Below are positions 1-64,000 of a stretch of 64,000 bases of DNA, in pieces. Every line of letters begins with the position of its first letter. Position 1 is the first letter of the stretch. The notes under the pieces were generated by a model. That model saw only the letters and a program-made list of their open reading frames with translations, made no database searches and was not told the origin of the DNA. The DNA comes from Asaia lannensis NBRC 102526 (GTDB lineage: Bacteria > Pseudomonadota > Alphaproteobacteria > Acetobacterales > Acetobacteraceae): assembly GCF_024054035.1 (NCBI RefSeq), contig NZ_JAMXQU010000005.1, positions 1 to 64,000 of the forward strand, written 5' to 3'. The position numbers and the translations under genes were made by a program.

Positions 1-184
1 ACTGGCCAGAGACGTTGCCCTGCATCTGCTGCGCGATGCCGTAGGCAGCGGCGTTGTCGGCAGCGCTCGAGACCTTGCGGCCGGTCGAGATGGTGTTTTC
101 AGCGTTGCTCAGGGCCGTCTGGGTGGCGTTCAGGGTCTGAACGGCGACCATCGCCGAGGCATTGGTGTTGATTGAAAGGCTCAT
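1..184 (-). CDS. Flagellin, N-terminal part (cut by window edge)
   Basis: The minus strand encodes 61 residues starting MSLSINTNASAMVAVQTLNA and continuing through LSNAENTISTGRKVSSAADN. This is the conserved D0/D1 N-terminus of flagellin, the filament subunit exported through the flagellar type III system. The ATG at 184 is preceded by CCAGGAGAAATTCG, a good Shine-Dalgarno at normal spacing. The rest of the gene lies beyond the left edge, so length and the C-terminal D0/D1 part cannot be judged. FlaF encoded nearby and the FlmG-like glycosyltransferases further right are expected to act on this product. Upstream lies a long leader with a CtrA-like site at 367-382. Confidence 0.95.
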   Translation of the reverse strand, partial: MSLSINTNASAMVAVQTLNATQTALSNAENTISTGRKVSSAADNAAAYGIAQQMQGNVSGQ

Positions 185-977
185 CGAATTTCTCCTGGTG
201 CTCGCCCAGATATCGGGCCACGCAAGCATCATAAAACCCGAAATGGATAAGAGAAGATTACCAGAATGGAAGAACCCAGATGATACCCGTACAGCCATCA
301 AGCTTGATCAGACCACAGACGATACAGCAAACAGAGATGACCGATGGTTTTCCGGAAGGGCTTTGATTAAGCGCGTTGTTAATTTCGATAGAGCGCAGCA
401 AGGTGCCTCGATCACCGGTATCGAGGCGAGAGGGTTTCCTGCCGATTGGCATGTCTTACGATAGGCAGCCCACACACCATATCGCGAACGGCCTGGTTCG
501 GCGCGCTATCGAGGCCATCATCATGGTTACACTGCATGGTCTGAAGCTAAGATTGATGCGCGATTCGACTGCTCTCGTCAGAATGCTGGCTCAGGGTGCA
601 GGCTCTAACCTGAGATTAGCTGTCTTGAGCCCGTCGTTGCGTGGAGCGCCGTGCACCACGAGGCGCCGAGACAGCAGGTCTCGTATCACGATCCCTGTTG
701 GAGTGCGGCCTCCTCGCGGGTGCCCAGTCTCAACCCTCTCTTTGCCAGGTGCGAGACGGGCAAGATGAGTGTGGCAACTCTTCGTGATAAAAGTGCTTGC
801 CAAATCGGGCAGGCATAACTATTACGTGATACGAATGTTATCGATATTTTGACCTTTAACGGGCAAAGCATCATTGCAGGACGAATTTAAATATATAAAC
901 TAATGTAGCTAAATAGTTAGTGTATATATAGGATTATTTTTTCTTATCTGTCTATTTGAATTTTGGGTTTCTTGGTC
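185..977. other. Long non-coding stretch between flagellin and the MotE-like gene
   Basis: About 790 bases with no convincing gene: the open frames here lack a Shine-Dalgarno and any recognisable protein. It must hold the divergent promoters of flagellin (minus) and the MotE-like gene (plus). A CtrA-like site lies at 367-382. A GCGCC/GGCGC hairpin lies at 646-666. Bases 885-960 are strikingly AT-rich compared with the rest of the window and contain an inverted repeat, ACTAA (899-903) and TTAGT (917-921). I see no tRNA-like or clear sigma-54-type element. Confidence 0.6.
367..382 (-). promoter_or_regulatory. CtrA-like site upstream of flagellin (spacing one base long)
   Basis: On the minus strand the sequence reads TTAACAACGCGCTTAA, two TTAA halves separated by 8 bases. 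The CtrA consensus is TTAA-N7-TTAA, so this is one base too long and only suggestive. It lies 183-198 bases upstream of the flagellin start, similar in position and orientation to better sites at 10963, 13739 and 24560. Confidence 0.3.
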
Positions 978-1871
978 ATGCCGCGAATTCCACTTGGGCG
1001 TCTACTCCATGTGTCGACCATCTTTATGACACTAGCGCTTGCGATGAATGTGCATGCGCTCGCCAGTCGTATGGGTGAAGATGACCGCAGCACCCAGCCT
1101 GAAAACGCCGATACAGCAAATCCGACTGCCAAGCTTCAGGCACCACTTCCCAAACCTCATAATAAGCAGCCTTCGGTATCTGCGGCTTCGGCGAATACGG
1201 AAGGGTGGAAGACCATCCCTGTGACATCGGAAGGGATCCGAGCTGACGACGATGCAATTCCGGTCGACGCCGCGTTCCTGAAGAACGATGGTCCTGCTGC
1301 ATCCTGTATCGGCATATCCTGTGTGCCGGGTGGTGCTACGGACGTGACAGATACACCGACCACAGATCAGGCCCAGGCTGAGCTGGTAAAGCGTTTGCTG
1401 TCGCACCAGGGATCCATAGAGGATGAACGTCGCAAGCTTGAGGAGCAGAAACACGTTCTGGACTCGGCACGTATCGTTCTTGAGGAGAAGATGCGCGCCA
1501 TTGATAATTCGATGGCCGAACTTGCTGAAAAGCAGGCGCAGCATAAAGAGATGATGGTCGCAGAGACCTCGCGTCTCGTGAAGATCTACGAGGAAATGCC
1601 GCCGAGAGAGGCCGCTGCGGTTTTCAATATCATGGATATCCACGTGCTCGTGTCGATTGCAAACAGCATGAACCCGCGGAAGATATCAGCGATCATGGGA
1701 TACATGTTTCCCGAGCGGGTCAACACAGTGTCGCAGTATCTGGCTGGCGTACGTAATTTCCACCTTAACCGGAGTGGTCCTGACAGCGTGGCCGGTCATG
1801 CGGGTAGTGTGGGCACGCTCTCATGGCTCCCAAGTGTAGGCTCAGATCATCCACCTGTTCCGAAAGAGTAG
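978..1871 (+). CDS. MotE-like flagellar protein (secreted, coiled coil, MgtE_N-like C-terminus)
   Basis: A 297-residue product. Residues about 5-28 form a hydrophobic signal or anchor (LLHVSTIFMTLALAMNVHAL). A disordered Pro/Ala/Thr-rich stretch reaches about residue 130. A charged coiled coil follows at about 140-195 (SIEDERRKLEEQKHVLDSAR). The end is a compact helical domain with EEMPPREAAAVFNIMDIHVL, the pattern of the MgtE_N/FliG-like domain of MotE-family proteins. In rhizobia MotE is a periplasmic chaperone for a motor protein. The ATG at 978 was chosen because the only upstream start is a TTG (963), and neither has a clear Shine-Dalgarno. The gene leads FlaF by 81 bases and is not next to fliM as in many relatives. 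The family is fairly sure, the exact role is not. Confidence 0.7.
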   Translation: MPRIPLGRLLHVSTIFMTLALAMNVHALASRMGEDDRSTQPENADTANPTAKLQAPLPKPHNKQPSVSAASANTEGWKTIPVTSEGIRADDDAIPVDAAFLKNDGPAASCIGISCVPGGATDVTDTPTTDQAQAELVKRLLSHQGSIEDERRKLEEQKHVLDSARIVLEEKMRAIDNSMAELAEKQAQHKEMMVAETSRLVKIYEEMPPREAAAVFNIMDIHVLVSIANSMNPRKISAIMGYMFPERVNTVSQYLAGVRNFHLNRSGPDSVAGHAGSVGTLSWLPSVGSDHPPVPKE

Positions 1872-1952
1872 ATCCTACGCATAGGATTTTGATGTTCAGC
1901 CTGACTGAGATAGTAGAGTTAATCACCACCGACCTGCCGCAAGGGCTGAAAA

Positions 1953-2315
1953 ATGAACGCCATGCACCCTGGATTACGCGCCTATAAAGCAGTCGCAGAG
2001 ACAAGCCTGTCCGGTAGAGAAGCGGAGGTGGTCGCTTTCACGATGATGCTCGAAGAGTTGCAAAATGCAGAGGCAGACGCGAGCTTGCGCGCCAAAGCTC
2101 TCGATCGACACCAGAAATTATGGTCGCTTATCATGAAGGCCAATATCATCGACAGTGGCCATACGCCGGATGATGAACGGGCGTTGATTGTAAACCTTGC
2201 AGACAAAGCTCAGAAATACGGGATTCAGGCTATCCTGAACGAGGAGCTCACTCTATTTCCCCTTATTGATATTTCCCGGGATGTGCTTGACGGATTAACA
2301 GGAGTGACGGGCTGA
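1953..2315 (+). CDS. flaF: Flagellar biosynthesis regulator FlaF
   Basis: A 120-residue protein with the FlaF pattern: an N-terminal AYKAVAETSLSGREAEVVAF, a central helix with DRHQKLWSLIMK, and a C-terminal LFPLIDISRDVLDGL. In alphaproteobacteria FlaF acts with FlbT to control flagellin translation and secretion, FlaF being needed for filament assembly. It follows the MotE-like gene on the same strand and is convergent with the che operon. Its usual partner FlbT is not in the window. The stop codon sits inside a strong hairpin (2308-2326). The ATG at 1953 gives the usual family length. Confidence 0.85.
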   Translation: MNAMHPGLRAYKAVAETSLSGREAEVVAFTMMLEELQNAEADASLRAKALDRHQKLWSLIMKANIIDSGHTPDDERALIVNLADKAQKYGIQAILNEELTLFPLIDISRDVLDGLTGVTG

Positions 2316-2340
2316 TCAACAGCCCGAGCACACTGATCAG
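2308..2340. terminator. Hairpin between convergent flaF and che operon
   Basis: CGGGCTG (2308-2314) and CAGCCCG (2320-2326) form a perfect 7-bp stem around a 5-base loop, overlapping the flaF stop. An alternative stem pairs CTGATCA (2312-2318) with TGATCAG (2334-2340). There is no U-tract, so intrinsic termination is only plausible. The position between convergent genes supports it. Confidence 0.45.
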
Positions 2341-2354
2341 ACCAGAGATAACTC

Positions 2355-2708
2355 TCAGAAGAAATCTATTTCGCCGGCGGCGGCTGGTGGAGGGGCATTC
2401 CTGCCTGTAAAGAGACCCTGCACGCTTCCAAGTTGGACATCTTTGAGAAGATCTTCGAGATTCAGCTGTGTGTCATCATCACGGCACGCAGTGTGCATGA
2501 AGTTGCGTAGTATGATAGTGATTGCGTCGACAAACTGTGTCGCGTGATCGAGCTTCTGCAAATTTCTGATCTCGCTTTCATGAAAACTCATATTAAGCGC
2601 GGATCTCTCGATAGCTGCCTGCACACTCAGCAGATCGCCATGTGTGATAACCAGTTGTGCAACGATATTGGATATGAATTCGCGAGGCTCGGTGTTCATC
2701 GATTGCAT
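2355..2708 (-). CDS. CheT-like small helical protein with DxxxQ motif (putative CheY-P phosphatase)
   Basis: A 117-residue, largely helical protein at the distal end of the che operon. It contains LQKLDHATQFVDAI, in which Asp54 and Gln58 have the D-x3-Q spacing of the CheZ active site (DLTGQ in E. coli CheZ). It ends in the acidic-aromatic tail GEIDFF, reminiscent of CheY-binding C-termini. Sinorhizobium has a similar-sized protein, CheT, at the end of its che operon with a DxxxQ motif. Position, size and motif all agree, but overall sequence identity could not be tested. The gene starts 123 bases after cheD ends. Start codon: the longest frame begins with TTG at 2717; ATG 2708 or 2699 is more likely. 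If right, it would dephosphorylate CheY in this CheZ-less system. Confidence 0.6.
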   Translation of the reverse strand: MQSMNTEPREFISNIVAQLVITHGDLLSVQAAIERSALNMSFHESEIRNLQKLDHATQFVDAITIILRNFMHTACRDDDTQLNLEDLLKDVQLGSVQGLFTGRNAPPPAAAGEIDFF

Positions 2709-2831
2709 GAATCCCAAATAGCTTAAGCTGGGAGGTATTTCCCGTAGATTGGCAGGCGCGTAAAAACTCTGAACCTCATTTGCTGCGACTGGAGGGGAGG
2801 GCGCGTCAGCACCTGGACGATTGGCGATCTT

Positions 2832-3392
2832 TCAAAATAGCTCGACATGGGTCTTGTCGTCAGTTTTCCACTTTCTTTCGAAAGCGGCTTCTTTCTTGTT
2901 ATAGGCCTGCTCCTGAACACCGATTGCGCGGCCGTCCTCGACAAGATTTTGCTGTGCGCGCCCGGTGGCTGGCCAAAAGCGTATGCGTCTCGCCTGTGTG
3001 CCACCCAGACTTTGCGCGACGCAGGATATTCTCTCGTTTGCGAGGTATCCCACCACAAAGAGGCTGTTTTCCTGACCGATCTTGCCTAAGGAAGGCACGA
3101 TCGCGGCGCCTCCAAATGCCTTGCACAAAAGGCGGTCTCTCTTGCCGCCAGAAGTTAGGATGCCGTTTATCAGCTTTTCCATAGCATTCACCCCAAAACG
3201 AAGGGCTGTGCTATTGTCGCATCCTTCTCCCGTAGGAAGGAGAAAGTGGTTCATGCCACCTATCCCGGCAAGTGGATCGTACATGCATACGGAGATGCAC
3301 GATCCCAGCAGGGTGGTAAGCAGAGTGTCAGCCCCCCCGGCAACAACGACATCACCCTGAATGACGGTTTGGGTAAGCATTTGCTGTTGCAT
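2832..3392 (-). CDS. cheD: Chemoreceptor glutamine deamidase CheD
   Basis: A 186-residue CheD. It deamidates specific glutamines in chemoreceptors to glutamate, creating methylation sites, and often couples to CheY-P phosphatases. The catalytic triad is visible: Thr26, Cys32 in LLGSCISVCMYDP and His49 in GGMNHFLLP, with the spacing known for the family. FGGAA follows in the central sheet. The C-terminal tail (about residues 158-186) is charged and probably flexible. The ATG overlaps the cheY2 stop by one base (TGATG), so the two are translationally coupled. It lies upstream of the CheT-like gene. Confidence 0.93.
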   Translation of the reverse strand: MQQQMLTQTVIQGDVVVAGGADTLLTTLLGSCISVCMYDPLAGIGGMNHFLLPTGEGCDNSTALRFGVNAMEKLINGILTSGGKRDRLLCKAFGGAAIVPSLGKIGQENSLFVVGYLANERISCVAQSLGGTQARRIRFWPATGRAQQNLVEDGRAIGVQEQAYNKKEAAFERKWKTDDKTHVELF

Positions 3393-3781
3393 CAGGTGAT
3401 AGGTCCGAAGACCTTCTCCAGTACTTCGCGTAGCTTGGCGACGGTATATGGCTTTGCGAGGAAATTGTTCACGCCCGCTTTGATTGCCTCTTGTACGAGA
3501 TCACGACTCGCTTCGCTCGTGAGAATGACAAAAGCTGTTTTCTGTGTCTTGGGATTTTCTCGCACTGCGCGAAGCAATGCGAGGCCGTCCATGACAGGCA
3601 TGTTGAAATCCGAGATCACCAAGTGGGTGGGATTCTGCCCCAGATACTCAAGTGCCTCCTTGCCGTCCTTGCGCTGGGCCACTTGCGTGAAACCAAGCTG
3701 GGCAAGATTGTTGGCTAGAACCTGACGGATAGAAGCCTGGTCATCGACAATCAGAGCTCGAATTTGAGAGGCTGCGGGCAT
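3392..3781 (-). CDS. cheY: Chemotaxis response regulator CheY2
   Basis: A 129-residue single receiver domain. Acidic pair Asp13-Asp14, phospho-acceptor Asp58 (VISDFNMP), Thr88 (VILTSEAS) and Lys110 (LAKPYT) are all present, so it should be phosphorylated by CheA. From its place between cheB and cheD it corresponds to CheY2 of the Sinorhizobium/Agrobacterium operons, the form that acts on the flagellar motor there. AAGGACCCGAT before the ATG is a good ribosome site. A 79-base gap separates it from cheB, the largest gap within the signalling part of the operon. Motor binding is inferred from synteny only. Confidence 0.92.
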   Translation of the reverse strand: MPAASQIRALIVDDQASIRQVLANNLAQLGFTQVAQRKDGKEALEYLGQNPTHLVISDFNMPVMDGLALLRAVRENPKTQKTAFVILTSEASRDLVQEAIKAGVNNFLAKPYTVAKLREVLEKVFGPIT

Positions 3782-3860
3782 ATCGGGTCCTTAGGGCTTC
3801 ACGCTGAGAGAAGGTAATGTGACAGGTTTTGATAATTGGCGAATAAAGCGGATCATGGTG

Positions 3861-4901
3861 TTAACGTACCCGAGCGGTCATCGCGGCGTGGCTGATCTGA
3901 TTGAGCGGCACGATCTGCGCCGCTGCCCCGATTTCAGCAGCGACGCGGGGCATTCCGTACACCACCGAGGTCGCTTTGTCCTGCGCAATTGTCCAAGCCC
4001 CTGAACGGCGCATCGCTAGCAACCCTTCTGCACCATCCTGCCCCATACCTGTCAGAATGATGCCGAGCGCCGCCTTGCCCACCTGTTCCGTAACCGAGTC
4101 GAACAGCACGTCGACAGATGGAGTATGTCCGTTGACGGCGGGACCCGTATGCAGTCGTGTTGTGACGGTTTGAGCGTTGAGGGTAACCGTCACATGATGA
4201 GAGCCACCGGGCGCAATTCGGACATCGCCCCTTCGCAGGACTTCGCGATCCTGCGCTTCGCGTATCGATAGCGCCTCTATTTTCTTATCGAGACGGGCAG
4301 CGAAACTTGCTGTGAAAAATGCTGGCATATGCTGACATATGACAATGGGTGGGCTGTCAGGAGGGAACCCGCTCAAGACCTCCTCAAGCGCCTCGACGCC
4401 TCCGGTCGATGAGCCTATGGCGACAACGGCAAAATCCTGAGACCAGACAAGGCGCTCAGGTGTCGATGCTGGCAGCTTCGTCTCTTTGGCGCGTGTTTCC
4501 GGCTTGGACTTTGCCGCCTGGCGGACGATCCCTGGCAGGCCGGCATAGGCGTTGACTCCGGGTGCGGATGACATTGCCTTGGGAAAACAGTCGAAGGCAC
4601 CCATCTGCAAGGCAGTAAGTGCCAGTTCGGCATTCCTCTGTGTCAGGCTCGAGACCATGACGACCGGGATCGGTCGCAACCGCATGATCTTGTCCAGGAA
4701 CTGTAGTCCGTTGATATTCGGCATTTCTATATCAAGCGTGATGACATCAGGCTGGTCCTTAATAATCATATCCTTGGCTTCGAGGGGATTGGAGGCTTCG
4801 CCTGTGATCAGCAGATCAGGATGCCCCTGAAAAGCATGGCGTATCATCGCGCGCGCCGTCCGGGAGTCGTCAACTACAAGTACTTTCACCGGGGGGGACA
4901 A
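3861..4901 (-). CDS. cheB: Protein-glutamate methylesterase CheB
   Basis: A 346-residue CheB: receiver domain at residues 1-120 (acidic residues 11-12, phospho-acceptor Asp57 in VITLDIEMP) and a methylesterase domain from about 155. Catalytic Ser165 (AIGSSTGGVEAL), His191 (ICQHMPAFF) and Asp289 (TGMGQDGAEG) are visible. It removes methyl groups from receptors as feedback for adaptation. The start is the TTG at 4901, because AAGGAGGG sits 7 bases upstream inside the end of cheR, the protein then begins right at the receiver, and the longer frame runs back through cheR. A linker of about 30 residues joins the two domains. Confidence 0.94.
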   Translation of the reverse strand: MSPPVKVLVVDDSRTARAMIRHAFQGHPDLLITGEASNPLEAKDMIIKDQPDVITLDIEMPNINGLQFLDKIMRLRPIPVVMVSSLTQRNAELALTALQMGAFDCFPKAMSSAPGVNAYAGLPGIVRQAAKSKPETRAKETKLPASTPERLVWSQDFAVVAIGSSTGGVEALEEVLSGFPPDSPPIVICQHMPAFFTASFAARLDKKIEALSIREAQDREVLRRGDVRIAPGGSHHVTVTLNAQTVTTRLHTGPAVNGHTPSVDVLFDSVTEQVGKAALGIILTGMGQDGAEGLLAMRRSGAWTIAQDKATSVVYGMPRVAAEIGAAAQIVPLNQISHAAMTARVR

Positions 4902-4903
4902 AC

Positions 4904-5743
4904 CTAGCCCTCCTTTTTGTATATGGTCGGTGCAATATTGATCAATCCGCACTGCGCAGCATTGGCGACGCGTTCCGAATGACCGACATAAAGAAAGCCA
5001 CCCGGCTCGAGGCGTTCGGCAAGACGAGCCCACAATGCTTCGCGCGTCGTATCATCGAAATAGATGACAACGTTGCGGCAGAAGATGACTGAAAAGCTGC
5101 CGCGGAAAGGCCATTCAGCATTCAGATTAAGGACCCGGAAGCTTGGAAGGGCGCGCAACGAGGCGCTCATGCTTGCTGAACCGCCGTGGTCCTCAAGATA
5201 GAGAGAACGTTCCCGCTCCGGAATCCCCTCGAGTTCGTCGCGAGCGTAAATGCCTTCGGCGGCACGGGCCACGACTTCGCTATTGATGTCTGTCGCCAGA
5301 ATGCGGAAATCAAAGGACCCTATTTCCGGAAAGCTTCCGAGCGTCGTCATGGCGATGCTCCACGGCTCCTGCCCTGTCGAGCAGGCCGCTGACCACATAC
5401 GTATCTTCTTTCCCTGACGAAGCAACGGAATCAGGGAGGGCATGACTTCGGTGCGCAAATGATCGAAGTGATTCCGCTCACGAAAGAAGCCCGTTACGTT
5501 CGTTGTAAGGGCGCAGATCAGCTTTTCGAGTTCGACCGTGCCAGCGGGGCTGGTGGCAAACTGCAGATACGCCTCGAAGCTGCCCATCTGCATTTCGCGC
5601 ACGCGTCGCGACACACGTGCATAGACGAGCGCCTTCTTGGTGTCTGGCAGGCAGATGCCAGCTTGCTCTTGTGCGATTCCCTGCAGACGTCGAAAATCGG
5701 TGTCTGTATATTCAGGGGCAGTAAGGGTGATGGAGGCGGTCAT
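4904..5743 (-). CDS. cheR: Chemoreceptor methyltransferase CheR
   Basis: A 279-residue CheR. The N-terminal helical domain (residues about 10-85) contains KALVYARVSRRVRE. The SAM-binding domain has MWSAACSTGQEPWSIAM, then ILATDINSEVVARA and the FCRNVVIYF motif. It methylates receptor glutamates. Its beta-subdomain can bind an xWxxF peptide, and the operon's own receptor ends in GWEDF. ATG 5743 overlaps the cheW stop as ATGA. Its last codons carry the Shine-Dalgarno of cheB. Confidence 0.95.
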   Translation of the reverse strand: MTASITLTAPEYTDTDFRRLQGIAQEQAGICLPDTKKALVYARVSRRVREMQMGSFEAYLQFATSPAGTVELEKLICALTTNVTGFFRERNHFDHLRTEVMPSLIPLLRQGKKIRMWSAACSTGQEPWSIAMTTLGSFPEIGSFDFRILATDINSEVVARAAEGIYARDELEGIPERERSLYLEDHGGSASMSASLRALPSFRVLNLNAEWPFRGSFSVIFCRNVVIYFDDTTREALWARLAERLEPGGFLYVGHSERVANAAQCGLINIAPTIYKKEG

Positions 5744-6210
5744 TCTTTGGGGGATTCGCCAACAAGCTGTTTGACGACCGTATCAAGTTTTAGAATTCCA
5801 ATCATCCGGTTATCGACCAGCACCAGACCGTGCAAGCATCCCCCCTCATCGGAGGTCGGCTGGATATCAGTCGATTTGATATCGGCGAGATCGATAACCC
5901 GGTCCACCAGAAGGCCATAGACCACACCGCCTCTTGATTCGACGATGACAACGACACGCCGGGCATTCTCCAGTTCCGGAGCAATGTTCAGGTAGGCTGC
6001 GAGATCGATAACGGTCAGGATAATGCCGCGCAAGTTGATCGCACCGCATACGTAAGCGGGGGCAAAGGGCAGGGTTGTGGTTTTTTCGAAACCTCTGATT
6101 TCGCGTACGCTAAGGATGGGTATGCAGTATTCCTGTGCACCGACTGCAAAAACGATCATCTTGATCGACGAGACACCGGGCCCTTCAATGGTTGTCAGTT
6201 GTTCGGTCAT
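5740..6210 (-). CDS. cheW: Chemotaxis coupling protein CheW
   Basis: A 156-residue CheW with the SH3-like fold signatures IVFAVGAQEYCIPILSVREI, APAYVCGAINLRGIILTVID and VYGLLVDRVIDLADI. It links CheA to receptors in the signalling array. The start was placed at ATG 6210 because AATCAGGAACCTCCG precedes it and the frame upstream (to 6243) adds 11 residues without a ribosome site. It is the only free-standing CheW in the window, so all six receptors here probably use it unless others lie elsewhere. Confidence 0.94.
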   Translation of the reverse strand: MTEQLTTIEGPGVSSIKMIVFAVGAQEYCIPILSVREIRGFEKTTTLPFAPAYVCGAINLRGIILTVIDLAAYLNIAPELENARRVVVIVESRGGVVYGLLVDRVIDLADIKSTDIQPTSDEGGCLHGLVLVDNRMIGILKLDTVVKQLVGESPKE

Positions 6211-6249
6211 CGGAGGTTCCTGATTGATACTGAGCATGTTCATGAAGAT

Positions 6250-8571
6250 CTAGGCTACCAGCTCGGACAATCCGAGCATCGATTTGTTGTCTGTCTGGCT
6301 GAGTGCTGCTGCGATGAGGGCCGAAACGTCCAGAATGAGGGCAACGCTTCCATCCCCGAGAATTGTTGCGGCCGACACACCGAAAATATGGCGATAGTTC
6401 TTTTCCATGCTCTTGATGACGACCTGCGTCTGACCGCAGATTTCATCAACAATGAGTGCTGCGCGGCTGCCCGACTCATTTTCGACCACAAGCACGACAG
6501 CGCCTTCGAGCGTCTCCTGCTTGCTCGGCGCGGCAAGACCGAGAGTCGCTGCGAGTGGCAAAAGCGGGATACATTCACCGCGCTTCGAGATGATACTCGT
6601 ACCATCTGGCAATGCGTAAACATCGCCTTCACTAACGATGATGGCTTCAGAGACGGCTGAAATCGGGATGACCATTGTTGTTTCGGCGGCGTTGATAAGC
6701 ATACCGTCGAGAATGGCAAGGGTGAGGGGAAGGCTGAGACTGAAGGTTGTCCCTTTGCCTGGCACACTGCTGATCACTACGCGGCCACCAAGGCTCATGA
6801 TAGCCTGCTTGACCACGTCCATTCCAACCCCTCGACCCGAGAGATCCGAGACTTCTGAGGCCGTTGAGAAGCCTGGGGTAAAGATAAGGTTGTTGATCTC
6901 GTCTTCGCTCAGGGTTGCGTCGTGTGGGATGATCCCCCGCTTCACCGCCGTCTCGAATACACGCTGGCGATTGACGCCCGCGCCGTCATCCTTGATCGTG
7001 ATCAGAATGCGTCCCGAGCGGTGCTCGGCGGAGAGTGTGATATTTCCCTCGGATGGTTTGCCCGCGGCCAAGCGATCTTCGATAGACTCTATGCCGTGAT
7101 CGACGGCGTTTCGCAGCATATGCGTGAGCGGTGCCGCCAGCTTTTCGATCAGGGTGCGATCAACTTCGGTGTCCTCTCCCTCCAGCTCGAGATTGACAGC
7201 CTTGCGCGTCATGGCGCTAGCCTCGCGCACGACGCGTTGCATCCGCTGGAAGACGCTCCGCACCGGCTGGGCGCGCACAGACATCACGGCATCCTGTATG
7301 TCCCTGGTAAGGGTTTGCATGCCTTCAATGCTCTGTATCAGCTCATGATGGCCGGATACGGCGCTCTTCTGGCAAAGTGATTGCACCGCAGCTTGGGCGA
7401 TGACCAGTTCACCTACGAGATCCATAAGATCGTCCACGCGCGAAAGATCGACACGGATGGATGCTGTCTCGGTCTTGCGTGTCCCACTCACCGCAGCGGT
7501 GGAAGGCTCTTCTTCCCTCAGCGTTTGCGCAGTCGATGCAAGAGCTTCAAGAATTTTCTCTGCTGGAGGACGGATGTCGACCGCCGGTAACTGGGGTGCC
7601 TGCTCATCATCCGCATGTACTTGCGGGATGATTGCGAGATCGGCACCTGAGGGCTGAGCGGGCTGCTCCTCAACGCTGACAATCGCACCCTCATCCGAAT
7701 CAGGAGTTATATCAGCCTCCGGGTACGCCTTGGGCGCCTCCGTCGGGATAGACTTTTTGTCGTCCTGACTGATCGTAAATGTGCAGCTGTCAACGATCCA
7801 ATCGAAAACGTCGCGTATTGCTGCCTCTTCGACCGTAAGAGGCAACAGGATCTCCCAACTGAGATAGGATTTTTCAGCATCTATCGCATCGAGATCAGGT
7901 AAAGAGTCTGTCTTGCAAGTGATCAATGCCGTTTCGCTCTTGCTCTTCGCAAGATTCGATAGCGCGGTCAGGATATTCCGCGCATCGTCACCGCAGTGAT
8001 ACATCTCATCATGGGGGCGGAAAGAAACGCACCATCTGGCCGGTATTTCACTTTCTACAGCCTCAACGCTGAAATCGTCGTCGAAGCTGAAGGCGACAGG
8101 CTCGAATTCCATAGGGACGGGGCAGAAGCTGTCCTCGACGGCCCCTGCATCTGTGGCCTGACTCGCCTCGGTATGGCCGGCCCCGGAGGCATTGACACGC
8201 TGGAGTTCGCCCAGGTTCTCGTCAATGCGAACGGCATCGACTGCCACGCCTCCGCGGGCCTCGACGACGAGGTCGCTCAGAACATCCATGCTTTTGAGGA
8301 ATACGGCAATGACGTCGCGTGTGGGGGCGATCCGGTCCGACCTCACACCGTCAAGCGAGTTCTCATACACATGAGCGAAGCGGACCAGATTCTGAAGGCC
8401 GAACGAAGCGGCACCGCCTTTGATGGAGTGCACGGCACGGAACACCGCATTGACTGTATCCGCCTCCGCACGATCTGCATCGAGCGCAGACAACCCTGTT
8501 TCCAGCTCCTGCAGCTGCTCTTCGCATTCCTGAAAGAAAATCTCCAGGATTTCGTCCATGTCTGAGCTCAT
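6250..8571 (-). CDS. cheA: Chemotaxis histidine kinase CheA
   Basis: A 773-residue CheA with all expected parts. The P1 HPt domain has phospho-His48 in AVHSIKGGAASFG. A long variable region (about residues 110-370) holds a P2-like segment and acidic/Pro-rich linkers. P3 dimerisation follows (RVDDLMDLVGELVIAQA). The P4 kinase domain has the N box (HMLRNAVDHGIE), the G1 box (IKDDGAGVN) and SGRGVGMDVV. The CheW-like P5 is at the end. It receives receptor output and phosphorylates CheY1, CheY2 and CheB. ATG 8571 has AGGATCAGC in front. A second in-frame Met at residue 5 is possible. Confidence 0.96.
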   Translation of the reverse strand: MSSDMDEILEIFFQECEEQLQELETGLSALDADRAEADTVNAVFRAVHSIKGGAASFGLQNLVRFAHVYENSLDGVRSDRIAPTRDVIAVFLKSMDVLSDLVVEARGGVAVDAVRIDENLGELQRVNASGAGHTEASQATDAGAVEDSFCPVPMEFEPVAFSFDDDFSVEAVESEIPARWCVSFRPHDEMYHCGDDARNILTALSNLAKSKSETALITCKTDSLPDLDAIDAEKSYLSWEILLPLTVEEAAIRDVFDWIVDSCTFTISQDDKKSIPTEAPKAYPEADITPDSDEGAIVSVEEQPAQPSGADLAIIPQVHADDEQAPQLPAVDIRPPAEKILEALASTAQTLREEEPSTAAVSGTRKTETASIRVDLSRVDDLMDLVGELVIAQAAVQSLCQKSAVSGHHELIQSIEGMQTLTRDIQDAVMSVRAQPVRSVFQRMQRVVREASAMTRKAVNLELEGEDTEVDRTLIEKLAAPLTHMLRNAVDHGIESIEDRLAAGKPSEGNITLSAEHRSGRILITIKDDGAGVNRQRVFETAVKRGIIPHDATLSEDEINNLIFTPGFSTASEVSDLSGRGVGMDVVKQAIMSLGGRVVISSVPGKGTTFSLSLPLTLAILDGMLINAAETTMVIPISAVSEAIIVSEGDVYALPDGTSIISKRGECIPLLPLAATLGLAAPSKQETLEGAVVLVVENESGSRAALIVDEICGQTQVVIKSMEKNYRHIFGVSAATILGDGSVALILDVSALIAAALSQTDNKSMLGLSELVA

Positions 8572-8586
8572 GCTGATCCTGCTTCT

Positions 8587-8970
8587 CTACTCTGTGACGC
8601 GACGTATGGCGGAGACAAGGCTTTCGGAGTTGAAGGGTTTTATGATCCACCCGGTTGCGCCGGCGGCTCGGGCACGAGCCTTCTTTTCCTGGTCGCTTTC
8701 AGTTGTGAGAACGATAACCGGCAGGTGACGGAACGGTTCAAGCCCGCGCACCGTCTCGATCACGCCGAAACCATCCATACGGGGCATGTTGATGTCGGTA
8801 ATGATGACATCCGGCGCGGGGGTCGCTGCTTCGAGAACGCTGATACCCTCCACACCATCATTCCCCTGAATAACGTCGTATCCAGCGCCTTCCAGGGCTG
8901 TCCGGAGCATACTCTGCATCGTTCGGGAATCATCAATCGTCAGAACGCGCACAGTCTTTGAATCGCTCAT
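8587..8970 (-). CDS. cheY: Chemotaxis response regulator CheY1
   Basis: A 127-residue receiver: Asp13-Asp14 (TIDDSRTM), phospho-acceptor Asp59 (VIITDINMPRMDG), Thr89/90 (VIVLTTESD) and Lys111 (IIKPFNSE). It is clearly different from CheY2 (3392-3781). Directly upstream of cheA, it corresponds to CheY1 of the Sinorhizobium/Agrobacterium operons, where CheY1 works as a phosphate sink that drains CheY2-P back through CheA. That role is inferred here from gene order. The start lies two bases after the stop of the STAS gene. Confidence 0.92.
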   Translation of the reverse strand: MSDSKTVRVLTIDDSRTMQSMLRTALEGAGYDVIQGNDGVEGISVLEAATPAPDVIITDINMPRMDGFGVIETVRGLEPFRHLPVIVLTTESDQEKKARARAAGATGWIIKPFNSESLVSAIRRVTE

Positions 8971-8972
8971 GT

Positions 8973-9257
8973 CTAGGTCTCGCTGGATGTTGTGCGGGGT
9001 TCCCGCAGGAGGAAAGGCACACCGAAGAGTGCCAGAGCTTCAGCCATCTTTTCAGATGGGTTGATGATCTCGCGTTTGCCAGCAAGGAGAATCTGGAGGC
9101 AAAGACCTCCGAGATAAGTGACTTCCGATCCATCCAGGGGAGTGCCATCATCCACAATGAGATCTTCGCGCAGCGCTGCGGCAGCCTTGGTGTCAAGGCG
9201 CGCAGGAAGCATGATCTGATGAGGCATCGTCTCCGGGGGCACAGGTATGACGGACAT
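8973..9257 (-). CDS. CheS-like STAS-domain chemotaxis protein
   Basis: A 94-residue STAS-fold protein. The core LDGSEVTYLGGLCLQILLAG matches the STAS helix-start pattern, but the usual phosphorylatable Ser/Thr position is occupied by Gly/Leu. It is therefore probably a binding module rather than a phospho-switch. It lies between the operon receptor and cheY1, exactly where Sinorhizobium has CheS, a protein of about the same size that strengthens CheA binding and dephosphorylation of CheY1. I infer the same role. GGGAGGATTTCTG precedes the ATG, which overlaps the receptor stop by one base. Confidence 0.7.
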   Translation of the reverse strand: MSVIPVPPETMPHQIMLPARLDTKAAAALREDLIVDDGTPLDGSEVTYLGGLCLQILLAGKREIINPSEKMAEALALFGVPFLLREPRTTSSET

Positions 9258-10816
9258 CAGAAATCCTCCCAGCCCTGGTCAGAAGACGTCACTTGCAAAG
9301 CAGGCCTGGGAACTGCCGCCTGTTTGGCAGGTGCGGGGGGAGGGGGCTGGGCCGGACTTTTCACAACCGGAGGGACGACAGCAGTCCTCGTTGTGACGGC
9401 TGGTTTGACGACCGGCGGCCTGGCCATTGGCGGTTTGGGAGGAGATGTTTTCGGCTTCGCGTTTGTATCCACGTGGAAGCGTCCGAGCGTTTCTGAAAGA
9501 GTGCGGGTCTCGGCGCTCAGGTTATGGCTGGCGGCTGTAGCCTCTTCCACCATGGCTGCGTTTTGCTGGGTTACCTGGTCCATTTCGTTGATCGACGTCG
9601 TGACCTCGACGAGACGCGCTGCCTGCTCTCGCGTTGTGACCGTAAGGCCATCAATACGCTGGGCTATGTTCGAAACGCTTTCGGAGAAATCGCTGAGATA
9701 TTCACTCGTGCGCTGAACGAGAGTTACGCCCTTGTCGACCTGCTCTGCGGAAACAGATATGAGACGTTTGATCTCATTCGCTGACTTGGCCGATTTCTCT
9801 GCAAGTGACCGTACTTCCTGCGCCACCACGGCAAAGCCGCGTCCTGCGTCGCCCGCTCGCGCAGCCTCGACACCAGCGTTCAGCGCGAGAACATTGGTCT
9901 GGAATGTAATTCCGTCGATGACGGAAATGATCTCGCTTATTGCTGTCGAGGATTTCTGAATGCCGACCATTGCAGCATTGGCATCCGCCATGATTTCTGT
10001 TGCGAGCTTGACCTTGTCGAGCGTTTTCTTGGTCTCGAGGCTGGAATCGGAACAGACATCGGCAGTTGTCTGAATGCCGTTGCTGATCGTACGTACCGAG
10101 GCAGCCGCTTGGCCAAGATTCTCAGCCTGACGCTCCGTTCTTCTGGCGAGATCGTCCGAGGCCGTGGAAATCTCTGCAGCCCCGGTCGTAATGAATTCCG
10201 AGCTTTTTGCCATTGTTTGCAGGATATGTTTCCAGCTTTGGCACGCTTCGTTAAAAGCCTCGCGGATCGGCGCGAATTCCCCCTCAGCCGCCTCGGCCGG
10301 AATGCGGCAATCCAGATTGCCCTGCGCAACGGTTCTCAGTGCAGATACGAGGGTCTCCGCCCCTGACGCGACGCTTTTCTGCCTGTTGGCGGTGGTGCGC
10401 TTCAGCTCTTCAATCTCTTCGCTCATATGCTTGTGGGCTGCCGCCCGGTCAGCATCGTCATGCGTTTGGTTGTGAAGGCGTTCCAGTAGAGCCACAAGGG
10501 AGCCGCTATCATCTCTGAAGCCAGTGTAACGCGTGCGCGTACGTGTATCTCCACGGAGGAGGGCCTCCCCCATATTGAGTATTGCCTCCACCGGCACCGA
10601 GATTGTCTGGTTGAGTATCTGCCATCCTGCAAAAACAGCTGCCGCTGTGATCAGTGTGAGTGGCAGCAGGAAAGAAAAGGCGACTGACGTCAGGGCCCCG
10701 GCGAGAAAAGCAGCGACTTCGCCGAGCACGATCGCGGCGAGCAGGATTTCGGAGCAAAGCATGACCGTACCAATTTTGGACCGGAATGATGCTTCTCGAT
10801 ACAGCCAGGTTTTCAT
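9257..10816 (-). CDS. Methyl-accepting chemotaxis protein with C-terminal GWEDF tether
   Basis: A 519-residue receptor. Two hydrophobic segments (about residues 20-40 and 46-66) are separated by only a few residues, so there is no periplasmic sensor. HAMP-like and helical regions follow. The signalling tip is at about residues 297-345 ([20 protein letters not shown]). After the helical bundle comes a Pro/Ala/Val-rich linker of about 70 residues ending in GWEDF, an xWxxF-type CheR/CheB-binding peptide. It is the first gene of the che operon, and the only one of six receptors here with such a tail. The input is unknown; it may sense membrane or cytoplasmic state or serve as an adaptation hub. 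Confidence 0.93.
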
Positions 10817-10962
10817 TTTTTCCTACTCTGCGATCGTAAGTAAATTATATGAAATTATTGTTTCGATAGTCATTTATGATGAGTAGCGGGCAAAGTGTCT
10901 TTTCGATCTCGTCTTTATCCTTCGGCCGCAAAGATCAGAGACTTTACGCTCACACGAAGCCA

Positions 10963-10977
10963 TTAAGAACAAGTTAA
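10963..10977 (-). promoter_or_regulatory. Candidate CtrA box of the che operon
   Basis: The minus strand reads TTAACTTGTTCTTAA, a perfect TTAA-N7-TTAA and also TTAAC-N6-TTAA, the full CtrA consensus. It lies 147-161 bases upstream of the first gene of the che operon. CtrA control of motility genes is known in several alphaproteobacteria; binding here is inferred. Confidence 0.55.
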
Positions 10978-11351
10978 GCGTATCGCGTACGATGATGAGA
11001 TCCCGAAAATTGTCGGCTAGTGGGTCATGATATCAGGGAGTTATTACCTCTCAGGCACTATCTGCCGGAGAGAGGCTTTCCGCGCTTTTCGCGTTCTCCT
11101 GCCGCATCATCAGAAAGTGCCCATGTCTCATGCTGTCGTCTGAATGAGCGTTGCTGGTGCAGTGCAGGAACTGAAGAAACCTGATCGAGGATCGACGACC
11201 TCCCGTCGGTGGCTGAGGGGGGCGACTGTCAGAGGCCAGCCGCCATGGGGAGTCGTCGCTTGTCCCCCTGTAGTCCCGGCACGACCTGATTGTGGGCGTC
11301 CACTCCAGGTGTGAGCGGTAAGCGCCTGACGATATTTTGACCATGTAAGGA

Positions 11352-11402
11352 GGTCACCTGCCTCGATCCAACATGACACGCTCAAGGCAGGAGGGTGTGA
11401 CC
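11352..11402 (-). terminator. Hairpin just after the Cache receptor gene
   Basis: GGTCACCTGCCT (11352-11363) pairs with AGGCAG (11385-11390) plus GTGACC (11397-11402), leaving a 6-base bulge. It begins one base after the receptor stop on the minus strand. There is no U-tract, so intrinsic termination is only possible. Confidence 0.4.
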
Positions 11403-11403
11403 T

Positions 11404-13587
11404 TCAATAGGTCGCCGCGCTCGTTGCCGGGAGCGAAAAACGCAGGATCAGGTGAAGCATGGAGTGTGTTTCATCCGACAGGCTCCTGGAAGCAGAACGT
11501 GCCTCATCTGCGATACCGGCGTTCTGCTGTGTCGTACGATCCATGACCCCGATGGCCGAATTGACCTCCTTCAGGCTTACCGCCTGTTCGCGCGCATTTC
11601 GAACGATGGTGGTCAGTCTTTCACCCATCGTTGTGACAAGACCGGAAATCGTGGCAAGCGCGTGTTCTGTTTCATGCACACATTCGGCGCCGATATGTAT
11701 CTCGTCTGATGTTTTCCCTACGAGCGCACTCACACTTTTGGCCGCTTCGGTGCATCGCTGCGCCAGAGTTCTCACTTCGTCAGCCACGACGGCAAAACCG
11801 CGACCGGCGTCGCCAGCCCGCGCCGCTTCGATGCTGGCATTCAGAGCAAGGACATTGGTTTGAAAAGCAATGTTCTCGATGATCGAGACGATGTCGACAA
11901 TCTGGGACGAGCTGTTCTCTATTCGCGACATGGCGTCACGTGTGCGGCGCATGATATCGGCTGAAGCTGCGGCAGAATGGCAGGCTTCCTCGCCGATTGA
12001 CTGGGCGCTGGTGATCAGCTCTTCCGAATGAGAGGCACTGCGCGCGATCTGACTGATCGCAGCCGTTGTCTGCTCCAAAGCTGCCGCCTGCTGTTCGGTC
12101 CGTTGTGCCAAATTCTCGGCACCGCCATGGACGGTTTCGCTTCCATCCCGGATGGTCTGTGCAGCAGTCGAGATACCTGAGATGGTATTTGCGAGTTCCC
12201 TGATCGACCTGTTGAAATCCGTTCGTAAAATCTCGAACTCATCGGGAAGAGGCTGACCCAGTTCTGAGGCGAGATCGCCGTTCGAAAGAGCCGAAAGCGC
12301 CCCGCCAATCTGCGCAACGACCTTTCTTATGTCATCCAGCCTGCGTTCATCCTGCTCATGCCGCACCCGCTGCGCTTCTTCGTTACGGCGTCGCTCCCCT
12401 TCCAGAAGCAAGTCGGCTTCCTGCGCCTTCAGCAATGATGAGCGGAATGCGTCCAGCCCGCGTGCGATTGCACCGAGTTCATCCTGGCGCTCTATTCCGA
12501 AGACACGTGCCTGATAGTGGCGGTTTTCCAATTCAGAGACAGCATGAATCAGGCTGCCTAGCGGGTTGCTGAGAAGCTTGCGGAAGATGAGCCACATCAG
12601 GACGAGCGAAATGACGATCAGCACGATGCCCGGAATGACGAGAGTGAAAATTGTATGCCAGACCGGTGTCGTGATGGCCTCACCCGGGAGGTCGACCACA
12701 AGGGTCCAGTAAGTGCCGAAACCATCCACCGTGATAGGAACCAGGATACGGTCTGCACTCCCACCGTCAAACCCGGGGATGATGGTGACATCGTGCGCAG
12801 AGAGGGCCTTGCTGAAAGCTCTGGAGGCGTCATCATGGAAGTGCTGCATGATCTGGGCAGGTGTAGGGCTTACGACCCAGAAGCCTTGGCTGGACAGAAG
12901 CGAGATCTTGGTGCCCGGTGCGATCTGGACTTCCTTGAGCATAGGGGCAAGCCAGTCCAAGGGGATATCCGCCCCTACGACGGCGATTCTTTTGCCATTG
13001 AACGTGATAGGGAAGGTCGGGGAGACCATGGGAACACCGGAATCGTGGTCGATATAGGGTTCAAGGCCGTCCGGGTTGCCTGTTCTGATTATGGCCTTGT
13101 AAAAATCGCTATAGTGGGCGGAAGGGGTCCGCACGGCAATATTTCCATGATCGTCACGCACGGCATAAGGGAAGAATATTCCCTCCGGGTTTGTTCCTGG
13201 ACCGCCCGGAAGCTGCGTCCCATCGAAACCATGCGGGATCTCCTTGAAATCCATGCCGAAAATCGCTGGAAAACGCCGCATGTCTTCAACCAGAAGGTCA
13301 ACAATGAACTGCTTGTTCAAGACGCCCGTCTGATGGCCGCTTTCGATGGCGCTTTGAATGCCTCGTACAACCAGGCTCTGCTCGGCTATTGATCGGGCGA
13401 TCTTCTGACCCAATATCTGACTTTTCTGGATTGCTTGCGAGTAGATTTTTTTCTCTACCTCTTTCTTCATCATGAACCCGGATATGGATACGGCGACGAT
13501 CTGGATTGCTATGAAGCAAATGCCGCAGGCCAGAACGATTTTGCTGGCGAGATTGAAGGCAGGATGATGAAGAGATTTTCTGCGCAC
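11404..13587 (-). CDS. Methyl-accepting chemotaxis protein with periplasmic Cache domain
   Basis: A 727-residue receptor. TM1 is at about residues 17-38 and a large periplasmic Cache-type sensor at about 40-310; the latter has [31 protein letters not shown] and VGADIPLDW, and ends with [11 protein letters not shown]2 is at about 322-345, followed by HAMP and a second HAMP-like helical unit. The signalling tip is at about 578-625 ([20 protein letters not shown]). It probably senses a small periplasmic ligand. No C-terminal tether (ends SAATY). The start is the GTG at 13587 with GGAAAG upstream; no better in-frame ATG exists before TM1. A CtrA-like site lies 152-166 bases upstream. Confidence 0.92.
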
Positions 13588-13712
13588 GGGGACTGCTTTC
13601 CGTTTTTGGAGGCATGAGGCTGGAAGGAGGGGTGAAAAGACTCATCGATACAATTTGCTAGAGCGGAGACTCCCGACGGGCGTGAAGGTGGGCGCTGGGG
13701 CATGAGGCGCGT

Positions 13713-13736
13713 TTGCGGGCAAGCCCGCTCCCGCAA
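13713..13736. promoter_or_regulatory. Hairpin with two alternative stems in the receptor leader
   Basis: TTGCGGG (13713-13719) pairs perfectly with CCCGCAA (13730-13736), while the inner GCGGGC and GCCCGC (13715-13728) form a competing stem. It lies between the CtrA-like site and the GTG start of the receptor. The function is unknown; it may be a leader structure or a protein site. Confidence 0.35.
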
Positions 13737-13738
13737 CG

Positions 13739-13753
13739 TTAGATTCAGGTTAA
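13739..13753 (-). promoter_or_regulatory. Candidate CtrA box upstream of the Cache receptor
   Basis: The minus strand reads TTAACCTGAATCTAA, i.e. TTAAC-N6-CTAA, one mismatch from the CtrA consensus. It lies 152-166 bases upstream of the start codon, almost the same distance as the perfect box of the che operon. Confidence 0.45.
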
Positions 13754-14089
13754 TCATTCACGCCGGATGTTATACGTCAATATATTCCGTCACCGTTATG
13801 TTTCATTCTGGACGAGATTTTTGTTCAGATTGGTAAGCAGGTAACAGCGTGAGAAGAATTCCGCGCAGCAGCGTTCTGTACTCATTGCCGTGGCCGACGA
13901 CAGATCGTAACGAATGGAATCCGTACCTTTAAGCTTTATCGGGGTGCGCGCAGGGTTGCGGTCAAAGCTTCCATGGTTGAGGCATGCGACGGCATTTGCG
14001 TCTCAACCCTTAAGGCGTGAATGGTTGGACTAAGCTTCGGTTCAAAGCGGGAATAGCGGGCTGGTGGCGTCATTGCTGAAACGCGCCTG

Positions 14090-14929
14090 TCAGGAGCCAA
14101 AGCTGCGTACCAGGCCGCCTGCTACCATCTGCCACCCATCAATCATGACAAAGAAGATGAGCTTGAATGGCAGCGAGATTGTTGCAGGGGGCAGCATCAT
14201 CATGCCGAGACTCATCAGCACGCTTGATGTGACGATATCGATGATCAGGAAAGGCAGATAGAGAAGGAAGCCCATTTCGAAGCCTCTGCTCAACTCGCCA
14301 ATCATGAAAGCAGGCATCAGGACCCGCCATGGGGTTTCCGCAGCGGTTTTGGCAGGTGTGAGATTGGCCAGATGATAGAAAGTTGCGAGATCGCCAGGCC
14401 GGGCATGCGCAACCATGAAGCCGCGGAATGGCTCTGCTGCAGCCTTGAGGCCGTCTATCTCCGACATGCTCCCACTGATCATCGGTGCGATCCCCTGTGA
14501 CCAGGATCGTTCAAAAGTAGGCTGCATCACGAAAAACGTAAGAAATAGCGAGAGGCCGATGATGATCGTGTTCGGTGGGGTACCTTGCGCGCCGATTGCA
14601 CCCCGAAGCAGCGACAGGACGATCACGATACGCGTGAAAGCAGTCACCATTACAAGAAGGCTCGGTGCCAGAGACAGCAGGGTGATGAGGGCAGTAAGCT
14701 GGATCAGGCGGCTCGTTGTTCCAGGGCTGCCGCCACTACCGCCAAGATCGATAGAGAGAGACTGCGCGTGCGCGATGCAAGGGGCACAAAGCAGAACGGC
14801 TGTGAGGACAACAAGCGTGAAACAATGGCCGATGGTTCGACTCTTGCCAGAGGTCGTAGCTTTGGTATTGCATGCGCGTACTACGCGGGATCTTATCGCC
14901 CCGGTTAAATGAATCACAAAATTATTCAT
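14090..14929 (-). CDS. fliP: Flagellar export gate protein FliP
   Basis: A 279-residue FliP, a core subunit of the membrane export gate. It has a cleavable signal-like N-terminus ending CAPCIAHAQ, then four membrane segments: LIQLTALITLLSLAPSLLVM, TIIIGLSLFLTFFVM and the pair around FLLYLPFLIIDIVTSSVLMS. The family motif FTRIVIVLSLLRGAIG is intact, as is the conserved LIFFVMIDGW end. The N-terminal extension (about 35 residues before the signal) is longer than usual. ATG 14929 overlaps the fliO stop (ATGA). It is the last gene of the fliF-fliP run. FliQ and FliR are not adjacent. Confidence 0.95.
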   Translation of the reverse strand: MNNFVIHLTGAIRSRVVRACNTKATTSGKSRTIGHCFTLVVLTAVLLCAPCIAHAQSLSIDLGGSGGSPGTTSRLIQLTALITLLSLAPSLLVMVTAFTRIVIVLSLLRGAIGAQGTPPNTIIIGLSLFLTFFVMQPTFERSWSQGIAPMISGSMSEIDGLKAAAEPFRGFMVAHARPGDLATFYHLANLTPAKTAAETPWRVLMPAFMIGELSRGFEMGFLLYLPFLIIDIVTSSVLMSLGMMMLPPATISLPFKLIFFVMIDGWQMVAGGLVRSFGS

Positions 14930-15285
14930 GAGCTACGCTCGACGGAGAGATACTGGCTGAAACCCGAGGCAGGTTCAGGATTAGCCTGGACGAGACCGTC
15001 GTTCGGGCCGCAATCGCCCTCAAGCCAGCCGATGAACGAATCTCCATTTAGCCCGGTGAGTAGAAGGCCTTCGCGCCCTCGACAGGAAAAGACGATCAGT
15101 CGCCTTTTCGGATCAAGAGGCAGTGTTTCCACAATCTGTAAACTTCTGGTTGTATTCCGTCTGCCCAGGCGGGGTTCGAGATAGCGCACAACAAATCGCA
15201 AAAAGAATATGAGCGATATTACCAGTGCAAACGATGCACTATAGCTCACCCATGACAGGAGGCTCATCCGTGCTGCCCGTTGCAT
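14926..15285 (-). CDS. fliO: Flagellar export protein FliO
   Basis: A 119-residue protein with one membrane segment (about residues 12-33, SASFALVISLIFFLRFVVRY) and a cytoplasmic domain with SLQIVETLPLDPKRRLIVF and GREGLLLTGLNGDSFIGWLE, the FliO pattern. FliO helps assemble the FliP ring. It sits between fliN and fliP as in many flagellar operons and overlaps fliP by 4 bases. A 37-base gap separates it from fliN. Confidence 0.88.
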   Translation of the reverse strand: MQRAARMSLLSWVSYSASFALVISLIFFLRFVVRYLEPRLGRRNTTRSLQIVETLPLDPKRRLIVFSCRGREGLLLTGLNGDSFIGWLEGDCGPNDGLVQANPEPASGFSQYLSVERSS

Positions 15286-15322
15286 GCGTTACATTGGCCC
15301 TGAGCAAGCATGGTGTTCACAC

Positions 15323-15676
15323 TCAGGAGGACGAAGACGACAGGATTTCAGTCATCGTCACGCCTATGTTGTTGTCATCGACGACAACCAGTTCGCCACG
15401 CGCAATGAGACGGTTATTGGCATAGATATCGACAGCTTCGCCCAGTTTCTTGTTCAACTCGACCACAGCGCCACGCCCCAACCTAAGGAGCTGGCTGACC
15501 GGCATGGTGGCAGTGCCGATCACTGCGGTAATCTTGACCGGGATATCGTAGACGGCTTCGGTTCGAGGCGCGGTGGAGCTGCCGGCAGCTGCTGTCTCGG
15601 TTGTGGAATCTGAAGAATCGAGAGGCTCTGAGGCAAAATCCTCGAGCCCCATCATTCCGTTATCTGCATTCATCAT
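15323..15676 (-). CDS. fliN: Flagellar motor switch protein FliN
   Basis: A 117-residue FliN. A variable acidic N-terminus (about 40 residues) is followed by the SpoA domain: VYDIPVKITAVIGTATMPVS, LLRLGRGAVVELNKKLGEAV, VDIYANNRLIARGELVVVDD and NIGVTMTEIL. FliN forms the lower C-ring with FliM and helps dock the export ATPase complex. The start codon follows the fliH stop directly (TAAATGATG), implying coupling; ATG 15676 or 15673 could serve. Confidence 0.94.
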   Translation of the reverse strand: MMNADNGMMGLEDFASEPLDSSDSTTETAAAGSSTAPRTEAVYDIPVKITAVIGTATMPVSQLLRLGRGAVVELNKKLGEAVDIYANNRLIARGELVVVDDNNIGVTMTEILSSSSS

Positions 15677-16420
15677 TTACGGTCCGTTTGTCGTCTTGGG
15701 TGAGGCAGTTGGTGAACGCTGCAAAGAGTTGAGTGAGGTCAGCACCTTCTCAATTGCCTTCCTGCGCCATTCTTCCGGGTCGAGGACGATCGTGTTGGTC
15801 TCAGTGCTGATTCTGATACGTGAATCCCCGGGAACAGCACAAGGCTCAAACCTTATTTTGTCAGGCTGGCTAATCGCACTTCTGAGGCGGACTTCGTCAT
15901 CTGCGGTGCAAGTCACCTCAACCACTGTCTCGGATCCCAAAATCAGATCGATTGCATCCTGCAAAAGATCGCGATGGATACCATTTAATTGCTCCGGGGG
16001 GAGGCGGGTCAGAGCGCTGACGATGTCGACCAACGCCTCGGCAAAAATTTCCCCCGCCTTTTGCGCCAGGCCGAAGTGGCGGGCGCATACATCTTCGTTC
16101 TGACGGATCATGTCCGCCAGTGTAGAAGATAGGTTGACTTCGGCTCTGGCCTGCTCCGAAGCCGCGCCTGCTGCAAAACCAGCGTCGTAAGCGGCACGCT
16201 GCAGCGCATCAATCTCGTCCTGAGCCAAGGACACCAAAGGCTTCGCTTGCCCGTCTGCCGGAGCCGAATCTGATTGATCGGTGGCGGGAGGCGGTGCCGG
16301 GGGCATTGGCTTGGCATCAAAATCAACGAGGTGGCGGGCGAGCGGCAGGGTGGCGGTGTCAGCGTTACTCGCTTGGTCCTCTCGTCTGGACTTGAGCGAA
16401 AAAGGAACGAAGTCTCGCAT
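15677..16420 (-). CDS. fliH: Flagellar assembly protein FliH
   Basis: A 247-residue protein in the position of FliH between fliG and fliN. The N-terminus is disordered and Pro-rich (PMPPAPPPATDQ). The middle is an Ala/Gly-rich helix with AAYDAGFAAGAASEQARAE, the small-residue repeat pattern of FliH. The C-terminal domain resembles the FliH/type III stator end (QLNGIHRDLLQDAIDLILGS, RIRISTETNTIVLDPEEWRR). FliH regulates and positions the export ATPase FliI. ATG overlaps the fliG stop by one base. Confidence 0.82.
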   Translation of the reverse strand: MRDFVPFSLKSRREDQASNADTATLPLARHLVDFDAKPMPPAPPPATDQSDSAPADGQAKPLVSLAQDEIDALQRAAYDAGFAAGAASEQARAEVNLSSTLADMIRQNEDVCARHFGLAQKAGEIFAEALVDIVSALTRLPPEQLNGIHRDLLQDAIDLILGSETVVEVTCTADDEVRLRSAISQPDKIRFEPCAVPGDSRIRISTETNTIVLDPEEWRRKAIEKVLTSLNSLQRSPTASPKTTNGP

Positions 16421-17469
16421 CAGGAGATGAATTCGTCGCTTGCGGAGTTATCGCTTATATCGATTTCCCCTGCGTTCATGAGATTCTTGATGGTCGTTAC
16501 GATTTCTGCCTGTGCAGCTTCCACGTCCTTGACACGTACGGGGCCTAGCGATGCAATTTCTTCCAGGAGGATATTGCCTGCCCGTTTTGACATGCACTGA
16601 AGGAAGAGTTTGCGTTCGCTGTCCGTCGCTCCCTTCAGGGCAACCGGGAGGCGATCCCGATCCACCTCGGTCACAACTCGCATGAGGGATTCCTGTGAGA
16701 GACGCGCGATGTCCTCAAAGGTAAACATCAACGATTTGACCTTCTCCATATCCTCATGGCTCTGACGATCCATGAGCTCTGTAAGGCGCCCCTCCGTCTT
16801 GCGATCGAAATTATTGAATACCTCGGCGAGGAGTTCATAACTGTCCCGCTTGGATGACCGTCCGAGGGATGAGATGAATTCGGATCGCAGGGTCGCCTCG
16901 ACACTCTCAATCACTTCGCGCTGCACCGTTTCCATATGCAGGATACGCATCATCACATCTGTCGCATAATCCTCAGGCAGCAAGGCGAGGACACGTGCTG
17001 CATGCGCGGGCTGCAAACGACTCACGATAACCGCAGCCGTTTGCGGATACTCGCTCTTCAGGTAGTTGGCGAGAATTGACTCCTGCACATTTGCCAGTTT
17101 GTCCCACATATTGCGGCCGGCGGGACCACGGATCTCGTCCATGATCTTTTCGACCTGCTCGGCACTGAGTGAGCGGCGCAGGAAAGCTTCGGTTGTCTCA
17201 AAAGTCCCGACGAGACCATCGGCCAATTCGAAATTCTCGACGAACTCCCGACACACTGATTCGACCATGGCGGCCTTGACGACGCCCAGTCCCGCCATGG
17301 CGATCGAGATGTCACGTATTTCATCCTCGTGCAGGGACTGCATGAGTGCGGCGCTTCGGTCACGACCGATTGCCATGAAAAGAATTGCTGCCTTCTGTTT
17401 GCCGGAGAGGGAAAATTCCGGCGCTATGGGAGCTGCGGGAGGCATATCGGGGGGGCTGGCGTTATTCAT
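16420..17469 (-). CDS. fliG: Flagellar motor switch protein FliG
   Basis: A 349-residue FliG. The N-terminal domain contains SGKQKAAILFMAIGRDRSAA. The middle domain has the EHPQ-type motif as SEYPQTAAVIVSRL. The C-terminal torque domain has SLMFTFEDIARLSQESLMRV and charged helix residues VDRDRLPVALKG, followed by RAGNILLEEIASLGPVRVKD. It binds FliF, forms the upper C-ring and interacts with MotA. ATG 17469 overlaps the fliF stop (ATGA). Confidence 0.96.
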   Translation of the reverse strand: MNNASPPDMPPAAPIAPEFSLSGKQKAAILFMAIGRDRSAALMQSLHEDEIRDISIAMAGLGVVKAAMVESVCREFVENFELADGLVGTFETTEAFLRRSLSAEQVEKIMDEIRGPAGRNMWDKLANVQESILANYLKSEYPQTAAVIVSRLQPAHAARVLALLPEDYATDVMMRILHMETVQREVIESVEATLRSEFISSLGRSSKRDSYELLAEVFNNFDRKTEGRLTELMDRQSHEDMEKVKSLMFTFEDIARLSQESLMRVVTEVDRDRLPVALKGATDSERKLFLQCMSKRAGNILLEEIASLGPVRVKDVEAAQAEIVTTIKNLMNAGEIDISDNSASDEFIS

Positions 17470-19130
17470 GATGAAGCTCCCGGACGTGGCTCGGGTGCCT
17501 CGAGCCAGTTTCGAATAATGCTCAGGCTGCTTTCAGGGTTTTGATCGATACGGTCAGCGACCTTTGAAATCGTTCCTGCACGCGCTCTCCCCTCAATTCC
17601 GTCTATCGACACGGTATCGGTATCAGTGCGAAGAGCCAGGCTGTTAGACGAACCCTGTCCGAGAGCCGCGTGATCAGGCTCTCCCTCTCTATAGGAACCG
17701 GAGCCACCAAGCGCTTCCAGATGGGTGGGGCCAGATCGCGGCAGGGCAGGGTGTGTCGTCGTTTTGCGGCGGAGGAGTGGCCTGAGCGCGAAGAACCCTG
17801 CACCCAGGGCAAGAAGGATCGGTATGATCCATTCTGCCAGATATATCAGGTTAGCGCGCGAGAAGAAGCCTGGCGCAGCCGGGAGGGGTTCGACACCTCC
17901 ATCCGGCATAAATCGCATTGACACGACCTCGACCTGATCTCCACGGGCCTTGTCATAACCGACTGAGGTTTTCACAAGTGTGGTGATGCGGTCGATTGCG
18001 GCTGCATCGAGAGGCTTCCACACTTCTGTTCCGCTCTTATCCCTCGTGTAGGAACCATCAACCATGACCGCTATGCTGATTCGTGCCACACGTGGGTGAG
18101 TTTGGTTGACGACCCGGACGCGCTTACCAATTTCATAATTATTGGTTTCTTCGTCACGCGTATCACTCGATCCGTTTTTGTCGGTTTGCCCGGCATTTGC
18201 GTTCGGCAGATTGTTCGCGACAGATGTGTTGGGGGTCGACTCAGTGTTGACGCTTTTGTCTGTACTGGTTTGTTGCGACCGCAGTACCTGCTGGTTCGGA
18301 TCGAAGCTTTCTTCTGTTTCGTGCACTTCGTCATTGTTGATGACGACTGCGGCCCGCGCCCTGACATGCGCCGTGCCCAGCGTAGGGATGAGCATCTCCT
18401 CAACAGACTGAGACAGCCTTGTCTCCTCGGCATGACGGAACTTCTCGAATGCGCTCTCCTGACCGTCCTCGCTGTTCGGCTCTCCCGGTTTTGCCAGAAC
18501 ATCGCCGCGTGTATCGACAATCGAGATGGATTGCGGCCTCAACCCCGGCACTGCGGCGGCAACAAGGTTCTGAATCGCCTGTATACCATCAGGTGCGATG
18601 CGTCCTCCGTGGCCGATATCGATAACGACGCTTGCTTGAGACGGGTTTGTCTGCACCGAAAACAGGTCACGATGAGGCAATACGAGATGCACCCGCACAT
18701 TGCGTATTCCCTGAAGGAGCCGGATCGAGCGCTCGAGTTCGCCTTCTAGGGCGCGGGTTTCGTTGATGTTTTGCTCAAATTGGGTACTCGTCAGGGTCGC
18801 GCTCTTGTCGAACAGCTCGTAACCAACGCTTCCACCATTGGGAAGGCCATCCTTGGCGAGAAGGAGGCGAGCTTTTGCAACTTGGTCGCTGGATACGTAA
18901 AGGCTCGTTCCATCCGGTGAGGTCGAACTCGGAATATGGGCCTTTGACAGGTCTTCGACCATCCGGGCTGCCTCGTTGAGGTCCAGATTGCCGTACACCA
19001 GTGCGTTGGGCTGCCCAGAGCCACCAAGCGCGAGATACCCCAGAAGTCCGAGCAGCAGAGCCCCTGCGGCTCCCAAGGCAATCAGCTGGTTACGACCCAG
19101 CCCCTTTATGGATGTAAGGAAATTTTTCAT
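17466..19130 (-). CDS. fliF: Flagellar MS-ring protein FliF
   Basis: A 554-residue FliF. TM1 is at about residues 18-33 (LIALGAAGALLLGLLGYLAL). Ring-building motifs follow: NINETRALEGELERSIRLLQ, VRVHLVLPHRDLF and ASVVIDIGHGG. An acidic/Asn-rich linker leads to TM2 at about 425-445 (LIYLAEWIIPILLALGAGFF), and the short C-terminal FliG-binding tail includes SSLSIIRNWL. It forms the MS ring in the inner membrane, the first structure of the basal body. It opens the fliF-G-H-N-O-P run; about 170 bases separate it from the lipoprotein gene upstream. Confidence 0.96.
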   Translation of the reverse strand: MKNFLTSIKGLGRNQLIALGAAGALLLGLLGYLALGGSGQPNALVYGNLDLNEAARMVEDLSKAHIPSSTSPDGTSLYVSSDQVAKARLLLAKDGLPNGGSVGYELFDKSATLTSTQFEQNINETRALEGELERSIRLLQGIRNVRVHLVLPHRDLFSVQTNPSQASVVIDIGHGGRIAPDGIQAIQNLVAAAVPGLRPQSISIVDTRGDVLAKPGEPNSEDGQESAFEKFRHAEETRLSQSVEEMLIPTLGTAHVRARAAVVINNDEVHETEESFDPNQQVLRSQQTSTDKSVNTESTPNTSVANNLPNANAGQTDKNGSSDTRDEETNNYEIGKRVRVVNQTHPRVARISIAVMVDGSYTRDKSGTEVWKPLDAAAIDRITTLVKTSVGYDKARGDQVEVVSMRFMPDGGVEPLPAAPGFFSRANLIYLAEWIIPILLALGAGFFALRPLLRRKTTTHPALPRSGPTHLEALGGSGSYREGEPDHAALGQGSSNSLALRTDTDTVSIDGIEGRARAGTISKVADRIDQNPESSLSIIRNWLEAPEPRPGASS

Positions 19131-19303
19131 GAATAACTGTCGTCAGACGCGATCGGTTTTTGCTATTTTATTCATGGTCGGCCTCCAATCTCCCGTGTGT
19201 TTCCTGAGGTGTATTTTTTTATAATGCGTCAAATATTTTAGCGTATTGTAAGGCGTCAATTTTTCCAGCCCGAATGCTCCCCGTCCGCGTGGAAGCATAC
19301 TCA

Positions 19304-19672
19304 TCATGGGATGTAGGCATTCGTTGGCGGTGTTTCCTTGAGCGGCAGATTGAGGCGGTTCGCATTCTGATCCTGCGTCAGGCCCGTGGGGCCCTGTGCC
19401 ACCTGACGAGCGACATTTGGCATGAGGTCAGGTCTGCTCCAGCAGTCCACGCCGTTCCAGCTTTGGGTGCAATATGGCTGTGGCGCAGGTGGTCGCTCGG
19501 CTGGAGCGCACCAGTCTTCACCCTGCTGTATGTAACCGGCGTTGCATTCACGACCGGTAAGATGACGTGCGATGTCATCAGCCGCGCACGCCGAAAGCTG
19601 AAGACCAGTTATCCCGAGTATGCAGCAACGAAGCATAGGCCTGTAAGAGAAAACGCAGAACCGGAAGCTCAT
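19304..19672 (-). CDS. Small cysteine-containing lipoprotein, unknown function
   Basis: A 122-residue protein from ATG 19672, chosen because AAGGATCGCA precedes it; the frame extends to 19786 inside flgF without a ribosome site. The N-terminus is a lipoprotein signal with lipobox LSAC (Cys29). The mature part has four more cysteines in CNAGYIQQGEDWCAP and YCTQSWNGVDCW, followed by a Pro/Asn-rich tail. The YC-x-W-x-DCW-type end reminds me of small alphaproteobacterial lipoproteins of unknown role, but I cannot name a family. It lies between flgF and fliF on the same strand, so a role in flagellar assembly or the envelope around it is possible. Confidence 0.6.
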   Translation of the reverse strand: MSFRFCVFSYRPMLRCCILGITGLQLSACAADDIARHLTGRECNAGYIQQGEDWCAPAERPPAPQPYCTQSWNGVDCWSRPDLMPNVARQVAQGPTGLTQDQNANRLNLPLKETPPTNAYIP

Positions 19673-19748
19673 TGCGATCCTTGATCGATAGGGGAGCATT
19701 TCAATCACCGATGGGGAGAGGCCGGCATGCGGAATCGCTTTGTCAGCG

Positions 19749-20492
19749 TCAACTGCTAGGCTCGGCTGCAATCTTGTCGATAGCATTCATGCCTCGGGTC
19801 GTCTCCGTCTGGATGAGCTGAAAAGTGAGATCGTAATCGCGCTGGATCTGCACCAGACGGGTTGTTTCGGCTACCGCATTGACATTGCTTCCCTCCAGCA
19901 TTGCCTGATGCAACTCGGGAGTGGGCATCTGCCGCGTTGGCGTTGTAGGCTTGAAGAGGAAGCTGCCCTCTGCCATCAGTGTCTGGGGGTTATTGACCGT
20001 GACAACGCCTATCGTTCCCAGTGGACCATCTTCAGTCGATATGGTTCCGTCCTTGGCGATCGAGAAATCTCCGCTCTCTTGCCGCAGAACAAGATTGCGA
20101 CCGTTATTGTCGAGCACAGGATTGCCCGCGCTATCAATGATCGTGCCATCGAGACGGCGTGTAAATTGTCCGTTGCGGGTCAGTCGTACCCCTTGTGTTG
20201 TACGGACGGTGAAATAGCCTTCACCATTGATCGCAACGTCGGTCGCGTTACCCGTGCTTCTCAAGGGGCCTTGGACCAGATCCCTGAACGTCGCCTTATC
20301 CTGGGCATACGCCTGCTCCCGATCCCCTGGAGTCACCCCGGACCCTTTCTGATGGACAAGATATTGCGAAAAGAGCTCCCGGGATCCCTTGAAGCCGTCG
20401 GTGTTCTCGTTCGCCAGATTATTGGCGGCAACGTCAAGTTCACGCTTGAGCACGTCGATGCGCGACAAGGCAATATAAGCAGTGCTATCCAT
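19749..20492 (-). CDS. flgF: Flagellar proximal rod protein FlgF
   Basis: A 247-residue rod protein. The N-terminal motif (STAYIALSRIDVLKRELDVA) leads into ANNLANENTDGFKG. The central beta part has VAINGEGYFTVRTTQGVRLT and RNGQFTRRLDGTI. The C-terminus (VNAVAETTRLVQIQRDYDL) has the amphipathic helix of axial proteins. Compared with FlgG (56214) it has the shorter FlgF-type layout. ATG 20492 fits the family start; the longer frame begins with a TTG at 20519. It follows flgB-flgC with an 81-base gap; fliE, often in this place, is absent. Confidence 0.88.
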   Translation of the reverse strand: MDSTAYIALSRIDVLKRELDVAANNLANENTDGFKGSRELFSQYLVHQKGSGVTPGDREQAYAQDKATFRDLVQGPLRSTGNATDVAINGEGYFTVRTTQGVRLTRNGQFTRRLDGTIIDSAGNPVLDNNGRNLVLRQESGDFSIAKDGTISTEDGPLGTIGVVTVNNPQTLMAEGSFLFKPTTPTRQMPTPELHQAMLEGSNVNAVAETTRLVQIQRDYDLTFQLIQTETTRGMNAIDKIAAEPSS

Positions 20493-20573
20493 GGCGCTCG
20501 ACGAACCTTTTTGTTTCAAATATCAAAGAAATTATGCGCATACACTTACGCATGGCCATGAAAATGCAATCCA

Positions 20574-20981
20574 TTACTTCATCAGGTTGATCGTGCGCGT
20601 GAGCATCGAACGCGTCACCTGCAAGGCGTTCAAATTGGCCTCATAGGAGTGTTGTGCTTCGTGGGTATCCATAATTTCGGTCATCGCATCGACATTGGGA
20701 AGCTTGACGATTCCATTTTTGTCTGCGGCCGGTTGGGATGGGTCGTAATGGGTCTCGAAGGCCGTCCGGTCTTCACCTATCTCCTTCACTGAGACAGATG
20801 AAACGCCGGTATCGCGGTTAAGAATTTCCTTAAATGTAATGGTTTTTCGGCGGTAGGGATCGGAACCCGGTGTAGAGCCAGTCGTTTCAGAGTTTGCCAA
20901 GTTCTCGGCTGCGACCTGCAGGCGCTTCGCCTGAGCCTGCATGCCGGACGCGGAAATTCCGATAGTATCTGTGAAGTTCAT
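20574..20981 (-). CDS. flgC: Flagellar proximal rod protein FlgC
   Basis: A 135-residue FlgC. The N-terminus MNFTDTIGISASGMQAQAKR leads into AAENLANSETTGSTPGSDPY, the FlgC rod motif with the RRKTITF continuation. The C-terminus (VDAMTEIMDTHEAQHSYEAN and QVTRSMLTRTINLMK) is the typical helix. It assembles with FlgB and FlgF into the proximal rod. GAGGTCGAA precedes the ATG. It lies 21 bases after flgB. Confidence 0.95.
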   Translation of the reverse strand: MNFTDTIGISASGMQAQAKRLQVAAENLANSETTGSTPGSDPYRRKTITFKEILNRDTGVSSVSVKEIGEDRTAFETHYDPSQPAADKNGIVKLPNVDAMTEIMDTHEAQHSYEANLNALQVTRSMLTRTINLMK

Positions 20982-21002
20982 TTCGACCTCGAAAGACCAG
21001 GC

Positions 21003-21413
21003 TCAGGATGAACCTAGAGCGAGAGAAAACATGGACATATAGGTGCTGTAAGCGCTCGTGGCCATGCGCTGCTGGTCGTCGGTCTGCGCAATCTTAACGA
21101 GTTCGCTTTCAAGGTCGACCTTGTTGCCATCGATCGACGTGCTGCTATCGGCTTTGACCGAACCTTTCTGACTCGTGTTGCTGGCAATATGCCCTGGCTC
21201 GGTCTGGGCAAGCTGGACAGACATCTGGTTCTGTAGGGCGCCTTTGAAATCAGGAAGGTCACGGGCCACATAATTAGGCGTGTTTGCATTGGCGATATTG
21301 CCTGCGATGAGCGTCTCGCGCGACTGCAACCACTGCATGCGGCGGTTGGCGAGGTCGAGAATATCTGTCCCTTTATCAGCGCTGACTGAAAGCGGTGACG
21401 TTGCTTGGAGCAT
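21003..21413 (-). CDS. flgB: Flagellar proximal rod protein FlgB
   Basis: A 136-residue FlgB with NRRMQWLQSRETLIAGNIAN followed by ANTPNYVARDLPDFKGAL, and a C-terminal helix (LVKIAQTDDQQRMATSAYST). ATG 21413 was chosen over the longer frame (21440) because AAGGGAGAAATTTA precedes it. FlgB lies at the base of the rod. First of flgB-flgC-flgF; the upstream neighbour is the secreted TPR protein. Confidence 0.94.
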   Translation of the reverse strand: MLQATSPLSVSADKGTDILDLANRRMQWLQSRETLIAGNIANANTPNYVARDLPDFKGALQNQMSVQLAQTEPGHIASNTSQKGSVKADSSTSIDGNKVDLESELVKIAQTDDQQRMATSAYSTYMSMFSLALGSS

Positions 21414-21556
21414 TAAATTTCTCCCTTCATTCTTCGCCAACAGAAGCGATAAATAGCATTATCAGGATAGTTCCCATTCTAGTATGAAAAAGCGGCCCGG
21501 AGAAGCAGAACCGCGATGCGTAACAAAAAATTTCTGCGTCGCCTCTCCTTGGTATG

Positions 21557-24130
21557 TCATGGACTGCCGGCCGACAGGGTGGGCGGCGGGGCGTGCTGGG
21601 TTAAAAGCGAAAATATGCTTGCCCTGGAAGGGCTCATCGCTCTTCCGTCGATGCGCCCTGCGAGCCATTTGAGCGTTGTGTCATCTCCGGCACGCGCGGC
21701 GTCGGATGCGAGTCTGAGAGCAAGGTCCTGTGCCACATCTGAGAGAGTGCCTTTGGCGGGAAGATTTTCTTGTGCGACGATTTTGAGCTCATGGGTCGCA
21801 GAGGCCCAGTCCCCCTGATTTTCAAAGGTAGCCGCTGATACCAGTCTGGCAGACTGGCCCTGTGCGTCCTTAAGGATGTTGAGACCTTTTGCCGTGTTTC
21901 CGTCCAGAAGGGCAATTTCGGCTCTTGCGACATTGCGCTGCGCGCGAAGTTCGGGGGATACCGTCTCAGACTCGGTCATGTCGAGCGTTTGAAGCGCGCG
22001 TGCCGCGTCTCGTTGCTGTATGGCGAGTTTGGCGAGAGCAAGACCCGCGCTGGCTTTGTCTTCTGGACTCTCCAGAGCCGGCACGGCTGCTTCGAGTGCT
22101 TTGGACCCGTCATCGATCAGACCGATAGAAAGAAGAAGCTTGCCATAGGCAGCTTGTAGGCTCGCCTGCTCGGGACCGTTCGAAAGTCCTGCAATATGGG
22201 CCTTGAGTAGCGCTGCATTGCGTAGCGCCTGTTGGTTGTCCAGATCGGTGGCGGGAATTTCAGCCAGCCCCTTCAGGGCTCTCAGAAGTATCGTGTTACG
22301 TTTGCTCATCAAGGCAGAGGGGCGCCCGGGGGGGACGCCCTGATCGATCATCAGAGCAGCGTTTTGCCAATCGCCCAGCTGCAGAAATGCCTCCGCCTGA
22401 GTGAGACGAATCGCCATCTCGCGCCCGGCCAGTCGCGCATCGAGGATGATGGCATCAAGGGCACGGATCATCTGCTGGGGAGATAACTTGCCCTGCATAT
22501 GGTCAAGCACGATCTCGCTTTCTGCCGCCTTTTCGGCGATGACAGGATCGCGATCTGTCGTGAGGTGTTCAAGGCTTCTCCGTGCTGCTTCGGTCCGACC
22601 GAGCCGCATATTGGCGAGCGCGCGACTCAACTGAAAGCCAGATGCCTGCGGCAGCTTGTTCAAGGCGGGCAGATCAGTGGGCGTAGCGTTGCGCGCAATC
22701 GTTTCGGCAGCGAGGGGAAGCAAAATATCCCGCACGTTCGCGGGGTAACTCCTGATCCGATCGAGATCAAGCACGAGGCGATGGGTGCCGCGCGCATCGA
22801 TCTGATCAGCCTGAGCAAGATAGAGTGCCCGCCATAACTGCGCCGCTCGTTGCTGTTTCTCGGGCCATGGGCCATCCAATCCCGAGGCGTCCTCAAGATC
22901 GCCACTCATCAGCGCTGTTGCTTCAGTCAGGAACCTTATTTCCGGACGGCCGATTTCCTCTGGATCGTCTCTGAGCGCAACGGCCAGTATGCCTCTCGCC
23001 TCGGTGAATGCTCCCATGCTGAAGGCTGCCTGCGCTTCTTTCACGCGAGCCTCGAAGCGTTTGGACGGGCTCGAGTCTGCTGCTGCGAGAAAAGCGTCAT
23101 GAAATCTCTGGCGCAGAGCGGTATCGCCAAGATCTTTCAGGGCAAGCCACTCGAGATCGATGTCGTTGGCATAGACCGCCTGTCCATCATCCACCATGCT
23201 GTGTCCGTCTCGATTGAGCAGAAGGCCAGAAGGGACGGCGGATAGAGTGATTTCGGCGTCACGTGCAGAGACGACGACGCCCTCATTGGTCGGCCACACA
23301 TCGTATCCCGGTGTACGTCGCATGGATGTAACGCCCCCATCATCGAGAAGGGAGGTGCCAATCAAAAGGCGTGCGCCCGAGGCCGGGTCAGATACAGATA
23401 GAACGCGTCCGCTGCGGCGCATCGGATACAGGACACCCGTTGCGACGACGTGAGGGTTTATAGTGCGTCGATCCTGTTGGGGAATATCGAGCGGCGGTTT
23501 GAGCCCCAGCACCCAACCATCGCTCTGTTGTGACAGAAAGAGCGGTCGGCTGTCTGATCTGCGCAGCTGGATGATGGTGGCGTCTGGCAATACATCGACG
23601 CTCAGGGACGAAAAAACACCGTCTCCATGTATCGCGGACGTGTCCATCGGAATGGCGTTATCAACGATGATGATAAAGCGATCCCCGCTCTCGAATGCCG
23701 CAATGCCAGCCTTGAGCGGGATAGGTAGCAGGATCCGATCCTGGGATGCCTGTGACGTTGCCACGGGCAGATCGGCCCCTGACGGCGCGGTCGCCGTTGT
23801 GACAGCGGGCAGGGGTGCAGGGGCGGGTTTGGGCCTGCTGTCTGTCTTTTCCGTAGGTGAGGCTGCAGGAGCATTCAGAAGCGTTGCTCGCCACGAAGGG
23901 GGGAGGCCTTGCACAAGGTCACCCCCGGAAATCCGATCAGGCAGATGCTCTTTCTGGTCTGGTATTTCTCGCGGCTGGGCAGGCCGCGTATGCGGGTGCA
24001 GCTCTTTGTGTCCTGGAAGCGTATGCCGATGATCGGCCCTTGCGGACGCCACAAAGACAAGGCCTGGAAGCAACGCGGCGGGTGCGAGGCGCAGGGCTTT
24101 CCCGATTGCCTTGAAATTCAGATGCGACAC
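21557..24130 (-). CDS. Large secreted TPR/alpha-helical repeat protein of the flagellar cluster
   Basis: A protein of about 857 residues with a signal peptide (LRLAPAALLPGLVFVASARA then DHRH). A Pro-rich disordered region reaches about residue 110. A beta-rich part (about 115-290) has repeated patterns such as LPIPLKAGIAAFESGDRFII and IIQLRRSDSRPLFLSQQSDG. The rest, from about 340, is Ala/Leu-rich helical repeats of the TPR kind (FEARVKEAQAAFSMGAFTEA, MAIRLTQAEAFLQLGDWQNA). Such periplasmic TPR proteins occur in flagellar clusters of Rhodospirillales-type bacteria with no assigned function. The start is unsure: GTG 24130 gives the best signal peptide; a TTG at 24145 is also possible. It precedes flgB by 143 bases. 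Confidence 0.7.
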   Translation of the reverse strand: MSHLNFKAIGKALRLAPAALLPGLVFVASARADHRHTLPGHKELHPHTRPAQPREIPDQKEHLPDRISGGDLVQGLPPSWRATLLNAPAASPTEKTDSRPKPAPAPLPAVTTATAPSGADLPVATSQASQDRILLPIPLKAGIAAFESGDRFIIIVDNAIPMDTSAIHGDGVFSSLSVDVLPDATIIQLRRSDSRPLFLSQQSDGWVLGLKPPLDIPQQDRRTINPHVVATGVLYPMRRSGRVLSVSDPASGARLLIGTSLLDDGGVTSMRRTPGYDVWPTNEGVVVSARDAEITLSAVPSGLLLNRDGHSMVDDGQAVYANDIDLEWLALKDLGDTALRQRFHDAFLAAADSSPSKRFEARVKEAQAAFSMGAFTEARGILAVALRDDPEEIGRPEIRFLTEATALMSGDLEDASGLDGPWPEKQQRAAQLWRALYLAQADQIDARGTHRLVLDLDRIRSYPANVRDILLPLAAETIARNATPTDLPALNKLPQASGFQLSRALANMRLGRTEAARRSLEHLTTDRDPVIAEKAAESEIVLDHMQGKLSPQQMIRALDAIILDARLAGREMAIRLTQAEAFLQLGDWQNAALMIDQGVPPGRPSALMSKRNTILLRALKGLAEIPATDLDNQQALRNAALLKAHIAGLSNGPEQASLQAAYGKLLLSIGLIDDGSKALEAAVPALESPEDKASAGLALAKLAIQQRDAARALQTLDMTESETVSPELRAQRNVARAEIALLDGNTAKGLNILKDAQGQSARLVSAATFENQGDWASATHELKIVAQENLPAKGTLSDVAQDLALRLASDAARAGDDTTLKWLAGRIDGRAMSPSRASIFSLLTQHAPPPTLSAGSP

Positions 24131-24226
24131 AGCCGGTCCGCCCAATGAGCGTGGCCGATATCTCCAGTGCAGACGCCTGCGGTAACGGGCGTTCTTTCTA
24201 TCTGGCAGGACATGGGCGCTATCAGG

Positions 24227-24454
24227 TCAGGCCAGAAAATCGAGAATCTGGGTGATGGTCGAGCCGCTTCGTGCAGAGGTTGCGGACAAGCCCCCGTCAG
24301 CAGAAAATTGTACTGCCCCGGATTTGGCTGTTTCGGCAACAGCTTGAGATGACAGGGTACCGTGGCGGCTTGCAGCATAGGATGCGTGCGCGCTCGTGCT
24401 TGTCGCCTGACGCAGCGCGGCGGAGAGCGAGGAGGCAGCTGAAATATCTGACAT
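24227..24454 (-). CDS. Small Ser/Ala-rich protein, unknown
   Basis: A 75-residue frame with ATG 24454 preceded by GGAAACAACA, a usable ribosome site. The product is rich in Ser, Ala and Thr (AALRQATSTSAHASYAASRH) and ends in a hydrophobic TITQILDFLA. I do not recognise it. It lies 96 bases before the secreted TPR protein on the same strand and directly behind a CtrA-like site, so it may be the first gene of the flagellar operon. It is not FliE, which is longer and has a different C-terminus. It could still be a chance frame. Confidence 0.45.
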   Translation of the reverse strand: MSDISAASSLSAALRQATSTSAHASYAASRHGTLSSQAVAETAKSGAVQFSADGGLSATSARSGSTITQILDFLA

Positions 24455-24559
24455 TGTTGTTTCCGGTTATAAATCGTCAAACGGGGCACAAAGACCCTGT
24501 GAAAATGGCTTGTGGCTTATGCTGCCAAACATTTTGTCACAAGTTATGCGCCTTCTTTA

Positions 24560-24574
24560 TTACAATAACGTTAA
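24560..24574 (-). promoter_or_regulatory. Candidate CtrA box of the minus-strand flagellar operon
   Basis: The minus strand reads TTAACGTTATTGTAA, TTAAC-N6-GTAA, one mismatch from the CtrA consensus. It lies 106-120 bases upstream of ATG 24454, in the same orientation relative to its operon as the sites at 10963 and 13739. Confidence 0.4.
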
Positions 24575-24705
24575 GGTTTTTGCTTGTTACATGTGAGAAC
24601 GCTTCAGGCCCCATAAGTCTGTGTTAGCACGAATTCCGATAGCAGGGCCATGCTTTTGTCGAAACGTTCCGGGTATCACGAAATTGCGTACCGGAGGGGG
24701 TATTG

Positions 24706-24852
24706 ATGGAATTTGACGATGTCGAGGTGACTTTGGGCAACAGGGGAAAAAAATCGTCGCGGTTCAGCCATATTTCGTCACCCACTGGTGGTCCCGTTAA
24801 TGTCTGCCCTGTATGGTCAGCCTATGCCCTTCAAGGGGGGCTCGACCAGTAA
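24706..24852 (+). CDS. Possible 48-residue small protein with strong ribosome site
   Basis: ATG 24706 follows CCGGAGGGGGTATTG, one of the strongest Shine-Dalgarno sequences in the window, at ideal spacing. The frame runs to TAA at 24850-24852. The product begins MEFDDVEVTLGNRGKKSSRF, then SHISSPTGG, and ends YALQGGLDQ, with one cysteine. I do not recognise it. It lies 110 bases upstream of the CtrA-like regulator on the same strand, so it may be a leader peptide, a co-expressed small protein or a chance frame. Confidence 0.35.
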   Translation: MEFDDVEVTLGNRGKKSSRFSHISSPTGGPVNVCPVWSAYALQGGLDQ

Positions 24853-24899
24853 TGTCGGTCTGTGAACGCAGGTAGGGTAGTCAAGGTAGATTTCCATAA

Positions 24900-24926
24900 T
24901 TGACCAACTAAATAACCAGATAAAAT
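24900..24926 (+). promoter_or_regulatory. Possible sigma-70-type promoter of the CtrA-like regulator
   Basis: TTGACC (24900-24905) and TAAAAT (24921-24926) are separated by 15 bases, shorter than ideal, in a strongly AT-rich stretch 37 bases before the start codon. GGTGGATCATAA then precedes the ATG. Plausible but unproven. Confidence 0.3.
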
Positions 24927-24962
24927 TATATAATCATAAGTAAAACTATTGGTGGATCATAA

Positions 24963-25766
24963 ATGCGCGTATTGTGTGTTGCTGAAAGCTCCGGGGCAGG
25001 AAGGCCGAGCGACGAACTCGCGAAAGCGGCGATAGCAGGCTCCCTGTCGATCACGGCCAGCGGCCCTGCCGGGATTGTGGAGACCTTGCGGCGCACGCAT
25101 TATGATATCGTGGTTCTGCAGCAGGCCGCTTCGGATACCCGCATCATCCGGCAATTACGCAAAGGGAAGATTGCAGTACCTGTCATCGTTGTTCGTAAAA
25201 TCGGTTCGGCGGAAGGAGAGGTCGAACTGCTTTCCGCGGGCGCAGATGACTGCGTTGGCGAGGAGACCGATCATAGGGTTCTTCTCGCGCGTTTGCGCGC
25301 GGTGGCCAGGCGCGCGGGCGGTCATGACAGCCCAACATTGCAAGTTGGCAGAATGTCGGTCGGAATCGACCGCCGCGAGGTGCATATCGACGGGGCCGTG
25401 GTTCCCTTGACCCGAAAGGAATATGATCTTCTCGTCCTTCTCGTCATGCGCAAAAACCAGGTCCTGAGTAAGGAAGTGCTGCTGGATAGCCTTTATAGTG
25501 GTGAAGACGAGCCCTTCGGCAAGGTTATCGACGTAATGATTTGCAAGATCAGAAAGAAGATAAGGGCTTTCGGAATAAACGAGCCATTCACAACCCAATG
25601 GGGAATAGGTTATCGACTGAATGAGCCCGCGTTTTCACCAATGACAATTGTTCTGCCTCAGGAAGAATTGCACGTTCGTACCCCGGCAAGAGAAAATTGC
25701 CTCCCCATGACGGGGGGTATTCATATGCTTGGTTCCATGGCATCGCCTGGGCAGGCTCAGAGCTGA
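24963..25766 (+). CDS. CtrA-like OmpR-family regulator with phosphorylation-dead receiver
   Basis: A 267-residue regulator. The C-terminal winged helix (about residues 125-220) is CtrA-like: PLTRKEYDLLVLLVMRKNQV, VLSKEVLLDSLYSGEDEPFG, KVIDVMICKIRKKIRAFG and TTQWGIGYRLNEP. The N-terminal domain keeps the receiver layout (MRVLCVAESS, GADDCVGEETDHRVLLARLR) but every phosphorylation residue is replaced: the acidic pair is Glu8-Ser9, the acceptor Asp is Gln53 (DIVVLQQAAS), and the KPF lysine is Glu. It must work without phosphotransfer, like Rem and FtcR, the flagellar regulators of rhizobia and Brucella with atypical receivers. A flexible tail of about 45 residues follows. It stands alone between two flagellar operons, so it is probably the cluster's own regulator. 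Confidence 0.8.
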   Translation: MRVLCVAESSGAGRPSDELAKAAIAGSLSITASGPAGIVETLRRTHYDIVVLQQAASDTRIIRQLRKGKIAVPVIVVRKIGSAEGEVELLSAGADDCVGEETDHRVLLARLRAVARRAGGHDSPTLQVGRMSVGIDRREVHIDGAVVPLTRKEYDLLVLLVMRKNQVLSKEVLLDSLYSGEDEPFGKVIDVMICKIRKKIRAFGINEPFTTQWGIGYRLNEPAFSPMTIVLPQEELHVRTPARENCLPMTGGIHMLGSMASPGQAQS

Positions 25767-25860
25767 GCCAGATCAGGGTATCCAAGGCATTGTTTGACTT
25801 GTCATGCCTTGGGAAGGTGGCCTGCGAGGTATTGCGTATCGCGCTTCCTCGTGGTCCTGT

Positions 25861-26631
25861 TCAAGCCTCAACGTTATCTGAGCTGTCAGAACTTTGGATT
25901 GTGCTCGAGGCTGTCTTGCCACTGAAGTTGGTGATGTTCGACAATGGGATCGTGGCACCTCCCATCTGAATCTCAAGATCGGAGCTTCCTTTCGTCACAC
26001 CTGTCACAATGCCCATTACGGTAAAGGGCACGTCGGATGTGGTGCCGGTAGAGTCGATCGTTTTTACCGCGACACTGTAAGCGCCGTCCGCCAGTTTGTT
26101 ACCCGAATTGTCAGTCCCATCCCATGTCCATTTGTTGGTGCCCGAAACTGCGGCCCCTGTATCGGTCTTGACGATTTTTCCAGATGAGTCGCTAACGGCG
26201 ATGGCCACATTCTGGCCCTGAGTTGCACTGAAACTGAGCGAGGCTGCGCCGCTCTGAAGGGGCAAAGTGGTCGACTTCGCCGTAGCTGTCTGTCCCACCC
26301 ACTGGCTGCCCGAACTGAGCTGGCTGCTCTCGTTGAGCGAGATAAGGGATGACAGATTGGTGTTGGTTTGCACCTGCTGCTCCACACCGGCGAACTGGAC
26401 GAGTTCAGAGGTGAACGAGTCAGAACTCATGGGACTGCTGGGATCCTGATGCTGTAACTGGGTCGTTAGCAACGTCAGAAATGTTGTATAGTTATTCGCA
26501 AGGGACGAGAGACCCAAGGCAGCACTCGAACTCGATGAGGTGCTCGATGACGAAGAGTTGGCCGAAGCTTTTGCCGTGGCCTCAGCGGCCTGAAGCAATG
26601 CAGTTTCGTTGCTGATCGACGAGGTTGCCAA
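25861..26631 (-). CDS. flgD: Flagellar hook-capping protein FlgD
   Basis: A 256-residue FlgD. A Ser-rich start is followed by the scaffold motif LANNYTTFLTLLTTQLQHQD (then PSSPMSSDSFTSELVQFAGV), then a beta part with the FlgD signature TWDGTDNSGNKLADGAYSVA. It caps the growing hook and is lost once the hook is complete. The start is the TTG at 26631, preceded by AAGGGCAACAACA; no in-frame ATG lies before the conserved region. It is the last gene of the long minus-strand run from flhA and is convergent with the CtrA-like regulator. Confidence 0.92.
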   Translation of the reverse strand: MATSSISNETALLQAAEATAKASANSSSSSTSSSSSAALGLSSLANNYTTFLTLLTTQLQHQDPSSPMSSDSFTSELVQFAGVEQQVQTNTNLSSLISLNESSQLSSGSQWVGQTATAKSTTLPLQSGAASLSFSATQGQNVAIAVSDSSGKIVKTDTGAAVSGTNKWTWDGTDNSGNKLADGAYSVAVKTIDSTGTTSDVPFTVMGIVTGVTKGSSDLEIQMGGATIPLSNITNFSGKTASSTIQSSDSSDNVEA

Positions 26632-26676
26632 TGTTGTTGCCCTTGTGAAAAAAGTCGAAGCGTTGAATGTCTGTCA

Positions 26677-29058
26677 TCAAGCCGTGATGTTGACGCGGCC
26701 ATTGGTTGCCAGGGTGGAGTCTGAAGCTCGCAGTGTAACGCCGGTATCGCTTATGTTATCGGGTTCGGACGTCCCGAGTCTACTCTCTTGCTGTCTGTAT
26801 CCGGGGTTGGAATTCTGACCACCGCCAGCAAAGTTTTGCCCTTGCATCAACGGGTTCATGCCATTCTGGGCGTGATGGTCGTGGGTCTGCACACCGGACC
26901 CGCCAGACATGGATGAGACGATGTCGATTCTAATCGAAGTCGTATCAATTCCAGCTGAATGCAGGGAGGCGATAAGATCGTGTCTGGTTTTGCTCAGGCT
27001 TTCCGCAGTGGAATCATCATCGCTCTGAAGGATGATGCGTGTCGCTATCCCATTTTGCCCCTCAAGGCTTAGTTGAATCGGACTCGTATCAGTTGTCTGC
27101 AACGTCATAGTCAGTGTCGTCGTCGAGCTGGACGTAGTCTGTGTCTGGCCACCTTGATTCGTCGTGGTGTCCGACGTCGCTCTTTCCACAGGACTTGAGG
27201 TTTTTTGCTGCCCGTCCTCTCTTTGGCCGTTGAGCACCATCGATCCAAAATCGTTGTGTAAGCCCCCGATGGCATCAGCAAGTTGCGCGACCAGCAAAGG
27301 CGTCGCTGCCTTTGCCTCAGAGTGATCCTCGGGCGGGTTATCTCCTTTTGACGATGTTTCTTCGCCTTCTGTTCTGCCTGTCGCACCGCCTAACGCTACG
27401 ACGCCGGACCAGTCACTTTCATAGTTCGGTTCATCTGTTGCGCCAGATTGCGGGGGCGTGACGCTTGCGGCAGGTTTGCCTGCGCTGTCGGAAAGAGATC
27501 CGAAATGCGCCTGTCTGTCGCTTTGCTGTACGGTCGCTTGATTGATGATCGGAGAAGTGGGCGTGTTGCTTTGGCTATTGTCTGGCAAGGTCGTGACTAC
27601 CCAGCCTTGAGCGAGGGTACCATCCGTCAGATATGACGAGCCTCCGCCAGTACCAGAGATAACAGCAGCGGACTGTATCGCTGTATGGATATTTATGGAG
27701 GATGACAGGGGCGTATCGGATCGCGCTGGCGAGGTTGTCACGGTCACCTCTGCGAGGTGGCCTTCAGCTGCGGCAATTTCTGTGCCTGACGTGATCTGCT
27801 CTATTTGCATACCCCCCATAGAGGTACCTGATATCACACTGCTGATCGCAAGACTGGCTTGTCCAGGCAGGTTACCTGGACTTGGCTTGCCACTCTGAGC
27901 CATTTCGGAGGCATTATAGGACAGAGTCTCGGCGCGCCTGACCGGGCTGCTCGCTTTAGTTCCGGGCAAGGAGACGATCTCGTCAGCTCTTACGCCACGA
28001 GAAAGGAATCCGGGTGCCTGAAACTGCCCCGGGGTTGTCTGATCGCTCGTGATGGAGGTTGGACTAGCGAGGCCAAAGGCAGCCTCAGAGAGAGGTGCTG
28101 AACCCTGTGTGGTCGCCGCCGACGTGATCCCTCCTGTCTGGGTCATTACTGCTGCCGGATTGAATACGGCGAACGTGTTTATGGTTGGCTGTAATGACAA
28201 TCTCCCGTCGTCCCGCCCGGTGCTGACAGAAGCGCCTGACGAGGAGGCAGGCGCGACATAGGCCCCAATCGCTGGAGTTGATAATCCTTGCAGGGTAGTC
28301 AGGGCGCTGCGGTCAAATGTTGTGTCAGGCGTCATCGGCAGCTGCGTAGCGTCGCCAACGAATGGAGTTGGGAGCGGGGGGGCGCCGGCGGAGACTGGTT
28401 GAGCAAGGGGCGCGGCAGTATCCGATTGTCCCGACAACGCCGAGCTGTGCCGCCGGAGGGAGATATCGGCATTTTGCAGGATTGCTGACCCACTTGGTGC
28501 CTGTACCGAAGAGAAGGGCGCTGCGTGTGAGAGAATATCGAATCCATTCGACGACGAGCCGTTGGCGAATGTGCGTATGTCGCTCTGCCCGGACGTTGAT
28601 GTTGAGCCCATATCAGAGGGGGCGAGGACCTGGCTTGAGGCTAAAAAATAGCCCCCTTGCATCACTGCGACCGATAATTGGTTGCTCACGGCTTCGTTGC
28701 TAATCGAGCCTTCATCCTCTCTCCAAGAGCTGGTGCGTTGCCCTTTGCTCGAGAGTGTCGGGAGTATGTCGGGTGGGGCATTGGCCAGAGACGTTGAACC
28801 GCTCGACCCTGCCTCCACGGCCAGTGAGGCACCGCTGACGACATCTGACCATTTGTCAGTTGGAGGCGTCAGGTCACTCGAAACAGCCTCCTGTGGTTGA
28901 GTTGCCGACGAAAGTTGACTGCGGAATGACTGGGGGGAGGGCAGGGGGGCACCCGACACTGCGGCGCCCGAAGTGAGTTGTGGGGCATTGCCGGGCAGGT
29001 TTGACCGCGATGCCTTATCACTCGCCACAGATCGGCCCTGTCTCTCTCTCACTCTCAT
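26677..29058 (-). CDS. fliK: Flagellar hook-length control protein FliK
   Basis: A protein of about 793 residues, mostly low-complexity Ser/Thr/Ala/Gly/Gln-rich, as expected for the extended ruler part of FliK. The conserved C-terminal hook-length domain lies at about residues 650-725 (LTMTLQTTDTSPIQLSLEGQ, GIATRIILQSDDDSTAESLS, RHDLIASLHSAGIDTTSIRI). FliK measures the hook and switches export specificity through FlhB. ATG 29058 follows GGAGTGGTCAAT; the longer frame starts with GTG 29067. It lies between motA and flgD. The ruler region is longer than in many relatives. Confidence 0.85.
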   Translation of the reverse strand: MRVRERQGRSVASDKASRSNLPGNAPQLTSGAAVSGAPLPSPQSFRSQLSSATQPQEAVSSDLTPPTDKWSDVVSGASLAVEAGSSGSTSLANAPPDILPTLSSKGQRTSSWREDEGSISNEAVSNQLSVAVMQGGYFLASSQVLAPSDMGSTSTSGQSDIRTFANGSSSNGFDILSHAAPFSSVQAPSGSAILQNADISLRRHSSALSGQSDTAAPLAQPVSAGAPPLPTPFVGDATQLPMTPDTTFDRSALTTLQGLSTPAIGAYVAPASSSGASVSTGRDDGRLSLQPTINTFAVFNPAAVMTQTGGITSAATTQGSAPLSEAAFGLASPTSITSDQTTPGQFQAPGFLSRGVRADEIVSLPGTKASSPVRRAETLSYNASEMAQSGKPSPGNLPGQASLAISSVISGTSMGGMQIEQITSGTEIAAAEGHLAEVTVTTSPARSDTPLSSSINIHTAIQSAAVISGTGGGSSYLTDGTLAQGWVVTTLPDNSQSNTPTSPIINQATVQQSDRQAHFGSLSDSAGKPAASVTPPQSGATDEPNYESDWSGVVALGGATGRTEGEETSSKGDNPPEDHSEAKAATPLLVAQLADAIGGLHNDFGSMVLNGQREDGQQKTSSPVERATSDTTTNQGGQTQTTSSSTTTLTMTLQTTDTSPIQLSLEGQNGIATRIILQSDDDSTAESLSKTRHDLIASLHSAGIDTTSIRIDIVSSMSGGSGVQTHDHHAQNGMNPLMQGQNFAGGGQNSNPGYRQQESRLGTSEPDNISDTGVTLRASDSTLATNGRVNITA

Positions 29059-29092
29059 ATTGACCACTCCGTCATCTCGCAGGTCAGGAGTG

Positions 29093-29965
29093 TCATGAAG
29101 CGACTCCCTGAGACTCTGTCAGGGCGACATCGAGTTCGAAAAAGCTCGGCATGGCAGCTGGTGGAATCTCTTTTCGTCCGATTTCGGCGCTAACCTGCGG
29201 GGGATTGCCCTGGAGATGGGCAACCAGGACCGTCTTGATGATGCCTTGATAACGGCCATCCTGCACAATCACCGCCTTGATTCTTGAGGCGAGAGGAGCC
29301 ACCACCCCGTAGGACAGCAGAACGCCCAGAAATGTTCCGACGAGTGCCCCGGAAATCATCTCGCCTAGAATGGCAGGAGGTTTGCTGATTGAGGCCATGG
29401 TTTTAATCACGCCAAGCACAGCGGCGACGATACCCAGCGCAGGCAGGGCATCAGCAATACTCATCAGACACTCTGAAATATGCAGTTTCTCGGCCTGATT
29501 TTTGCGAAGCTCGCGGGCCATGACGTCATCAAGCTGGTAGGCGTCCTCGAGATTGAGACTCACCAGGCGCAGATAATCGCAAATAAGATCGCGGGTTTCC
29601 GTATCGTCACGGACCTTTGGAGAGAGCGCGAAGATACCACTGTCTTGCGGATTTTCTACGTGCTCCTCGAGCGCCATCGCCCCTTTGGCTTGAGCGAGAC
29701 GGGTCAGGCGAAAGAGAACCACGAGAAGATCCACATAGGCGGCCTTGTCATATTGCGGTCCTTTGAGCGCAAGCTTGAAGTTGTGCGGCAGTTCTTTCAG
29801 GGCACCTATGGAATTCGACATGACAAAAATGCCAAGCGCCGAACCAAGAATTGTAATCAGTTCGAAGGGCATGGATGCGAGCAGTGGCCCCATTACACCG
29901 CCTGAAGCAGCGAATGAGCCGAAAACACACAGAAGGGAAAAGACAAGCCCCCCGATAAAAAGCAT
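29093..29965 (-). CDS. motA: Flagellar stator protein MotA
   Basis: A 290-residue MotA with four membrane segments: residues 2-22, about 32-50, and the pair around IADALPALGIVAAVLGVIKT and ISGALVGTFLGVLLSYGVVA. The cytoplasmic loop carries the charged stretch LTRLAQAKGAMALEEHVENP that contacts FliG. The proline in ADALPALG corresponds to the one important for proton-driven conformational change. It pairs with MotB, encoded just upstream with a 65-base gap. The order motB-motA is reversed from the enteric one. Confidence 0.95.
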   Translation of the reverse strand: MLFIGGLVFSLLCVFGSFAASGGVMGPLLASMPFELITILGSALGIFVMSNSIGALKELPHNFKLALKGPQYDKAAYVDLLVVLFRLTRLAQAKGAMALEEHVENPQDSGIFALSPKVRDDTETRDLICDYLRLVSLNLEDAYQLDDVMARELRKNQAEKLHISECLMSIADALPALGIVAAVLGVIKTMASISKPPAILGEMISGALVGTFLGVLLSYGVVAPLASRIKAVIVQDGRYQGIIKTVLVAHLQGNPPQVSAEIGRKEIPPAAMPSFFELDVALTESQGVAS

Positions 29966-30030
29966 TTTTGAATTCCGTTTCTTATTCGAGGCTGAACGTT
30001 GAAAGGTATCTGATGTGATGTCGGAGGATG

Positions 30031-31137
30031 CTAAGGGTTTGGAGAAGAGGCACTGTGCCCAGCCTGTGGCATGGTCTTAGGCGAACCGGGACTATTATCC
30101 ACGGGTTTTTCGTGCTCGCCTGTCAGAGTGCCTGATCCGGCCTCCACCTGTTTCATACTGGGATGCAAGCGATGCATGATGATAACGACCCGGCGGTTCG
30201 CTGCGGCTGACGGTACTGCCGGGTCGGCAAGTTCCCGATCTGCGCCACCTGATACGTCCAGGATCTTGGGGTCGGGATATCCCGACTTGACGAGAATTTC
30301 GCGTGACTGATCGGCTCTCAAGGCGGACAAGGTCCAGTTGGACATTCCTCCTGCATCCTTGCCCTTGAAAGGGGCTGCATCCGTATACCCGACGATTGAG
30401 ATACGCTCCGGCATCGGCGCGAGCCATTTTGCTATCTCGCCCAGCATGGCGCGTGCGGCTTTGTTTGGTGCAGAAGCTCCAAGCTCGAACATTGGCACAT
30501 TTTCGGTGTCGTGAAGCTCAATCCTGATTTCATCCCGACCATAAGAGATCGCCACATTGTCGAGATGATCGCTGGTATCTTTGCCTGCTTTGAGTGCCTG
30601 TTCCAGATTGCGTGTCATATCATGCAGGTTGGCCTGCTCGGCTCTCGATGCCTCGGATCCGACAGGGCCAGGTTTATCATGACGCGAGCCTGCTTCCGGG
30701 CCCCCTATGGGAACGATTACCGCCTGGGCCGGCAGCGATTCACGCTCGGATTGATGATGGAAGGCCGGAACTGCTTCGATAGGGGACGAAGCGCCATGCC
30801 CTTCATAGCGAACGGGCACCGGCCCCGCCGTATCCATATTCTCATTGTCTTCGAGACGATCAAAACTGCTCCCGCCCATCATAGGAGCGGGGGGAGTATC
30901 AACGATTTTTTCCGGCGGAATTGCCGATTTTTCATCGGCCAGCGGGTTGAAATACTGGGCAATCCCCCGGCGCTGCTCGTCAGTCGTTGCATTCAGGAGC
31001 CACATGACGAGAAAAAACGCCATCATGGCCGTCATGAAATCCGCGTAGGCGATTTTCCATGCACCACCATGATGGGGCTCGTGTCCATCCTCATCTTGGC
31101 GACGGATGATGACGGAGGGGCGATTTTTTCTGGCCAT
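30031..31137 (-). CDS. motB: Flagellar stator protein MotB
   Basis: A 368-residue MotB. A charged N-terminus is followed by one TM helix with the proton-carrying Asp33 (WKIAYADFMTAMMAFFLVMW). A long linker (about 60-205) rich in Pro/Glu/Ser follows, then the OmpA-like peptidoglycan-binding domain (about 210-325) with RISIVGYTDAAPFKGKD, NWTLSALRADQSREILVKSG and SGGADRELADP. The C-terminal 40 residues are disordered. MotB anchors the stator to the cell wall. The helix residues suggest proton use. It is next to the glycosyltransferase-like gene upstream (18-base gap). Confidence 0.95.
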   Translation of the reverse strand: MARKNRPSVIIRRQDEDGHEPHHGGAWKIAYADFMTAMMAFFLVMWLLNATTDEQRRGIAQYFNPLADEKSAIPPEKIVDTPPAPMMGGSSFDRLEDNENMDTAGPVPVRYEGHGASSPIEAVPAFHHQSERESLPAQAVIVPIGGPEAGSRHDKPGPVGSEASRAEQANLHDMTRNLEQALKAGKDTSDHLDNVAISYGRDEIRIELHDTENVPMFELGASAPNKAARAMLGEIAKWLAPMPERISIVGYTDAAPFKGKDAGGMSNWTLSALRADQSREILVKSGYPDPKILDVSGGADRELADPAVPSAAANRRVVIIMHRLHPSMKQVEAGSGTLTGEHEKPVDNSPGSPKTMPQAGHSASSPNP

Positions 31138-31155
31138 CTGCGCTCAGGGGTCCCG

Positions 31156-31914
31156 TTATCGCCCTTTCAGATGTAACATGCCCAGGCGGGACGCGGGTGT
31201 ACCTGCAAACGAGGCGCGTCCTGCATGGTTGAGAGCGATCGATGTATCCAGCCAGACCTCGCCACCCAGATCGCGCCAACGCTTGCAGAATGTGAAATCT
31301 TCGCTGAGATAGGTGCCGGTCTCCTGATCGATGCTGCCATCGAACAGGGCGTGACACATGCTTCCGTCTCCTGAACCCGCCGCATCTATGCGACGGTAGG
31401 CGGTTTCCGGATAGTGTTTGATCATCGCTGTAATCACCTTGCGGCTAATCATCATGAATCCGGTGCCTGCGTAATGGGTCCGGAACAACGGCCCCTTGTC
31501 CCACGAGGAATGCATCGCATCCGTCTCACCGACGTAGCGTAGCGAGGCTGTTTCAAGCTTTTCACCGCGGTTCAGATTTTCCTGGGTTCCCTTGTCCCAG
31601 AAGCGCTCCTTGATAGGGTACATCCCGGCAACGATATCCTTGTCGGCTGCAAGCAGTCGGGCGGGCGCCTCTGCGGGAAACCCGATATCAGCATCTACAA
31701 AAAGAAGATGCGTTGCGTCCGAGCGTGTATAGAACTGATGAACGAGCGTGTTGCGCGCGCGGCTCACCATGGCATCGTCGCCCAGGAGGGACAAGGTCAT
31801 GGGAACACGAATGATGCTTGTGCAGGCGATAATCGATTCCATATATTCCTGCGTTACAAGCCCGCCGAAGCAGGGCGTCGCAATGAATATCTTGGCGTTC
31901 TGTATCTCTTCCAT
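31156..31914 (-). CDS. Glycosyltransferase-like protein within the flagellar operon
   Basis: A 252-residue protein. ATG 31914 was chosen because AGGAATGTT precedes it and the product then starts directly at the conserved KIFIATPCFGGLVTQEYMES. It has a GT-A-like layout: an N-terminal Rossmann-type strand, GDDAMVSRARNTLVHQFY, a DxD-like FVDADIGFP, and a later YLSEDFTFCKRWRDLGGEVW, the acidic motif of nucleotide-sugar transferases. Cytoplasmic, no membrane segment. It lies between fliJ and motB on the same strand, so it may modify a flagellar protein or a surface sugar. I do not recognise a named family; the substrate is unknown. Confidence 0.65.
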   Translation of the reverse strand: MEEIQNAKIFIATPCFGGLVTQEYMESIIACTSIIRVPMTLSLLGDDAMVSRARNTLVHQFYTRSDATHLLFVDADIGFPAEAPARLLAADKDIVAGMYPIKERFWDKGTQENLNRGEKLETASLRYVGETDAMHSSWDKGPLFRTHYAGTGFMMISRKVITAMIKHYPETAYRRIDAAGSGDGSMCHALFDGSIDQETGTYLSEDFTFCKRWRDLGGEVWLDTSIALNHAGRASFAGTPASRLGMLHLKGR

Positions 31915-32046
31915 AACATTCCTGATCGCTATTGGAATATGAGGTCTCCACCTGACTGGCGGAGTGAAATGACGAGGTTTGTGAATGTTAAAAAACGCAA
32001 ACTCCCGGGCGTTCAAAGCGACGTATCAAAGACATTCGCCTATGAA

Positions 32047-32460
32047 TTAGCGCGTACGCAACGATAACTCGTCGAGTACGGCTTGCTCACGGCGCGTGTG
32101 AGAATCATTACGCTCTTTTTCCAGACGCCGAAAGACCGTTTCTGTCGCCTTATGTCTGACTGCCGTCTCCAGAGCGAAAAGTCGCGCAGTTTCTGTCGCG
32201 GCAGAAGCGTTGTGATATTCTTCTCTGGCGTATGCGATTTTTTCAAGGCCAGACGGAAACCAGACGCGAAACGTCTCCATTGTCACGTTTCCCGCCGTTG
32301 CAATGCGACGTTCCTCGGCAAGTACGTCTGTCGCATAAGTTAGGCTCGCGGATTTGCCATCCTGCAGCTGCTGCGCAGCAATCAGTTGCGTTTGCGCATC
32401 AAGTCTTTCGCGTTCCCGAATTTTGGCCAAAGTAGCGAGGCAGCGCAGGCGATGGGTCAT
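32047..32460 (-). CDS. fliJ: Flagellar export chaperone FliJ
   Basis: A 137-residue, almost fully helical coiled-coil protein directly after fliI (overlap ATGA), the usual place of FliJ. The N-terminus RLRCLATLAKIRERERLDAQ and the charged C-terminal helix (FRRLEKERNDSHTRREQAVL) fit the FliJ stalk that sits in the FliI ring and contacts FlhA. Sequence conservation in this family is low, so the call leans on position, size and helical content. Confidence 0.8.
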   Translation of the reverse strand: MTHRLRCLATLAKIRERERLDAQTQLIAAQQLQDGKSASLTYATDVLAEERRIATAGNVTMETFRVWFPSGLEKIAYAREEYHNASAATETARLFALETAVRHKATETVFRRLEKERNDSHTRREQAVLDELSLRTR

Positions 32461-33881
32461 TGTGGTCCGCCATAGGCAGCAACCAGATTACTGAGGGCAA
32501 GAAAACTGTCGGACAGGGCTCTGACTTCCATGCGTTCCTGCTGGAGTAGAGAATCGATCTCCGGTGCGAGCCTGATGGCCCGGTCCGACTTGGCATCGCT
32601 GCCCTCACGATAGGCACCAAGCTGAACGATATCCCTGATATCCTCCCACACTGCCAGGGTCGCACGTGCCTCACGCGTCAGGGCATTCTCTTCACGGGTG
32701 TTGCATCCTGACGCCGTGCGGGAAAGGGAGCGCAGCACGTTTATAGCCGGATAACGTCCAGCCTCCGCTATGCGTCGATCCATTATCACGTGCCCGTCCA
32801 GAATGCCGCGAACCGCATCTGCAACCGGCTCATTATGGTCGTCTCCTTCGACAAGGACCGAATAGATGGCGGTTATTTGTCCTGCACGCCCGTATGGCGT
32901 TGAAAGCCCCGGACCTGCTCGCTCGAGGAGTCTGGGCAATTCGGCGAAAACGCTTGGAGGATAGCCACGTGTTGCGGGGGGCTCACCGCCAGAGAGGCCA
33001 ATTTCCCGCAAGGCGTGGCAAAAACGTGTGACGCTGTCCATCAGAAGCAGCACTGATTTTCCCTGATCGCGGAAATACTCGGCAATCGTCGTGGCGGTAT
33101 AAGCAGCTTCCCGCCTCATTAGTGGGGGAGAATCGGACGTGGCAACGACGACTACGGCCTTCGACAGCCCCTCTTCGCCCAGATCATCCTCAAGGAATTC
33201 CCTTACCTCACGCCCTCGCTCCCCAACGAGAGCGATTACGGCGATATCGCAAGTGCTGTTGCGCGTAAGCATTCCCATAAGCGTGGACTTGCCTACGCCG
33301 GAACCCGCAAAAAGTCCGAGCCGCTGTCCCTGGCGACATGTAGCAAACAGGTCCAATGCGGAAACACCCAGGCTCATCCGGGGGCCGAGGCGAGCGCGAG
33401 ACGCTGCATCTGGCGGCGACGCCCGCAGGTTGCACGATAGGCCACTCGGGGAGAGGGGCGCTTTCCCATCGATGGGCTTGCCCATGGGGTCGATCACGCG
33501 ACCAACAAAATGATCATTGACCACGAGATTTGCGCCGGAACGTTTCTGACGTTCACCCGATGGCAAAAGCGGAAAAAGAGCGCGACAGCCAGCCCCAATG
33601 CCATCAAGGGCACCGAATGGCATCGCAATGGCCGTCTCGTCACGAAAGCCGACAATTTCGGCATCGATTTCACGTCCATCCAGGGCTGCGAGGGTGACCC
33701 GATCACCTACGCCAGTAAAGCCCGTCATACCGGTTAATGCGACGGAAAGGCCCGTAACTGCAGTGACCTTTCCTTCCAGGCATGCAACAGGAAGGTCGTG
33801 CAAAGGCGTTCTGACGGCCTGTGCAAGGGCACCAAGCTCTTGTGTGAGCCGGGAAAGTGTCAAGTCTTCATCAAGGCGCAT
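32457..33881 (-). CDS. fliI: Flagellum-specific ATPase FliI
   Basis: A FliI of about 474 residues, the ATPase of flagellar export. Walker A is GLFAGSGVGKSTLMGML, Walker B VLLLMDSVTRFCHA, and the arginine-finger region GRYPAINVLRSLSRTASG. GPGLSTPYGRAGQITAIYSV is the typical F1-like stretch. The N-terminal beta domain (GLSVALTGMTGFTGVGDRVT) is complete. Start: the frame opens with a TTG at 33893 that overlaps the upstream stop (TTGA); ATG 33881 is used here, but neither has a clear Shine-Dalgarno. It is tightly packed behind the DUF1217 gene and followed by fliJ. Confidence 0.95.
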   Translation of the reverse strand: MRLDEDLTLSRLTQELGALAQAVRTPLHDLPVACLEGKVTAVTGLSVALTGMTGFTGVGDRVTLAALDGREIDAEIVGFRDETAIAMPFGALDGIGAGCRALFPLLPSGERQKRSGANLVVNDHFVGRVIDPMGKPIDGKAPLSPSGLSCNLRASPPDAASRARLGPRMSLGVSALDLFATCRQGQRLGLFAGSGVGKSTLMGMLTRNSTCDIAVIALVGERGREVREFLEDDLGEEGLSKAVVVVATSDSPPLMRREAAYTATTIAEYFRDQGKSVLLLMDSVTRFCHALREIGLSGGEPPATRGYPPSVFAELPRLLERAGPGLSTPYGRAGQITAIYSVLVEGDDHNEPVADAVRGILDGHVIMDRRIAEAGRYPAINVLRSLSRTASGCNTREENALTREARATLAVWEDIRDIVQLGAYREGSDAKSDRAIRLAPEIDSLLQQERMEVRALSDSFLALSNLVAAYGGPQ

Positions 33882-33889
33882 TTGATCGG

Positions 33890-35641
33890 TCAAAACAGAC
33901 CAGAATAAATGCTGGATGAAGACGAACTGTCATCATCGCCGAACAAGGCGAGTATGCCTGATTTCGAGTCGTCACCACCAAACAGATCGAGCATGTCCGC
34001 AGGCTTGTCCGCTGGCTGCGGAGTGATCTGGAGAAGGGTCAGATATTGTTCAGCGTATTTCTGGATCTGATCAGGGGTCTTGAGTTTCGAGAAGTCTACC
34101 TTTTTCGTGAGCATGCGCACTTGCTGATCGTAGCTCAGCGCACCAAACGTCGAGGGATCGTAGCCTGATACGGTCTCAACTACCTGAAGCAACTTGGTAT
34201 CGGACATGATCTGGCTGAGCGAGGTGACGCTGGCCATCTTGCGCGTAAAATACAGAGCGTTGCCTACGCCGTTATCCGTGTTGGCGTCGTTCGATTCATA
34301 TTGCTGTTTCTGATAGTTCGAAACGATCTGATCGATCGACACACCGTCAACCGTACTGGAGACCTTACTGTCGCTCTTGAGCACCGATTGGCTGGCCTCG
34401 GAACTCTGTGACAGATTGGGTGGTTGGAGAGCGACGCTGTACTGCACTCCGTTGACCGTTGCCTGCAGCGAGGGGATGTCATGGGTGTACTGCCCGTTGA
34501 TCTGAAGCACGTTGCCGGAGCCATCGAACCCCACCGACACCACGGTGCTATTGACGGTAGAACCATAAGGATCGACGACGTAAGCACTCCAGGTGCTCGG
34601 ATCGCTGCTGCTTTGCGCCCATTTGACCGACAGATACGTCCGACCGAGCGTAACATTGTTCGTATCGTCAGACGCCTGGTTCGGATTGAAAGGGGCCGTG
34701 ATATAGGTCTGTCCGGTGCCGGAAAGCGCCCCGATTGTCGCGGAGGGCATTGAGAGCGAGGTACTGGAAGAGTCGACGTTCTGCAACAGCACCGACTGGG
34801 TTGGGCTGGTAGCCTGGTAGCTGTTGCCAGCCATGATCACGCCTGAACTGTCCCCGAGCGCGCCCAGCGAGATTGATATTGCCTGACTCTTTTCATTCGC
34901 GTCGTTGAGCGTGATGGGCAGTTCGACTGCCTGTCCGGCTGCACCTGAAGCAATATTTGCTCCGGTTGTCGTATTGGTGGCGGAAGCAAGCGTACCATCA
35001 CTGTTAAATGTCACCTGGAACGCATTGCTCGCGACCGATGCGTTGCCCTCGGCATCAAAGGCAGAGACACTCCAGCTCAAAGGGTTCGTCTGGCTTTGTG
35101 TCCACTGAAGCGCGATCTTGTGAGCCCCGGAAACATCGTCATACGCATCGACGGCGGGCGAAACATATGTCTGGCCAGAGGCCCCCGCAGAGGGGAGCGT
35201 TGCGCTCATCGTCACAGAGCTGGTCGGCGTATAGGTTGTGCTGAGCGCCGTTGAACCGCTACCAGCGATGAACGCTGTGTCGCTAGAGCTACCCTTGTTC
35301 TGCCCCCAGACCTTGAACGCGTCGGCGAAGGCAAGCCATGTCGCGTTTTGAGACGTCTTGGCGAGAGATGTACTGGAGCTGGGGTCCTGCGTTAACAGGT
35401 CCTTGATGAGCGCTGTCGCATTGGCGTAGCTCCCCATCCCAAACGCTCCAAGTACAACCTGAAGAGAAGAATAATCTTTCAGGAGGGCATCAGCAGAGGT
35501 TATTGCAGGCGCTTTTTTCTCAAAGGCAGCAACTGCTTGCTTCGTTGCAATATCGCTCTTGGCGTAATTCGATGCGGCCAGGTCCTCGTCCTTGAGGGCT
35601 GAAAGGTAGCTGGCAACCGGTGATATGTTTGTTATGGCCAT
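33890..35641 (-). CDS. DUF1217 flagellar protein with inserted tandem hook (FlgE-type) domains
   Basis: A 583-residue chimera-like protein. Residues about 1-125 (ADALLKDYSSLQVVLGAFGM, TWLAFADAFKVWG) and about 440-545 (YFTRKMASVTSLSQIMSDTK, FSKLKTPDQIQKYAEQYLTL) form the two halves of a DUF1217 domain, found beside flagellar genes in alphaproteobacteria. Between them, at about 138-430, sits a pair of beta domains that match FlgE of this window (its residues about 168-450): IALQWTQSQTNPLSWSVSAF against VALNWSQSTTNPLVWTASAY, VTFNSDGTLASATN against VTFNSNGTLASVTD, and SVKWAQSSSDPSTW against SLRWAQTSASPPTW. Asp/Gly/Ser-rich tail. No signal peptide, so export through the flagellar system is likely. 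It sits between the globin receptor and fliI. Confidence 0.8.
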   Translation of the reverse strand: MAITNISPVASYLSALKDEDLAASNYAKSDIATKQAVAAFEKKAPAITSADALLKDYSSLQVVLGAFGMGSYANATALIKDLLTQDPSSSTSLAKTSQNATWLAFADAFKVWGQNKGSSSDTAFIAGSGSTALSTTYTPTSSVTMSATLPSAGASGQTYVSPAVDAYDDVSGAHKIALQWTQSQTNPLSWSVSAFDAEGNASVASNAFQVTFNSDGTLASATNTTTGANIASGAAGQAVELPITLNDANEKSQAISISLGALGDSSGVIMAGNSYQATSPTQSVLLQNVDSSSTSLSMPSATIGALSGTGQTYITAPFNPNQASDDTNNVTLGRTYLSVKWAQSSSDPSTWSAYVVDPYGSTVNSTVVSVGFDGSGNVLQINGQYTHDIPSLQATVNGVQYSVALQPPNLSQSSEASQSVLKSDSKVSSTVDGVSIDQIVSNYQKQQYESNDANTDNGVGNALYFTRKMASVTSLSQIMSDTKLLQVVETVSGYDPSTFGALSYDQQVRMLTKKVDFSKLKTPDQIQKYAEQYLTLLQITPQPADKPADMLDLFGGDDSKSGILALFGDDDSSSSSSIYSGLF

Positions 35642-35691
35642 ACACGTCTCCCGGGGTTCCTCCGCTCTTGCCCGATCCTAACGAGAGAAAA

Positions 35692-37269
35692 TTACGAAGA
35701 GGTTTCCAGATGAGGCTCTCCCGCGATCATTCTCCCCGGGCGCCCTCCTCCTTCCGCCGGGGGAGGGGACGTTCCTTCTGACGCTGGATCATGCCCGATA
35801 TCACTGAAGGCAAAGTGTGATACGAGTTCTGCAAGAGAGTCTGCTGTTGACACGAGGCTCTTCACTGCCTCTGCGCTTTCCTCGGCCGCGCCTGCATTCT
35901 GCATGGTCGTCTGCTCGAGGTCGCTCATTGCCACATTGAGTTCGCCGATGCTTTGGGACTGTCTCTGCGCAGATGATGCGATGACTGTGACGGCGCTGCT
36001 GATTTCCCGAACCTGATCCATCACCTTTTGTAGCGCCAGTCCGGCCTCTCGCACTTTCGTAACGCCGAGACGCACATGGGCATCCGATTGAGCGATCAGC
36101 CGTCCTATAGCCTCTGCTGCCTCCCGAGAGCGCTGTGAGAGGGCCCGGACCTCTTCGGCCACCACGGCAAAGCCGCGACCGACATCACCGGCGCGCGCGG
36201 CTTCCACGCTCGCATTCAAGGCAAGGAGGTTGGTCTGGAATGCAATCTCGTTCATGATGGTGATGATGCCACCGATTTCCTGTGAGGAAGACTCAATGGC
36301 AGTCATCGCGGCAATCGTATCGGTCCTGATGATGTCTGCATGTTCTGCCTCACGCTGGGCCACGAGAACCATCTCTTCGGTTTTGCGCGTCTCGATAGCG
36401 GTCTGCTTCACACTGCCGGCTATCTGGCCAAGCGCTGCTGACATCTCCTCCCCAGCCGCCGCCTGTTGTTCGGTACGGCTGGAAAGCTGATCGGCGCCGT
36501 GACCGATATCGGTGGCATTTGTTCCAATATTCACGGCCTCGTTGCTGATATGGTGTATCGTCTTCTGGAGCGTGACCGCAGCCTGATTGAAGTGCAGACG
36601 AAGAGCGTCCAGCCGCTCCGGGACTGCCCCATCTGTAATCCTGAGGGTCAGATCACCATTCGCCAGGGCGCTCAGGGCCTGCCCGAGAGTCTCAACTGTT
36701 GCCTGATCTTCTCGCGCACGCTGCGTCTGCTCCTCCTGTAAACGGAGACGGGCCTGGTCCATGCCATCGAGGTAAGCCGATATTGTAAGATCGATCTCAA
36801 TGAGGACAGCCTTGGTCAGACTTTCGATGCGTCCAGCCATGTCATCCACACTGTGTGAAGACAGCTTTTTCAGAATGCCCCGGGGCTGATCATCGCGGAT
36901 GATTTCATGCATCAGAGCAACAAGAATCCGGCCATATGCACCGATGTAAAAGCTGGGTTCCAGCCCGATACGGGCATGAGTTGTCCCTATCTTTGTGACA
37001 TGTGCAACGTAATCCTCGTCAAACCGCGCCTTGGCTATACGTTGCCAGTGGGCGAGTTGCGCCTCTTTAGCACGCTCCATATGGGCGTTATCAGTAAAGA
37101 ATGCACGTGAGCGCGGTGTTTCACGGATCTTCCGGTAGAGGCCGTCAAGTACTCCCGGGAGTTCCCGTTCTATGAGACTGGCCATCGAGCGCAACGAGGA
37201 GAGATCACTCTGTCCCATGCCAATGAAATCCTGCCTGCGTGCCAGATCAGAGAGTAGGGTTTCAGTCAT
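35692..37269 (-). CDS. HemAT-like aerotaxis receptor (globin-coupled chemoreceptor)
   Basis: A soluble 525-residue receptor. Residues about 1-165 form a sensor globin (protoglobin-type): [40 protein letters not shown] and [20 protein letters not shown], with His98 as the proximal haem ligand candidate. There is no membrane segment. A linker and HAMP-like part follow, then the signalling tip ([20 protein letters not shown]) at about 340-365. It should sense oxygen and signal through CheA, as HemAT does. ATG 37269 was chosen because the 20 extra upstream residues (to 37329) carry no domain. The C-terminus is Pro/Gly-rich without a CheR tether. Lies 50 bases before the DUF1217 gene, i.e. inside a flagellar operon, which fits an obligately aerobic host. 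Confidence 0.9.
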
Positions 37270-37427
37270 GTTGCAGCTTCTCGCTTGTTCGTTGGTACTC
37301 AATGGTGCGGTGCGCCCCCTATTGAGCAAACCTTCAAGAGAGCGTGAAGAGAGGATTGTTTGTAATCATTGTCAATGATCTGGCCGTGCGGAGCCTTTCG
37401 GGCTGGTTTCTGGGGGCGAGGTGAAGC

Positions 37428-39623
37428 CTAGGTAATCGTCTCGATGGTTTTGATACGTGCCCGGGGATAGATTTCTGCCTGGGATAGCACCGGGACCGCG
37501 GGGCGTACGCGCTCAACGATTGATCGCATTGAATCGCGTACAGTCGAGGAGACGACGATGACCGGCACCTCGCCACTTGCTGAAACGGCGTTGAAGGCGT
37601 CGCGCAGTTTGATCACGAAGCGATTGAGCATGGATGGCGGCATGGCAAGTCGCCGGTCATCGCCTTGTCCGGCTATATGAGCGGCGAAGTCGTTTTCCCA
37701 TTCCGGAGAGAGGGTAATCATCGGGATATAACCTGCGGGCCCCTCCAGGCCGCTGCAGATTTGTCGGGAGAGGCGGATGCGCACATGAGCGGTGAGGGCC
37801 TGGATGCCTCGCAAGCCCAGACCATTACCCTCCTGGATGCTCTCTAGAATTGTGGGCAGGTCGCGTATGGAGACCCGTTCGGCGAGAAGCGACTGCAACA
37901 CACGCTGCACCGTACTCAGGGTAACCTGTGATGGAATGAGGTCTCCCACCAGCTTCTGCTGATCCCGGGGCAGTTCATCGAGCAGATTCTGGGTCGCTAC
38001 GTAAGTCAGCAAATCTGGCAGATTTTGCCTCACAAGTTCGCTGAGATGTGTGACCAGAACACTCGCAGGATCGACGACCGTGCATTTGAGGGCCATGGCT
38101 CGCGGCTTGAGGGCCGGTGCAATCCACACGGCGGGAAGACCGAAAGCGGGTTCTGATGTCCTCTCACCCTCAAGATCGGGAGCGCCCCCCGATGGCGTCA
38201 TGGCCATAAGGCGGCCAGGCCGGACTTCACCACTACCGATGGTGATTTCCTTCAGTTTGATAACGTAGTGATCAGACGGCAGGACGATATTGTCCTGTAT
38301 GCGAATGGGCGGTGTAATGAAGCCCATCTCGGATGCGATTGTTCTCCTCAGCGCCTTGATCTGCTCGGTGAGTTGCGCGTTCTCACCATTGGTCATTGGA
38401 AGAAGCCCGAACCCGAGCTCAAGGCGAAGCAGATCCAGTTTGAGCACATCAGAAATAGGTGACGCAGAAGGGGCCGGGGGCGCTTCGCTGACGTCACTGT
38501 CATTTTCATCTGGTGTCGGAACTTTCCAGCGCCACCATGCAGCGGTGCCGGCAAGGGCGCCAATGATGAGGAACGGAAACGCTGGTAGCCCAGGCATCAA
38601 TGCGAAGCAGCCAGAGAGAATCGCGGCCATCGCCATGGGTTTCGGGTTTCCGCCGAGCTGGCGGACAAGCGTGACGTCTGCCGACCCCGCAGTTCCCCCT
38701 TTGGTAACTACGATACCGGAGGCTGTCGAAACGAGTAGGGCAGGAATCTGGGAAACCAGTCCGTCACCGACAGTCAGTGTTGTGAACGTACTTGCCGCAT
38801 CGCCGATAGGCATGCCGTAGCGGAGGACACCGATAGCCAACCCCCCGACAATGTTGATTCCTGTAATGATCAGCGCTGCGATGGCATCACCGCGGACAAA
38901 TTTTGCAGCACCGTCCATGGCGCCGTAAAACGAGCTTTCGTCTTCGAGCTCCCTGCGCTTGAGGCGTGCTACCCTGTCGTTGATGGCTCCTGACGACAGC
39001 TCGGCATCGATGGCCATTTGTTTGCCAGGCATGGAGTCGAGAAAGAAGCGTGCTGCAACCTCTGCGATGCGTCCCGAGCCCTTCGTGATGACCATGAAGT
39101 TCACGACGAGAAGAATGCTGAAGACGATTCCCCCGATCACGACATCACCGCCCATCAGGAACCCTCCGAATGCGGCGACAACATGCCCTGCAGCAAAGGT
39201 GCCTTCGTTGCCGTGGCTCAGGATAAGGCGTGTTGTCGCGATTTCGAGCGAGAGGCGGAGCAGTGTCGTGAGGAGAAGCAGGGTAGGGAATGAGGTGAAT
39301 TCAATGGGTCTCTCCAAAAACAGGGAAACCATCAGAACAAGCACGCTCGATGTGATTGACAATGAGAGACCGAGATCGAGAATGAAAGTCGGCAGAGGGA
39401 TGATCAGAATCGACAGCAGCAGCAACACGCCGAGCGCAAGGCCGACATCGGTGCCGGGGATCGCCCGTCGCCAGGAGGTCTTGTAACTGCCATCTCTGAC
39501 GGATTGAGATGCCTTCGTTATTTGCCCGGTCAAGGAAGAAAAAAGTTTTGAGGCAGCGTTGCCACCCGTGCGCGATTTGCTGGAGGAAGGGGCACGGACC
39601 GGAGAGACGTTTGCGCTTTCCAA
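37428..39623 (-). CDS. flhA: Flagellar export gate protein FlhA
   Basis: A 731-residue FlhA. The N-terminal membrane domain has about eight segments from residue 58 (VGLALGVLLLLSILIIPLPT). The conserved LLRLSLEIATTRLIL, SGRIAEVAARFFLDSMPGKQ, AIDAELSSGAINDRVARLKR and FVRGDAIAALIITGINIVGG stretches mark the FHIPEP family. The C-terminal cytoplasmic domain (from about 380) forms the docking ring for chaperones and FliI/FliJ. A 50-residue Ser/Lys-rich N-terminal extension precedes the first helix. The start is the TTG at 39623 with AGGAAAG upstream; no in-frame ATG precedes the first helix. FlhB is not adjacent. Confidence 0.95.
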   Translation of the reverse strand: MESANVSPVRAPSSSKSRTGGNAASKLFSSLTGQITKASQSVRDGSYKTSWRRAIPGTDVGLALGVLLLLSILIIPLPTFILDLGLSLSITSSVLVLMVSLFLERPIEFTSFPTLLLLTTLLRLSLEIATTRLILSHGNEGTFAAGHVVAAFGGFLMGGDVVIGGIVFSILLVVNFMVITKGSGRIAEVAARFFLDSMPGKQMAIDAELSSGAINDRVARLKRRELEDESSFYGAMDGAAKFVRGDAIAALIITGINIVGGLAIGVLRYGMPIGDAASTFTTLTVGDGLVSQIPALLVSTASGIVVTKGGTAGSADVTLVRQLGGNPKPMAMAAILSGCFALMPGLPAFPFLIIGALAGTAAWWRWKVPTPDENDSDVSEAPPAPSASPISDVLKLDLLRLELGFGLLPMTNGENAQLTEQIKALRRTIASEMGFITPPIRIQDNIVLPSDHYVIKLKEITIGSGEVRPGRLMAMTPSGGAPDLEGERTSEPAFGLPAVWIAPALKPRAMALKCTVVDPASVLVTHLSELVRQNLPDLLTYVATQNLLDELPRDQQKLVGDLIPSQVTLSTVQRVLQSLLAERVSIRDLPTILESIQEGNGLGLRGIQALTAHVRIRLSRQICSGLEGPAGYIPMITLSPEWENDFAAHIAGQGDDRRLAMPPSMLNRFVIKLRDAFNAVSASGEVPVIVVSSTVRDSMRSIVERVRPAVPVLSQAEIYPRARIKTIETIT

Positions 39624-39832
39624 AATGTCAGCTTTCCTAGCCTAAGTCATGATGCCGACGGCATTGCTGCGCAACGGGCCCCGACCTGTCGTCCTGAAAT
39701 GAATGATACGCCAATCGTTGCGGCAGGCGCTTGAATCTCGCGCCAAGAGGTATCCCGTCTCGCGTAGATGAGGCAAGATATTAAGCGTTACGCGTTCATG
39801 GATCGCTAACCTGCTTTCGAAATGACCTGAAC

Positions 39833-41422
39833 ATGATCGGTGATGGCATGACACAAGACACGGCTAGTCCGGAACCGCGAAATCTGACACATGCTTCATC
39901 GCCTGCTGAGCAGTGGTGGAAAATCCCGGGTGCACCGCCGGATGTCGGGAAGTTTGTTGAGGCATGCGAGGCCCTGCTGGGCTCAGGTGACGGGATCAGC
40001 GGATTAAAACTTGTACTCGAAACGATGGCAGTCCATCAGGACGAGTGGAAGCTCTCTATGGCGGGAGCGTCGCTCATCCTGCGTTTCACAACGCGTTATG
40101 ACATCGTTGGGGTCCTGCTGCGCAATGTCATACGCCTGCAACCTGACAATGTGCCCGCCCAGGCTTTCTCCGCCCATTTGCAGATCGTGCGCGGGGACGT
40201 AAGCGGCGGCTGCGCAAGCTTTGCACAGATGATGGCAACATATCCCGGGCAGAAAGCGGAGATCGGGGAATTCATCAGCATGTCCCTGCTTGAAGTCGGG
40301 TATCCTGCTGAGGCGCTTGCGGTGCTGAAATCTCTGTTCAACGACGGAGATGAAACAGCGTCACTGCTCAATAATGCCGGTTGTGCGCTCGAGCGGCTCA
40401 ATCGCTCCGTTGAAGCCCTGCCGTGGTATGAAAAAGCCCTCAGAATCAGCCCTGAACGCAAAGCTATCGCGTTCGGTTATGCCTGCACCCTGATCAAGGC
40501 GGGTCTTTTTGAGAGAGGCTGGCCACTCTATTTCGAGCGCGAATTGCAGATAACCCCACAGCAGGGCTGGGTACGCAGCATTCCCCGGCTCCGTCCTGAT
40601 ATTGGCCTCTCAGGGAAGCGTATCCTTGTCTTTCAGGAGCAGGGGTTGGGGGATACGATCCAGTTTATACGTCACCTATCCGCCCTTGCAGCGCGTGGTG
40701 CCGAAATCCACGTCTGTGTGCCCGCCTCTCTGGTGCGCCTTGTGCGTCAGTCCTACCCGGCTTTGACGGTGCTGGACCCTGTGAGTGCTGTTACGAACCA
40801 CGCATATGATTACGCGTGCCCCGTGCCGGATCTACCCTTTATCAGCGGGGTGCGGACGGTGCACGATATTCCAACCTGCATTCCATACATTACCGATATC
40901 CCCGCTGACCGAGAAAAAATGGCGGCCCTGCTGCCAGCGGGTAGACCGCGGATCGGTCTTGTATGGGCTGGCGAGCGGCGTCTTCGCTCAGAATACGCAT
41001 TGGCTGATATGCGGCGCTCGATTTCCTTCAGCGATCTCGCCGAGGCGCTCCTCCCGGCTGAGGCGACCTTCGTCAATCTGCAATTCGGGACACCAAGGGA
41101 AGAGCTGAAGAACTGGGGCGGTCAGACAATTCATAATCCCATGAGCGAGGTACGAGACATGGCGGATACGGCGGCCATCATGCGTAATCTTGATCTGATC
41201 ATCTCGGTCGATACGTCACCCGCGCATCTCGCCGGAGCGCTTGGTTGTCCCGTATGGTTGATAAGCCGTTGGGATGCGTGCTGGCGCTGGGGGGATTCCG
41301 GAACAGGGAGCCCATGGTACCCTACAATGAGAATTTTCCGTTCGAATGAGCGCTCTTTCCTTCCTGTCCTTCAAGAAGTCGGAAAAGCGCTGCGACTCTG
41401 GATCGATATGCGAGGCGTCTGA
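39833..41422 (+). CDS. FlmG-like TPR glycosyltransferase (copy 1)
   Basis: A 529-residue protein. TPR-like helices lie at about residues 50-235 (LLNNAGCALERLNRSVEALP, WYEKALRISPERKAIAFGYA). A GT-B-like glycosyltransferase domain follows at about 255-520: RILVFQEQGLGDTIQFIRHL, RPRIGLVWAGERRLRSEYAL, DLIISVDTSPAHLAGALGCP and SRWDACWRWGDSGTGSPWYP. The TPR-plus-transferase layout is that of FlmG, which binds flagellin through its TPRs and adds a nonulosonic-acid sugar in Caulobacter. A paralogue lies at 54517-55935. ATG 39833 or 39848 may be the start; no clear ribosome site. Divergent from flhA. The acceptor is inferred. Confidence 0.75.
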   Translation: MIGDGMTQDTASPEPRNLTHASSPAEQWWKIPGAPPDVGKFVEACEALLGSGDGISGLKLVLETMAVHQDEWKLSMAGASLILRFTTRYDIVGVLLRNVIRLQPDNVPAQAFSAHLQIVRGDVSGGCASFAQMMATYPGQKAEIGEFISMSLLEVGYPAEALAVLKSLFNDGDETASLLNNAGCALERLNRSVEALPWYEKALRISPERKAIAFGYACTLIKAGLFERGWPLYFERELQITPQQGWVRSIPRLRPDIGLSGKRILVFQEQGLGDTIQFIRHLSALAARGAEIHVCVPASLVRLVRQSYPALTVLDPVSAVTNHAYDYACPVPDLPFISGVRTVHDIPTCIPYITDIPADREKMAALLPAGRPRIGLVWAGERRLRSEYALADMRRSISFSDLAEALLPAEATFVNLQFGTPREELKNWGGQTIHNPMSEVRDMADTAAIMRNLDLIISVDTSPAHLAGALGCPVWLISRWDACWRWGDSGTGSPWYPTMRIFRSNERSFLPVLQEVGKALRLWIDMRGV

Positions 41423-41427
41423 TGCTT

Positions 41428-42270
41428 TCAGCCTGTTGGGCGCGCCAATTGCGTAGGGCTGCTTCGGTATGATGCGAGGCTGCGTCCTCTCATGCCGCTC
41501 ATGCCTGAATGATGAGGGGCAGGCTGGGTGAAATGGCTGAAACCCTGGAAAGGATGAAATGCCCTCACAGCAGGCTGTGTTCCCTCACGCGCATCAGCAA
41601 CGATTGTATCGCCGTAGGGAGACTGGCTTCGTGGCGCCGCCAAATCAATCGCGCCCTTACGCTGAGGCGGGTGTTTGACGTCCCCTGACGGGCCTATCCG
41701 TTCGTCATCAGGTATGGCCCAGGTTTCGAGCACCTTCCATTGATACGGGGCTCCGAGCCCCGGGGTTTGGGAATGATAGGCCGCCGCCGCACGCGGCCAA
41801 CTTCCCATCTTGTCGTGCATCTGGTTAAGAAAACGCCCGGCATAGAGAGCATTCGAGGTTGGATCGAACGCCTCATCAAGTGAATGGAAAGCATCCGGAT
41901 GCTGTTGCAGGTTGACCTGCAAGCACCCGACGTCGATCGACATAATACCCGCATTGCGAAATTCGGTTGCCGCCGCGACGGCGTCCTGTTTGGAATCGTA
42001 ATAATGGCCAACGCCATTGGCCATTATTGTCCACGGCCAGGACGACAGTCGCCCCTGCGCGTCGGTCTTGCCGCTTTCGACCCGACTGATGGCATATAAG
42101 AAACCTTCGGGAATGCGGAGGACTTTTTCGGCCTGGCTGGAGGCTATACGGCAGCGCTCAGCTTCCATCGTCTGAGACAGGGCCGGCACGGGAGCGAGTG
42201 CAACGCTGAAACCCAACATTGCGAGAGACGCGCTGGCTGATTTCGATAGGCGTGATTTCATGAAAATCAT
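41428..42270 (-). CDS. Secreted lytic transglycosylase (flagellar SltF-type candidate)
   Basis: A protein of about 280 residues with a signal peptide (SASLAMLGFSVALAPVPALS) and an SLT domain. The catalytic Glu65 lies in LYAISRVESGKTD, followed by WPWTIMANGVGHYYDS, SIDVGCLQVNLQQHPDAFHS and AGRFLNQMHDKMGSWPRAAA. It cleaves peptidoglycan glycan strands. FlgJ in this window has only the rod-binding part, so a separate muralytic enzyme such as SltF of Rhodobacter is expected, and this gene, divergent from flgI-flgJ, is the natural candidate. The tail from about 200 is disordered. ATG 42270 is used; 42300 and 42261 are alternatives. Confidence 0.8.
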   Translation of the reverse strand: MIFMKSRLSKSASASLAMLGFSVALAPVPALSQTMEAERCRIASSQAEKVLRIPEGFLYAISRVESGKTDAQGRLSSWPWTIMANGVGHYYDSKQDAVAAATEFRNAGIMSIDVGCLQVNLQQHPDAFHSLDEAFDPTSNALYAGRFLNQMHDKMGSWPRAAAAYHSQTPGLGAPYQWKVLETWAIPDDERIGPSGDVKHPPQRKGAIDLAAPRSQSPYGDTIVADAREGTQPAVRAFHPFQGFSHFTQPAPHHSGMSGMRGRSLASYRSSPTQLARPTG

Positions 42271-42627
42271 GAGTCCGTTGCGCCTCTCAGCGAAATCCAT
42301 GGCAGTCTTTCATTGGCGTCTATGTGACAGCGGGATTACGGTTCGCCGTGGTGCGGCATAGATCAATATCAAAGGTCTTCCCGTTACAGGATAAGCAGGC
42401 GTTATGACAATCATTATCGCTTTTGCAACAATGCCGGTGTGAAACTGTCTCTCTGTTGGAGAGCGTTAACCTTGTTGTGGTTGTAAGTGACGGGCCTGTG
42501 TCGTAGGGTGTCATTGCTGGCGCCTGTCGTACAAGATCACTATCGATGGTGCAGGCTTATCCATTTGACAAAGACATTTTGATACGCACTCCGCGTCACA
42601 CCGGGAACTGGGCTGGACGATCATACG
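42271..42627. other. Divergent upstream stretch between lytic transglycosylase and flgI
   Basis: About 360 bases without a gene, holding the two divergent start regions. A CtrA half-site-like TTAACC occurs at 42466-42471 but lacks the second half. I see no clear promoter, hairpin or RNA gene. Confidence 0.5.
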
Positions 42628-43770
42628 ATGCATTGTCGTAACGGGAAAAAGACGTTTGGCTGCCTGATAAAGACGCTCCTTTTTTGTATGAGCCTGGGAA
42701 TCGTGGGTTATGCGCCGGCGTCAAACGCTACCGCAGTACGCGTCAAAGATATTGTCGATTATGAGGGTGTGCGTGACAACCAGTTGGTCGGGTACGGATT
42801 GGTTGTCGGTCTGCGAGGAACGGGCGACCGGCTGACAAACACGATCTTCACTCGCGAGACCCTCATCAGCATGCTCAATCGTCTTGGAGTGAATATCCGT
42901 GATCGAGAAGTCCAGTTACAGACTCATGATGTAGCCGCAGTCATGGTAACCGCGACTTTGCCTCCTTTCTCTCACGGAGGTGGGCATATCGATGTTACGG
43001 TATCGGCAGTGGGCGACGCTCGTGACCTTGCAGGAGGCACGTTGCTGGTAACGCCGCTCCAAGCAGCAGACGGTGAGGTCTACGCTGTGGCGCAGGGCTC
43101 CCTCGTCACGAATGCTTTCTCAGTCGGAGGGACGGCGGCCTCGGCTACCCGGAATATTCCAACGACAGGGCATATCGCCAATGGCGCAGTTGTCGAGCGC
43201 GAGGTGCCGGTCTCTCTGGGTAGAAGCGGGCTGATCCATCTCTCCTTGCGAAACCCGAATTTCACGACGGCAAACAGAATCGTCAATGCCATCAACCGTT
43301 CTCTCGGATATGGCACGGCCAAAATGGATGATCCGCGCACGGTTTCAGTTAATATGGCCGGGCGAGACGCGCCCTCGCTTCTCTATCGGATCGGCGATCT
43401 TATGATCGAACCGGATACGATGGCCAAAGTCATTGTGGATGAGGCAAGTGGGACCATCGTGATGGGCGATAATGTGCGCATCAGCACGGTTGCCATTGCG
43501 CAAGGCAACCTTACGATCCAGGTGACGGAAACTCCGTTGATCGCCCAGCCTGCCCCTTTTTCCAATGGGACGACGGCGATCGTGCCTCGAACGCAGATCG
43601 ATGCCAGTACAGACAGTTCTCACCGATTGGGTATTCTTCGTGAAGGTCCCACGCTCGCGAGCCTTGTTGCCGGGCTGAACGCCTTGGGAATGGGGCCGCG
43701 CGATATGATCAGTATCTTGCAGGCTATCAAGGCTGATGGCGCTCTCCAAGCGGATCTGGAGGTTCGATGA
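42628..43770 (+). CDS. flgI: Flagellar P-ring protein FlgI
   Basis: A 380-residue FlgI. A signal peptide (CLIKTLLFCMSLGIVGYAPA then SNA) is followed by the strongly conserved VKDIVDYEGVRDNQLVGYGL, VVGLRGTGDRLTNTIFTRET, LVTPLQAADGEVYAVAQGSL, NPNFTTANRIVNAINRSLG and ASGTIVMGDNVRISTVAIAQ. It forms the ring around the rod in the peptidoglycan layer. It leads flgI-flgJ-flgN-lipoprotein on the plus strand. ATG 42628 gives a normal signal peptide, though the ribosome site is weak. The last codons supply the GGAGG of flgJ. Confidence 0.96.
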   Translation: MHCRNGKKTFGCLIKTLLFCMSLGIVGYAPASNATAVRVKDIVDYEGVRDNQLVGYGLVVGLRGTGDRLTNTIFTRETLISMLNRLGVNIRDREVQLQTHDVAAVMVTATLPPFSHGGGHIDVTVSAVGDARDLAGGTLLVTPLQAADGEVYAVAQGSLVTNAFSVGGTAASATRNIPTTGHIANGAVVEREVPVSLGRSGLIHLSLRNPNFTTANRIVNAINRSLGYGTAKMDDPRTVSVNMAGRDAPSLLYRIGDLMIEPDTMAKVIVDEASGTIVMGDNVRISTVAIAQGNLTIQVTETPLIAQPAPFSNGTTAIVPRTQIDASTDSSHRLGILREGPTLASLVAGLNALGMGPRDMISILQAIKADGALQADLEVR

Positions 43771-43771
43771 C

Positions 43772-44107
43772 ATGACGGCTTTGACGCCTGTAACACTCTC
43801 TTCTCTCTCTGCTGCGCAGAGCGAGACACTGGCTAGAGCACAGGAGGCTACCCGAACCGCGAAAGCTGACAAGGCACGCGAAACAGCGAGATCTTTTGAG
43901 GGCCTTACGCTGGGTGAGTTACTTCAGCCCATGTTTGACACTGCTGACATCTCAGACAACGAATTTGGTGGAGGGGCAGCCGAAAAGCAGTTCCGTTCCC
44001 TGCAAGTGCTGGAGATGGGAAAGCAGATAGCCAATAATGGCGGGATCGGTATTGCCGACAGTGTGTATCGACAAATACTCGCGATGCAGGAACACGAAGA
44101 GACATGA
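43772..44107 (+). CDS. flgJ: Rod-binding protein FlgJ (without muramidase domain)
   Basis: A 111-residue protein with the N-terminal FlgJ domain: AKADKARETARSFEGLTLGE, LLQPMFDTADISDNEFGGGA, AEKQFRSLQVLEMGKQIANN and GIGIADSVYRQIL. FlgJ caps the growing rod. The muramidase half found in enterics is missing, as is usual in alphaproteobacteria. ATG 43772 lies one base after the flgI stop with GGAGG 9 bases upstream; the frame's earlier ATG (43736) lies inside flgI without support. Overlaps the next gene by ATGA. Confidence 0.92.
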   Translation: MTALTPVTLSSLSAAQSETLARAQEATRTAKADKARETARSFEGLTLGELLQPMFDTADISDNEFGGGAAEKQFRSLQVLEMGKQIANNGGIGIADSVYRQILAMQEHEET

Positions 44108-44511
44108 TCGGTATGCGCTCAGACCAGACATCACCCGTCATAAAAGCGGCATCGCGGCTTATGGCCCTGCTGAAAGTGGAAAATGAACAGCTCCGTCAGG
44201 GGAAGCCTGCACAGATTGAGTTGCTGCTCGCGGATAAAACAGAATTACTGTCAAAAATGGCGCAGGCACTGACTCAATTTGAGGACCGGGGGGGCGATAA
44301 AACAGCGCTGATGCCGACCATGGGGGACCTGATCGCGCTTGTTGCGGAGAACCAGGTTTTGCTCGAACATATGTCAGTGGTGCAAACCGAATTCCTGAAA
44401 TTGATATGTGCCGCGCCCGTTGAAGAAATTACGCAGGCATACAGTCCGTCAGGTCACTACGTCACGCCGACGACAGAGAGCGCTGCCTTGACCCTTCACA
44501 GTGAAATCTGA
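44104..44511 (+). CDS. FlgN-like flagellar chaperone
   Basis: A 135-residue helical protein overlapping flgJ by 4 bases. It shows the long-helix pattern of FlgN (LMALLKVENEQLRQGKPAQI, LLADKTELLSKMAQALTQFE, LVAENQVLLEHMSVVQTEFL). FlgN is the export chaperone of the hook-filament proteins FlgK and FlgL, both encoded to the right. The family is poorly conserved, so the call rests on the helix pattern, size and place after flgJ. The tail from about 105 is unstructured. Confidence 0.7.
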   Translation: MIGMRSDQTSPVIKAASRLMALLKVENEQLRQGKPAQIELLLADKTELLSKMAQALTQFEDRGGDKTALMPTMGDLIALVAENQVLLEHMSVVQTEFLKLICAAPVEEITQAYSPSGHYVTPTTESAALTLHSEI

Positions 44512-44526
44512 GAGTTGAAAGACCGT

Positions 44527-44985
44527 ATGCGCGTTAGACTGATGAGGTCGACAGGTCTGTTTGTGAGCTTGGCGTTGACTGCCTGTCAGTCTCCAGCAAA
44601 GCCGTATCTCACCATGGGTAAACGGATAGCGGATGCGGGGTTTATAGCCCATCCCGCAGATACAACCGCACGATACGCAATGATGAATTCGCTCCCGCCT
44701 GGTGTGATGACCTATCGGCCTGCTCCTAGCGGTCCCATCTATCTCTACGCAGACCCGATCGGATGCGGCTGTGTTTACATGGGATCAGAAGTGGCGTTCG
44801 TTTATCTTCTGAATTCGACCCCTGTCGTTCGAAATCAGCACTTGCCCATCAAGAATGTCCCTTCGATTGCAGCGATGGCCGCTGAGAATCGACGTAATAC
44901 CAGCGTCTGGGACTGGAGCGCCTGGTCCAGTCTTGCAGACCCCGGTGCTACGCAGCCCCGATATGTAGCCGGGGCTGCGTGGTAG
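44527..44985 (+). CDS. Putative lipoprotein with a CGC-Y motif, unknown function
   Basis: A protein of about 152 residues. A signal peptide with lipobox LTAC (LFVSLALTACQSP) is followed by ARYAMMNSLPPGVMTYRPAP and YLYADPIGCGCVYMGSEVAF. A pattern of this kind (PP-x-R, then YADP and C-x-C-x-Y-x-G) recurs in small uncharacterised alphaproteobacterial envelope proteins. The last in-frame stretch is encoded by a long inverted repeat (44950-44980). ATG 44527 is used; the frame opens with TTG 44515. It follows the FlgN-like gene closely and may be an outer-membrane partner of the rings, but this is a guess. Confidence 0.6.
   Translation: MRVRLMRSTGLFVSLALTACQSPAKPYLTMGKRIADAGFIAHPADTTARYAMMNSLPPGVMTYRPAPSGPIYLYADPIGCGCVYMGSEVAFVYLLNSTPVVRNQHLPIKNVPSIAAMAAENRRNTSVWDWSAWSSLADPGATQPRYVAGAAW
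44950..44980. terminator. Strong hairpin inside the end of the lipoprotein gene
   Basis: ACGCAGCCCCG (44950-44960) pairs perfectly with CGGGGCTGCGT (44970-44980) around a 9-base loop. It lies in the last codons of the lipoprotein gene (stop 44985), with the convergent DUF6468 gene ending at 45001. An 11-bp GC-rich stem between convergent genes is a likely two-way transcription barrier although the U-tract is missing. Confidence 0.55.
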
Positions 44986-45000
44986 AAACGGCTCGGTTCT

Positions 45001-45603
45001 CTACTCGCCGAGAAACTTGCTGCCCATACGTTGGCGAGCATGATGACCTTCTGGCACCGGCTTGCGGGCCTCGGCAACCACGGGCGTGACGGCCGGGCGT
45101 TGCTCGTGTCGCTCTGGTTCAAGAATGGGAGCCTTCGTTGGGGTAATGTTATCCTCAAGGGGAGCTTCGGTATTTTCCGGGTCGTCTCGCAGGATAGGCG
45201 ACTCTGACTGTCGAAGCATATCCAGTTTTACGTCTGACACATCATCCAGAAGCTTTCCCAGGGATTGCTCACTGGATTCCGCTTTTCGTGTCAGAACGCT
45301 GAGCTGCTCAGCCTTCGAATCTGCCTTGTCCACAAGCGTATCCAGTTCACCCCCGACGATCTTGGCTTGCTCGATCGTGCGGCTCAGCGGTCGTCCGCTG
45401 ACTTGACCCGCAACACGCAGCTTTTCAACACCATCATGCGCGTTTTTGATACTGCTCTCGAGCTTTTCGATAAGTTTGACGAGACTTGCTCTGTCGCTCT
45501 TCAAAGCCGACAGGGTCTTGCTGATGTGAAAGTTATAGGCGATGCCTAACAGCAGCAGAACCGAGAGTGCCGCTTCTATGAATACCTGAATTTGGGCGAG
45601 CAT
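45001..45603 (-). CDS. DUF6468 flagellar-operon protein (membrane anchor, coiled coil)
   Basis: A 200-residue protein: one N-terminal membrane helix (FIEAALSVLLLLGIAYNFHI), a long coiled coil at about residues 30-125 (LIEKLESSIKNAHDGVEKLR, VDKADSKAEQLSVLTRKAES) and a Pro/Glu-rich tail. This is the layout of the DUF6468 proteins encoded beside fliM in many alphaproteobacteria, with no assigned function. It follows fliM here (48-base gap). GGAGGATCGAGAGAGA precedes the ATG. A stator- or C-ring-associated membrane role is conceivable but not shown. Confidence 0.75.
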   Translation of the reverse strand: MLAQIQVFIEAALSVLLLLGIAYNFHISKTLSALKSDRASLVKLIEKLESSIKNAHDGVEKLRVAGQVSGRPLSRTIEQAKIVGGELDTLVDKADSKAEQLSVLTRKAESSEQSLGKLLDDVSDVKLDMLRQSESPILRDDPENTEAPLEDNITPTKAPILEPERHEQRPAVTPVVAEARKPVPEGHHARQRMGSKFLGE

Positions 45604-45651
45604 TCTCTCTCGATCCTCCGTTATTTATCGTCAGCCTCGTTTTGCGGGATG

Positions 45652-46794
45652 TCAGTCCATAGTCTCGAAGTCAGTGCTGGCCTCACTCGGGTTGTGTATA
45701 TGCGGGCTATCCTCGGGCACAAGCCGATGATCGATCTTCACCGCTGCTTTCCCCCCTGATTGCCCCAGATGCCCCTCGAAGAGTGTCGTCTGATTACACT
45801 GCAGCGTCACAGGGAGGGTGTTTTTCACCTTGTGGGGAAATACGAGCTGCATACCTGGCTTCATGGTGAGCAATGTCGAAAGGCTGACGGTCTGCTCCTC
45901 AAGCACAGCCAGGATTTCGGCATTGGTTTCCATAATTTCGGAAATAAGGTGGTTTTCCCAAACCGAATCACGGCCAAATCGCTCCCCCATGAACTGCTGG
46001 GAGAGCAGATCTCGCACAGGTTCGAGGGTTGCATAAGGGATGACAAGATCCATATTGCCGGTCCGGTCCTCCATATCGATATGCATCTTCGATGTCACGA
46101 CAGCATTTGAAGCACGAGCGATCGCCGCAAAGCGTGAGCTTACTTCGAGCCGTTCAAAGATAAGGTCGATCTCGCATACTGGGCTGAACGCGACCGACAG
46201 TTCCCGCAGGGTAAGGTTCATGAGCTTTTCGATCAGAGTGCGCTCTATAGCGGTGTGAGGCCGCCCTTCAGTGCCTGAATGACCCTTCCCACGCGGACCA
46301 CCCATGAGGATATCGATCATGGAGTAGGCCAGCGCGGAATCGATTACGAGAAGACCGTAATTCTCCCATTGGACAGCCTTGAAAACGCAAAACAGCGAGG
46401 ATGACGGCACGCTGTTGACGTAGTCGCCGAAACACATGGAGCGCGTGTATTCTGTGGTAATTTCGACATTGTCATTCGTGAAATTCCGAAGGCCCGTTGT
46501 GAGGAGGCGGACCAGACGGTCAAGCACGATCTCGAGCATCGGCATGCGCTCGTAAGCGACAAAGCCGGCCCTGATCACACGCTCCATTCCCGTCTCGTGC
46601 CGTTCAGGCAGATCGCTGAATGCGCCGCCAAGGAGATTGTCAATCTCCGACTGGTCGAGCATCTGGTTTAGCGTTTCTTCTTGCTGAAAAGCCCCGGAGG
46701 CGCTGCCCGAAAAGGGGTCATTCTCGGTCTCGACCGCGGGGGCGGCCCAGGCATCAGGTATGGGCGGGATATGGTGTTCACTAGGCGACATCAT
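45652..46794 (-). CDS. fliM: Flagellar motor switch protein FliM
   Basis: A 380-residue FliM. The N-terminus carries LNQMLDQSEIDNLLGG, a form of the CheY-binding/EIDALL-type peptide. The CheC-like middle domain includes RLLTTGLRNFTNDNVEITTE, IDILMGGPRGKGHSGTEGRP and LTLRELSVAFSPVCEIDLIF. The C-terminal SpoA domain (LSTLLTMKPGMQLVFPHKVK) pairs with FliN. FliM receives CheY-P and sets motor speed or direction. ATG 46794 or the next codon is the start. Order: fliL, then fliM, then the DUF6468 gene. Confidence 0.95.
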   Translation of the reverse strand: MMSPSEHHIPPIPDAWAAPAVETENDPFSGSASGAFQQEETLNQMLDQSEIDNLLGGAFSDLPERHETGMERVIRAGFVAYERMPMLEIVLDRLVRLLTTGLRNFTNDNVEITTEYTRSMCFGDYVNSVPSSSLFCVFKAVQWENYGLLVIDSALAYSMIDILMGGPRGKGHSGTEGRPHTAIERTLIEKLMNLTLRELSVAFSPVCEIDLIFERLEVSSRFAAIARASNAVVTSKMHIDMEDRTGNMDLVIPYATLEPVRDLLSQQFMGERFGRDSVWENHLISEIMETNAEILAVLEEQTVSLSTLLTMKPGMQLVFPHKVKNTLPVTLQCNQTTLFEGHLGQSGGKAAVKIDHRLVPEDSPHIHNPSEASTDFETMD

Positions 46795-46840
46795 GAAACT
46801 CTGCCTGCATCGAAAGGACCGATGTTTATCTCAACCGGTC

Positions 46841-47359
46841 TCACTGTATGAGGAATTCGGTAATATAAAAATTGGTGATCTTGAGGGGCGCTATCTCAAT
46901 TCTAAGCCGCCTCAGAAGAGTTTCACGCAACCTGTACACCCCGTTTCCCCTTATCTCCTGAGGGCGCGTCTCGTGTAGATAGGTCTGAAATATATCCTGG
47001 ATCTGGGGAATATACCGCCTCAGCGAGGCCTCATTCTGAGTTCCTGCAATCTCCACACGCGTTGTCATCTTCACATAGACGGGTCGATTTTCACCATTAT
47101 CGAGGCTCGAGATGATGGATGGTACCGCCAGAATGGTGCTTTGGGCAGTGGACGGGTCAGCAGCCTCTGCTGTCTGCTTCGTTGACGAAAACCACCCCTT
47201 ATGGACTGCAAGATATCCTGTGCCGGCGATTAAAGTGAGCAGGATCAGTGATGCTGCCACGAGAATGAGGCGTTTCTTTCTGGGTTGAGCCTTCATCCCA
47301 AGCCGATCGTCATCGACAACGTTGATGTCGAGATCGTCGTTCAGGCGGGATTCACTCAT
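46841..47359 (-). CDS. fliL: Flagellar basal-body associated protein FliL
   Basis: A 172-residue FliL: a charged cytoplasmic N-terminus, one TM helix (LILVAASLILLTLIAGTGYL) at about residues 30-50, a linker and a periplasmic stomatin-like domain with VYVKMTTRVEIAG, YIPQIQDIFQTYLHE and LRETLLRRLRIEIAPLKITN, ending FYITEFLIQ. It forms a ring around the stator and stabilises MotAB. GAAAGATAA precedes the ATG. First gene of fliL-fliM-DUF6468. Confidence 0.92.
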   Translation of the reverse strand: MSESRLNDDLDINVVDDDRLGMKAQPRKKRLILVAASLILLTLIAGTGYLAVHKGWFSSTKQTAEAADPSTAQSTILAVPSIISSLDNGENRPVYVKMTTRVEIAGTQNEASLRRYIPQIQDIFQTYLHETRPQEIRGNGVYRLRETLLRRLRIEIAPLKITNFYITEFLIQ

Positions 47360-47482
47360 TTATCTTTCGCTCACGTTCTTCTGGCAGTGATTTTAGTTTG
47401 ATTAATGCGCCATTCATGCGCGGACGGAAGTTTCCGGGGCGCCATAGGAGGAGCATCCTCCTGCGAGGCCGCCTTGTTTCGA

Positions 47483-47506
47483 CGGGCAGCATCAGACTGC
47501 TGCCCG
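47483..47506 (-). terminator. Terminator-like hairpin after flgE
   Basis: CGGGCAGCA (47483-47491) and TGCTGCCCG (47498-47506) form a perfect 9-bp stem with a 6-base loop, about 20 bases after the flgE stop on the minus strand. The following bases are not U-rich. Its position between flgE and fliL makes it a good candidate for ending flgE transcription. Confidence 0.55.
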
Positions 47507-47525
47507 GGAAAATCGTCCTTTTATA

Positions 47526-49244
47526 TTATTGCTTCATGGCAATGGTAGCCTGCAGCAGAGTGTCCGCAGTGGTGATGACCTTGGTATTGGCTGAATACGC
47601 TTCCTGAGCAACGATCAGGGCAGAAAGGTCGCTTGTGAGATTTGTGGTTGAAGACTCTGTGTAACCTACGGAGAGTGTTCCGGTCCCGTTGGCGCCAACA
47701 GTGCCGACAGCGGGGTTACCAGACGCTGCGGTAGCGGTGTACGCTTGCCCGTCTACCGCGTTCAATCCGTTGACATTGGCGAAATTGGCAAGCGCAATCT
47801 TGCCTGCAAGTTGGGATGCCCCGTTGCTGAACTGCGCCATGACCGATCCGTCGCTCTGTATCTGAACGCCCTGATATGTGCCAGCGGCTACAGCGTCGGA
47901 TGTGAGAGCTGTCGTGTCCTGTCCAAGCGAGCTCGAAGTCGAGAGCAGGGGGCTCGTTGTGCTGGTCATGTCTGGCAGCTTCACCGTATAGGCCTGCCCG
48001 TTGATCGTGGCGGCAAGAGTCGTCGGGGGTGAGTTTGCCGTGCCGTTCGCATTGAAGGTGATCGAACTCGTCGAGCTCAGCGCAGCGCCGGTAGAGGAGT
48101 TGATGGCCGACACGTTCCAGGTTGGCGGCGAGGCAGATGTCTGAGCCCACCGAAGCGATACGGGCGTACCCCCGACATCAACAGGCGACGTCATATAGCT
48201 CTGGTTCGAGCCGGTGGCCGTACCGATTTGAGAGCTGTCCTCAGTGAGTGTCGAAGTATTCTGATCAAGCGTCAGGCTCGAGACTGCGCTTTTGCTCGCA
48301 GTGCCCGTCGATTGTGCCATGATCGTTCCGCTGGTGCCACCAATGGTGCCCAGTGACAGGCTAATCGACTGAGAGGTATTCGTTCCATAGGACGCTGTGA
48401 TGGGGAGCGTTACAGCCGCGCCAGTGGTGGTCGAGCCAACTGTAGCTCCCGTCGAATCCGTCACGCTGGCCAGAGTGCCGTTACTGTTGAAGGTGACGTT
48501 ATAGGTGTTATCCGCCTGATTGATGGCGCCCGTTCCATCTGCGTCATAAGCGCTGGCAGTCCAGACGAGAGGATTTGTGGTGCTTTGAGACCAGTTGAGC
48601 GCCACATGATGCTGTGTTGCGTTCGCGTCATACACTGTCACGGGTGCAGTCGTGTATGTCTGGGCATCACTGGCGGTATAATTCGCCGAATTTGCAGGCA
48701 TTGTGCCCACAGTAGCTGTCAGCGTGAGCTTGCTCGTCTGTGGCTGACGATAAGTGATATTGCCAACATTGATCTGCGTCACACTTGTGCCAAGCTGTCC
48801 GGACGACGGATCGACCAGATATCCGTCGAGGTAATAACCGCTGGTATTGACAAGATAACCTTGGTTGTTTTGCGAGAACTCACCGTTGCGCGTATAATAG
48901 CTCTGATCTGAAAACTGTGTTGTGCTCGCATTGCCAGCGCCGTTCGCCTTGGAGACAACGAATAACCCATTCCCAGAAATGGCCGAGGCAAGACTGTTAC
49001 TGCTGCTGGTCGGTGCACCCTGATTATCGACATGCTGCACCGTGATAGCGGATACGGAATCCGAGACATCGGCCGAGGCCGTGCTGCCAATCATCGAGCC
49101 AGCAACGAAGTTCTGGAACGAAGTCGTATCGGCTTTGTAACCTACGGTCTGACTGTTTGCGATATTATTACTGAGATTTGTAAATGCCGTTGACTGCGCG
49201 TTTATTCCGCTGACGGCCGTCGTGAGCGCGTTAAATACTGACAT
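47526..49244 (-). CDS. flgE: Flagellar hook protein FlgE
   Basis: A 572-residue hook protein. The N-terminus (SVFNALTTAVSGINAQSTAF) leads into TNLSNNIANSQTVGYKA. Residues about 80-165 are the FlgE core with ISGNGLFVV and YYTRNGEFSQNNQGYLVNTS. Two tandem hook outer domains follow at about 168-310 and 320-450 (VALNWSQSTTNPLVWTASAY; VSLRWAQTSASPPTWNVSAI). The C-terminus has ESSTTNLTSDLSALIVAQEA, then YSANTKVITTADTLLQ. ATG 49244 was chosen because GGGGACACTCTG precedes it and the family start then fits; the frame runs 52 codons further without support. The paired outer domains recur in the DUF1217 protein (33890-35641). Confidence 0.94.
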   Translation of the reverse strand: MSVFNALTTAVSGINAQSTAFTNLSNNIANSQTVGYKADTTSFQNFVAGSMIGSTASADVSDSVSAITVQHVDNQGAPTSSSNSLASAISGNGLFVVSKANGAGNASTTQFSDQSYYTRNGEFSQNNQGYLVNTSGYYLDGYLVDPSSGQLGTSVTQINVGNITYRQPQTSKLTLTATVGTMPANSANYTASDAQTYTTAPVTVYDANATQHHVALNWSQSTTNPLVWTASAYDADGTGAINQADNTYNVTFNSNGTLASVTDSTGATVGSTTTGAAVTLPITASYGTNTSQSISLSLGTIGGTSGTIMAQSTGTASKSAVSSLTLDQNTSTLTEDSSQIGTATGSNQSYMTSPVDVGGTPVSLRWAQTSASPPTWNVSAINSSTGAALSSTSSITFNANGTANSPPTTLAATINGQAYTVKLPDMTSTTSPLLSTSSSLGQDTTALTSDAVAAGTYQGVQIQSDGSVMAQFSNGASQLAGKIALANFANVNGLNAVDGQAYTATAASGNPAVGTVGANGTGTLSVGYTESSTTNLTSDLSALIVAQEAYSANTKVITTADTLLQATIAMKQ

Positions 49245-49772
49245 CAGAGTGTCCCCGACCTTATATGCCACGAGCTGCTTCGCTTGCCGCATGGGCATGG
49301 TATACGAAGAGTCCGAATGTTGAATGAACGAGACGACATAAAATTGCGCGATGCCTTGACCGGATCGAAATTTGTCTCTCACCGCGCCTGCGGCAATCAA
49401 GAGTATCCCGAAACGAGGTGAATCCCAGCTTGGCTATGGGTAGCATGTGTTGGTGGAAACGCAAGCTTTGTTACGATGTTTATCCGGATGCTAGCCCACG
49501 ATACCGAAACGCGGTAAGACGTTTTCCGCGGTGCGATGATGGCAAACTGAATGCCGGATGACAAAATTGAGACAAAAGCCGCAGGCGTCGGATAAAAACG
49601 TTTCGTTAACTATTTTCACGATTAGATGAATGGCCGGCATTGATCCGGCACAAGATAGGGGTGGTTCTGACAATCAGCGCCCGTGGCGCGGCTTCGGTAT
49701 AGTCCGGCTTTGTGAGTGTCTATCTGCCCTCGTCTCCAGTACTCTTCAGGCAATCTCCGGAGTAAAAAATCG
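49245..49772. other. Divergent upstream stretch between flgE and the PAS receptor
   Basis: About 530 bases without a convincing gene. It must contain the divergent promoters. A TTAACTATTTT sequence near 49608 resembles half of a CtrA box but has no second half. No RNA gene or strong hairpin is apparent. Confidence 0.5.
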
Positions 49773-51431
49773 ATGTTTAAGTCGTGGCCTGGTGGCTGGG
49801 CAGATGCCAAAGCCAAGATGAATGCGCTTGATCGTGCGCTGGCGTTCATCGAGTTCGATGTGAGCGGCATGATCCTCGAGGCCAATCAGAATTTCTGCGA
49901 TGCAATGGGTTATCGGCTTGATGAGATCGTAGGGCGTCATCATCGCCTGTTCATTGACGATACCTATGCCGCAAGTGCGGAATATGCAGGATTTTGGCGC
50001 GGGTTATCTGAGGGAAAATCCTGTACGCAGGAATGCATAAGGCTGGCAAAGAGCGGTTCCGAGGTTTTGCTGCAGGCGAGCTATAATCCGGTCAGGGACG
50101 TTACAGGTCGGGTCTATAAAATCGTCAAGGTTGCAGCTGTAGTGACAGAGGCTGCGGCCCTCAGGGCTGATACAGCGGGCAAGCTCGACGCGATCTCTCG
50201 TGCTCAGGCTGTTATCGAATTTGCGCCCGACGGCACCATCTTGCATGCAAATCCCAATTTTCTCGCAGCTATGGGCTATTCACTGCCAGATCTTGTCGGG
50301 CGTAACCATTCGATCTTCGTCGGGGCGGATATGGCTGCCACCCCGGAATACAAGGCGTTCTGGAACAAGCTGCGAAAAGGGGAATATGTACCGCTCGAAT
50401 GCAAGCGTCTCGATAGCCGTGGGGAGCCGGTGTGGCTGCAGGCTTCCTATAACCCGATTTTTGATATCAAAGGCGAGGTGGTCAAGGTCGTCAAATTCGC
50501 GACGGTCATCACGGGGCGGGTAAAGGCCATTGATGACGTTGGTAAGGGCCTGGCGCGACTGGCCGATAACATCCTCGGTTTTCGCCTCAATGGCGAGATC
50601 GATCCCACATACGAGAAGCTCCGCGAAGATTTCAACAGGGCAATCTCGAAGCTGGACATGACGCTCGGCGGTGTTGCGGCCTCGGTCGGCACGGTCGCGA
50701 ACGGAGCCAATGAGATCGTCGTTGCCTCCAATGATCTCGCCCGCAGGACAGAGATGCAGGCGGGTAATCTCGAGCGCACCGCCGTTACGCTCAATCAGAT
50801 TACTGCGCGCGTATCAAAAGGGGCGGAAAGCGCCAAGGCAGCGGCCTGTTCAGCTTCATCAATGAGAGTCGATGCACTGGCGGCGACCCAAATCGTGGAT
50901 GGAGCGATCGATGCCATGGAGCGTATGCGTGAGGCGTCGAAGGCAATCTCGCAGATCACCGGGATGATCGAACAGATTGCCTTCCAGACCAATTTGCTTG
51001 CCTTGAACGCTGCCGTCGAGGCCGCCCGCGCGGGTGAGGCGGGTCGTGGGTTCTCCGTGGTGGCTTCAGAAGTGCGCGCGTTGGCGGAACGTTCTGCGAA
51101 GGCATCTCAGGAGATACGTCTCCTCATTTCAGAGAGTACGACGCACGTTGACCGTGGCGCAAAGCTGATCACGGATGCCGGATCTGCGCTGGGTGGGATT
51201 GTCGAACGTATATCCGGAATTGACGGCCTTCTGTCGGAAATCGCCTTGGGATCCGAAGACCAGGCGGAGGGGCTGGGGCAGGTCAACCAGGCTGTGGGTC
51301 AACTGGATCGTGTAACCCAGCAGAATGCCGCAATGGTCGAAGAGGCAACTGCGGCGGCCAATAGTCTCGGTGTCGAGGCGGGGCGTCTCAAGGGGCTTGT
51401 TGATGAGTTCACGTTGAGCGAGGTTGTCTAG
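49773..51431 (+). CDS. Methyl-accepting chemotaxis protein with two PAS domains
   Basis: A soluble 552-residue receptor. Two PAS domains lie at about residues 15-125 and 135-250, clearly duplicates: FIEFDVSGMILEANQNFCDA, MGYRLDEIVGRHHRLFIDD and LLQASYNPVRDVTGRVYKIV against VIEFAPDGTILHANPNFLAA, MGYSLPDLVGRNHSIFVGA and WLQASYNPIFDIKGEVVKVV. A HAMP-like segment and helical bundle follow, with the tip [20 protein letters not shown] at about 405. No membrane segment, no CheR tether. PAS domains of this type often sense redox or energy state through flavin or haem, so an energy-taxis role is plausible. ATG 49773 has CCGGAG upstream; the longer frame (49716) adds only an unsupported extension. Confidence 0.92.
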   Translation: MFKSWPGGWADAKAKMNALDRALAFIEFDVSGMILEANQNFCDAMGYRLDEIVGRHHRLFIDDTYAASAEYAGFWRGLSEGKSCTQECIRLAKSGSEVLLQASYNPVRDVTGRVYKIVKVAAVVTEAAALRADTAGKLDAISRAQAVIEFAPDGTILHANPNFLAAMGYSLPDLVGRNHSIFVGADMAATPEYKAFWNKLRKGEYVPLECKRLDSRGEPVWLQASYNPIFDIKGEVVKVVKFATVITGRVKAIDDVGKGLARLADNILGFRLNGEIDPTYEKLREDFNRAISKLDMTLGGVAASVGTVANGANEIVVASNDLARRTEMQAGNLERTAVTLNQITARVSKGAESAKAAACSASSMRVDALAATQIVDGAIDAMERMREASKAISQITGMIEQIAFQTNLLALNAAVEAARAGEAGRGFSVVASEVRALAERSAKASQEIRLLISESTTHVDRGAKLITDAGSALGGIVERISGIDGLLSEIALGSEDQAEGLGQVNQAVGQLDRVTQQNAAMVEEATAAANSLGVEAGRLKGLVDEFTLSEVV

Positions 51432-51532
51432 GGTGTCGGGCCAGTTACAGCCATTTGGCTAGGTATTCAGTCCGTGCCATTTTCCACGATGCGTGGCCCG
51501 GTCTGCGCAGTAGACCTGGATTGAGTGCACCA

Positions 51533-51559
51533 CCCTGCATCGGCTTACCTGATGCAGGG
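51533..51559 (+). terminator. Strong hairpin after the PAS receptor
   Basis: CCCTGCATC (51533-51541) pairs perfectly with GATGCAGGG (51551-51559) around a 9-base loop; flanking GCAC and GGTGC can lengthen the stem. About 100 bases downstream of the receptor stop. Confidence 0.45.
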
Positions 51560-51584
51560 GGCGGGTGCGGTTCCCCGAGGCCGA

Positions 51585-51610
51585 GCTCTTGCCTGGCTAG
51601 AGCCTTTTTT
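51585..51610 (+). terminator. Intrinsic terminator candidate with U-tract
   Basis: GCTCT (51585-51589) pairs with AGAGC (51599-51603), followed by C and six T (51605-51610). The stem is short, but it is the only clear hairpin plus U-tract seen in this intergenic region, and it directly follows the hairpin at 51533-51559. Confidence 0.45.
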
Positions 51611-51844
51611 ATCCCGGATGTAGCAGCTTCCCGTGGCGCCAAATTTCCAGAGCCAGAGCCGCCGTATCGGCGGAAAGTATGTATCCTCTCGCGCTATTTC
51701 CCACGTGCCGTCAGAGATGGTTGGAAACTTTTGCGAAACTATTTGTCTCTAGGTCTGTCCGTGCTGGTTACCCCTTTTTCATCGGGGTGGCGTGTTGAAG
51801 CCCGTCGTGGGTGACTGCGGCATTCTCTTGCTGAACGGAACTGC

Positions 51845-53413
51845 ATGAACCTCCTGGCCTCCCTTTCTATCGCCACGGGTAGCCTCAGTGTTATCGAGGC
51901 CCAGTATGCTGTGACGGCAAACAATGTCGCGAACGCAAATACCACTGGCTACGTGAAAGAGACGGCTGCGACGTTGTCTTCAGTGGCTGCGGGGTATGGT
52001 ACAGGGGTCAGGCTTGGCAATACCCAGCTTGCGATCAATCAAGCGCTTCAATCATCGCTTTATCAGCAAAATGCCCAGGCTTCGTCCTATACAGTGATGA
52101 GTAATTCGCTGGCTGCCGTCTCCTCCGTGCAAGGATCTACCTCTCAGGATTCCGGGAGTACTTCTAGCCTTTCAGACCAGCTCGGCAATTTGCAAAGTGC
52201 CCTGATTTCCCTGACGTCCACTCCTACCCAGAGCGTCTCCCAAAGTGCAGTCGTCAGCAAGGCCTCTGCCTTGGTGACAACCGTGCAGACTCTTGCCTCG
52301 ACCTATGCCTCGCAGCGACAGGCGGCGGCTGATGGTGCGGTGTCCGATGTGTCCTCGATCAACTCCGACCTGACACAGATTGGTGCTCTGTCTAAGCAAA
52401 TCATGAAATTCAAAAGTCTTGGGCAGGGTACCGCTGATCTGGAAAATCAGCGTTTGGGCGTGATGTCGGACCTGTCTTCCAATCTGAGCGTGTCTTTTAC
52501 CACCAGTGCAAACGGCGATATGACGGTGCGTACCGCAGACGGAACGCAGTTGCCAACCAGACCCGATCAGATGGGTCTGGACGATAGCACCCAGACACTA
52601 CCCAGCAGCACGTGGCCTCTCTCGACTTCGAGTGTTACACTGTCGAGCAGTTCATACTACAGTGCGCAGAACACGAACTCTTCCATCCCGGCAATTACCC
52701 TTGCTGGCCAGGATATTACAACGAGTCTGACAGGGGGGAGCCTTGGCGGCAACCTGACCCTGCGCGATAGCACTTACCCTCAGATGCAGGCGCAGCTCGA
52801 TTCATTCTCCTACACGGTAATGAATCGTTTTAGCAGCGCAGGATTGCCTCTGTTCGTTACCGGCTCTGACGCCAACGCGACGAGTTCGATTCAGGCCAGT
52901 GACCTCAGTAAGCCGGTGCCTCAGGGAATTGTTGGGCTATCTGCCAGCCTGAGTGTCAACAGTATCTATACCAAGACGCCGTCGGCGCTCACCACCACCA
53001 CGAATAGTGATGGGAGCACCAACACAGGTGTCACAACCACCATCAGCAATGTTCTTTCCACCACCTTTGGCTCGGATGCCGAAGACGTAAGCGGGGGTCT
53101 ATCTGCGCCATCCAGCAATCTAGGTCCAGGTGGGTCAATCTCGACGGGATATGCCGGTAATCAGGGACTACTCGCGTTATCAACTGCCCTTACCTCCAAT
53201 CAGGGCGCTACCATCGCTTCCATGAGCGCGGGTGTCACGTCTAGCAGCGCCGTTCTCACGCTCCTGCAGACCAAAGTAGCAGACGTTTCGGGCGTCAACG
53301 TCAATGACGAAATGGCCAAGACCGTTGCGCTGCAAAATGCTTACACGGCGAACGCGAAGATCATTTCCACGGTGCAGACCATGTTCAATGCGCTGTTATC
53401 GGCAATCCAGTAA
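51845..53413 (+). CDS. flgK: Flagellar hook-associated protein FlgK
   Basis: A 522-residue FlgK (HAP1). The N-terminus (LSIATGSLSVIEAQYAVTAN) leads into NVANANTTGYVKE. GTADLENQRLGVMSDLSSNL and DMTVRTADGTQLP lie in the middle, and VSGVNVNDEMAKTVALQNAY plus TANAKIISTVQTMFNALL form the C-terminal helix. It joins hook and filament. The variable middle is Ser/Thr-rich. First of flgK-flgL-FlmG-like. CGGAACTGC precedes the ATG; the long hairpin-rich leader upstream may carry its promoter. Confidence 0.93.
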   Translation: MNLLASLSIATGSLSVIEAQYAVTANNVANANTTGYVKETAATLSSVAAGYGTGVRLGNTQLAINQALQSSLYQQNAQASSYTVMSNSLAAVSSVQGSTSQDSGSTSSLSDQLGNLQSALISLTSTPTQSVSQSAVVSKASALVTTVQTLASTYASQRQAAADGAVSDVSSINSDLTQIGALSKQIMKFKSLGQGTADLENQRLGVMSDLSSNLSVSFTTSANGDMTVRTADGTQLPTRPDQMGLDDSTQTLPSSTWPLSTSSVTLSSSSYYSAQNTNSSIPAITLAGQDITTSLTGGSLGGNLTLRDSTYPQMQAQLDSFSYTVMNRFSSAGLPLFVTGSDANATSSIQASDLSKPVPQGIVGLSASLSVNSIYTKTPSALTTTTNSDGSTNTGVTTTISNVLSTTFGSDAEDVSGGLSAPSSNLGPGGSISTGYAGNQGLLALSTALTSNQGATIASMSAGVTSSSAVLTLLQTKVADVSGVNVNDEMAKTVALQNAYTANAKIISTVQTMFNALLSAIQ

Positions 53414-53431
53414 GCGGTCCGGAGATTGGTC

Positions 53432-54517
53432 ATGAGCAATGCGGTAGGTCAGTACGGCGGATCGGCTCTCTCGCTCATTCTTGAGGCGAGTGTAAAGACC
53501 CTGACTGCGCAGCAGGAGACCGCAACGTGGCAGAGCAGCACCGGTATCATCGGGTCGACTTACGCTGATCTAGGGACATCCCGTTCTGCGGCGCTCAGCC
53601 TCACTCCCAAAATCACTCAAGTGCAGGCGTGGCAATCCAATATCACCAACGCTCAGAACACGTTGTCCGTCACGGCCACCGGTCTCAATCAACTTGTTTC
53701 AATGGCGCAGACGCTTTCCACTAATCTGCTTGGTATTTCAGGCACGGCAACATCCAGTCAGGTTGCTGCCGCCGCTTCATCGGCAATGAGTGCCCTTGGT
53801 GATCTCAAGACAGTGCTCAATACGAGCGATGGTGCAAATTACGTATTTGCAGGCACTGACAGCAACACAGCACCCATAAAAGGGAGTGCTTCCCTGTCAT
53901 CAAGCAGCCTTGCTCAGCAGATTGCGGCGAGCCTTCAGTCTCTCAACGCATCCAATGCGGGGTCCGTTCTTGCCAGTGCGACCTCTCTGGCGGGGTCAAC
54001 CGATCAGGCGGTATCCGTATTTTCGGCGACACTTTCCGTATCTCCGGCTCAGGCTGCCGATAATCAACGCAGCGTGATGAGTGGGACCAACACCACGACG
54101 AGTTTCGGTATCGTTGCGACTCAGTCATCCATGACCTCCTCATCGAGCAATACGTCCACCGGATCGCCGATCAGGGATCTGATGCGAGACCTTATGGCAG
54201 TATCGGCAATGAACGGGATGTCGTCCAACACACCAGGATTTTCCGATCTCGCAAAGCAGATCTATACGTCGCTCGGCACGACAATTAGCCAGCTGACCGA
54301 AGAGGAAGGCGCTGTGGGCGCAACGCAAAACAGCCTGACTTCGCAATCGACAATGCTGACTGGACTTTCCACAATGCTCGAAACCCAGCTGGGCGATTCG
54401 CGAAATGCTGATATGGCGACAGTCGCAACCAATGCAGCGAATATCAAAACTAGCCTGAGTGCCTCGTATATCCTTATTTCAAACATGAAGGGCATGACAC
54501 TGGCGGATTATCTCTGA
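53432..54517 (+). CDS. flgL: Flagellar hook-associated protein FlgL
   Basis: A 361-residue flagellin-like protein following flgK by 18 bases, the place of FlgL (HAP3). It has a flagellin-type N-terminal helix region (LTAQQETATWQSSTGIIGST), DLKTVLNTSDGANYVFAGTD, which is the characteristic FlgL/flagellin turn, and a C-terminal helix (TQNSLTSQSTMLTGLSTMLE, then LSASYILISNMKGMTLADYL). ATG 53432 has GGAG 7 bases upstream; the frame opens with a TTG at 53426. The stop overlaps the next gene by one base. Confidence 0.88.
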   Translation: MSNAVGQYGGSALSLILEASVKTLTAQQETATWQSSTGIIGSTYADLGTSRSAALSLTPKITQVQAWQSNITNAQNTLSVTATGLNQLVSMAQTLSTNLLGISGTATSSQVAAAASSAMSALGDLKTVLNTSDGANYVFAGTDSNTAPIKGSASLSSSSLAQQIAASLQSLNASNAGSVLASATSLAGSTDQAVSVFSATLSVSPAQAADNQRSVMSGTNTTTSFGIVATQSSMTSSSSNTSTGSPIRDLMRDLMAVSAMNGMSSNTPGFSDLAKQIYTSLGTTISQLTEEEGAVGATQNSLTSQSTMLTGLSTMLETQLGDSRNADMATVATNAANIKTSLSASYILISNMKGMTLADYL

Positions 54518-55935
54518 TGACCCATCCGGAAGGCAGCGCAGAAGCGCTTCAGTTGGCTGGTGATTATGCGTCAGCGGCGAAAGCATATGAAATCCGCCTT
54601 CAGGCCTCTCCCGATAACGCGCGCACCCTGAGTAATTACGGTGGCCTGCTCAACTTGCAAAACCGGTTTTCGGATGCCCTTGCATTATTGGGCCGTTCCG
54701 TTGCGCTTGATCCTGGTCTTCCCGACGCGTGGTCCAATATAGGGAACAGTTTTTTACATCTGAGCCAGTACGAAAATGCGATCGCCTGCTATCGCAACAG
54801 TCTGCGCCTCGAGCCTTCGCATGCTCTGGCGCTCAGTAACATGGGCGTAGCTCTTGATCATCGCGGAGATCATGCACTGGCGCGCGGTTTTCATGATGCC
54901 GCTGTCCAGATGAACCAGGAGAACGTATACAGCCGGACCAACCGCGCAGTTTCGCTGCTTCAAAGTGGCGATTATGCTGAAGGCTTTCGTGAGTATGAGC
55001 ATCGCTGGACAGCGCTGCGTGCTTCTGGCGGGCAAAGTAGTGTGCCTCGCTGGAGTGGTGAGCTGGCGCCTGACAAAACTCTGATGGTTTTCACCGAAGG
55101 CGGATTTGGAGACGTCTTGCAGTTTTCCCGATTGGCTCCGCTTGCGGCGCAAGAGGTCGGACAGGTCATTCTGCGTGTGAGGCCGGAGCTCGTCTCGCTT
55201 CTGGAGCGTAGTTTCCCTGAGATCACAGTCCTGTCGGAAGACGATATCCTTCCCGAGCACGATCTCGAATGTCCGGTTCTCAGCTTGCCTCACGTACTCG
55301 GGATAACGCTAGAGACGATCCCTGTTACTGGCAGATATCTGCGGCCTGACCCGATAAAGACTACCCTGTGGCGCGAACGGCTTCGGGCTGGGGACGCTGA
55401 TGACTGGCACGATACCTTTCGTGTGGGGCTTGTATGGGCGGGCGCACCGCATCCCGAAGTTCAGGCAGCATTTCTTGCTGACCATCGCCGCTCCATGAAT
55501 CTGCAGGATCTGGCACCGCTAGGGCAGGTCGCCAGACGCTTTAGAGCGCTTAGGTTCTATAGCCTGCAGATAGGAGAACGCGCAGCGCAGGCGGCAAATC
55601 CGCCTGAAGGGATGCGTCTTTCAGATCACACGAGGCACATCGCCAGTTTTGATGATACGGCTGCGCTGATTGACACGCTGGATCTCGTTATCGCCGTCGA
55701 CACATCGACTGCGCATGTATCGGCTGGGCTGGGGAAGCCCACATGGCTTCTTTCACGCTATGATCAATGCTGGCGTTGGCTCTCGGGGCGACGTGATTCA
55801 CCGTGGTATGAGTCGATACGCCTTTATCAGCAAAAGCAGCCCCTCAACTGGGAAGGGCCTGTTGCCATGCTCACGAACGATCTCACGGCTCTTCTTGAGA
55901 CGAGGTATGCTCATACGCCTGTCTCAGCCCGATGA
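54517..55935 (+). CDS. FlmG-like TPR glycosyltransferase (copy 2)
   Basis: A 472-residue protein. TPR repeats lie at about residues 10-160 (ALALLGRSVALDPGLPDAWS, AIACYRNSLRLEPSHALALS). A GT-B-like transferase follows at about 185-460 with LMVFTEGGFGDVLQFSRLAP, FRVGLVWAGAPHPEVQAAFL, DLVIAVDTSTAHVSAGLGKP and SRYDQCWRWLSGRRDSPWYE. It is clearly a paralogue of 39833-41422. Translational coupling to flgL (TGATG) ties it to filament-junction synthesis. The FlmG-type layout suggests it glycosylates flagellin or a related axial protein. The sugar and exact acceptor are unknown. Confidence 0.78.
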   Translation: MTHPEGSAEALQLAGDYASAAKAYEIRLQASPDNARTLSNYGGLLNLQNRFSDALALLGRSVALDPGLPDAWSNIGNSFLHLSQYENAIACYRNSLRLEPSHALALSNMGVALDHRGDHALARGFHDAAVQMNQENVYSRTNRAVSLLQSGDYAEGFREYEHRWTALRASGGQSSVPRWSGELAPDKTLMVFTEGGFGDVLQFSRLAPLAAQEVGQVILRVRPELVSLLERSFPEITVLSEDDILPEHDLECPVLSLPHVLGITLETIPVTGRYLRPDPIKTTLWRERLRAGDADDWHDTFRVGLVWAGAPHPEVQAAFLADHRRSMNLQDLAPLGQVARRFRALRFYSLQIGERAAQAANPPEGMRLSDHTRHIASFDDTAALIDTLDLVIAVDTSTAHVSAGLGKPTWLLSRYDQCWRWLSGRRDSPWYESIRLYQQKQPLNWEGPVAMLTNDLTALLETRYAHTPVSAR

Positions 55936-56213
55936 GATAGGCGTGTCCCAAAAGACGCGCTGACGCATGCATTCGAAAATTTTGAAAAGTTTCATATTCC
56001 CGGTCTCGTATTGTGCAACAAAGCATTGTAGGCTGTAACCATCATATATCGGCATGGGGGCATCGAGCTGCCTCTATGTTACATGCCAGATAATTCGAAG
56101 ATTGCCTGATATTGAAGTCCTGTGCGCAACTAAAATGATATTTCGTTGCGATAAGAAAATATAATGTCGATGCAAGAGGCTCTCCGAAGTGCTCTTGATA
56201 GGGGTGTCCTGAA

Positions 56214-57002
56214 ATGATGAGATCGCTTGATATTGCGAATACGGGCATGCAGGCCCAGACCACAAATGTCGAGACGATTTCCAATAATATCGCCAACATG
56301 ACAACCACCGGATACAAGCGTCGTCGTGCTGAGTTTCAGGACCTGATCTATCAGGATCTGCGTCGTGCCGGGACGATGAGTTCTGATACCGGGGACCTTG
56401 TTCCCGCGGGTGCGCAGGTTGGTCTTGGTGTTCGCACGGCCGGCATATACCGCATCAACGAGCAAGGTACGCTGGAACAGACCGGAAATTCGCTGGATCT
56501 TGCCATTGAGGGGCGTGGATATTTCCGTGTAACCCTTCCGTCGGGAGAATATGCCTATACTCGTGACGGAACATTCTCGCTCTCGGAAGACGGTACGATT
56601 GTCACTGCAGACGGCTATCCCCTGTCTCCCAATATTTCCGTTCCCAACAATGCGGAGAATATTACGATCGATCAGTCTGGACAGGTACAGTACACGCTGT
56701 CTGGTCAGACTACAGCTCAGGTGGCTGGTCAGTTGCAGCTCGCGACATTCCAGAATGAGAATGGTCTTACGGCGATGGGGCAGAACCTGTTCACCGAAAC
56801 AACCTCATCTGGTACAGCCAACCTCAGTACACCGCAGAGCGAGGGATATGGTTCGGTCCGCCAGGGTTTTGTCGAGGAATCATCAGTTAATGTCGTGACC
56901 GAAATCACTGCGCTCATTACGGCGCAGCGAGCCTACGAGATGAACAGTAAAGTTATCACTGCCTCGAATGAAATGCTGCAAACCCTGACAAATCTGCGGT
57001 GA
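56214..57002 (+). CDS. flgG: Flagellar distal rod protein FlgG
   Basis: A 262-residue FlgG with the textbook N-terminus (MRSLDIANTGMQAQTTNVET, then ISNNIANMTTTGYKRRRAEF), LDLAIEGRGYFRVTLPSGEY, YTRDGTFSLSEDGTIVTADG, and the C-terminus (SVNVVTEITALITAQRAYEM, NSKVITASNEMLQTLTNLR). It builds the distal rod. ATG 56214 (or the next Met) follows AGGGGTGTCCTGAA. First of flgG-flgA-flgH; the 278 bases upstream show no gene. Confidence 0.96.
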   Translation: MMRSLDIANTGMQAQTTNVETISNNIANMTTTGYKRRRAEFQDLIYQDLRRAGTMSSDTGDLVPAGAQVGLGVRTAGIYRINEQGTLEQTGNSLDLAIEGRGYFRVTLPSGEYAYTRDGTFSLSEDGTIVTADGYPLSPNISVPNNAENITIDQSGQVQYTLSGQTTAQVAGQLQLATFQNENGLTAMGQNLFTETTSSGTANLSTPQSEGYGSVRQGFVEESSVNVVTEITALITAQRAYEMNSKVITASNEMLQTLTNLR

Positions 57003-57009
57003 TACCAAT

Positions 57010-58005
57010 ATGCGCGGGCTCACGATCGCTCTCATAGGGCTATCTTTGATAGGCCATTCCGTACCGGGATATGCAGCGACCCTGCGCAATACGTCCATCG
57101 TTTCGTCCGGGATGGTTCGTCTTTCTGACATTTTTTCTGGTCTTGAGCCCGGGCAGGATCGGGTTCTGGGTCCTGGGCCGGCACCTGGATCGAGTATTCA
57201 TGTAAGCGGGCAACAACTTATTGCGATCGCCGATCAATACGGTGTCGAGTGGGAAGACCAGTCCTCCTCTTCGTTCATGACGATTACCAGAGCGGGAAGA
57301 ATTCTTGACGAGAATTATTTCGTTTCCCTCGTCAGGAAAAACCTGCCCGACCTGGGCGAAGGCCCCGTTTCAATAACGTTTCACGACTTTCATCCTGTGA
57401 CAGTCTCTGCGGATGAGGCCGAGCCGGTTGTTCTGTCTGATGTGAAATGGGATCAGCGGAGCGGGTGGTTTTCATCCACTGTTTATCGTGCCCACCCTAC
57501 AGGAGATCTGGCAACCGACTCGTTCATGCTGACGGGTGTTGTCCATGCCACCCAGCGCGTGATTGTGTACACCCACTCGATGGGGGCAGGAAGCGTTGTC
57601 AGTGCCGCAGATGTTAGGGTGGACGAGGCATATTCCGGTCATCTGCCGTCGCGTGCTGTCACCGATCCGGCTGAGGTAGAGGGGCAGACCATCAGCCGTG
57701 GTGTCGTGGCGGGCTCCGCGGTCATTGCGCAGGACCTGCAGCGCACTGTGATCATGCATAAGGGAGATCCCGTCATGATCACCTACGTAGCTCCAGGGCT
57801 CAGATTGTCGATTGCTGGAAGGGTTCTTGAGGATGCCGGTGCCAAACAGCAGGTCCGCGCATTGAATGAGTCGAGCGGGATGATTGTCAGCGGGAAAGTC
57901 ACTGATGGGTCAAATGTGGAAGTGGCGTTGACGAGTCATCCAGTCCCGTCCGATCCGATCACAATGCGCCGGCTTTCGGCGTCTATGCGCAATCCTGCGC
58001 CTTGA
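57010..58005 (+). CDS. flgA: P-ring assembly chaperone FlgA
   Basis: A 331-residue FlgA. A signal peptide (IALIGLSLIGHSVPGYA) is followed by an N-terminal domain and a C-terminal SAF-type domain with VVSAADVRVDEAYSGHLPS, TISRGVVAGSAVIAQDLQRT and IVSGKVTDGSNVEVAL. It is a periplasmic chaperone for FlgI ring assembly. It starts 7 bases after flgG. It is longer than enteric FlgA by about 100 residues because of the N-terminal domain, as in other alphaproteobacteria. Confidence 0.9.
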   Translation: MRGLTIALIGLSLIGHSVPGYAATLRNTSIVSSGMVRLSDIFSGLEPGQDRVLGPGPAPGSSIHVSGQQLIAIADQYGVEWEDQSSSSFMTITRAGRILDENYFVSLVRKNLPDLGEGPVSITFHDFHPVTVSADEAEPVVLSDVKWDQRSGWFSSTVYRAHPTGDLATDSFMLTGVVHATQRVIVYTHSMGAGSVVSAADVRVDEAYSGHLPSRAVTDPAEVEGQTISRGVVAGSAVIAQDLQRTVIMHKGDPVMITYVAPGLRLSIAGRVLEDAGAKQQVRALNESSGMIVSGKVTDGSNVEVALTSHPVPSDPITMRRLSASMRNPAP

Positions 58006-58036
58006 CGTTTCCTGGCGATAGGTGGCTCTGAAAACG

Positions 58037-58759
58037 ATGACGCGTTTTTTCTCCCGTGGCTCATTGACCGTGCTGCTGCTACTGGGCGGCTGCACGTCTC
58101 TTTCTGATCTGACGGAACTCGGTCACCCACCGAGAATGACCCACACTTCTGATCCGACACAGTCGCCGGACTATCGTCCGGTGACAATGCCGATGCCACC
58201 TCTCCAACCTCCGCCAACGGAGGTCGGGAGCCTGTGGCGCTCAGGAAGCCGGGCTTTTTTCAAAGACCAGCGTGCCTCTCAGGTTGGCGATCTGATAACG
58301 ATCAACGTCAACATCTCGGACAATGCGGCACTCAACGACAATACCACCGTCGCAGGAAGCGGCTCGCAGACATTCGGGATCCCGAGTTTCTTCGGAGCCC
58401 AGGGTAAGGTGCTATCAAGTAGCAGTGCGCTGGACACAAGTAGTGCGACTGCAAATACGGGCGCAGGTGTCATTCGCCGTAATGAGACTGTCACCCTTGC
58501 CTTGGCGGGGACGGTGACTCAGGTACTGCCCAATGGTAACTTCGTTGTCGTTGCCCGGCAGGAAGTCCGCATCAATGGTGAACTGCGTCAACTCATGGTT
58601 AGCGGCGTTGTTCGACCCCAGGATATAACGGAAGACAACATCGTAACACATGACCGTATTGCAGAGGCACGGATTTCGTATGGAGGTCGTGGACAGCTGA
58701 CCACTGTCCAGAATGCGCGCTGGGGACAGCAGATTATGAATGGTGTCCTGCCATTCTGA
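58037..58759 (+). CDS. flgH: Flagellar L-ring lipoprotein FlgH
   Basis: A 240-residue FlgH. The signal peptide ends in the lipobox LLGGCTSL. The conserved core has SLWRSGSRAFFKDQRASQVG, DLITINVNISDNAALNDNTT, RNETVTLALAGTVTQVLPNG, NFVVVARQEVRINGELRQLM and VSGVVRPQDI, then ISYGGRGQLTTVQNARWGQQ. It forms the ring in the outer membrane. The frame opens with GTG 58022; ATG 58037 is preferred for a normal signal. Follows flgA. Confidence 0.95.
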   Translation: MTRFFSRGSLTVLLLLGGCTSLSDLTELGHPPRMTHTSDPTQSPDYRPVTMPMPPLQPPPTEVGSLWRSGSRAFFKDQRASQVGDLITINVNISDNAALNDNTTVAGSGSQTFGIPSFFGAQGKVLSSSSALDTSSATANTGAGVIRRNETVTLALAGTVTQVLPNGNFVVVARQEVRINGELRQLMVSGVVRPQDITEDNIVTHDRIAEARISYGGRGQLTTVQNARWGQQIMNGVLPF

Positions 58760-59208
58760 CCAGGCAACATGCTTGTTGGCAGGCCTTGGTTTATCAGCTC
58801 CTTAATCTTGGGAAATGTGGTGTCTTTCGCGTAGCGCAGCGCCCCGCCCACGTTTCCTCCGGCTTTTCGCCATAGCGCTCATGGGAACTGCGTCAAAAAA
58901 AGTAACGATGACCGGAAGGAACGGGTAAGAGAGGGGCCATTATTTATATGCTTACCCCCTCACTCATCACGGTCGATATTCTCGTGTTGGAGTTTTTCCA
59001 GCCCTCTGCATAGAGGCGGGAAATACATGGCCGCACCATGGGTGAACGCATTGATGAAAGCCCTCCATAGACCCCAAAAATTCTCGTGATCGAGAATGCA
59101 AGGCGAGCGCCGTCAAGGCGGATTGAGCGTATTAAATCCTATCTTCTATTAACGATTGGCTCCTAGAACTCGACGTTCTCGTCAAAAATCGAGGACAGGG
59201 GCCGTTAC
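58760..59208. other. Non-coding stretch after flgH
   Basis: About 450 bases without a gene. It contains a perfect 7-bp hairpin ATTCTCG-TGAT-CGAGAAT (59080-59097), preceded by five A, which on the minus strand reads as a stem followed by a U-tract. No clear promoter or RNA gene. Confidence 0.5.
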
Positions 59209-59466
59209 ATGATTCTAAAGCTGATCATACTTCTCATAGGTTTAGGCGTTGTAGAAACCATATTGGTGAAGGTTTTCTCCTTCATCGGCGATCGTCTGGT
59301 GTATCTGGGGCTGTTCGATGGCTCCTTGGAACGACTCGCATCGATCTGCGAGACGGCAGCCCTGATATGTTTTTCGTGTGCCGCCGGCTTCTTTTTCCTC
59401 CGCTTGATAAGCCGCCTCCGCGCCACGGACACTCGGGAGGGGCGTGACACGGGGCCTGGCTGGTGA
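59209..59466 (+). CDS. Small membrane protein, unknown
   Basis: An 85-residue frame. It has a hydrophobic N-terminal segment (LKLIILLIGLGVVETILVKV) and a second one (TAALICFSCAAGFFFLRLIS), with a basic tail. GACAGGGGCCGTTAC precedes the ATG. I do not recognise a family. It stands between flgH and a chemoreceptor on the same strand. Confidence 0.5.
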   Translation: MILKLIILLIGLGVVETILVKVFSFIGDRLVYLGLFDGSLERLASICETAALICFSCAAGFFFLRLISRLRATDTREGRDTGPGW

Positions 59467-59606
59467 TTACAGCGACCTACTTGCATCAGGTCTGGTCAGC
59501 CAGGATTCTTGTCAGTCCCTATCTGCAAGGCAAAATCTGAAACGAAGCCGCCCACAGGTTATATGAAGGGGCAACGAGAGGATTTATTAATAATTCCGAT
59601 GGACCA

Positions 59607-61424
59607 ATGAAAGGGTACGCGGAAAAAAGGCTCGTCCCTCTCATGTTCAGTGTCTTTCGGTTCAAGGCCAAGATTGCACTTGTTGCAATAACATTGACGT
59701 TAGTTACATTTATCGGTTCAGGTTTTTTAGTCAATAACCAGTTAAAATCCGGCGAGCGCTATCGCTCATTCATCAATTCAGATGACCGGGGCACAATCAT
59801 GCTTGCGCGCATCAGCGACAAGCTCAATGCACTCCTTTACGCCTCTCATCTCCTGATCGATCAGGCGAGCAGCCCATTCGTCGGTGAGGTTGTAACGCGG
59901 TTCCAGAAAGATATGCGAGGAACCCGTGATATCTTTGCTGAGGCCGCGAGGGTGGATCCGCGTCTCGTCTCCACGCTGGATCCGCTATTGGGACGTTATG
60001 GCACTTTCGAGCAGCAGTTAAACAGTCTGCTGGTTGCGCTTGATAAAGGCGACATTGCCAAAATGCGCCAGATCGCCCAGGCATCTGATCAGGATGGGGT
60101 TCACCTGGCGATCGATATCGGGGCGATCACAGGCCGTCGTATTACGCATGTTGAGAGTGCATCAAACCAGCTCGCTCATGATGTGAATGTTTCTGTCCGT
60201 AATTGCGTCATTGGCCTGGTGCTCATTCAGATTCTTATTCTTTTCGCGACCCTGCTTATGAGCCAGAAAACTATCGTATCACCGCTTCTGATGGTGAGGG
60301 ATCGTATGCTCGGTATTGCTGAAGGACGGCTGGACGAGAGCATCCCCTGTCTTGAGCGGGGAGATGAAGTTGGAGATATGGCCAAGGCGCTCAGCACGAT
60401 CCAGGGTGGTTTGCAACGAGCAAAGGTTCTGGCTGCCGAGCAGGCTGTCGAGCGGGAAGCTGTTGCCAAGGAGAGGGCCGAAAACGCGGAGCGTGTTGCG
60501 AGAGAGCTTGAAGAGGAATCCCGCGCAGTCGAGGCTATTCGCAAAGGGCTATCGGCGGCTGCCGAGGGTGATCTCGTTTATCGTATTGATGTTGCGCTAC
60601 CGCAGCGCCTTCAGGTCATGAAAACGGATTTCAATGACGCGTTTGAGCGTTTGAATCAGACATTCTCGGTGATCCAGCAAAGCGTTATGGCCATTGGCTC
60701 TGGTACAGGCGAAATCTCTGTCGCTTCGAATGACATGTCACGGCGCACCGAGCAGCAGGCGGCAAGTATAGAGCAGTCCTCCGCCGCGATCGAGCGTGTT
60801 GTGAGCATGCTGCGTGACTCCGCAGACAGTGCGAAGAAGGCCGCTTCAGTGACTGATGATACGCGACTGGGTGCTGAAAAGTCTGGCGCGATGGTTCATA
60901 ACGCCGTGAACGCGATGAGCCAGATCGAGAGTAGCTTCGCCCAGATCAGTCAGGTGATCGGACTTATCGACGAAATTGCTTTCCAGACAAATCTCCTTGC
61001 ACTGAATGCAGGGATAGAGGCCGCCCGAGCCGGGGATGCAGGACGTGGTTTTGCTGTCGTCGCGACAGAAGTGCGCACTCTGGCTCAGCGGTCGACTGAA
61101 GGCGCTCGTCGCGTGAAGGAGATGGTCTCAAGTTCGAGCGATTTTGTTTCCGATGGCGTAAGGCTGGTGCGCGAAGCCGGTGGCGCTCTAGGTATTATCC
61201 TGAGTCAGGTTGGGGAGATCGACAAGCTCGTCGCGGAAATCGCTCATTCCTCGACTGGTCAATTCTCGGCGATACAGGAGATCAACCTGGCGGTTGGAGA
61301 GATGACAAAATCTACTCAGCAAAACGCAGCCATGGTAGAAGAAAATACTGCAGCTATTTCGTCCTTGGACAAAGCCGCGAGCGTACTTCGTGATCGGGTC
61401 GCATTCTTCCGGTTGGAACCATGA
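59607..61424 (+). CDS. Methyl-accepting chemotaxis protein with helical periplasmic domain
   Basis: A 605-residue receptor. TM1 is at about residues 23-45 (IALVAITLTLVTFIGSGFLV). A periplasmic, helical four-helix-bundle-like region at about 46-195 includes LNALLYASHLLIDQASSPFV and STLDPLLGRYGTFEQQLNSL. TM2 is at about 200-222 (CVIGLVLIQILILFATLLMS), followed by HAMP, a second HAMP-like unit, and the tip [20 protein letters not shown] at about 455. No CheR tether (ends VAFFRLEP). A ligand is not predictable. Start ATG 59607; the internal ATG 59643 is an alternative. Confidence 0.92.
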   Translation: MKGYAEKRLVPLMFSVFRFKAKIALVAITLTLVTFIGSGFLVNNQLKSGERYRSFINSDDRGTIMLARISDKLNALLYASHLLIDQASSPFVGEVVTRFQKDMRGTRDIFAEAARVDPRLVSTLDPLLGRYGTFEQQLNSLLVALDKGDIAKMRQIAQASDQDGVHLAIDIGAITGRRITHVESASNQLAHDVNVSVRNCVIGLVLIQILILFATLLMSQKTIVSPLLMVRDRMLGIAEGRLDESIPCLERGDEVGDMAKALSTIQGGLQRAKVLAAEQAVEREAVAKERAENAERVARELEEESRAVEAIRKGLSAAAEGDLVYRIDVALPQRLQVMKTDFNDAFERLNQTFSVIQQSVMAIGSGTGEISVASNDMSRRTEQQAASIEQSSAAIERVVSMLRDSADSAKKAASVTDDTRLGAEKSGAMVHNAVNAMSQIESSFAQISQVIGLIDEIAFQTNLLALNAGIEAARAGDAGRGFAVVATEVRTLAQRSTEGARRVKEMVSSSSDFVSDGVRLVREAGGALGIILSQVGEIDKLVAEIAHSSTGQFSAIQEINLAVGEMTKSTQQNAAMVEENTAAISSLDKAASVLRDRVAFFRLEP

Positions 61425-61465
61425 GGTACGTTCTGAAGAGCATGAGCTAGAACGAACCGACCGCA

Positions 61466-61492
61466 CGGTAGCCATTTCCATCGTGGCTACCG
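61466..61492 (+). terminator. Hairpin after the helical-domain receptor
   Basis: CGGTAGCCA (61466-61474) and TGGCTACCG (61484-61492) form a perfect 9-bp stem with a 9-base loop, about 40 bases after the receptor stop. No U-tract. Confidence 0.45.
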
Positions 61493-61644
61493 ACTCTCTC
61501 AAATATGAAAAAATGAAGAAATTTACGAGTACTGCTTCGCGAGGCGAGTATATTGTGTAATATGTTCGCATGGCAAAGTTTTGAGAGTCAATGCTGGTGC
61601 CATGATATAACGTCATATATTTGTCATATAAACGGTCTGTATTC

Positions 61645-62913
61645 ATGTCGGATATGTTTTCCGGTTCATTGATATCCTCGGAATTTACCGAGATAACCAG
61701 TACTCCGCCGCGTATCATGGCAGATATTGTGGAAACTGTTCCGGTATTGGGGGGTGATGATATCGGAGCTACGGTAAACCAGCTTTTCACAGATGACGAC
61801 AATCTTTCAATGATCGCTGTTTTACATGAAGACGGGCGACCGGTCGGGATTATCGATAGACAGTTTTTCTTCGCGGTTATGTCAGGACGTTTCGGACGTT
61901 CACTCTACACCCGACGGAAGGTGGGCTTACTCCTCAGAGGGCCAACCAAAGTTGTCGAATACGATGTGGCCATAGCAGATTTCACTCGTTCACTCCTTGG
62001 TGCCGACGCACACGATCTCTATCGCGGTTTCCTCATAGTGCGAGAAGGGCGGTACCTTGGAGTTGGTTCGACCCTTTCTTTGGTTCGAGCTGCGAATCTG
62101 CAGAATGAAGCGTCTGCCATACGTTCAGCAGAAACGGCTGAAGACCTTCGTCAGGTCATCGCGGCTATCTCCACAAGTGTTGAAGCGGTCTGCAGGGCAT
62201 CGTCGTCTATTCGGGAGGGAAGCCTCACATTATCTGGGCATACCCAGAGACAAACCCAGGATCTCACGATTGCAGCCGCAAGTGTGAGAGAGATGAATGA
62301 TGCAGTGCAGGTAAATGCAGAAGACGTTGCTTCAGCCAGGCGGCTCGTTTCAGATATCAATGAACAAGCGGGCTCGTTCAAGGATATTGTTGGTGAGACA
62401 GTTTCGGCCATATCCGGTATTGCCCAACGCTACTTCAATATGGTCGAGAGCCTCCGACTGATAGAAGATATCAGCCTGCAAACGCGATTACTCTCGTTCA
62501 ACGCTGCGGTGGAAGCCGCCCATGCTGGAGAGGAAGGGAAGGGTTTCGGCGTTGTTGCGGATGAAATCCGATCACTCGCGCATCGCTCGGCGGAAGCCGC
62601 ACAGGTTATCGCTGAGCTCGTGACCCAGTCCCAGGAGACCATGAAGACAGGCGTCGCACTTACTGAGAAAGTTGCAAGTGGCATGGAAAGCATAACATGT
62701 CAGGTTGCGAGCGTGAACAATTTCATTCGTAGTATTGAAGATACAACCAAAAACCAAGCCAGTAGTATTGGCGAAATCAACAAAAACATAAAATCTATTG
62801 AGGACGTTGCTGGCAATAATATGTGTATGACCGATGATGTTAATAGAAATTGCCTCGACCTTGACCAGCAAGTCGCCTCATTGAACGAATTCCTCAAACG
62901 GTATGCTCTTTGA
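61645..62913 (+). CDS. Soluble chemoreceptor with N-terminal CBS-like sensor
   Basis: A 422-residue cytoplasmic receptor. Residues about 30-150 resemble a CBS pair of the kind seen in some GGDEF/EAL proteins: [40 protein letters not shown] and [21 protein letters not shown] helical signalling part follows with the tip [40 protein letters not shown], somewhat diverged from the other receptors (RLLSFN instead of NLLALN). No membrane segment, no CheR tether. CBS pairs often bind adenine nucleotides, so it may report energy or nucleotide state. ATG 61645 is used; the frame begins with TTG 61621. The stop codon coincides with the left end of the IS element. Confidence 0.8.
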
Positions 62914-63810
62914 AGCTATTTTGGAAATTGAACGTGAAGGGTTTTCAGCGAGTCTGGTACACGATTCAAGCTCTGAATATGGACGCCAGAGCAGAGAGGC
63001 CGCGTGGCCGATATCACTCGCAGGACGAAATGCTATCCGTCTGATCTGACAGATGAAGAATGGGAACGCATAGCGCCCCTGATGCTGCTTGCGAGCCGGC
63101 GCGGCCGGAAACGAGTGTCTGATTTACGTGAGACCATCAATGCACTGCGCTATCTTGCCCGCTAGGGCTGCGGATGGGAGATGCTGCCAGCTCATTTTGG
63201 CCGGTGGCGGACTATCTCCTGCTGGTTCCACAGGCTGATGCGTCGTTTCCTGCGATCCATGATATTTGCCTAATGCTGGACCGTAAAGTAGCAGGACGCA
63301 AAGCTTACCCATCCGTTGGTGTCATCGACAGCCAGAGTGTCGAGGCTCCTCATGCCAGCGTCCGTAGTTATGACGCAGGCAAGAAGATCGCCGGTCGTAA
63401 GCGCCATATCGCGGTTGACACAGATGGCCGACTGCTTTCGGTCAGGCTGATGCCAGCTGATATTCCAGATAGCGCGGGAGGGCAGATGATCCTTGATGCC
63501 ATCCGCAAACGATGGCCGTATGTGAAACATCTTGTCGCATACGGAGCTTATGATCGCCTCCATTTAATGCATAAAGCCGCTTTTCTAGATTTTACGGTCG
63601 AAGTTATTCGGCGCTAAGACATCGCAAAAGGGTTTGAAATCCAGCCGCGCCGTTAGGTCGTTGAATGGACATTTGGCTGGATAACCCACTGGCGACGCCT
63701 CGTGCGCAACTGCGAGCGCCGCATCAACGTCTCACAGACCATGATCCTCGTCGCCATGGGCACCAATCTCACCCGTCGAAACGCTCACCCGTGACTTTCC
63801 AAACAGGCTC
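62912..63810 (+). mobile_element. Decayed IS5-family (IS1031-like) insertion sequence
   Basis: About 900 bases bounded by degenerate inverted ends: GAAGCTATTTTGGAAATTGA (62912-62931) and TGACTTTCCAAACAGGCTC (63792-63810, whose complement is GAGCCTGTTTGGAAAGTCA). Size, ends and transposase type fit the IS5 family, IS1031-like group common in acetic acid bacteria. The left end overlaps the stop codon of the CBS receptor. The transposase is broken by stops and a frame change, so the copy is dead. No flanking target duplication was obvious. Confidence 0.75.
63004..63794 (+). pseudogene. IS5-family transposase, inactivated
   Basis: The frame starting GTG 63004 reads YPSDLTDEEWERIAPLMLL and VSDLRETINALRYLAR, typical IS5 transposase N-terminus, then meets TAG at 63163-63165 (continuing as GCGWEMLPAHFGRW). 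The catalytic part continues in another frame (63174-63617): VGVIDSQSVEAPHASVRSYD, AGKKIAGRKRHIAVDTDGRL. After TAA at 63615 the same frame goes on as AKGFEIQPRR, a TAG, then VVEWTFGWITHWRRLVRNCE, to TGA at 63794. Thus at least three nonsense changes and one frame change. The DDE residues are partly recognisable (Asp in VIDSQS; Glu in VVEWTF). Confidence 0.85.
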
Positions 63811-63901
63811 TAAGACTTGGTGGAGGTTCACCCAACTTTCACCTAACGCATGTAACAGTCTCAATAAGCTTATCTACTAAAGGGGTTTGAGAGCGGCCAG
63901 G

Positions 63902-64000
63902 TCACCCAAGTTCGAGTGCAGCAGATACCTTCGCCAGAGAGGGAGCTAAAGCCTCGATGTTTGGCGCAGCTTTTTCGCTCTCGATCTCATTTGCCAGTCG
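63902..64000 (-). CDS. C-terminal end of an unidentified protein (possible HPt-type helix)
   Basis: The minus strand is open from the right edge to TGA at 63902-63904, giving 32 residues that begin RLANEIESEKAAPNIEALAP and end SLAKVSAALELG. The helical pattern resembles the last helices of an HPt domain, but this is too short to be sure. The rest lies outside the window. About 90 bases separate it from the IS element. Confidence 0.4.
   Translation of the reverse strand, partial: RLANEIESEKAAPNIEALAPSLAKVSAALELG

Follow-up and report, generated by a model that had tools for sequence, protein, structure and literature searches.

The hook-related locus of Asaia lannensis raises the question of how a protein of the DUF1217 family (PF06748), a family without known function, came to resemble the flagellar hook protein, and what the resemblance is for. 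In the window (the whole stretch of 64,000 nucleotides analysed here), the DUF1217 protein P0001 had been described in the initial annotation as carrying the same tandem outer domains as the hook protein FlgE, with its DUF1217 domain split around them. The coordinates first given for the two genes are right and both lie on the minus strand (as shown in Table 1); the FlgE start at 49244 is internal to a longer mechanical ORF reaching 49400.

Table 1. Coordinates of the DUF1217 gene, the FlgE gene, their parts and the neighbouring operon genes in the window
Feature	Coordinates	Strand	Basis
DUF1217 protein with FlgE-type insert, 583 aa, P0001	33890..35641	-	translation, Pfam, BLASTP
DUF1217 N-terminal helical lobe, residues 1-114	35300..35641	-	alignments and predicted model
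Entire insert between lobes, residues 115-427	34361..35299	-	largest insert vs unsplit homologues; borders +/- ~10 residues
FlgE D2-type beta domain of insert, residues 136-283	34793..35236	-	BLASTP, Pfam, Foldseek, Smith-Waterman
FlgE D3-type beta domain of insert, residues 289-425	34367..34777	-	BLASTP, trees, Smith-Waterman
DUF1217 C-terminal helical lobe, residues 428-583	33893..34360	-	Pfam and predicted model
FlgE hook protein, 572 aa, start = M53 of 624-aa ORF	47526..49244	-	translation, Pfam
FlgE D2 domain, residues 170-318	48291..48737	-	BLASTP, Pfam
FlgE D3 domain, residues 330-425	47970..48257	-	BLASTP, Smith-Waterman
fliI	32457..33893	-	Pfam; start overlaps DUF1217 stop by 4 bp
fliJ	32047..32460	-	Pfam 25.1 bits, below cut-off 28.4
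286-aa gene, function unassigned, same operon	31156..32016	-	neighbourhood comparison
motB	30031-31137	-	
motA	29093-29965	-	
fliK-like hook-length gene	26677..29067	-	Pfam 19.8 bits, below cut-off 29.8
flgD hook cap gene	25861..26631	-	

First of all, residues ~136–425 of the DUF1217 protein are homologous to the outer domains D2 and D3 of FlgE, over both domains and in the same order. BLASTP aligned residues 140–405 with residues 170–423 of the 572-aa FlgE (222–475 of the 624-aa ORF) at 37% identity (E 9e-42). The Smith–Waterman score of the insert against the FlgE outer region was 440, and 1000 shuffles gave a mean of 84, an SD of 12 and a maximum of 139; D2 alone scored 300 (shuffle maximum 86) and D3 alone 133 (shuffle maximum 66). 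Low complexity is not the cause of the similarity. In Pfam, DUF1217 matches P0001 in two stretches (133.7 bits, cut-off 22.9), which bears out the split around the insert, and FlgE_D2 (PF07559) matches at 27 bits (cut-off 22.7). The D0/D1 families PF00460, PF06429 and PF22692, present in FlgE, are absent from P0001, which is therefore not a hook protein. Moreover, the two checks proposed beforehand, pairwise profile alignment and structure prediction, agree with BLASTP: the FlgE-type inserts matched FlgE with a probability of 100% (E 2e-41, a single comparison), where 20 other window-gene profiles, a few of them of one sequence only, gave at most 1.3%; and in the AlphaFold model of P0001, which is of middling confidence (mean pLDDT 74.5, pTM 0.50), the insert matches FlgE, the best six PDB matches in Foldseek being crystal structures of FlgE D2 or of a FlgE dimer (E 2e-6 to 2e-5, probability 1.00). 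The DUF1217 structure 2o8s (Agrobacterium AGR_C_984p) comes next (E 1e-3). Its two-lobed helical fold is found, on predicted models only, both in P0001 and in an unsplit relative (TM 0.68/0.81 over 225 columns), whereas the 313-aa insert between the lobes is present in P0001 and lacking in 2o8s and in most of the listed Acetobacteraceae members. D3 of the insert is a distant copy of D2. That is to say, a hook-type outer module does sit in another flagellar protein.

When the split architecture was searched for across Acetobacteraceae, as had also been suggested, a common site was confirmed and a general FlgE-type insert was not. The insertion point is identical in 21 of 21 aligned insert-bearing proteins, being the linker that joins the two helical lobes; however, the majority of the listed DUF1217 proteins of this family have no insert, and the inserts at that linker are mutually unrelated, with different modules in other genera. 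The other insert classes showed no relation to FlgE, flagellin or FliD, and a PHROGs comparison gave nothing useful. The site is taken from the alignment of these 21 proteins, the tandem Acetobacter forms standing outside it; a second alignment, of all DUF1217 proteins, smeared the insert borders over core columns 113–122, placed the tandem forms at column 27 and was not used for the site. The presence of unrelated modules at the same spot in relatives suggests an exported part of the flagellum with borrowed surface pieces.

As for descent, the D2 inserts form one side of a branch against FlgE (support 87/82, 91% of 200 bootstrap trees), as do the D3 inserts (94/90, 96% of bootstrap trees), and the DUF1217 cores of the carriers form one group (89/94, 86% of bootstrap trees). 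The insert and the FlgE of the same cell do not pair. The trees thus fit a single ancient transplant, which would have descended together with its host protein without being homogenised with the FlgE beside it in the cell. Since the FlgE of 4 of 14 carriers is without D3, a match between insert and hook is not required; of 16 non-carriers, 6 have a FlgE with D3. Strict hook mimicry, with the insert tracking its own FlgE, is contradicted by the trees and by the carriers whose FlgE is without D3. For the same reasons, and given the unrelated modules at the site, the earlier suggestion that the insert presents the surface of the hook or templates it finds no support in that form; the accompanying glycosyltransferase idea found no direct evidence, and all that the neighbourhood offers is two TPR proteins with weak GT9 matches. 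The insert is under purifying selection: D2 dN/dS is 0.09–0.35 in the seven pairs for which dS is finite, some of which approach saturation, and dN of the D2 insert exceeds that of the N-lobe in 10 of 11 pairs.

Outside Acetobacteraceae, one genome of another alphaproteobacterial family (G322) has a DUF1217 protein, its N-lobe cut by a contig end, with a FlgE_D2-type insert in hmmscan (30.5 bits, cut-off 22.7); against the PDB this protein matched 2o8s only and no FlgE. A FlgE_D2 search covering 39 class-level genomes did not pick this case up, and failure to find such an insert in that set therefore says little. In flagellin, a conserved helical core carries an exchangeable insert (hypervariable D2/D3), and the long DUF1217 forms of other families contain flagellin-like segments (hhalign 93.6%, E 2e-7 in a single comparison, against no more than 0.6% for 21 control profiles), whereas the DUF1217 core itself is not similar to flagellin (profile comparison, 1.0%). 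The likeness is clear by single-sequence search in just one of nine long proteins, and the nine-row long-form profile found in the PDB, besides 2o8s, a dehydrogenase that was put down to chance, and no flagellin. In the literature searched, just two papers name DUF1217, once each and in a table. SMc03023 is presumably a DUF1217 gene. According to the available part of the source, it belongs to the flagellar regulon and its function is unknown (PMC2848241).

Taken together, it is rather probable that DUF1217 is an axial-type flagellar protein that is exported and whose linker bears an exchangeable outer module, and that the FlgE D2–D3 pair was copied into this linker once. DUF1217 proteins would then be extracellular parts of the alphaproteobacterial flagellum, their conserved work being done by the two conserved helical lobes, and the linker would take outer modules much as the core of FlgE or of flagellin bears D2/D3; some other families apparently have a second acceptor point in the C-lobe. 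The copying may have taken place in an ancestor from which the present carriers, which belong to Asaia, Gluconacetobacter and two Acetobacter species, would have inherited the pair. Export would use the flagellar type III system and fall in the hook stage, the protein may be located on or beside the hook and proximal filament, and the insert would be an outward spacer or surface module rather than a part locking into the hook lattice. DUF1217 would thereby gain a testable identity, that of an exported axial component swapping its outer modules, which bears on filament building in alphaproteobacterial flagella without FliD.

Substrates of flagellar type III export have no cleavable signal peptide and are poor in cysteine. 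Cysteine is lacking in 45 of the 51 named DUF1217 proteins as called, and five of the remaining six carry it upstream of the match start (L149 by its position); FlgE has none in 30 of 30, and the orthologues of FliI, FliM and FliJ have 12.3, 8.8 and 6.2 per 1000 aa. Counting against this, a second, mixed DUF1217 set with untrimmed start codons has 1–6 cysteines in 11 of 36 proteins, and cysteine is also rare in MotB, FliF and FlgA, which are not type III exported. The N-terminus of P0001 is not hydrophobic by hydropathy (maximum 15-aa mean 1.1). In the 51 named loci, fliI is the next detected homologue of a window gene after DUF1217 in 31, mostly followed by fliJ, the 286-aa gene, motB, motA, fliK and flgD; in the other 20, an unsplit DUF1217 has no detected window-type flagellar gene nearby, which counts against the exported axial protein. 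It has been reported, in the accessible portion of the paper, that the extracellular proteome of Asaia bogorensis contains FlgE, flagellin and FlgK and, as an entry of its own, a "Flagellar hook protein FlgE D2 domain-containing protein" in both media, and FliI, FliM, FliG and FliF do not occur in that text; its authors consider cell lysis probable, and their predictor puts the separate protein in type II secretion, the same as for flagellin and FlgK (PMC12502724). Exactly two FlgE_D2 genes, FlgE and DUF1217, occur in each of three Asaia genomes searched, and from this count and the name we infer that the entry (A0AAN4R0D8, from a strain other than the window genome) is the DUF1217 protein. 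The scarce cysteine, the operon with FliI, FliJ, FliK and FlgD, the non-hydrophobic N-terminus and the entry so identified indicate that the DUF1217 protein is probably exported, as had been supposed.

The operon with FliK and FlgD, and the FlgE-type modules in DUF1217 of two families, could also point to a hook-stage assembly factor, one that works with FlgD or that adapts the hook to rod or filament, its D2–D3 insert touching hook subunits. This is unlikely in view of the uneven distribution of D3 in FlgE among carriers and non-carriers, the unrelated inserts occupying the same site, and the PDB matches of the unsplit model, which include no other flagellar protein.

In FliD (PF07195), both ends are helical and a beta insert between them points outward, a layout that DUF1217 resembles by analogy, and the occurrence of the two is largely exclusive. 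DUF1217 might stand in for this filament cap in FliD-less alphaproteobacteria, its inserts being the counterparts of FliD D2/D3. Among the 200 FlgI-positive of 337 alphaproteobacterial genomes, 36 have DUF1217 only, 70 FliD only, 2 both and 92 neither, the two double carriers comparing with ~14 expected under independence (Fisher p 3e-6, phylogeny ignored); in both (G398 and G486), FliD is next to homologues of FlgE/FlgK, with DUF1217 at another place in the genome. None of 249 Acetobacteraceae genomes has the two together, and the window encodes FlgD, FlgJ, FlgK and FlgL, FliD not being found in its genome. Three chains of 9u7y, the tip region of an initial filament-assembly complex, match the P0001 model weakly (E 0.02–0.13). 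In the parts of the sources available, motile Rhizobiaceae are said to lack FliD (PMC6913195), whereas a FliD gene is listed for Brucella (PMC8781033). However, neither protein occurs in 92 of the flagellated genomes or in the Caulobacter control, and the operon belongs to the hook stage. The exclusion within Acetobacteraceae was rejected as proof of a cap because six of the seven FlgI-positive FliD carriers there have a divergent FlgI (E 8e-104 to 1e-114), so that the difference extends to an entire further system; the genome of the seventh, G221, has a completeness of 87%. PF07195 is absent from P0001 in Pfam, the unsplit core model matches 2o8s only in the PDB, and the DUF1217–FliD profile likeness is 0.4% (hhalign), a weak test since FliD against flagellin itself reaches just 0.1%; no sequence, profile or fold similarity to FliD is established, and the core as a homologue of FliD or flagellin finds no support in PDB matches or profile comparisons. 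A cap function of DUF1217 is possible, and its standing in for FliD improbable; equally doubtful is the reading that FliD-less alphaproteobacterial flagella have in DUF1217 a cap or tip protein so far overlooked, in which an exported helical core assembling at the growing end would wear modules from the subunits handled (FlgE D2–D3 for acetic acid bacteria, flagellin-like repeats for other families).

Finally, the insert could be carried along neutrally by a linker that tolerates it, in a protein that works within the cell or, with FliI, at the export gate; this fits the many unrelated inserts accepted and the overlap with fliI, but is improbable given the purifying selection, the scarce cysteine, unlike FliI, FliJ and FliM, and the likely presence in the A. 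bogorensis extracellular proteome. For the exported axial protein there is also a practical side: Asaia is employed in mosquito paratransgenesis work, as stated in the accessible portion of PMC12502724, which gives one more, probably exported, flagellar protein in this genus some applied relevance.

The initial annotation held that the DUF1217 protein carries the same tandem outer beta domains as the hook protein FlgE. This likeness, to the FlgE domains D2 and D3, lies far above chance by alignment, shuffles, Pfam, Foldseek and profiles. The insert matches FlgE at E 9e-42 (BLASTP, window proteins), the alignment score is 440 against a highest shuffle score of 139, and Pfam FlgE_D2 is over its cut-off in the DUF1217 protein, whose predicted model matches FlgE D2 in Foldseek with a probability of 1.00. 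The profile of FlgE-type inserts matches that of FlgE at 100% probability, with 20 other profiles at no more than 1.3%. Within both proteins D2 distantly resembles D3 (a score reached by 0 of 1000 shuffles). The window's genome contains two FlgE_D2 genes (E 1e-3), and no window ORF besides FlgE and the DUF1217 protein was matched by the D2 or D3 profiles. The window protein belongs to the DUF1217 family and is no FlgE.

The flagellar genes of the minus strand stand in the order flhA, chemoreceptor gene (protoglobin type), DUF1217, fliI, fliJ, a 286-aa gene, motB, motA, fliK and flgD. Of these, fliJ and fliK match below their Pfam cut-offs, and the DUF1217 and fliI genes share a 4 bp overlap. 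Among 51 named loci, the chemoreceptor was seen, by best hit, only in Asaia sp. W19. Orthologues of the 286-aa gene occur in 30 named loci, in most cases immediately ahead of motB; the product of this gene is rich in cysteine and therefore probably cytoplasmic. The two TPR proteins, one of whose genes directly follows flgL, are possible flagellar glycosyltransferases.

Coordinates of the genes discussed in the window and in two other loci
Feature	Location	Positions	Strand	Remark
DUF1217 gene	window	33890-35641	-
FlgE gene	window	47526-49244	-
Protoglobin chemoreceptor gene	window	35692-37329	-	between flhA and DUF1217
286-aa gene	window	31156-32016	-	no Pfam match at E 0.01
TPR protein	window	39833-41422	+	weak, sub-cut-off Glyco_transf_9 match
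TPR protein	window	54517-55935	+	weak, sub-cut-off Glyco_transf_9 match
Gluconacetobacter takamatsuzukensis DUF1217	L123	8657-11701	+	1014 aa; four tandem D2 copies and D3
Multiple-DUF1217 protein	L195	1599-3458	-	one protein, five consecutive DUF1217 matches

DUF1217 is present in 192 of 249 Acetobacteraceae genomes, and a single unbroken match is the majority form among the matches listed. Since the 31 genomes taken for a closer look were mainly those with double or weak matches, the insert count is a lower bound. The domain had been described as split around the insertion, and the largest insert sits between the two helical lobes, behind one and the same column of the core, in each of 21 aligned insert-bearing proteins from this set and the window. 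The search for the split architecture across the family found FlgE-type inserts in Asaia, Gluconacetobacter and Acetobacter, together with unrelated ones. By BLAST the inserts fall into mutually unrelated classes: FlgE D2-D3 (five proteins); a beta-rich insert of about 335 aa (four genera); a 120-aa unit that occurs up to three times and is also found in a genome of another family (G600, locus L194); ALTTAQ repeats (PF20080); the long insert of genome G203, helical as read by eye; and a further DUF1217 copy in tandem. The 51 loci come from one scan of named genomes: 4 Asaia, 7 Gluconacetobacter and 2 Acetobacter species carry an insert of the FlgE type, 8 loci encode a longer protein grouped by BLAST with the tandem form, and the remaining 30 lack a large insert. 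Some larger Acetobacteraceae genomes carry an unsplit DUF1217 gene alongside an insert-bearing one (loci L106, L107, L110 and L143; second copies in G143, G195 and G209). An unsplit DUF1217 in a locus without any window-gene homologue was seen in L138, L146, L153, L155 and 16 other named loci; for 10 neighbouring ORFs scanned in three of the loci, the matches, none of them flagellar, included a PLP decarboxylase (L138, L155) and CobT (L138, L153).

In unrooted trees, a single branch separates the D2 inserts from all 30 FlgE D2 (support 87/82), another separates the D3 inserts from 16 FlgE D3 (94/90), and the DUF1217 cores of the carriers form one group (89/94); an insert and the FlgE of the same cell do not pair. 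This fits a single copying event from FlgE, followed by descent with the host protein. D3 occurs in 16 of 30 FlgE proteins (10 of 14 carriers, 6 of 16 non-carriers), so the architectures of insert and FlgE are not locked together; G. takamatsuzukensis, for example, lacks D3 in its own FlgE despite D3 in its DUF1217 protein. The insert mostly evolves faster than the lobes and is under purifying selection.

Outside the Acetobacteraceae, the DUF1217 protein of genome G322, from another family, has FlgE_D2 repeats upstream of the C-lobe (30.5 bits) and a FlgE D1-like stretch, its N-lobe being cut off at the contig end; its sole PDB match is the DUF1217 structure 2o8s. Long forms of 780-973 aa, nine proteins from six families, contain some 500-700 additional residues. 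To judge by the protein ends and by weak matches of the tail (5-9 bits in five of the nine), these residues appear to precede the last C-lobe helix. Residues 448-552 of one form match PDB flagellins (best E 4e-5), and the nine-row profile matches 19 flagellins at 93.6% (E 2e-7, a single comparison; 21 controls at most 0.6%). The same profile found no flagellin in the PDB, and a direct match to the flagellin profile was obtained for 1 of 9 forms only (0 of 450 block shuffles). Flagellin_N matches the DUF1217 gene itself in 3 of 10 long-form genomes searched: G453 (26.7 bits, cut-off 26.6), G548 (19.7) and, weakly, G423 (14.5, E 0.08). A relationship of the long forms to flagellin is thus probable, not proven.

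FlgI was found in 200 of 337 alphaproteobacterial genomes (matches at E 1e-3; 75 of 78 matches to the filament cap FliD above cut-off): of these 200, 36 have DUF1217 only, 70 FliD only, 2 both and 92 neither, a notably low overlap in counts that ignore phylogeny and leave nearly half with neither. In Acetobacteraceae, 195 of 249 genomes have FlgI, of which 180 have DUF1217, 7 FliD, 8 neither and none both; 12 further genomes have DUF1217 without an FlgI match. Two genomes of the window's genus (G192 and G228, 99-100% complete) match neither DUF1217 nor FlgI, as if the flagellum had been lost.

Most likely the DUF1217 protein is exported and serves as an axial-type component whose outer module is exchangeable. 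No hydrophobic N-terminus was found in the window protein, and cysteine is almost absent from the named DUF1217 proteins. In this they resemble FlgE, FlgD and FliK and differ from FliI, FliJ and FliM; the pattern is less clear in a second, mixed set, where 11 of 36 proteins contain cysteine. In the extracellular catalogue of Asaia bogorensis (PMC12502724), FlgE, flagellin and FlgK were reported in both media, and FlgB, FliE, FlgG and FlgD in minimal medium only; FliI, FliM, FliG and FliF do not appear in the catalogue's text, and its authors consider lysis probable. A0AAN4R0D8, a 'Flagellar hook protein FlgE D2 domain-containing protein', is also listed there as extracellular in both media. 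Because the FlgE_D2 genes number exactly two in each of three Asaia genomes, this entry is, by name and gene count, most likely the DUF1217 chimera.
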